From positions 1-24,303 of IMG/VR virus record IMGVR_UViG_3300030061_002257: DNA of 24,303 nt; one strand, written 5' to 3'. This document shows, in pieces, positions 1-24,303 of the stretch (its first letter is position 1; each line of letters starts with the position of its first letter). A program made the translations under genes and the position numbers. The notes beneath the pieces are model-generated. The model was not told the DNA's origin. It did not search any database and saw only the letters and a list, made by a program, of their open reading frames with translations. This DNA is from a virus.

Positions 1-116
1 GCTTCCCGCTCATTAGACTGCGGAGTCCTGGCATCTGCACAAGAAGGAAGAGGTAAGCCAGATGCGTTTGAGCGGGTATAGTTAAATCTTTTTGGGTGTC
101 CTAAAGGGTAAGGCAT
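1..116 (-). CDS. Partial small ORF running off the left edge, translationally coupled
   Basis: An ATG at 116-114 opens a frame with no stop through base 1 (38 codons seen). It begins MPYPLGHPKRFNYTR and is rich in Pro, Ser and Arg. I do not recognise the protein. The start is supported by context: the upstream gene stops at 120-118, and a GGGGG Shine-Dalgarno lies exactly 8 bases before the ATG. The same 13-base sequence with the same 8-base spacing precedes the next gene upstream. Against a coding role, bases 1-80 are much richer in G+C than the neighbourhood and fold into a three-way junction, so the open frame could be incidental to a structured RNA. The two are not mutually exclusive. Confidence 0.4.
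   Translation of the reverse strand, partial: MPYPLGHPKRFNYTRSNASGLPLPSCADARTPQSNERE
5..76 (-). other. Three-way-junction RNA-like fold
   Basis: Three nested perfect stems are visible. P1 pairs 5-12 (CCCGCTCA) with 69-76 (TGAGCGGG). P2 pairs 31-37 (GCATCTG) with 59-65 (CAGATGC) around a 21-base loop. P3 pairs 16-19 (GACT) with 24-27 (AGTC) around a tetraloop. Each of the three junction linkers is exactly 3 bases. The same geometry exists on either strand. I place it on the minus strand because the neighbouring genes are transcribed that way. I could not match it to hammerhead, GEMM, TPP or purine riboswitch cores, nor to a tRNA. Function unknown. Confidence 0.45.
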
Positions 117-127
117 ATTACTTACCC
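106..127 (-). promoter_or_regulatory. Hairpin enclosing a start codon and part of its SD
   Basis: On the minus strand GGGTAAG (127-121) pairs with CTTACCC (112-106) around an 8-base loop. The stem takes in three G's of the GGGGG ribosome-binding site. The loop holds the stop codon of the upstream gene (120-118) and the ATG at 116-114. Such a hairpin would hide the downstream start until a ribosome finishing the upstream gene opens it. This is an inference from base pairing only. There is no strong U-tract, so I do not call it a terminator. Confidence 0.4.
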
Positions 128-339
128 CCTTCATAGGTGGTTACTTTTGAGGTTTCATATTTACTTTCAAAACAACTATCTCCAACAATCGTACCACTAC
201 CACCTAAATTGACACCATTAAAACAATACTTCTTTTTTCCGTTTTTCATTTTTTCAATTTTGATGTTTTTGACAACCATTTTTCCCCACCAAGTTTTTAT
301 GATATTGTCAATTTTTACGTCTTTTAAATTTTTCTTCAT
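118..339 (-). CDS. Unrecognised 73-residue early protein
   Basis: The product is a small, Lys-rich basic protein (MKKNLKDVKIDNIIK...) with two Cys, a Gly-rich stretch (GVNLGGSGTIVGDS) and a Gly-Gly-Lys C-terminus. I recognise no family. I chose the ATG at 339 over an in-frame ATG at 396. The one at 339 has a GGGGG Shine-Dalgarno 8 bases upstream and lies one base after the stop of the preceding gene, whereas the one at 396 would overlap that gene by 56 bases. It is the third gene of the leftward early cluster, behind the excisionase-like gene. The role is unknown. Small phage early proteins are often host-takeover or anti-defence factors, but nothing here shows that. Confidence 0.6.
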   Translation of the reverse strand: MKKNLKDVKIDNIIKTWWGKMVVKNIKIEKMKNGKKKYCFNGVNLGGSGTIVGDSCFESKYETSKVTTYEGGK

Positions 340-340
340 C

Positions 341-583
341 CTACTTACCCCCTTGATTTTGTTCTTCCCATACAATACCCTCTTTAAGCCAATCAATCAT
401 TCCAGTATATCTATTTCTAATAACTCCATCTGTAAACACTGCAACTTCTTCACTCCAATCTGCTTTCATACATTTTGCTGTTGATAAGTCGTGATGCTTT
501 AATAAGTATTCCAGCCAATTAATAACATCTTCAGCACATGACAATTGAACGCCTTGTATTTGAGTTGTTTTTTTATCTTCCAT
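341..583 (-). CDS. Unrecognised 80-residue early protein
   Basis: The protein is small, acidic and Trp-rich (MEDKKTTQIQGVQLSCAEDV... with WLEYLLKHH and MIDWLKEGIVWEE), predicted mainly helical, with two Cys that form no obvious metal site. No family is recognised. The start at 583 has a good purine-rich SD (GAAGGAAGAG) just upstream. It lies 23 bases after the excisionase-like gene and one base before the start of the 73-residue gene, so the three are almost surely one leftward operon. It ends in Gly-Gly-Lys like its downstream neighbour, because both ends are built from the same 13-base SD-containing repeat. Confidence 0.6.
   Translation of the reverse strand: MEDKKTTQIQGVQLSCAEDVINWLEYLLKHHDLSTAKCMKADWSEEVAVFTDGVIRNRYTGMIDWLKEGIVWEEQNQGGK
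342..354 (-). promoter_or_regulatory. Duplicated stop/SD/start junction (second copy at 119-131)
   Basis: The 13-base sequence AAGGGGGTAAGTA (minus strand) occurs at 354-342 and again at 131-119. In each copy it encodes the C-terminal Gly-Lys and part of the stop codon of the upstream gene, and at the same time gives a GGGGG SD exactly 8 bases before the next ATG. The duplication fixes both start choices and points to termination-reinitiation coupling. Confidence 0.6.
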
Positions 584-606
584 TCTCTTCCTTCTTTCTT
601 GTTTTA

Positions 607-792
607 TTACAGTGTGCGTACTTGCACACTTTTATTATTAATAAAATTCTCCAGGCTGTTTGTCTCAATTAAAAATATCTTCCTGGAAAATCTTACCGCT
701 GGTATTTCACCAGACTTTATCTTGAGAATCACATCCTTGTTTGTGACTCCTAATTTCTTTGCTACTTCTGTATGTTTTAAATATCTTGTCAT
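607..792 (-). CDS. Excisionase/Cox-like HTH protein, 61 aa
   Basis: The layout is that of a MerR/excisionase-type winged helix (HTH_17-like). An N-terminal HTH (TEVAKKLGVTNKDVILKIKSGEI, about residues 8-30) is followed by a short wing (PAVRFSRKIFLIETNSLENFI). This fits the small Xis, Cox and Apl proteins that bend DNA at attachment sites and often also repress the lysogeny promoter. It is the first gene of the leftward cluster, back to back with the repressor-integrase operon, as P2 cox lies opposite C and int. No good SD precedes the ATG at 792, and the nearest purine run (AAGG, about 812-809) is too far. It could instead be a plain AlpA-like regulator. Family confidence is good, the exact role is inferred. 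Confidence 0.72.
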   Translation of the reverse strand: MTRYLKHTEVAKKLGVTNKDVILKIKSGEIPAVRFSRKIFLIETNSLENFINNKSVQVRTL

Positions 793-808
793 TTTAAATT
801 TTTTTTGG

Positions 809-864
809 TACCTTATTGTTGTAATATTCTTAATATGCTTAATAATTATTTATTTACCTTATTG
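809..864. promoter_or_regulatory. Candidate operators: direct repeat TACCTTATTG
   Basis: In the 122-base space between the divergent excisionase-like and repressor genes, TACCTTATTG occurs at 809-818 and 855-864, same orientation, 46 bases apart. The second copy overlaps the proposed -35 of the repressor promoter, and the first lies just ahead of the excisionase start. That is the placement expected for operators read by the repressor or the Xis-like protein. A looser relative (CAATAACAATAA, 893-904) sits between the second copy and the repressor start. Confidence 0.45.
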
Positions 865-891
865 GAATATATACAACAAAAAGATTACAAT
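862..891 (+). promoter_or_regulatory. Candidate sigma70-type promoter for repressor and integrase
   Basis: TTGGAA at 862-867 and TACAAT at 886-891 are separated by 18 bases and match the -35 and -10 consensus at 4/6 and 5/6. Transcription would start near 898, leaving a leader of under 20 bases before the ATG at 915, with no visible Shine-Dalgarno. Weak or leaderless-like initiation would suit low-level repressor synthesis. The region is so A+T-rich that chance matches are likely. Confidence 0.35.
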
Positions 892-914
892 GCAATAACA
901 ATAAAAATTATATT

Positions 915-1625
915 ATGTCAAATATCTCTGAGTTAATAGAAGTAATAAAGAAACGTGAGGGATTACGTTTTGATAGCGAAGTAGCTACATATATGGGGAT
1001 AGACCGCAAGTCTTTGGCGGTTGCCAAATCAAGAAAAGTGATACCTATTAGTTATATAAACTGGTATTGTAAACATTATGATATACAAAGACAAAAATTT
1101 GAAGGGCATCTAAAGGGTAGTGGCACAGAAACAGAAAGCGAGGAAAGCGTGGAATACACGATAATAGCACAGCGAGAAACAATCGAGCTACAAAAAGAAA
1201 AGATAATACAATTAGAAAAAGAATTAAAAAGAAAGGATGACAATAAAAAAATTATTAATTCTAAACCAGCCTATCATTTTAAAACTGTAAGTACATATAA
1301 AGCAGAAACTGATTCATGGTTAGATACTAAAATATTTGGCGATTTTAGCATGACTGGATATTCATATGATGAGATAGTGCCTATTTTGAATGAAGAAAAT
1401 GGTAGTGATGCTTGGATTAACCGCTATCATCCAGATTCAAAAAAAAGGTTATGCAGTCAAACATTAAAAGGTATTAAAACAGATTATCATTATTTAAAAT
1501 GGGATCACATGATGTGGATGGCAAAAGATGGTCAATATAAGTGTTATAATATTGATTTATTATATAAAAGAGCAGAAGAAAAAGTAACTTGTATGTATTA
1601 TTGGGTAAATGGGGATAAAGAATAA
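915..1625 (+). CDS. Phage repressor: HTH, coiled coil and PAS-like domain
   Basis: The protein has 236 residues. Residues about 4-55 look like a CI-type HTH (SEVATYMGIDRKSLAVAKSR, then VIPISYINWYC). Residues about 78-110 are a charged coiled coil (QRETIELQKEKIIQLEKEL), which probably dimerises it. Residues about 130-232 carry PAS-like signatures: MTGYSYDEIV, then W167 and RYHPDSKKR, then MAKDGQYKCYN, in the order and spacing of PAS_3 repeats. There is no S24/LexA-type peptidase domain with a Ser-Lys pair, so induction by RecA-stimulated self-cleavage is not expected. A PAS domain would instead let the repressor respond to a ligand, cofactor or redox state. It is transcribed with the integrase six bases downstream and divergently from the excisionase-like gene. 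The HTH call is firm, the PAS call moderately so. Confidence 0.7.
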   Translation: MSNISELIEVIKKREGLRFDSEVATYMGIDRKSLAVAKSRKVIPISYINWYCKHYDIQRQKFEGHLKGSGTETESEESVEYTIIAQRETIELQKEKIIQLEKELKRKDDNKKIINSKPAYHFKTVSTYKAETDSWLDTKIFGDFSMTGYSYDEIVPILNEENGSDAWINRYHPDSKKRLCSQTLKGIKTDYHYLKWDHMMWMAKDGQYKCYNIDLLYKRAEEKVTCMYYWVNGDKE

Positions 1626-1631
1626 TAACTC

Positions 1632-2591
1632 TTGAGCCGTATCTATAAAAGATCTGGAAGTCCTTATTGGTGGTATACTTCTGGTACGCCACCACATAGG
1701 ACACAGAAATCAACTGGCACTAAAGATAAACGAGTAGCTCAAGCAATTAAATCTAAATGGGATGAAGAATTAGCACTGCGTAATGCTGGTGTAAGTATTT
1801 CTTCAATTGATCTTAAAATACCATACCATCAATATTTAGAGGTACTACAGCAGAACAAAAAAAAATCTACGTACAGCTCAATTAAATCTGCATTAAATAT
1901 GTTTATGCAAAATCATCCTGGAATTACTAATAAACATATGACATCGTTTTTACTTCAAGAGTATTATGCCAAACGCCAAACAATGGGTAAGTCTCCTAAA
2001 ACAATTATAGAAGATCATAAAGCTATTAATAATTGGTGTGAATGGATGATTATTATGGGATACCTGCTTAAAAACCCAGAGAAAGGACTTATACGCCCTA
2101 AACGATTCAAAGTTAGACCACGTACCGCATACACCAGGGAAGAAATTAAATATGCTATAAATGAGGCGTATTTAGATCACGATAAAAAACTGTGGTCTGT
2201 ATTATATAAAACTGGTTTACGTGCTGTAGATGGATGCACTCTTACAATAGATAATATCAATGGTAAGTTTTTAGAAGTTAATCAAAATAAAACAGAAACA
2301 TATGATGAGCCAAGAGTTGTAGTAGTACCATTACATAAAGATCTGCAAACAATGGACATATTTAATATTATGAATCCTAATAGTATTGGTAACTCCAGAG
2401 AGAGATTAAAAAAAATTATAGGACATGGAGATCTGCATACTTTACGCCATAGCTTTGCTACTCATTTAGAAGAGTTAGGTGCTACCAGGTGGGAAACTAA
2501 ATGTTTACTTGGTCATAAAGCAGACAGCGTAACAGCTCAATACGTTCATGTAAATGTGCATAAGTTATCTCCACTTATTAATCAATTATAA
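1632..2591 (+). CDS. int: Tyrosine-family phage integrase
   Basis: The 319-residue site-specific recombinase has an arm-binding N-terminus (about 1-50, IYKRSGSPYWWYTSG), a SAM-like core-binding domain (about 60-150) and a complete catalytic domain. The visible active-site set is R197 (TGLRAVD), K220, H269 and R272 (HTLRH), H295 (LLGHK) and nucleophile Y304 (TAQYVHV), so it should be active. The start must be TTG at 1632: an in-frame TAA sits at 1626-1628 and no ATG occurs until far into the core-binding domain. It follows the repressor by 6 bases, so both are probably made from one mRNA, and a rare TTG start without a clear SD would keep its level low. Its stop is followed at once by the attachment region. 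Confidence 0.95.
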   Translation: MSRIYKRSGSPYWWYTSGTPPHRTQKSTGTKDKRVAQAIKSKWDEELALRNAGVSISSIDLKIPYHQYLEVLQQNKKKSTYSSIKSALNMFMQNHPGITNKHMTSFLLQEYYAKRQTMGKSPKTIIEDHKAINNWCEWMIIMGYLLKNPEKGLIRPKRFKVRPRTAYTREEIKYAINEAYLDHDKKLWSVLYKTGLRAVDGCTLTIDNINGKFLEVNQNKTETYDEPRVVVVPLHKDLQTMDIFNIMNPNSIGNSRERLKKIIGHGDLHTLRHSFATHLEELGATRWETKCLLGHKADSVTAQYVHVNVHKLSPLINQL

Positions 2592-2594
2592 TAT

Positions 2595-2613
2595 TGTCAC
2601 ATTTTTGTCACAT
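2595..2613 (+). promoter_or_regulatory. Candidate integrase arm sites, two direct TGTCACAT
   Basis: TGTCACAT occurs at 2595-2602 and 2606-2613, 11 bases apart, which is one helical turn, immediately after the integrase stop. The same octamer occurs as an inverted pair on the other side of the tRNA-derived core. This matches the layout of arm-type binding sites flanking an attP core. Confidence 0.65.
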
Positions 2614-2660
2614 TCAATATATCTCTATCTCTATTAATAGTAGCTATTTTAGGTACTTAT

Positions 2661-2697
2661 AAAAACAGAGAAACCCACCAATTAAGGTAGGTTTCTC
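2661..2697 (-). terminator. Rho-independent terminator, probably host-derived, at end of late operon
   Basis: GAGAAACC (2668-2675) pairs with GGTTTCTC (2690-2697). One C-A mismatch and three further pairs follow, closing a loop of six. On the minus strand the stem is followed by TGTTTTTATAA, a classic U-tract, and there is none on the plus side. It lies directly after the 3' end of the tRNA fragment, as tRNA terminators do, so it was probably captured with the attachment core. It would also end transcripts coming from the endolysin. Confidence 0.8.
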
Positions 2698-2700
2698 CTC

Positions 2701-2749
2701 GGTACGCCTGGTAGGATTCGAACCCACAACCTTCTGGTCCGTAGCCAAA
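2701..2749 (-). other. attP core: 3' half of a tRNA-Arg (ACG) gene
   Basis: Read on the minus strand this is the 3' part of a tRNA. It holds the anticodon loop CTACGGA (2744-2738, anticodon ACG), stem CCAGA, variable AGGTT, T-arm GTGGG-TTCGAAT-CCTAC, acceptor strand CAGGCGT, discriminator A and CC. The bases before the loop (TTTGG) can still pair with CCAGA, but no D-arm or acceptor 5' strand follows upstream, so this is not a whole gene. Phages that integrate into tRNA genes carry such a 3' segment, which restores the tRNA after integration. Phage genes lie on both sides, so it is attP, not attL or attR. Confidence 0.85.
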
Positions 2750-2783
2750 ATTCGTTATATATATTGTTGAACTTACAGCGGGG

Positions 2784-2804
2784 TGTCACATAATTAATGT
2801 GACA
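2784..2804. promoter_or_regulatory. Candidate integrase arm sites, inverted TGTCACAT pair
   Basis: TGTCACAT (2784-2791) and ATGTGACA (2797-2804) form a perfect 8-bp inverted repeat with a 5-base spacer, ending right at the endolysin stop codon. As a hairpin it could be mistaken for a terminator, but on the minus strand it is followed by CCCCGC, not by T's. Two further copies of the same octamer lie across the tRNA core. Confidence 0.6.
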
Positions 2805-3284
2805 TTATATACGCAATGCTCTGCGGTACCAGCCAAACCAAAATCGTTCCTGGCTTGGTTTCTTGATCACAATACGTGCAAACTTTAAAACACGGTAAGC
2901 ACGTAATCTATCTGGCTCCAGGTTTTTACAAGCTCCAATAGTAGCATTGCCAATTAAACCATCTACCTTTATATCATAAGTATTCTTACCATTACAAGCC
3001 TGTTGCAATACTTTTACGGCAGATCTTTGCCCAAAGTTTACAACCATATCAAAATAGATCTCACGGATCTGTGCGGGTACCTTACTGGCCTTTGATGGGA
3101 TCCAGTAATCTAAGTGGTATATATTCTTTGCTTCTTGTTCTGTTAATTTTTCTATATCCAGTTTGGGATAAGCACGTTGAGATATACCATACTTAGTAGT
3201 ACCACCAGCATCCAGGGGATCCTTTGTTATTCTGGATCCCCCTTCTGATTCTAAGACCTCATTAATGATGTCATCAAACTTCAT
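2805..3284 (-). CDS. Endolysin, glycoside hydrolase family 108 with PG-binding tail
   Basis: This 159-residue muralytic enzyme would cut peptidoglycan at the end of infection. The N-terminal GH108 signature is clear: FDDIINEVLESEGGSRITKD, with the likely catalytic Glu in the ESEGG motif (E14), then GGTTKYGISQRAY and EAKNIYHLDYW. The C-terminal part (RLRAYRVLKFARIV... RFWFGWYRRAL) matches the PG_binding_3 module normally joined to GH108, and the length is typical. There is no signal peptide, so it would need a holin for release. It starts in a TAATG overlap with the SSB-like gene and is the last gene of the leftward late block, ending at the attP region. Confidence 0.92.
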   Translation of the reverse strand: MKFDDIINEVLESEGGSRITKDPLDAGGTTKYGISQRAYPKLDIEKLTEQEAKNIYHLDYWIPSKASKVPAQIREIYFDMVVNFGQRSAVKVLQQACNGKNTYDIKVDGLIGNATIGACKNLEPDRLRAYRVLKFARIVIKKPSQERFWFGWYRRALRI

Positions 3285-3538
3285 TAAAACGGCAGATCAT
3301 CATCCACTGGGTTTGGTGTAGCTTTATAGCCAGAACTTTCTGCTGGTTTTTCCTGGTAATCTGATATTGCAAGACTTAAAAAAGTCTTAGAAGGATCAGA
3401 CTTTACAGTTTTTTTCCAACCAGCAAGTCTTTTCTTTTCACCGTTAATAACAACATTCCCTGTATAATCTGGCTGATTATCTTTTTCTTTACGGTCATTA
3501 ATAAATAATGCTCCGCTGTTATCGTATTGTTCAGCCAT
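3284..3538 (-). CDS. Small SSB-like protein (DUF736-like) with acidic DDDLPF tail
   Basis: With start at 3538 the product has 84 residues (MAEQYDNSGALFINDRKEK...). The features GALFxNDRKEKDNQPDYTG, a short beta-rich body with LAGWKK and FLSLAISD, and a flexible tail ending VDDDLPF resemble small single-stranded-DNA-binding-like phage proteins. The acidic C-terminal tip with terminal Phe is how SSB recruits partner proteins. The ATG at 3538 overlaps the upstream stop by one base (TAATG). A longer in-frame form from 3586 would overlap the upstream gene by 49 bases and adds an unlikely Cys-rich leader. Its place between lysis-type membrane genes and the endolysin is odd for a DNA-binding protein. 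Confidence 0.7.
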   Translation of the reverse strand: MAEQYDNSGALFINDRKEKDNQPDYTGNVVINGEKKRLAGWKKTVKSDPSKTFLSLAISDYQEKPAESSGYKATPNPVDDDLPF

Positions 3539-3771
3539 TAAAATTTCCAGACAAGTTTGACAGTTGCCATTAATACATCCATGCATTCTTTAGCAATTGC
3601 TTGTTGTTCTTCTTTTGTTATTTTACCATCTTTATTTGCTTCATGGTACTTTTGAGCTACCTCTTTCATTTCTTTAACAATAATGCGGTATTTAGTAGCA
3701 ACCATTGTTCCCACTGCTCCCAATATTATTATCATTAGGTATGCGAAATTAGACCAGTTCATCCAATCCAT
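3538..3771 (-). CDS. Holin-like one-TM protein with EF-hand-like loop
   Basis: The protein has 77 residues. Residues about 9-26 form one hydrophobic segment (FAYLMIIILGAVGTMVA). It is followed by a basic helix and then a 12-residue EF-hand-type loop at 44-55: E44, N46, D48, G49, K50, I51, E55, in the DxNxDGxIxxxE pattern with Glu at position 1. A further amphipathic helix ends the protein. Its place two genes before the endolysin, the small size and the TM fit a holin, though canonical holins often have two or more TMs. A perfect AAGGAG SD precedes the ATG at 3771. The calcium-binding call rests on the loop pattern only. Confidence 0.6.
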   Translation of the reverse strand: MDWMNWSNFAYLMIIILGAVGTMVATKYRIIVKEMKEVAQKYHEANKDGKITKEEQQAIAKECMDVLMATVKLVWKF

Positions 3772-3918
3772 TTACTTCTCCTTTATCTTTTTTGTTTTTA
3801 TGTATAAGTAGTAAATATTAAAGCAGAGCATAATACACATTAGTATAGCTGGTATTACATCTAACCAGTAGATCATTCCATGTGCTAAACTAAAACTGCT
3901 TGTTTTTAGGCTATCCAT
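3772..3918 (-). CDS. Tiny membrane protein, 48 aa
   Basis: An open frame from ATG 3918 to TAA 3774-3772 encodes MDSLKTSSFSLAHGMIYWLD, then a long hydrophobic stretch (VIPAILMCIMLCFNIYYLYI) and a basic Lys-rich tail (KTKKIKEK). That is one transmembrane helix with a positive C-terminus. It overlaps the end of the gene upstream by 8 bases and abuts the ATG of the next gene with no gap; its last codons carry that gene's AAGGAG. This tight fit supports it as real. It may be a second holin component or an antiholin. No family is recognised. Confidence 0.6.
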   Translation of the reverse strand: MDSLKTSSFSLAHGMIYWLDVIPAILMCIMLCFNIYYLYIKTKKIKEK

Positions 3919-4195
3919 TATCTCTTATTCTATCTAATTCTTTTTCTAAATATTCAATACGTTGATTTTGCTTTATATCTGCTGGTATTTCTGCATTCTG
4001 ATTTGCTTCTGCTTCTTCTTCCATTCGTGTAATATGTTCTTCATTCATAGCTACTTGATATTCTAAAAATGAAATACGAGTATTAAGCTGACCATAACCC
4101 CATACCATTGCCCCAATAAGACCTACTGCTTGGATCAACATAGGAAGGCTAATATTTAAACTGCTATTATCTGATATTGGTTTAGTGTTTTCCAT
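3911..4195 (-). CDS. One-TM protein with coiled coil, 94 aa (first of two similar neighbours)
   Basis: The N-terminus is soluble (about 1-15). It is followed by one TM helix (about 17-36, SLPMLIQAVGLIGAMVWGYG) and a charged heptad-rich coiled coil (ISFLEYQVAMNEEHITRMEEE ... IEYLEKELDRIRDNG). This is the layout of inner-membrane spanin subunits (Rz-like) and of some phage holin or superinfection proteins, but sequence alone does not decide. It overlaps the upstream gene by 14 bases and the 48-residue gene by 8. It shares topology with the products at 4182-4499 and 4680-5012, suggesting an amplified family or one multi-subunit complex. Confidence 0.6.
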   Translation of the reverse strand: MENTKPISDNSSLNISLPMLIQAVGLIGAMVWGYGQLNTRISFLEYQVAMNEEHITRMEEEAEANQNAEIPADIKQNQRIEYLEKELDRIRDNG

Positions 4196-4499
4196 TAAGA
4201 CGGCTAATTACACCTTTTATTTCTGATAATTGGTTATCCATATCATTAGTTTCTTTTACCAGGTTATCAAAACGTATTGCTAAACGATCATCAGATTTAT
4301 CTAATCTTGTTAAAACTTTAAGTAAGATAGATTCTACGTTTTCTATCGTTTCACTTTGACCTCTGTTTTCTATTTCAAGTTCTTTAAGAGCAGACTGCTG
4401 TTCACCCATTCTTTTTTGCATTGATACAATCATATATACAAGTAAAAATCCGCAAACGGCAATCATGCCACCTTCTGCATATATCTCCATAAATTCCAT
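4182..4499 (-). CDS. One-TM protein with long coiled coil, 105 aa
   Basis: A short N-terminus (MEFMEIYAEGG) precedes one TM segment (about 12-27, MIAVCGFLLVYMIVSM). A coiled coil then runs almost to the end (QQSALKELEIENRGQSETIENVESILLKVLTRLDKSDDRLAIRFDNL). The topology fits an Rz-like inner-membrane spanin better than a holin. Its ATG shares one base with the stop of the small zinc-ribbon gene (TAATG), and its end overlaps the next gene by 14 bases. In-frame ATGs at residues 1 and 4 are both possible starts. No enzyme motif is visible. Confidence 0.6.
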   Translation of the reverse strand: MEFMEIYAEGGMIAVCGFLLVYMIVSMQKRMGEQQSALKELEIENRGQSETIENVESILLKVLTRLDKSDDRLAIRFDNLVKETNDMDNQLSEIKGVISRLNGKH

Positions 4500-4618
4500 T
4501 ATTCTTCAGTTCCTTTATATCCTGTTACTTCTTCTTTTTGACATTTTTTACATAAACCATTATATGGCTTTAAACATTTATTATTACATATCATACAGCG
4601 GAAACGCTTCTGATTCAT
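4499..4618 (-). CDS. Tiny zinc-ribbon-like protein, 39 aa
   Basis: The frame from ATG 4618 to TAA 4501-4499 reads MNQKRFRCMICNNKC, then LKPYNGLCKKCQKEE and an acidic end. The Cys pattern CxxCxxxC-x7-CxxC (C8, C11, C15, C23, C26) within 39 residues is hard to explain by chance and suggests a single zinc knuckle or ribbon. It ends exactly at the next gene's start (TAATG). There is no clear SD. Zinc ribbons of this size can bind nucleic acid or proteins, and the role here is unknown. Without it the interval 4500-4679 would be the largest gap in the cassette. Confidence 0.6.
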   Translation of the reverse strand: MNQKRFRCMICNNKCLKPYNGLCKKCQKEEVTGYKGTEE

Positions 4619-4679
4619 CGCACTCTACGCAACTCTCGGTTAATAAAATAATTATGACTGAAATCATCTTCGGTTAAGA

Positions 4680-5012
4680 TCACTTTTTCTTTCTTCTTTT
4701 TTTCTTTCCCCAAGATAAGGGATTTAAGTTTAATTCTTGTTGATACCATTCTAATTGCTCTTGCATTTGTGTTATTTTTTTATCTTCTTCTTCTATGTGC
4801 TTACTTACAAGATCTTCAATGTTGGTATCAGCAAGTTCAACTCTTCGCTCAAGCTCTCCAATTCTGTTTTCAATTTGTAAGTACGAATAAACAAGCCCAG
4901 CGACAAGAGCCAACACTTGAAAAGCCCACTTAAGATTGATAGATACAATAGCGTTGTCATTGAGAATGGTTCCACGATACGACCTTGCCGTTTTAGGTTT
5001 GGCATTACTCAT
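4680..5012 (-). CDS. One-TM coiled-coil protein with poly-basic tail (i-spanin-like), 110 aa
   Basis: A basic, soluble N-terminus (about 27 residues) is followed by one TM (about 29-45, WAFQVLALVAGLVYSYL). A coiled coil follows (IENRIGELERRVELADTNIEDLV ... ITQMQEQLEWYQQEL), and then a tail GKKKRRKKK. A TM plus coiled coil is the Rz (inner-membrane spanin) plan. The start at 5012 overlaps the stop of the small lipoprotein gene by ATGA, so the two are translationally coupled, which fits an i-spanin/o-spanin pair in reversed order. The strongly basic tip is unusual for spanins and could bind anionic lipid or nucleic acid. Confidence 0.6.
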   Translation of the reverse strand: MSNAKPKTARSYRGTILNDNAIVSINLKWAFQVLALVAGLVYSYLQIENRIGELERRVELADTNIEDLVSKHIEEEDKKITQMQEQLEWYQQELNLNPLSWGKKKRRKKK

Positions 5013-5140
5013 ACCTCATAACCAGCTACACTCCAACCACTATCACAACTTCCAAGCAGTATTAAACCGCCAAGCACTATAAATAAAAATGCTATAATAG
5101 AAACGTAATCTTTCCAATCCTCATTCACCAGACCATTCAT
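5009..5140 (-). CDS. Tiny lipoprotein, 43 aa (possible o-spanin)
   Basis: The frame from ATG 5140 to TGA 5011-5009 gives MNGLVNEDWKDY, a hydrophobic segment VSIIAFLFIVLGGLILLG and then SCDSGWSVAGYEV. The LGSC sequence is a good lipobox, so the product should be cut and lipidated at Cys32, leaving only a 12-residue mature peptide. It starts inside the end of the HeH-domain gene (20-base overlap) and overlaps the next start by ATGA. Rz1-type outer spanins are small lipoproteins encoded beside Rz. This one would be exceptionally short, so the spanin role is tentative. A GTG at codon 5 is an alternative start. Confidence 0.55.
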   Translation of the reverse strand: MNGLVNEDWKDYVSIIAFLFIVLGGLILLGSCDSGWSVAGYEV

Positions 5141-5663
5141 CCTTTGCCATTTCAGCTAAACATTCACTATGAGACAAAGCAGTAATGCCACTAACTCCAG
5201 ATACTTGAGCGTGTGTGCCATCAGCGATTGCTAACTCATATTTAACTAATACTTTTGTATTGTCTTTATTCCATCTTGGGGCACCAAGTTTTCCTTGTTT
5301 AAACGCACATTCTTGCCAAGTTGGATCTTGCAATGTGGTAGTATCTACTTCTTGCTCTGTGTATTTATACTCTTCTTCAACTTGAGGAGTAGAATGAGGC
5401 TCTAACATGAGCTTTTCAAGTAACTCTGCCTTAGTATCGCTTGATGAATAATCTACGTCACAATCGTCCATATAAGCCTTTATCTCTGTTTTTGTGTTAT
5501 CATCTGATGGGTAGTAATCATATTTGTCTACCATTCTTTTACCAGTCTTTTCTACATCTTTATAAGTGTACTCATTCCAAGACAATCTATCCGCAGTTTT
5601 GAGTTTGCTTGGTAGCTTACCCTCATATACTGATTTAGTTAATATTAAATATGTATTAGTCAT
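5121..5663 (-). CDS. Tail-associated protein with HeH/LEM-type domain, 180 aa
   Basis: Using the ATG at 5663 (MTNTYLILTKS...), the product has 180 residues. About residues 53-86 form a HeH/LEM-like helix-extended-helix: KTEIKAYMDDCDVDYSSSD then TKAELLEKL, the usual EIKAYLD...DYS...TKAELLE pattern. Such domains are common in phage proteins encoded beside tail fibres and may bind DNA or protein. The C-terminal third (TWQECAFKQGKLGAPRW... VLVKYELAIADGT) looks beta-rich and is unrecognised. I prefer 5663 to the ATG at 5684: AAAGGAAAG lies a few bases before 5663, and the overlap with the fibre gene then shrinks to 8 bases. It may be a fibre-assembly or attachment protein. Confidence 0.65.
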   Translation of the reverse strand: MTNTYLILTKSVYEGKLPSKLKTADRLSWNEYTYKDVEKTGKRMVDKYDYYPSDDNTKTEIKAYMDDCDVDYSSSDTKAELLEKLMLEPHSTPQVEEEYKYTEQEVDTTTLQDPTWQECAFKQGKLGAPRWNKDNTKVLVKYELAIADGTHAQVSGVSGITALSHSECLAEMAKDEWSGE

Positions 5664-8600
5664 TTTTATGCTTTCCTTTGCCATGCTTATAATTTTTTAC
5701 TAACTCTCCAGATGTAGCAGTTTCTCCTTCTTCTGGTGTAGAACCATCAGCTTCAAATGCAGTTAATGCTTTATTGTAGAATCTTACTTCATCAAGGCTT
5801 CCTATAAAAAATTGAGTTGTTCCTGTTCTTTTTCCAATATTTAGAACTGCGGGATCATTATCAATAGTAGTTGGGATAGAGGAAGTATTTAATTTTACAA
5901 GAACTGTATCTACATATATCTGTACAGATGTTCCAGAAGTAAGTATCGCACAAACATGATGCCATTTATCATCATCATAAGTACCGCTTGTTTGCGTATT
6001 GCTAAAAGAACCTCCCGAATAATAACCTAATGATATTTTACCATCGATACTTTGAACACTCCAATTTCTATTAGTAGTATCATCTCTGTTGATAACTTGC
6101 TGATACCCACTTCCCATATCTGGTTGTTTCATCCAAAATTCAACAGTAAAACTGCCTTGAATATCAAATGCTTTAGTAATTGGAATACTTAAATGCTCTG
6201 CTAAACCATTTCTACTAAATCTTACTATATTACTTGTTGGATTTGTAAGCGGAAATCCTAATCCATCTTTATTAGAGTTTAATCCCTCACGAATTGTGAT
6301 TGCATCTGGTGTACCCGCAACTATGCCATTGTTGCCTGTGTTAAGTGTAGCTCCTGTAACTGTAAGATTTTTTGAGCCAACTAAATCTGTAACTGTACTA
6401 CCATTATCCATTTTCCAATAATGAGCAATGTTACTATTTCCTACTTCAGATACTTGATGTCCATTATTATAAATAGATTGTATTTCAGATAATGAAAGAG
6501 TTGCAGTATAAAAAGATGCACTAATACATTTAATATTTGCATCGTCACCCGTACTCCAAACTTCTTCACCTATTTTAAATTTTGTTCCTGTTGGTGTAGT
6601 TAAACTTGCTAATGTTTGAGAATATCCATTTCCATTAACATAGACTACAATATCATCACCATTCCAAGAAACTGCAAGGTGGTATAATTGACCAACTGCA
6701 AGAGTAACTCCTGTTACTACCCAATCTGCTCCATAACCAACAAACCTTAATGCTCCACTACTTTGTATTTCTAAACTACGAATAGTTCCTGTTGAAGTAT
6801 TACCACCTACACCAATAAATCTTTGAGTAGTTCCTAAAGCATTAGGAATAATCCAAGTAGATAAAGTTCCTGTGTCTGATTGATGAGAAGTAAAAGATGT
6901 ATTTTCTGCTTTATCGTTTGAGCCATCAAAATTTAAATAACTCCATCCTCTTCTATCTTCCCATGTAGATACACCATCGTTTCGCCAATAGCCAATTAAG
7001 TTATCTTTTTTACTATGTGTAGTAGCATCTAATGCGACACCATCGTTGAATAGTTCTTGTGCTTCTGCATCAGAAAAATGAGTGTTAAATATAGAAAACT
7101 CATCTAATAATCCATCTGACTCCCAAGCTCCATTTAAAGATTGACCAAGATATTGATATTTAAAATCTGATGTATTAGTAAATGAGGCAGTAGATTTGAC
7201 TCCATTTCTATAAGCACTAAATGCTCCGCCTGTTGTTCTTGTTATAACGCAAAAATGAGATTCATTTGCATTTACATTTCCTGTGCCTCCCATACTTCCA
7301 GAAAGTCCGTTAATTCTTATCATAATTCTATGAGCACCTGTAGTATCAACTCTGATTGTATCATCTGTACTATTTTTACCAATCATATGATGCTCTGAAT
7401 TATTAAATGGTGTAAATGAAAAAGCTATAGTAAATGCAGTATTAGCTCCAAGAGTCTGCTCTGTTAAAGAAACATAAGTATTTTTATTTCTATCGAATAT
7501 TGCTTTTTCAGTGTACCTAACCAATGGAATCTGTGGAATGACTGGTTCATTTTGAGCAGTAGTAAAGCCAGTTGAGGATATTCCTATTTCTTTAAGAGAA
7601 AAATTATCAAGCCAAATAGTTGAGTTTTGTCCTCTATGAACATAAACAAAAGTATCAGTTGCGTGTCCAGCTACAAAATCCATTGTTTTAGTAGTAAATG
7701 ATGTTTCAGTAACATCATGGTAGTTAAACCCAGTTGCATCTGACATATTAAGTCTTACATCTCCTGTATCTACTTTTACACTACAACTAAATCTGTAAGT
7801 TGTTCCAACTGTTAAATCAGTCGTTAAATCAAGAGCGTCTGAAAATTTTAAATAAGCACCATTCCCATTTGATGTACTGCAAACTACTTTTATAGCACCA
7901 CTATCATTTGTCATAGTAGCACCCGCATAAGCAACCCAAGAATGAGTACCGCTATCTACTGTACTTGCATCTGCATCAAATAACTCATTCCCAAAGAAAT
8001 TTGTAGTAGCATGGTTGCCCATGAGGACTTCTTGAATAGATAAATCAGATACAGAAAAATTAAAACTGCCACTATCAAGTCTGAATCCAAATAAAAAAGA
8101 ACTCGAAGAAGATGATGGTGTAAAATAGTATGTTTGTAATCCATTAGATGGACTTGTAACTAAAGTGTGATTACCCGAACTCATACTTGTTACTGTTCCA
8201 ACTCTTACAACACCACCAGAAAATGAACCGCTATTTAAAGTAAAATTAAAAGTAATTTTATATGTTTTACCCGCAGTTACACTAAAAACACTCGTATGAC
8301 AAATACCATGCCCAGAAGTATTATCAGCTACTGTAATACTATTACCATCTGATGTTAAAGTTTCAAAAGAATAATTAGTCCATGTTAATGAAGTTGCTAT
8401 ACTACTACCCAACTTCTTCTCACTATGGTCATATACTATTGATTGTGGACTTTCTGGGTTACCCTCAATCATAGGTAGCCACCAAATTAAATTATCTTGT
8501 ACTGCACTTGGTGTGTTTTCTGGGTTTTTGTAAAGTTCTTGTACTTGTGCCTCTGTAAGAGCAGTATCAAATAATTTAAAATCTGTTAAAGTACCATTAA

Positions 8601-9093
8601 AATAATTTGCATTTTGTCTATTTCCTACATAATGAATATTATTAGAGTGAGATGCTAATGTATATGTAGCGGATGTTGTGCTTATTAATGAACCATTTAA
8701 ATATACCTTTACATTTGTTTTATCATAGGTAACAACAAAATGATGCCATACTCCATTTACAAAAGTACCATTATTAAATCCGTTAATTATAATATTATTG
8801 TTTAAATAGATTAAATAACCACTTCCATGTTGCATAATAGATATAGCATTTCTATCATGCTGACTAAAAATAGTTCCTTCTGTTGCAGTAATATCAGCAG
8901 GTTTCATCCATATTGATGATGTAAAATGTGAAGAAGAATCTAATTTATCATGTATGTACGCACTTGTACATTGTAACCCATCTGCTACCCCATCAAATAC
9001 CAATCCTCTACCGCCATATACCTCGGCTCTTGAAGCCACATCTGCTGTAAGTAGTGGCGAACTTGATCTTCCGCTTTGTATCGTTGTAGCCAT
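5656..9093 (-). CDS. Giant fibre/adhesin with four LamG and two jelly-roll modules
   Basis: The product has 1145 residues and is virtually all beta-strand. Four concanavalin/LamG-like lectin modules lie at about 29-188, 525-685, 718-880 and 955-1110, recognised by FDG/NGxxxY strands, W(H)H(F/V) strands (VWHHFVVTYD, KWHHVCAIL) and YVNG loops. Three close with an L(S/T)xxxxQxL/I-type helix (ALTEAQVQELY, HFSDAEAQELF, LSLSEIQSIY). Two carbohydrate-binding-type jelly rolls sit at about 235-356 and 368-503, each ending in an LxIQEV or FSLKEI strand. This is a receptor-binding virion protein, probably for host polysaccharide. It starts in a TAATG overlap with the related 919-residue fibre. The C-terminus is basic (KHGKGKHKND). 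No enzymatic site or chaperone domain is visible. Confidence 0.85.
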   Translation of the reverse strand: MATTIQSGRSSSPLLTADVASRAEVYGGRGLVFDGVADGLQCTSAYIHDKLDSSSHFTSSIWMKPADITATEGTIFSQHDRNAISIMQHGSGYLIYLNNNIIINGFNNGTFVNGVWHHFVVTYDKTNVKVYLNGSLISTTSATYTLASHSNNIHYVGNRQNANYFNGTLTDFKLFDTALTEAQVQELYKNPENTPSAVQDNLIWWLPMIEGNPESPQSIVYDHSEKKLGSSIATSLTWTNYSFETLTSDGNSITVADNTSGHGICHTSVFSVTAGKTYKITFNFTLNSGSFSGGVVRVGTVTSMSSGNHTLVTSPSNGLQTYYFTPSSSSSSFLFGFRLDSGSFNFSVSDLSIQEVLMGNHATTNFFGNELFDADASTVDSGTHSWVAYAGATMTNDSGAIKVVCSTSNGNGAYLKFSDALDLTTDLTVGTTYRFSCSVKVDTGDVRLNMSDATGFNYHDVTETSFTTKTMDFVAGHATDTFVYVHRGQNSTIWLDNFSLKEIGISSTGFTTAQNEPVIPQIPLVRYTEKAIFDRNKNTYVSLTEQTLGANTAFTIAFSFTPFNNSEHHMIGKNSTDDTIRVDTTGAHRIMIRINGLSGSMGGTGNVNANESHFCVITRTTGGAFSAYRNGVKSTASFTNTSDFKYQYLGQSLNGAWESDGLLDEFSIFNTHFSDAEAQELFNDGVALDATTHSKKDNLIGYWRNDGVSTWEDRRGWSYLNFDGSNDKAENTSFTSHQSDTGTLSTWIIPNALGTTQRFIGVGGNTSTGTIRSLEIQSSGALRFVGYGADWVVTGVTLAVGQLYHLAVSWNGDDIVVYVNGNGYSQTLASLTTPTGTKFKIGEEVWSTGDDANIKCISASFYTATLSLSEIQSIYNNGHQVSEVGNSNIAHYWKMDNGSTVTDLVGSKNLTVTGATLNTGNNGIVAGTPDAITIREGLNSNKDGLGFPLTNPTSNIVRFSRNGLAEHLSIPITKAFDIQGSFTVEFWMKQPDMGSGYQQVINRDDTTNRNWSVQSIDGKISLGYYSGGSFSNTQTSGTYDDDKWHHVCAILTSGTSVQIYVDTVLVKLNTSSIPTTIDNDPAVLNIGKRTGTTQFFIGSLDEVRFYNKALTAFEADGSTPEEGETATSGELVKNYKHGKGKHKND

Positions 9094-11852
9094 TATTTTA
9101 ACTCTCCATAATTTGAGGTAACTTTTTTAAGTGTAAAGTTATCTATTGTAAATCCATCACCACTACCCCACTCAAACCAGATTCCATTATCATCTGGAAC
9201 AAAATAAAATGTATTTGTTTGTATACCATATTCAGTAGATGCCACTTTAGCTGAACTTCCCGCGTAATTATATATAGTAATTGGGGTTGTTGTATTATCA
9301 TTATTTCCTTCTGTTATTTCTAAAATATCAAAAGTACCTTTATATAAAGCACCACTTGTAAGTGTTACGCTTTGCCTTAAGCCACCAGAATTTCCAACTC
9401 CATGAACAAGGCTATTATTTACAACACTCATAGCACTACCACCACTTACTGGAGACCAACTTGTTAAATCACCACTTGCAAAGTCTCCATTAGATAATAC
9501 ATTACTACCTAATGTTTCTCCTGTAGTTTCATCCTGTACAAAACTTGTTTCAAATGTAGAGTCCAAGCTCCAGTATCCTACGATGTCGTTAGATACTTCT
9601 TTAATTGATATGTTATCAAGACTAAATGAGGATGATACACTACTTACTAATAATCTAATTTGGTCGTGTGTGCTTGTTGGTGTAACATAAAAAGTATGTG
9701 TTCCAACGCTATATCCCGCATTAGATACTAAAGCATCTGCAAGACTACTTCCGTTATAAGTATTAATTGCAAATGTTGCAGTATTGTCAAATATAGTAAA
9801 AACAATTTTATATAATTTATTTAAAGGTAGTGAAATATTAGAATTGCTTTTCTTAAAATATAAATAAGCAATACTACTATCTGAATATCTTAACCTACCA
9901 TCAGATATAGTAAGTCCAGATAATTGAACTCTCCAATTACTATCATTTGTATCTTCTGATAAATCACTACTAAATGTAGAATCACCAACTAACTCACTAC
10001 CCAATGTACTCTTAACATCTGCGGGTATCTTGGTATAAGAAGTGGATTCCATAAGAGATTGCACTTGGCTTTGAGACAAAACTCCTTGCCAAATTCCTAC
10101 TTGAGCAATATTGCCATCCCAATAATCATGGAGTGAGTTACCATAAAATCTTGCACCAATTTGAATTGTATCAGCATTAGTTGGATTATCAACAGCATTT
10201 TTTTCAGTTATAAATATTCCATTAATATATTGTTTATTTTTTCCATCTCTATCACAAGTATAAACAACATGATGCCATTCACCATTATCAAGATTTGTAT
10301 TTCCTGCTACTTTAGTAGCATGCCCACTTTGTGATGCACCTTCTGCATCAAAATAATCATTAAAATAATGAAGTGTAACACCATGTGTATAATCATTATT
10401 AGTTGCATTTCTTGTACTTACTACCCCAGGATAGCCACTTGAACTAAAATTTGCACCTGTTCTTACCCAAAAAGATATAGTCCAATCATATAAAACAAGC
10501 CCTGTGTTTTTTATTTCTATATAATCAGTATTACTTTGATTAAACAACGCACTACCATTCCCAATCGCTTCTGCTTGTGACTCAGTTATGTCTATTGCAC
10601 GTGGTAAAACTGGTGCATTGCCACCATATACTGTAGGACTATCAGCACTGCCTAAAGTTTGTGTTCCTACAGTTATTCCTGTGCCATACTGCCTTCCATT
10701 ATTTGAACCATGTTGGTCTTTTGCTAATAAATGATATATCTCTAAAGTTGTTGTAAGTGTTTCTCCTTGAGCCATATCGTGCCATCTAAAAAAAGAAGCA
10801 CTTGCTATATTGCTTGGAGCAGTAAAATCATAAATATTACTGCCTTGAGGAAGGTTATCCTCTGTACCATTTACTCTATATCCATATAAGCTTAATCCAG
10901 AAGTAGTTGAATTAATTGAACTGTTTGTAGTCGATATTAATCTATATCTACCCCCAGTATACCAATTAGTTGATGTTCCAGTCATATAAGCTACGTAAGT
11001 ATATAAATATCCACCTCGTGCATAATTACTACCTGACCCTGCAGTTACAGCTATATGAGTTCCCCCAGCATCATCAAAAGTTCCACCACCATAATTATTC
11101 CAATCATCTGCATCATAAAAAACACTTGCTTGATTAAGTAATTGTGTACTGTCTGCAACTTCTTCATCAAGACTCCACCAACTGACTAAATTTGTTTTTT
11201 CTATAGAGCTTAACTGACTGTAAGATTTGTTCATAATAGATTGGACTTCTTCGTATGACAATCCCCTGTTCCAAAGTCCAAAATTGCACATAGAGCCATC
11301 AAAATATTGAGCACCTAAACCCGATTGATGACCTAAAATATTATCTTGTCCACTATTAAACATTGTTCCCGACAATGAACCACCAGCTCCTACTCTTACA
11401 CCATCAATGTACATACACCCAGTAGTACCATCAGCAGTAATGGCAATATGTGTCCATTTCCCTGCAGTAAGCGCACCGTTTTGATAAGCCATATTTGACC
11501 CTGGTCCTCCAGAACCTCCAACATTTACTCTCCACCTTACTGCTCCGCCAGTACCTTCTTGATAAATTGTCATTTCGTGAGTACTCCATATTGAACCAAT
11601 ACCAAATATTGGACCTTCTTCAAGAACGTCTGGTTTTACCCATAAAGATAAACTAAAAGGAAATGAAATATTTAAATCGCCAAAATTTATATAATCATTC
11701 GTACCATCAAAATTTGTCGAACCCTCTGATGGAAATGCAAGTGTGTCTGACCTATTTGATTTAAAGTCTAAATAGAGTTTTAGATTATCTTTTATAAACG
11801 ATAAGCCACCAGATTTTATTCCGCTGATGGCGTTTGCTATGCCTAAAAACAT
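9093..11852 (-). CDS. Fibre/adhesin with two LamG and three jelly-roll modules
   Basis: The 919-residue sister of the downstream 1145-residue protein has the same type of modules. LamG-like lectins lie at about 45-207 (FDGTNDYINFG, KWTHIAITADG, MYIDGVRVG) and 432-603 (EWHHVVYTCDRDG, QYINGIF). Jelly rolls lie at about 245-375, 618-752 and 783-910. The LamG modules end in the same helix motif (LSYEEVQSIM, LSQSQVQSLM). The first 30 residues (MFLGIANAISGIKSGGLSFI) are not lectin-like and may anchor it to the tail. A good SD (AAGGA) precedes the start at 11852, eight bases after the stop of the 88-residue virion gene. It may form one adsorption organelle with its sister. Confidence 0.85.
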   Translation of the reverse strand: MFLGIANAISGIKSGGLSFIKDNLKLYLDFKSNRSDTLAFPSEGSTNFDGTNDYINFGDLNISFPFSLSLWVKPDVLEEGPIFGIGSIWSTHEMTIYQEGTGGAVRWRVNVGGSGGPGSNMAYQNGALTAGKWTHIAITADGTTGCMYIDGVRVGAGGSLSGTMFNSGQDNILGHQSGLGAQYFDGSMCNFGLWNRGLSYEEVQSIMNKSYSQLSSIEKTNLVSWWSLDEEVADSTQLLNQASVFYDADDWNNYGGGTFDDAGGTHIAVTAGSGSNYARGGYLYTYVAYMTGTSTNWYTGGRYRLISTTNSSINSTTSGLSLYGYRVNGTEDNLPQGSNIYDFTAPSNIASASFFRWHDMAQGETLTTTLEIYHLLAKDQHGSNNGRQYGTGITVGTQTLGSADSPTVYGGNAPVLPRAIDITESQAEAIGNGSALFNQSNTDYIEIKNTGLVLYDWTISFWVRTGANFSSSGYPGVVSTRNATNNDYTHGVTLHYFNDYFDAEGASQSGHATKVAGNTNLDNGEWHHVVYTCDRDGKNKQYINGIFITEKNAVDNPTNADTIQIGARFYGNSLHDYWDGNIAQVGIWQGVLSQSQVQSLMESTSYTKIPADVKSTLGSELVGDSTFSSDLSEDTNDSNWRVQLSGLTISDGRLRYSDSSIAYLYFKKSNSNISLPLNKLYKIVFTIFDNTATFAINTYNGSSLADALVSNAGYSVGTHTFYVTPTSTHDQIRLLVSSVSSSFSLDNISIKEVSNDIVGYWSLDSTFETSFVQDETTGETLGSNVLSNGDFASGDLTSWSPVSGGSAMSVVNNSLVHGVGNSGGLRQSVTLTSGALYKGTFDILEITEGNNDNTTTPITIYNYAGSSAKVASTEYGIQTNTFYFVPDDNGIWFEWGSGDGFTIDNFTLKKVTSNYGELK

Positions 11853-11860
11853 TTAAGTCC

Positions 11861-12127
11861 TTAGTATAGAAAAACAATATCACCAGCAGAAACAGCGGAA
11901 GATCCCGCACTATCTGTGGCTACTTTGGTTGGTCGTATCGGTAAGATAGATCCTTCAATTGTATTTTGAAACAACACCCAGGCATCACCCATATAAAAGT
12001 AATAACTTGCCCCTGTTCCGACAAATACTCCTTTTGGTTTTGGCTGTGCTGAAGTGGTAGAAATGCTAACGGCTTTATCAACCGATCCTAAACCCTTTAC
12101 TACGGCTATTGCTGATCCACTTGACAT
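11861..12127 (-). CDS. Small beta-rich virion protein, 88 aa
   Basis: The protein is Ser/Ala/Gly-rich and all-beta (MSSGSAIAVVKGLGSVDKAV...), with a core KPKGVFVGTGASYYFY ... FQNTIEGSILPIRPTKV. The GVFVGT ... G(S/T)ILPIRxTxV pattern is shared by small phage proteins often encoded beside structural genes, which look like decoration or spike subunits. No exact function is known to me. It is the first gene behind an internal promoter (12186-12214), has a clear AAGG SD and directly precedes the two fibres. A fibre adaptor or surface spike is therefore likely. Confidence 0.6.
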   Translation of the reverse strand: MSSGSAIAVVKGLGSVDKAVSISTTSAQPKPKGVFVGTGASYYFYMGDAWVLFQNTIEGSILPIRPTKVATDSAGSSAVSAGDIVFLY

Positions 12128-12160
12128 AAGTATATCCTTGTAGTTGTAGGGCTTAATATT

Positions 12161-12179
12161 GTTAATACGGTGTATTAAC
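12161..12179. promoter_or_regulatory. Perfect inverted repeat at the start of the fibre-module transcript
   Basis: GTTAATAC (12161-12168) and GTATTAAC (12172-12179) form an 8-bp palindrome with a 3-base centre. The predicted transcription start of the promoter at 12186-12214 falls at its edge, so it is either an operator at +1 to +19 or a 5' hairpin on the mRNA. No T-tract follows, so it is not a terminator. Confidence 0.6.
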
Positions 12180-12185
12180 GTGCTT

Positions 12186-12214
12186 AGTATAGCAACAGAC
12201 TAAATGAATATCAA
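12186..12214 (-). promoter_or_regulatory. Near-consensus sigma70 promoter for the fibre module
   Basis: On the minus strand TTGATA (12214-12209) and TATACT (12191-12186) are separated by exactly 17 bases. Each box matches consensus at 5 of 6. Its upstream edge reaches the last bases of the giant polyvalent gene. It would drive the 88-residue protein and both fibres separately from the upstream virion genes. Confidence 0.65.
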
Positions 12215-12215
12215 A

Positions 12216-15200
12216 TTAAAACGTCTTTAATCTTACTTTTTTTGAAGATTTATTCTTTTTCTTTTCTTTTTCTTTTCGCTTTGCGTGAAACTTTGCACCA
12301 TTACCAAAATAGTTATAATAAAGCCTTCCTACGATTGGTATATTTTTTGGACTTTCTAAATCTTTTGGTATTTTAAAATCTTTTTTATTTACAGATCTGT
12401 CCAGGTCACGTACAAATGCCTCAAATACTGGATTAAAAACTCCAACAGGAGGTATTACTGCTTTTAATACTGTATACCCTACATTTTTATATCTTCTGTA
12501 ATGCCATATAAGATATTTTTGAAACCCAACTAATCTTAATAAGTTATCTCCTACCATTTCGCTAAAGTCTTGTTCACGTTTATATAAAAAGTTTTTTAAA
12601 GAATCAGATGTTATTCCTGTCATCATAAGCACACCAGCTAAATATATAAGCCTTCTAACGCCTTCTGCTTTTTCTTTTTTAGTTTTACCTTCGTACATTT
12701 TTCTGAATGCTTCGTCACGTAATACATTTAACTGTTTTACTGTATATGTTTTAAGCATATACATAATTCTTCCATTTGGTGCTTTTAAATAATACTCTGG
12801 CATTTCTGTAAGACTTACTGGTTGAAAATCAGATATAGTATAATGAGATAAATACAGTATATTGTCTGTTATTTTACCGTCTTTAAGATCTTGTATTACT
12901 TGCGGTATCTCTTCTTTTGCAAACGCATCGTTTAATCTATCTTGCAATTGTGAGCTAAATTTGCCTTTTACAGCTTGTTTTCTATATTTAGCTATAGTTG
13001 CATTAATTAAACTTTCTTTACCCAGGCTATCAATGTATTTAAGGCCTGTTGCTGTAAATACATTATCAAGTATTTTAGAAAAACTGTCTGTTTCTGTAAA
13101 CTCTTGAGCTATTTTTTCAATACCAATATCTTTGCGTGTTACTTCTGATTTTTGTATTGCAGATCTTCCAGTAGCTTTTAATGTCTCTAACATACCTGCA
13201 TTATATATTGACCAGGCAAAATCTCCAATTTGAGTAATAGCACTTGATAACTGCCCCATTGTAAATAAATAACTACTGCTTCTAAGATTTGCAACACGTG
13301 GATCCATAATGCCTTGAGCAAAGCGAATACGAAATAAATTTACAAGTTCATCTTGTTGATGTGATTTAATTATGCCTTGCTCTAATAATTTATCTACATA
13401 TTCACCTACAACATTGTCATCTACCTGGACATTTATATCTTTACTACCCATGTCCTTACCAAAAAATCTTTTGATTTCTATCGCTTCATTCATTTGTACA
13501 ATGTATTTATGTAAAGCGGTATTACTGTCATAATAAAATTCATTTAAATCACTATCTAAATATTCTATTTCTCGTTCTTTAAGGTTTCCTGGTCTTTGTA
13601 TACCAAGCCTTCCACCAAACCCACGTATTAAATTGTTTATTAATTTAAGTCTTTCTTCTTTTTCTAATCTGCGACCAAGCTCTTTTTCTTTTGCTTTTAT
13701 ATTGCTTTGAATAATTCCCCAGCTATCTGTTGTTTCTAAATAAGACATAAGTCCATCAGCATCTTTTATTTTACGTGGGAAATAATCACTTAAATAGTTT
13801 GGCTCATACCCAACGCTTTCAGATCTTTTGTATATACTATCGAGCATATTACGTAGCTTTACAAATTCATGTTTCATGCCGTGGCGTTTTAATACTTCTT
13901 GCGTTACACTAAAGTCACTATTTTTTAATGCCAGATCTAATACTGCATAATGTTTTTTATTCTTTTTTCTTAGCTTATCTGTCATTTTAATAAAGTTTTC
14001 TGCAATGGCTAAATCTTTTGCTGTGTTTATATCTACACTATACTGAAATCTTCTTATAGCACGTTTTAATTCTGGATTAATAAGCCTTAATCTGGTTGAT
14101 AAAGGAGTAAGGGCTTTACTAATTAATCCTGGCGTTTTACGTATGCTTTTACGCTCTTTTGCAATGTCTAATGGAGATTTTATTTTTACATTATCATATA
14201 TTTTTTGCGGTACTTTTGGTGCTTCTTTTTTTGATTTTTTAGAAGGAGGTAGGTCAAACATTGGTATGTCATCACTAAGATCCATTATTTTTCTTTCTGG
14301 ATCATAACCCCATTCATGCAAAGCATTACCTTCTGTAAATATTTCTTTTGCCTTTACTTTTTTTTGTAAAATCTTATATCCATCCAAATGTCTTTTACCG
14401 TGTTCAGTAGCGTATTCTTTTGTAATTGACACCCAATCTCCTGGATTAATCTCTACATCTTTTACATTTGGAACGGCTCTATATATTATAACTTCTGCTT
14501 CTGGATTACCTCTCATTTTACGCATTATAGATATTGCTTTATTATCATAACTTAGAAACGTACCATAATACCTGGCACCATTTGCTCCATATATATCATC
14601 GGGATATACACTACTTACATCATCGCCACTGTTTGCGTAACCAACTTCATATGTTGGTGCTTTATGCACACCTCTGTAATCAGCCTCTTCAATTCTACCC
14701 AAAGCAAAAAGTTTTCGAGGTTTAAACTCTAATCTCCCAGGCATATGTTTTCTTTTTAATCCGTGTTGAGCAACACCATATATGTAATTTTTCTTTTTAT
14801 CATAATCATTATAAAGATAAGCATCTGTGATAAAACTATCCTTAATTAGTCTTTTAAAAACTCTTTCTAACTCAAAATGATTTGTTTCTAAAGAGTGAAG
14901 TCTTGATTTATCAACAGCAAGAAATATTCTTTGACCTCCGTAATCTCGTGCAATTTTTCTTATTTGTGCTTTAAGTCTTGCCATACCAAAACCGAATCTA
15001 TGAGTTTGACCTACTTTTATAAATTGAGATAAAGGTATATCTACCAAACCTTTCATATGTAATGAATAGTCAGTAGCAAATATTGACACAACATCATCTA
15101 TTCCTTCAAAGGCTTTTAAAATTTTTGGTATACTTTTGTAAGTAACTATCTTTCTAAAATCATCACCGTGCATTTTATCTGAAAAAAGGTCACTAAATTC

Positions 15201-18200
15201 TTTTTTATGCAACGGATCATCTATTATATCGCTTACTTTTTGCATAGATAGCCCTTCATCAGTTGCAGTAATTGGCTTATTCGTTAAAAGATCAAGCATT
15301 TTTATTGTGCCATTTTTTTCTATTAATCCATATTTATTGTGATTTAATATTATATGACCTTTAAATCCTGGCAATCTTTTTTTAACCCATTTTGTAAACC
15401 TAACATCTCCTTTACTTGCAATAACCTTTCCAGAAGGATGATTGTGCATTAGAAAATATCCATCCGCTTTGCTTTTCATCATTATTTCAGCCATATATGA
15501 TGTAAAATCACTGTAACCACTTATACCTAATTCTGGAACATTCCACGGTGATACAAAACCAGGCATTCTGTTTGATATGGAAGTATACTGTACGATTTTA
15601 TCCTTACCGCCTGGTTGTTTTTTTGTGTAAAATATTCTAAGAGTTTCAAATCGCCTGTCTCTTGCGACTTGAGATATAGTAGCTAAGTCTTGGGGGCTTG
15701 TGATTTGTTTTCCGATAAAGTGACTTGCTCCGACTTTTTCCATCGGTTTAAGTATGGAGGAAGCTCGTTCGGTAATCCCAAGTTGTTGTCGCAACCTGGA
15801 TACGGTACTCTTTGCCTCTTTTGCTTTTTCTTTATCTTGTTTTGTTGCATTTTCACGAAATAGGTCTAATTGACTTCTATTTTTCAAGTTTAAGTACAAT
15901 TGATCATTAATATCAAGTAAATAAGGAAGTGATATTGTAGCACCTTTTACAGGTGGATCTATTTTTTGTATTTGCTTTACAATGTCTTTGTACTTTTGCT
16001 CTATAAGTTTTTTCTGCTTTTTAACTGTTATTGCATTTACCGTACCTTGAGCAGATTGATCCATTAAATACTTAAATTCTTTATTAGACAATCTCAACTG
16101 TTCGTACAAATCATTTAATATTTCTTTATCTTTTTTACTTATGTCTGGCAATATATCTCTACCACCAAACATATTATACTGTTCTACCTCTTCAAACAAT
16201 CCACCTTGATTAGGATCTGGTTTACTGGACTCTTCTATTAAAGTATTTAATTCTTTTCTTAAATTGTTTTTTTGCTTTCTAAGGTCGCTTTTTATACTCG
16301 TTAAAGCATCTACGTCATTAATGTCTTTTTCTTGCTGTAAACGGTCAATTTCACGCTGTAAATAACGCTTATCGTTTAATTGTTTATCAATGTTTTCAAT
16401 TGATTTTTTTATATCGTTTATTTCTTGTAATACTTCATCTGGCGTACCATCTTTTGGCTTTAAAGGATCTCTGCGTAATGCTTTTAAAATACTTCCTGGT
16501 CTTTCATCTCTGGTATGCTGTCTGTAACGCATTAATTTTTCTAACGTATTGTCTAAACTTAGTTTCCAATCTTCATTGTCTTGTTTAATACCAGCTTCCG
16601 TATATAAATATGTAAATATATCATCTTCATACTGATCTGGCATCCAATCATATTTTTTACGTAATGCACCTACATATTGAGATGTGCTTTGTATACGAGG
16701 AAATTCATTTATACTTTCGTAATTCTCACGAAACTTACCTTTAGCATCTAAATAACTAAGATTAAGCACTTTAGATATAGCTGTTTGCTGACCAGCACTG
16801 CTTTTTGCTTTTGTAAGCCCTGGTAAATCTTTAGCAATTTGTACTAAAGAATCTCCCCTATCAAATCTTCTTCTTACAATACTGCTATTTTCAAATGCTG
16901 ATTGCTCTGTCCTGGCAAGATTGCCTTCTTCAGACATATTAATCGCTTCTTCAATTGTTGTGCCTTTTGGTAATACTTTATATGTTGCCGATTCATACCC
17001 ACCCTTTACAACACCTTGATGTCTGTGATGTCCAGACACAACAAAGTATTTATTTGTTTTAGGATCTTGCCACAATATTGGTTCATCCCATTTCTTTTTA
17101 TCAAAATTCTTTGCAATATCGTCTATAACAGACTGGTTATATTCTTCTCTGGGTTGAAATTTTGACTCATCAATATTAATATTTTTAGGTTTTAAGCTAA
17201 CGCTAACAAGACCAGTTGCTTCTTCTTTTTTTGGCTGTACTGCTATTTCTTTTTTTGATTTTAATTTATTTTTAAATGATTTAATTAAAGCAGTACCTTC
17301 ATCAGATACAGTCATACCAAAACTGATATTATCGCTATTTAGTTCAAAATCTTGTGCAATTTTATTTAAAATACCAGTTGCTAAACCTTGTCTTTGATAT
17401 TCTTTTGTAACAAAAATATTATCTATTTGATGTTTTCCCGATGCAGTTACATCTGGTCTAAAAACTTCTGCTTTTGCAATTATATCGCCTTTTTCATTTA
17501 CTTGGTAATATACTTCGCCTTCTCCGCTCTCTAATCCTTCTTTATATATTTTTTGATCAACAGGAGGTATTTTAATTGACTTTACTTCTTCTTTTTTTGG
17601 TTCTAATTTTTCGGGTACCGACTTATCCAACTTTTTCGTTGAGGGCGTTTTATCGGGGGCTGGTCGATCGACAGGCATCGATTGTTGGGTAGGTTGGATA
17701 TTCGGATTATTAACAGCTTTTATACTGTTTGCTAATATATCTTCCCTTTCCTTTGTTGTAAAATTCACAAACTGTTTTTCTGTATAGCCTAATGCTTTCA
17801 TCTTATCAAGCTGTTCACCCATAGGTGCTTTTACAAGATCATCTTTTGATACTTTTACATCCTTGCCAGTTATAGGTACTTCTACAGCTTCTTTTTTCTG
17901 TTGTGATTTTTGCTGTAGCATTGAAGTTTTACGCTGATTTGCTATTTGTCTTATCTTAGATATAGAGCCTTTAGGATCATTTGACATAATAAACCTGGAT
18001 AAAAACTCTTCTGTTTGTTTTTCTATGTCTTTTGCAGATACACCTTTACCATATAATTCATTTGCAAAATCTTCAACGACTTTTGTGTATTGTTTTTGCT
18101 GTATCTTGGTAAACGCTTTTTTACCAGCATTTACTCTCATAGTTTGAATTAAAGAGAAAATATCATCAGCTTGTTTTACAAAGTCTTTTACAGCAAACTG

Positions 18201-19388
18201 CCTATCTATTTCAGTAACATTTTTATTGTTTAATAAACCAAAACCAGCAAACAGTAGACCATTTAGCAATGCTTCTTCTGTTGTAGCACCTTCCATTAAT
18301 TTCGAGGTTACAAAACCATAAGTTCCATCAGCCAATGCTCTTGCACCTCTGTTCGCAATATTACCTGTAAGACCAAAACCAGCTCCAAATATAGCATTTT
18401 CTGTAATTATTAATGCTTTTTCATCTATTGGAGAATCTTCGTCTATTTGATTTACGAGACTATAAGCTCCGAATGTACCAGCACCAGTAGTTGCACCTGT
18501 TGTAAATCTTTGTATTTTTGAACCAGTAACTCCTTTATTTTTTAAAATATTACCAAGTTTTGTGCTGGATATTTTTCTTCCTAAATCAACACCAATTTGA
18601 GTTAATTTACCTGGATCTCTTCTAAAAGTTTCCTCAAGTATTTTACCGCCTTTTCGTATAGTCTCTCCTGTTTTTACTAATTTTGGAGCATTTAAAAAAG
18701 CATTAAAACCTACAAAGCCTGTTAATGTTCCACCTACTTGTGCTAATGCATCACGTACAGGAGTAAATGTTTGCTCTGCTTGTTCTCTTGGTGTGAGTCC
18801 ACCAATTGGTATAGCAGTTGTTAAAAAATTACCTACATCTCTTGCGAGTGAAGGATTCAATATACCTCTTTTACGTAAATCATTTATTGTCTGATCACGT
18901 GCTACTTCTTCTTTTGTTTTCCCTGGTATCGGATAACTACCACCAGACATCGGATCAATTACATTTCTACCTGGTACTTCTTTTGCTGTTTCTAATTTTT
19001 TTTGATATGTTTCGTCAAAATCTTTCTGAATTTTTTCCATTTCAACATAAAACTCTAACTCATCATTGTTTAATTCTTGTATATCACCTCTTGGCTGACC
19101 AATGCTAAAACGGCTTTGAGATTGAAATGGTTGTTGTACTGGTTGATATGTTTGATTTAATACTGTTTCTTGTACCTCTGGAGCTTCTTGCTCAACACTT
19201 TTTTCAATACTTTGTATTTCTTTTAATTTTTTTACAGGATCTTCACTATTTATAATAGCATCGTTTCTTGCTTGTTGTATTCGTTGATACCCATCTCTTT
19301 CAGCTTGGATTTCATCTATTATATCATCAATACTATTTCTATACAGACGTACTTCTGTATCTTGTTCGTACAGGCTTTTATTTGCCAT
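12216..19388 (-). CDS. Giant polyvalent virion protein with GNAT, ParB-like, RadC/JAB and ART-like domains
   Basis: The product has 2390 residues. In order: a charged, Gln-rich N-terminus; glycine-rich hydrophobic segments (about 185-385) that could enter a membrane; a GNAT acetyltransferase (about 612-712, Q665-R-Q-G668-L-A670); and a ParB-like domain (about 740-875, SGHHRHQG at 785-792). Then come a coiled coil (about 985-1055); a RadC-type JAB/MPN domain (about 1218-1368) with a full metal motif, H1315, H1317, S1325, D1328; and an R-S-E type ADP-ribosyltransferase-like segment (about 1590-1705; R1637, S1654, E1692 in HEWGYDP). A long helical C-terminus (about 1740-2350) ends basic. Such fusions are known as polyvalent proteins, thought to enter the host with phage DNA and act on host defences. 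Its T7 gene 16-like position fits an ejected protein. Confidence 0.85.
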   Translation of the reverse strand: MANKSLYEQDTEVRLYRNSIDDIIDEIQAERDGYQRIQQARNDAIINSEDPVKKLKEIQSIEKSVEQEAPEVQETVLNQTYQPVQQPFQSQSRFSIGQPRGDIQELNNDELEFYVEMEKIQKDFDETYQKKLETAKEVPGRNVIDPMSGGSYPIPGKTKEEVARDQTINDLRKRGILNPSLARDVGNFLTTAIPIGGLTPREQAEQTFTPVRDALAQVGGTLTGFVGFNAFLNAPKLVKTGETIRKGGKILEETFRRDPGKLTQIGVDLGRKISSTKLGNILKNKGVTGSKIQRFTTGATTGAGTFGAYSLVNQIDEDSPIDEKALIITENAIFGAGFGLTGNIANRGARALADGTYGFVTSKLMEGATTEEALLNGLLFAGFGLLNNKNVTEIDRQFAVKDFVKQADDIFSLIQTMRVNAGKKAFTKIQQKQYTKVVEDFANELYGKGVSAKDIEKQTEEFLSRFIMSNDPKGSISKIRQIANQRKTSMLQQKSQQKKEAVEVPITGKDVKVSKDDLVKAPMGEQLDKMKALGYTEKQFVNFTTKEREDILANSIKAVNNPNIQPTQQSMPVDRPAPDKTPSTKKLDKSVPEKLEPKKEEVKSIKIPPVDQKIYKEGLESGEGEVYYQVNEKGDIIAKAEVFRPDVTASGKHQIDNIFVTKEYQRQGLATGILNKIAQDFELNSDNISFGMTVSDEGTALIKSFKNKLKSKKEIAVQPKKEEATGLVSVSLKPKNINIDESKFQPREEYNQSVIDDIAKNFDKKKWDEPILWQDPKTNKYFVVSGHHRHQGVVKGGYESATYKVLPKGTTIEEAINMSEEGNLARTEQSAFENSSIVRRRFDRGDSLVQIAKDLPGLTKAKSSAGQQTAISKVLNLSYLDAKGKFRENYESINEFPRIQSTSQYVGALRKKYDWMPDQYEDDIFTYLYTEAGIKQDNEDWKLSLDNTLEKLMRYRQHTRDERPGSILKALRRDPLKPKDGTPDEVLQEINDIKKSIENIDKQLNDKRYLQREIDRLQQEKDINDVDALTSIKSDLRKQKNNLRKELNTLIEESSKPDPNQGGLFEEVEQYNMFGGRDILPDISKKDKEILNDLYEQLRLSNKEFKYLMDQSAQGTVNAITVKKQKKLIEQKYKDIVKQIQKIDPPVKGATISLPYLLDINDQLYLNLKNRSQLDLFRENATKQDKEKAKEAKSTVSRLRQQLGITERASSILKPMEKVGASHFIGKQITSPQDLATISQVARDRRFETLRIFYTKKQPGGKDKIVQYTSISNRMPGFVSPWNVPELGISGYSDFTSYMAEIMMKSKADGYFLMHNHPSGKVIASKGDVRFTKWVKKRLPGFKGHIILNHNKYGLIEKNGTIKMLDLLTNKPITATDEGLSMQKVSDIIDDPLHKKEFSDLFSDKMHGDDFRKIVTYKSIPKILKAFEGIDDVVSIFATDYSLHMKGLVDIPLSQFIKVGQTHRFGFGMARLKAQIRKIARDYGGQRIFLAVDKSRLHSLETNHFELERVFKRLIKDSFITDAYLYNDYDKKKNYIYGVAQHGLKRKHMPGRLEFKPRKLFALGRIEEADYRGVHKAPTYEVGYANSGDDVSSVYPDDIYGANGARYYGTFLSYDNKAISIMRKMRGNPEAEVIIYRAVPNVKDVEINPGDWVSITKEYATEHGKRHLDGYKILQKKVKAKEIFTEGNALHEWGYDPERKIMDLSDDIPMFDLPPSKKSKKEAPKVPQKIYDNVKIKSPLDIAKERKSIRKTPGLISKALTPLSTRLRLINPELKRAIRRFQYSVDINTAKDLAIAENFIKMTDKLRKKNKKHYAVLDLALKNSDFSVTQEVLKRHGMKHEFVKLRNMLDSIYKRSESVGYEPNYLSDYFPRKIKDADGLMSYLETTDSWGIIQSNIKAKEKELGRRLEKEERLKLINNLIRGFGGRLGIQRPGNLKEREIEYLDSDLNEFYYDSNTALHKYIVQMNEAIEIKRFFGKDMGSKDINVQVDDNVVGEYVDKLLEQGIIKSHQQDELVNLFRIRFAQGIMDPRVANLRSSSYLFTMGQLSSAITQIGDFAWSIYNAGMLETLKATGRSAIQKSEVTRKDIGIEKIAQEFTETDSFSKILDNVFTATGLKYIDSLGKESLINATIAKYRKQAVKGKFSSQLQDRLNDAFAKEEIPQVIQDLKDGKITDNILYLSHYTISDFQPVSLTEMPEYYLKAPNGRIMYMLKTYTVKQLNVLRDEAFRKMYEGKTKKEKAEGVRRLIYLAGVLMMTGITSDSLKNFLYKREQDFSEMVGDNLLRLVGFQKYLIWHYRRYKNVGYTVLKAVIPPVGVFNPVFEAFVRDLDRSVNKKDFKIPKDLESPKNIPIVGRLYYNYFGNGAKFHAKRKEKEKKKNKSSKKVRLKTF

Positions 19389-19992
19389 CTTTACTAAAAT
19401 ACCTCTTTGTTGATAATCTTGCTAAATACTTTGCTTTTTCTGGGTTTATACCAGGAATACTAAAAAACTTATACAATTCTTCTTCTTTATCTCTAACAGC
19501 TTTATTTCGCTTTGCTTCTTGAAAACTAATTCCTTTTTTCTTTGCTCTTTGTGCAAGTTCTAAGTCTGACTTAACCTCTGATACACGCTCTGCACCTATG
19601 TTATAAGGAGAACCTGGCGTTCCTTTTTCATTATACATTGGATTGTCAATATCTACATCTCTTCCAGTAAATGGTATTTTTAAACCGAATGCTCTTCTTG
19701 GTACATTTTTCAATGTCATTTTTCTATCTTCGAGTCCTGGAACAATTGGTTCTTGTTTTGCATTTAATATTTTACCACGTGCAGTTTTGTATTCACCAAG
19801 TAAACGATCAACAGCATCAGCTCCAGACTCTGGAGTTTCTTTCTTTGCTATCTCTTTTGCTTCGCTTTTTATACGTGCTTTTTCTTTTTCCTCTTTAAGT
19901 TTTCTTTTGTATCGAGTTTTACCTTCTTCGTCAAAGGCTTTTTCCATCTTTTTCATTAACTCGTTTACATTAATTTTTTGTATTTCTGCCAT
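19378..19992 (-). CDS. Charged, mostly helical protein, 204 aa, probably virion/ejection-associated
   Basis: The N-terminal third is extremely Lys/Glu-rich helix (KKMEKAFDEEG ... KRKLKEEKEKARIKSEAKEI). A middle section holds Pro/Gly turns (PGLEDRKMTLKNVPRRAFGLKIPFTGRDVDI). A second helical part follows (ERVSEVKSDLELAQRAKKKGI) and ends KYLARLSTKRYF. I recognise no family. It has a strong SD (GGAAGGAAAA) and starts two bases after the preceding gene. It overlaps the polyvalent gene by 11 bases, so the two are coupled. By position it corresponds to the small internal or scaffold-like genes next to T7 gene 16. That is positional inference only. Confidence 0.6.
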   Translation of the reverse strand: MAEIQKINVNELMKKMEKAFDEEGKTRYKRKLKEEKEKARIKSEAKEIAKKETPESGADAVDRLLGEYKTARGKILNAKQEPIVPGLEDRKMTLKNVPRRAFGLKIPFTGRDVDIDNPMYNEKGTPGSPYNIGAERVSEVKSDLELAQRAKKKGISFQEAKRNKAVRDKEEELYKFFSIPGINPEKAKYLARLSTKRYFSKDGK

Positions 19993-19994
19993 AG

Positions 19995-20621
19995 TTATTT
20001 TCCTTCCTCAAAGAATTGTGGATACTGAGTTTGAAGAAATTTTAACCTTGTCATAAACTGTTCTTTGTCATTTGCACTATTAAGAAATCCAATCATTTCT
20101 GTTCTATCAGCACGTAAATTTTTAGCTTTTAATTTTGACTCACTATCTAATCCACCAGCGATACCACTTGCGGTATCTAATCCAGCAGTAAGAAGTCCTA
20201 TACCTGCTTGTCTGCGTTCTGCCTTATCTTGATCTAATCCTCTGGCGTATTGCATTCTGGCATCTGATTTAGCTCTTTCTTCGCTTTGAAATATATCTCT
20301 ACCAGTGTCTGCTACGGTTCTTCTAACATCCGCTTCAGCTTCTCTAAGCCCACGTTGTGCCGATACACTACCTTGCATACCTCTATTAATTAAACCGCCC
20401 ATATATCGCCTATTTGCAAGGGCTGATTGCCTACTGGCTGTCCTGGATACATTGCCAATAATTCCTGTTTCTTGGCCTTTGGACAATGCTCCATCTCTTT
20501 TAATCTGTTTGAGCTGTCTGCCATATGCAGTATTGCCAAATTTTGGTTGCAAAAGCCGAGATCCAGTCTTGATACCTTGACTGGCTCCTTTTAATAATAT
20601 TCCTAATGTTATTGGATCCAT
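19995..20621 (-). CDS. Helical protein resembling a T7 gp14-type internal protein, 208 aa
   Basis: The N-terminus MDPITLGILLKGASQGIKTG, rich in small residues, resembles the start of short-tailed-phage internal or ejection proteins. A long Arg/Ala/Gln/Gly-rich helix follows (RTASRQSALANRRYMGGL, VSAQRGLREAEADVRR, RGLDQDKAERRQAGIGLLTAG), then a Gly-rich hinge and a C-terminal helix (FMTRLKFLQTQYPQFFEEG). No TM helix as strong as T7 gp14's is visible. A GGAG SD sits in the end of the upstream nozzle-like gene, three bases away. The order nozzle, this gene, charged protein, giant protein favours an ejection-complex role, but I cannot name a family. Confidence 0.6.
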   Translation of the reverse strand: MDPITLGILLKGASQGIKTGSRLLQPKFGNTAYGRQLKQIKRDGALSKGQETGIIGNVSRTASRQSALANRRYMGGLINRGMQGSVSAQRGLREAEADVRRTVADTGRDIFQSEERAKSDARMQYARGLDQDKAERRQAGIGLLTAGLDTASGIAGGLDSESKLKAKNLRADRTEMIGFLNSANDKEQFMTRLKFLQTQYPQFFEEGK

Positions 20622-20624
20622 GAG

Positions 20625-23600
20625 TTACTCCATTTCAATTTGTAATCTTTCTAAGGTTAATGCGTTTGTGCTACTGGCTGTAGCTATCTCCACTTCAAAT
20701 TTCTTTGCATAGCGTTTGATTGGAAATCTGTTGATGCCACCATTCGCTGAAATTGTTTTTGTAAACGATGCAGACGTTGCTCCATCTAAATAAATATTGT
20801 AGGTTAAATCATCTGTTCCAGTAAATTGTACGGTGCCGTATCTAAGTAGTCTTTTACGGTGCAAATCAAGGGGAAAACGCTTACTTTTCCACTTAGCCAC
20901 ACTTGCATTCGCTGTGTCAAATTTGATGATTTTATTGCTTGTTTTATCATAGTTAAGTGGCACTCCTGTTTCGTCATACGCTAAGATGTCCAACACTCCT
21001 GTACCCATATCAATTTTACGCCAGGACTCACGTACATAATTGTACGCCCATACACGCTGAGTATTGCCTTCCATCCATTTATAAATAACTTCTTGCCTAC
21101 TTGGATCATACAGACCTTTTATTGCTGTTTTATCTGTAGCAAGTAAAAATTGATCATCTATTTTATCGGATACTTTATCCATTACAGATGGTGTTGCTGT
21201 TGAACTGGCTACCATATTACTGGTTACTCTGTAGATACCATCGTGATATACAAAATAAATACTGTCATGTACTTCGACTACGCCTTGCGGTGCTACGTTG
21301 CCTATATTATGCTTAGACTCTACAACAGACCAGCCGTTTGGATTGGCAGGATCAGATACGTTTAGAATAAATATAGCTTGTGGTTTAAAAATAACCAGTC
21401 TGCCAAAAAGTACAGCAAGACCAGTAATATCTCCACCTTCTCTGTCATCAAATGCAATTACATTACTTACAGGAATTGTGTCAAACTCATTTAACTCGCT
21501 GTATGCAATCCAATCTCTATGTTCCTCCGCTTTATCTTCTGGATTTAGTACAACATTCCCCAAAAATAATCTGCCTTTCAATTCTCTGGCGTATTGACCA
21601 TTTACTCTATTGCTGTATATTGTTTGTACTGGAGTCTCTCCTAAATCTTCTAATCTAAAATCTCTGCACGTAATTGTAATTTTATTAGAATCTTTTTTAT
21701 ACCCTACTCCTGGCGTTGTAGATCCCTGGGCTGTAGATACGCTAAATCCTTCTAACAATTGTCCTGTAAAATTATAGTTAGATCCTTTTGCTACTGCTTC
21801 TGTCGCTTTTACCCATACACCGCCAAGATCAGATTGATATGCACTGTTTCCTTCTATCTCAAATGATTTTTCTCCTGCAAAAACCATCGATCCAGACAAC
21901 TGATTCTGCGTTATATTATTTGGATAATCTGTAGCAAAATTATGAATGCGTAAAAATCCAACAGCAGAACCGCCATAAGCTCCATTGCTATTATTTTTTA
22001 CTGTAGAATAACTACCGTATGACTTTTCCTTTATTTTCCAACTTGATCCATTAAAATTGCCACTATCATCTAAAAATGTATTGTTAAACCCAGCATCATT
22101 ATCGCAATCAAGTTGAACATAATTAACAATTGGAACTTTTAATAACGTACTATTATTATTGTGAGCCACATTAGAAGTAGCTGAACTTATTGCCACATCT
22201 GCGTATGTGATTGCCTGTCCACGTGAAATAAGAACAATATACTCCCCATTGACAACATTACGAATTTTTATATTTGCATTTGAAATTGAGCTGTCTGTTG
22301 CATCTGGCGTACCTGTCATTAATGTAACATTAGTATTCGTATCATGTTGTAAAGCTGTAATCGTTATATTTACAGAATTATTACCAATAGCAACAACATC
22401 ACCTACTTTTATATAATCAGATGCTTCATTATTTGTATCGTCTATGTAAAATTCTTTTGATGTTCCAGATTGTGAACTTGTTCCAGAAGTTAATTGAAAA
22501 GGTATTTCTACTCCTGTTGCATACGGAAGTGATTGTAAAGCTGATGCAGTAGTCTGTACACCTTCAGCATCGATTAAATATTTTGAGCTATTTGCAATGT
22601 TTGTATTTGAATTAACAATCATATATGTTTGATTGTTTGTCATTTTTCGCACAGTTCCAGAATTAAGAAATGTAAGATTTAATTTATCTTCACCTTCAAA
22701 AGCATTATCAATACCGTCAAAACCACCACTTACATCAACAGCGTGTTTATTATTACCTAAAAACTCACTATAATTAAGTCCGACTATTGAACTTACTTCA
22801 GACTGATTTGCAACTTTTATATGAATAATATCATCTTTAAAAAAGTCTCCACTCACTTCCTTTAATGATCCCACACTGCTTAAATCATTACTGCTATCAA
22901 CAAAAGTCATATGCCCTATTAGTTGATAATTACTGTATATACCTGCATTCCCTATAGCTCTGTAAAAATTAATGCCTGTAATACGCTTATTTAAGTTGTT
23001 GATATTTGCAATTTCTACTTCAAGTTCATGTATAGCTTTATTTGTATTATTATCTGTAATAACAAGCTCATCACCTTTATCAAATAAACTTTCCTGGATA
23101 CCATCATAAATAGCTGTGCAATTGTATTTTAGCGTATCTCCGCTATGAATAACATTACTTGTTTTATACGTTTTTGCTAATGTCACTTTAAATGGATTAT
23201 TTAACGTGTTTACGTATCCATACCAATTTGCTGGTATAGTATAGTCTCCGTTAAACATTGATCTATTAATATAGCCAAGCCATAGCCCTTTTGCTTCTGT
23301 GTTGGATACCTTACCAATTGCTCCAGGAATAAATCGTACTGTATCTCCTGTTGGCACAATTGGATTTTTATCGGTTTGATGGTATATGGTCGGTGTTGTG
23401 CTGGAGTTATCTTCCGCTATTTCATAAAAATTATATTTGCTGTGTAGATCAGTCCAGCCATAATCTACTGTACCTGTACCAGCCCAGGTTCCAGATCCCC
23501 ATCCTATGTCTGTCATACGAATTAATGAGGCTCTTGGATTATTTGATGTATCTGTATATTCAACGCCATACGCTTGGATATAGGCTTTAGCGTGTTCAAA

Positions 23601-24303
23601 GAATTGATTACCAGAAGTAGCACCAGTTACAACATCATCTATACACGTTGGATTCCAGCCTTTATATGTATCATTAGCATTATCATTTAAAGATACTACT
23701 GTTTTACTTACATCTATTCTGTATACTCTGCCATGTACCATGCCACTTCCAAAAGATCCACTATCGTTTGTGCAAACCATTAAATATTTTGTACCGCTGG
23801 GATGCCTATATGCGTTTTTAATTGCTTCAATTACTGTGGATGTGGTAAAAATAGATCCATTAATATCTGCAAATCCTAATATTACAGTAGCATCATTATG
23901 GGTACTATATTGTAAAAACTTGTCACCATTACTTCGTTCATAATATTTAATAATAGATTCATTCTTATTGCTATTTTCACCAAAGTCCATTTTGGTAAGT
24001 AAATGAAGTTGGTTACCATAACTTGTATTTCCCCAAGTAGCTAAATTATCATTTAAATCAATATAATGCAGTTTATGGTTTGTTGCATTTGATTCACCTA
24101 AAACTAAATATTCTTTATTACCATTAACAGTATTCGTAATTGATGTCATTCCTCGCCAAGTATACCCAGATGTATTTGCAGGTACTCCAGCTACTTTCGT
24201 TACCGCATCTCCCCCAGTGCTTGTGGTAATTTTAAATAACGATTCATCTCTTATTAAAAGATAAAGAAATCCAGTTCCTGCCTCATAAAAATATGCTTCA
24301 TTA
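20625..24303 (-). CDS. Tail nozzle / stabilisation-like beta-propeller protein, 5' end outside window
   Basis: The frame stays open from the stop at 20625 to the right edge. The ATG at 24149 is internal, since 51 further codons (NEAYFYEAGTGFLYLLIRD...) precede it, giving at least 1225 residues. The C-terminal third carries the hallmarks of short-tailed-phage nozzle (T7 gp12) and stabilisation (P22 gp10) proteins: NRVNGQYARELKGRLFLGNV, WIAYSELNEFDTIPVSN, GDITGLAVLFGRLVIFKP, then YFVYHDGIYRV and YDPSRQEVIYKW, all beta-propeller blades. The middle is a large beta-rich insertion with Ser/Asn/Thr repeats. It would close the portal vertex and form the tube through which DNA and internal proteins pass. 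It is unusually long: T7 gp12 has about 800 residues and P22 gp10 about 470. Confidence 0.75.
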   Translation of the reverse strand, partial: NEAYFYEAGTGFLYLLIRDESLFKITTSTGGDAVTKVAGVPANTSGYTWRGMTSITNTVNGNKEYLVLGESNATNHKLHYIDLNDNLATWGNTSYGNQLHLLTKMDFGENSNKNESIIKYYERSNGDKFLQYSTHNDATVILGFADINGSIFTTSTVIEAIKNAYRHPSGTKYLMVCTNDSGSFGSGMVHGRVYRIDVSKTVVSLNDNANDTYKGWNPTCIDDVVTGATSGNQFFEHAKAYIQAYGVEYTDTSNNPRASLIRMTDIGWGSGTWAGTGTVDYGWTDLHSKYNFYEIAEDNSSTTPTIYHQTDKNPIVPTGDTVRFIPGAIGKVSNTEAKGLWLGYINRSMFNGDYTIPANWYGYVNTLNNPFKVTLAKTYKTSNVIHSGDTLKYNCTAIYDGIQESLFDKGDELVITDNNTNKAIHELEVEIANINNLNKRITGINFYRAIGNAGIYSNYQLIGHMTFVDSSNDLSSVGSLKEVSGDFFKDDIIHIKVANQSEVSSIVGLNYSEFLGNNKHAVDVSGGFDGIDNAFEGEDKLNLTFLNSGTVRKMTNNQTYMIVNSNTNIANSSKYLIDAEGVQTTASALQSLPYATGVEIPFQLTSGTSSQSGTSKEFYIDDTNNEASDYIKVGDVVAIGNNSVNITITALQHDTNTNVTLMTGTPDATDSSISNANIKIRNVVNGEYIVLISRGQAITYADVAISSATSNVAHNNNSTLLKVPIVNYVQLDCDNDAGFNNTFLDDSGNFNGSSWKIKEKSYGSYSTVKNNSNGAYGGSAVGFLRIHNFATDYPNNITQNQLSGSMVFAGEKSFEIEGNSAYQSDLGGVWVKATEAVAKGSNYNFTGQLLEGFSVSTAQGSTTPGVGYKKDSNKITITCRDFRLEDLGETPVQTIYSNRVNGQYARELKGRLFLGNVVLNPEDKAEEHRDWIAYSELNEFDTIPVSNVIAFDDREGGDITGLAVLFGRLVIFKPQAIFILNVSDPANPNGWSVVESKHNIGNVAPQGVVEVHDSIYFVYHDGIYRVTSNMVASSTATPSVMDKVSDKIDDQFLLATDKTAIKGLYDPSRQEVIYKWMEGNTQRVWAYNYVRESWRKIDMGTGVLDILAYDETGVPLNYDKTSNKIIKFDTANASVAKWKSKRFPLDLHRKRLLRYGTVQFTGTDDLTYNIYLDGATSASFTKTISANGGINRFPIKRYAKKFEVEIATASSTNALTLERLQIEME

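What the first reader, a model, noticed from the sequence alone, without database searches (positions are those of the whole stretch)
12216..19388. Giant polyvalent protein combining four effector-like domains in a virion-gene position
One 2390-residue protein carries a GNAT fold, a ParB-like domain, a RadC/JAB domain with an intact HxH-x7-S-x2-D motif, and an ART-like R-S-E segment, joined by coiled coil and Pro/Lys-rich linkers to a long basic helical C-terminus. Polyvalent proteins are a described class thought to be delivered with phage DNA to blunt host defences, but this domain order may be new. If ejected, each domain could acetylate, cut, deubiquitinate-like process or ADP-ribosylate a different host target on entry.
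Basis: partly seen in the sequence, partly recalled or inferred. Interest (0 to 1): 0.85.

Follow-up and report, generated by a model that had tools for sequence, protein, structure and literature searches.

The report
Giant phage protein with swappable effectors
An uncultured, probably short-tailed phage encodes a 2390-residue protein, in the place where such phages keep the proteins they push into the cell, that strings together several different enzyme-like domains; the overall type is known, but relatives swap effector domains at fixed positions and one domain is a widespread phage module with no Pfam or NCBIfam model.

Summary
In detail: one intact 2390-residue ORF (minus strand, 12216-19388) carries, in the stated order, a GNAT domain, a ParB-like domain, a RadC/JAB domain with complete HxH-x7-S-x2-D, and an ART-like module (Arg and Glu invariant in 35 homologues, S/T usual). 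The ART call rests on fold (KptA/Tpt1, Z about 6) and motif, not sequence homology. Six full-length proteins from one uncultured lineage share N-terminus, ParB, coil, JAB pair and C-terminus but swap cassettes: GNAT, R-S-E-like ART, or ART-PolyVal, at two fixed slots. In other phages the R-S-E-like module is its own gene beside internal-virion-protein genes, or part of other giant proteins, some with ART-PolyVal, LPD, kinase or MuF domains. Best reading: an ejected polyvalent protein with a conserved scaffold and exchangeable effectors. Class known (Iyer 2017); this is a new variant: RadC in a phage-type polyvalent protein, a tandem active/pseudo JAB pair, an unnamed effector module, and cassette swapping. 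Presence in virions and every catalytic activity are untested.

The parts
12216..19388 (-). giant polyvalent-type protein, 2390 aa (P0001)
   Evidence: single open frame with ATG and upstream AAAGAGGT; homologues of 2407-2698 aa in five relatives
17589..19388 (-). conserved N-terminal region, res 1-600, two weak hydrophobic stretches (about 212-232 and 326-384)
   Evidence: 53-68% identity to relatives; hydropathy; two alternative alleles of res 181-400
17271..17531 (-). GNAT acetyltransferase domain, res 620-706 (slot A cassette)
   Evidence: Pfam Acetyltransf_1 E 1.3e-6; QRQGLATG acetyl-CoA motif; absent at this place in relatives
16494..17222 (-). ParB-like domain with downstream helical part, res 723-965
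   Evidence: ParB_N E 3.4e-4, phrog_1033 E 3.2e-6; SGHHRH invariant; dN/dS 0.06-0.10
15759..16493 (-). coiled-coil-like linker, res 966-1210
   Evidence: charged heptad-like sequence read by eye; about 80-aa insertion in L002 and L008
15294..15725 (-). JAB1: RadC/JAB domain, res 1222-1365, with E1248 and H1315-x-H1317-x7-S1325-xx-D1328
   Evidence: Pfam RadC E 3.3e-6; profile hits RadC 2qlc E 7.5e-5; motif invariant in the six full-length proteins
14772..15152 (-). JAB2: second JAB-fold domain, res 1413-1539, no HxH/S-D ligands (predicted pseudo-enzyme)
   Evidence: AlphaFold2 model vs RadC 2qlc Z 10.7, rmsd 2.9, 110 of 124 residues; no HxH in any of the six proteins
14292..14684 (-). R-S-E-like ART-type module, res 1569-1699 (slot B cassette)
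   Evidence: phrog_2579 E 5e-34; 67 viral loci; R1637, E1692, H1575, Y1600, W1652 invariant; KptA/Tpt1 fold Z 5.6-6.2
12219..14222 (-). most conserved C-terminal region, res 1723-2390, predicted all-alpha, basic tail RKEKEKKKNKSSKKVRLKTF
   Evidence: 68-75% identity to relatives; dN/dS 0.05-0.09; hydrophobic segments 2247-2265 and 2303-2325, charge; low-confidence model
19378..19992 (-). 204-aa protein immediately upstream, gp15 position by synteny only
   Evidence: same place in relatives
19995..20621 (-). 208-aa protein, gp14 position by size and synteny only
   Evidence: no detectable similarity to phrog_418-type internal virion proteins
20625..24302 (-). large protein upstream (open at the contig end), position of the tail tubular/stabilisation protein
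   Evidence: homologues in all five relatives, lying after terminase, portal, capsid genes in L017

Best explanation
The protein is an ejected polyvalent protein of a temperate, probably short-tailed phage. Made late with the tail and head genes, it is packed in the head and leaves with or before the DNA (inferred). Its conserved N- and C-terminal regions and basic tail serve packaging and translocation (inferred from conservation and from the gp14-gp15-gp16-like gene position). In the cytoplasm the conserved core, a ParB-like domain plus an active RadC-type JAB paired in cis with a metal-less JAB-fold partner, acts on nucleic acids or nucleotides of the incoming genome or of host defence (inferred). 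Two insertion slots hold exchangeable effectors, here a GNAT and an R-S-E-like ART, that modify host macromolecules (inferred). Shown here: domain content, order, conservation of catalytic motifs, slot swapping, mosaic ancestry, and that the ART-like module stands as its own gene beside internal virion protein genes in other phages.
For: Domain hits and motifs. Second JAB fold. Slot swaps: slot B holds the R-S-E-like ART (window, L008), R-S-E-like ART plus ART-PolyVal (L005), GNAT plus ART-PolyVal (L003, L004 by Pfam; L002 by alignment); slot A holds GNAT only in the window. Mosaicism: res 181-400 of the window match L004/L008 at 78-79% but L002/L003/L005 at 55-58%, while C-termini group L005+L008 at 97-98%. 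Gene order terminase, portal, capsid, tail protein, two small genes, giant, LamG fibre. In L025 the module is a 378-aa ORF between a 597-aa ORF and a phrog_6651 internal virion protein, two genes after a phrog_418 internal virion protein; in L059 it is in a 1433-aa ORF two genes after a phrog_418 protein. Of 26 large proteins with the module, 9 also carry ART-PolyVal and others LPD22/23/38, Kinase-PolyVal, GNAT, SLT or MuF. Purifying selection in all segments.
Against: No experimental evidence of packaging, ejection or enzymatic activity. The upstream 204-aa protein is far smaller than known gp15 proteins (431-982 aa in PMC8954989) and the 208-aa one shows no detectable similarity to gp14-type proteins. 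The C-terminal model is too poor to compare folds. ART assignment: no relevant Pfam/NCBIfam hit for any of 43 members, no profile link to ART-PolyVal or to PDB sequences; KptA Z about 6 is middling.
Confidence: 0.6

Rival explanations
1. It is primarily an internal core/ejection-channel protein (a gp16 analogue) and the enzyme-like domains are mostly structural or vestigial.
For: Position before the tail fibre genes and after a small protein pair; basic C-terminal tail and weak hydrophobic C-terminal segments as described for gp16 (PMC8954989); the strongest conservation is in the C-terminal region.
Against: Catalytic residues of GNAT, JAB1 and the R..E module are intact; effector cassettes are exchanged between relatives rather than decaying; all segments under purifying selection.
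Confidence: 0.2
2. It is not carried in the virion but made late or in lysogeny to act inside the producing cell, for example against superinfecting phages or packaging-directed immunity.
For: Temperate genome with integrase; a solo form of the ART-like module lies outside virion genes in a mycobacteriophage; Iyer et al. 2022 (PMC9503650) mention countering immunity against packaging as an alternative.
Against: The gene lies inside a closely packed tail gene cluster, overlapping its upstream neighbour; the module adjoins internal virion protein genes in other phages.
Confidence: 0.12
3. The R-S-E-like module is not an ADP-ribosyltransferase but an unrelated small alpha/beta enzyme that resembles the KptA C-lobe.
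For: No sequence link to any ART family; Z of 5.6-6.2 over about 70 residues; S/T position not strictly kept.
Against: Among the listed structural matches, those to this part of the model are KptA/Tpt1 entries of the ART superfamily; invariant R in a YRAVP strand, GDW[VI][TS] and a terminal invariant E in ART-like order; it occupies the slot that in relatives holds a curated ART.
Confidence: 0.3

Closest known systems
Polyvalent proteins of phages and conjugative elements (Iyer et al. 2017, PMC5512222)
   Same: Large protein with several disparate enzyme domains, encoded among late/virion genes; ART, GNAT, ParB-type and RadC domains are all on their list.
   Different: [quoted passage not shown] here RadC and an R-S-E-like module are in a phage protein, ParB matches the general ParB_N model, and a second JAB fold is present.
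T7 gp14-gp15-gp16 and P22 ejection proteins (PMC8954989)
   Same: Gene order relative to portal, tail and fibre genes; largest protein last; basic C-terminal tail; helical C-terminal part; the gp16 enzymatic N-domain is swappable among phages.
   Different: About twice the size, no peptidoglycan hydrolase found, gp15 counterpart only 204 aa, no detectable sequence similarity.
RadC (PDB 2qlc) and JAB/MPN active-inactive pairs such as Rpn11-Rpn8 and BRCC36-KIAA0157
   Same: JAB1 has the full motif; JAB2 has the fold without ligands; active/inactive pairing is known in such complexes.
   Different: Here both lie in tandem in one phage polypeptide; the pairing itself is inferred, not shown.
T4 Alt and ART-PolyVal
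   Same: Phage ARTs; Alt is packaged and injected; ART-PolyVal occupies the same slot in relatives.
   Different: The module shows no profile similarity to ART-PolyVal (H-Y-D type) and none to Pfam ART models; it is about 130 aa with its own invariant set (YRGxHxAP, RAVP, GDW, YAxxHG, HExG).

Membership tests
Polyvalent protein | two or more domains of disparate biochemical activity in one polypeptide | tested here: met
   GNAT, ParB-like, RadC/JAB, JAB2, ART-like
Polyvalent protein | encoded among late/virion structural genes | tested here: met
Polyvalent protein | packaged and injected with the DNA | not testable with these tools
   needs virion proteomics
T7 gp16-like ejection protein | last and largest of a three-gene cluster with an about 200-aa gp14 and a 431-982-aa gp15 | tested here: not met
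   the cluster order fits and the 208-aa gene fits gp14 in size, but the middle gene is only 204 aa (PMC8954989)
T7 gp16-like ejection protein | C-terminal transmembrane helices and basic C-terminal residues | tested here: inconclusive
   basic tail present (+11 in 26 residues); two hydrophobic segments of mean KD 1.1-1.3 only
T7 gp16-like ejection protein | sequence or fold similarity | tested here: inconclusive
   no profile hit; C-terminal model pLDDT 46, not searched
RadC/JAB (JAB1) | RadC profile match and E...HxH-x7-S-x2-D | tested here: met
RadC/JAB (JAB2) | JAB fold | tested here: met
   2qlc Z 10.7, rmsd 2.9, 110/124, on a predicted model
RadC/JAB (JAB2) | HxH-S-D metal ligands | tested here: not met
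   absent in all six proteins
ART superfamily | ART fold | tested here: inconclusive
   KptA/Tpt1 Z 5.6-6.2 over 70-74 residues; Foldseek E not significant
ART superfamily, R-S-E type | conserved R, S/T and E in order | tested here: met
   R1637 and E1692 35/35; 1654 T/S in 32/35
ART superfamily | NAD+ binding or turnover | not testable with these tools
   no assay
GNAT | Acetyltransf_1 match above cut-off and Q/RxxGxG/A motif | tested here: met
   E 1.3e-6, 29.1 bits vs 20.7; QRQGLA
ParB N-terminal domain | ParB_N match at curated cut-off | tested here: inconclusive
   21.0 bits vs cut-off 26.3; supported by phrog_1033 3.2e-6 and invariant SGHHRH

The most novel reading that the evidence does not exclude
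A phage counterpart of polymorphic toxins: a conserved injected carrier (terminal scaffold, ParB, tandem active/pseudo JAB) with two docking slots whose effector cassettes, including a previously unnamed R-S-E-like ART family found in at least 67 uncultured-virus loci, are exchanged by recombination between phages, and in other phages are supplied as separate genes of the ejection cluster.
Probability: 0.35. Interest if true: 0.7.

Novelty: new variant of a known kind. Interest (0 to 1): 0.5.

Why it matters
If ejected proteins are modular carriers with exchangeable effectors, comparing slots across relatives is a direct way to find what phages deliver on entry and which host targets or defences matter. 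The recurring 130-residue module is common in uncultured phages yet has no Pfam or NCBIfam model and bears a 'ParB C-terminal domain' label in PHROGs; a test of NAD+ turnover would settle what it is.

Tried and rejected
Full-length query in viral contigs found nothing; C-terminal, N-terminal and JAB queries each recover the same five contigs, plus one partial from the N-terminus, so the scaffold seems restricted to one small lineage in IMG/VR. C-terminal alignment in genome contigs: no relative. Nearest reference-phage matches cover only 5-9% of the protein and the upstream tail protein has none, so host and taxon stay unknown. C-terminal structure prediction failed (pLDDT 46) and was not searched. 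Profile comparison JAB1 vs JAB2 gave nothing: the second JAB is seen only by fold. The structural comparison lists no classical R-S-E toxin-type ART for the module; this does not exclude one. A first combined alignment put L002-L004 JAB2 onto the ART-like module and was discarded. Considered and rejected: PHROGs' label 'ParB C-terminal domain' for the module (solo forms exist without a ParB; fold differs); deubiquitinase-like action.

Full report
What is there. The window is a whole IMG/VR record of 24303 bases with one long minus-strand gene block. The giant ORF is on the minus strand, 12216-19388, 2390 aa. It starts at an ATG preceded by AAAGAGGT and overlaps its upstream neighbour by 11 bp. 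Pfam slices give GNAT (1.3e-6), ParB_N (3.4e-4, below the curated cut-off) and RadC (3.3e-6) in that order; PHROGs adds ParB-like (3.2e-6) and a strong match of res 1568-1699 to phrog_2579 (5e-34).

What was missed. An AlphaFold2 model of res 1395-1720 shows two domains. Res 1413-1539 match RadC 2qlc at Z 10.7 (110 of 124 residues, rmsd 2.9 A), followed by many JAB/MPN proteins. This second JAB-fold domain lies directly after the Pfam RadC domain and has no HxH or S-D ligands in any of the six proteins, whereas the first has E, H, H, S, D in all six. An active plus an inactive JAB in cis recalls Rpn11-Rpn8 or BRCC36-KIAA0157 pairs (own knowledge of those complexes; a pairing here is inference).

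The ART-like module. Res 1584-1697 of the same model match KptA/Tpt1 structures, members of the ART superfamily, at Z 5.6-6.2, which is only middling support. The significant viral structure matches are phage proteins up to 44% identical, mostly uncharacterised. A scan found 67 viral loci. Across 35 homologues R1637, E1692, H1575, Y1600 and W1652 are invariant and position 1654 is T, S or A. None of 43 members matches a relevant Pfam or NCBIfam model. A solo 129-residue form exists in mycobacteriophage Pumpkin. In bacterial and archaeal genome contigs only four hits were found with similar patterns, so the module looks virus-biased, within the limits of that pattern search.

Relatives and module swapping. 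Five IMG/VR contigs encode full-length homologues of 2407-2698 aa. Backbone: N-terminus, ParB, coil, JAB1, JAB2, C-terminus. Slot A (between the Pro/Lys linker and ParB): GNAT in the window, nothing or short inserts in others. Slot B (between JAB2 and the C-terminus): R-S-E-like module in the window and L008; that module plus ART-PolyVal in L005; GNAT plus ART-PolyVal in L003 and L004 (Pfam hits) and, by alignment, in L002. ART-PolyVal E-values are 9e-13 to 2e-18. Segment identities point to recombination: res 181-400 fall into two alleles, {window, L004, L008} and {L002, L003, L005}, while the C-terminus groups L005 with L008 at 97-98% and L002-L004 together. dN/dS is 0.05-0.09 for the C-terminal region, 0.06-0.10 for ParB, and 0.10-0.41 elsewhere, so all parts are maintained.

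Context. In the longest relative the order is terminase, portal, a likely scaffold, capsid, a 237-aa gene, long tail protein, about 258 aa, about 226 aa, giant protein, fibre. This resembles the gp11/12-14-15-16-17 order of T7, but the middle gene is too small for a gp15 (PMC8954989) and no sequence similarity to known ejection proteins was found for the small genes. Independent support comes from other phages: in L025 the ART-like module is a 378-aa gene directly before a phrog_6651 internal virion protein and two genes after a phrog_418 internal virion protein; in L059 it is in a 1433-aa protein two genes after a phrog_418 protein. Of 26 large proteins with the module, 9 also have ART-PolyVal and some have LPD22/23/38, Kinase-PolyVal, GNAT, SLT or MuF domains.

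Mechanism. Most likely the protein is packed in the head and ejected; terminal regions serve packaging and translocation, the ParB-JAB core acts on nucleic acids or nucleotides, and slot effectors modify host macromolecules. Shown: architecture, motifs, swaps, context. Inferred: packaging, ejection, all activities. Iyer et al. 2017 (PMC5512222) argue that RadC-type JABs lack a ubiquitin-tail groove and more likely act on nucleic acids or nucleotides, which speaks against the deubiquitinase-like reading.

Relation to known systems. It fits the polyvalent class by domain content and gene position. [quoted passage not shown] Iyer et al. 2022 (PMC9503650) later list Alt/VIP2 and N4-type ARTs fused to MuF and about 44% of phage ARTs in head-packaging contexts; whether this module is one of their 16 families was not tested. 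Hence: new variant of a known kind.

Noticed in passing
window 1632-2591 (+), 915-1625 (+), 607-792 (-): Tyrosine integrase (Phage_integrase 4.2e-12), an unassigned 236-aa gene and a small HTH_17 protein of the excisionase kind: the phage is probably temperate.
   Followed up: partly
window 2805-3284 (-): 159-aa endolysin: Glyco_hydro_108 plus peptidoglycan-binding domain.
   Followed up: partly
window 5656-9093 and 9093-11852 (-): Two large proteins with several Laminin_G_3 (concanavalin-like lectin) domains, 1145 and 919 aa, in the tail-fibre position; relatives have single proteins of different size here (874 to 1513 aa), suggesting rapid change of the receptor-binding part.
   Followed up: no
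window 3284-3586 (-): 100-aa protein with a weak DUF736 match (0.0029), with a shorter counterpart in L017.
   Followed up: no
L017 3952-4878 (+): RecE-like exonuclease (phrog_434, 5e-68) upstream of the packaging genes of the relative with the longest contig.
   Followed up: no
coil region of the giant ORF in L002 (3863-11956) and L008 (4706-11926): An about 80-residue insertion in the coiled-coil linker shared by L002 and L008 only, a possible third exchangeable slot.
   Followed up: no
L027, L032, L074, L075: Other giant phage proteins (3381 to more than 4100 aa) with the R-S-E-like module in the middle, mostly of unknown domain content.
   Followed up: partly
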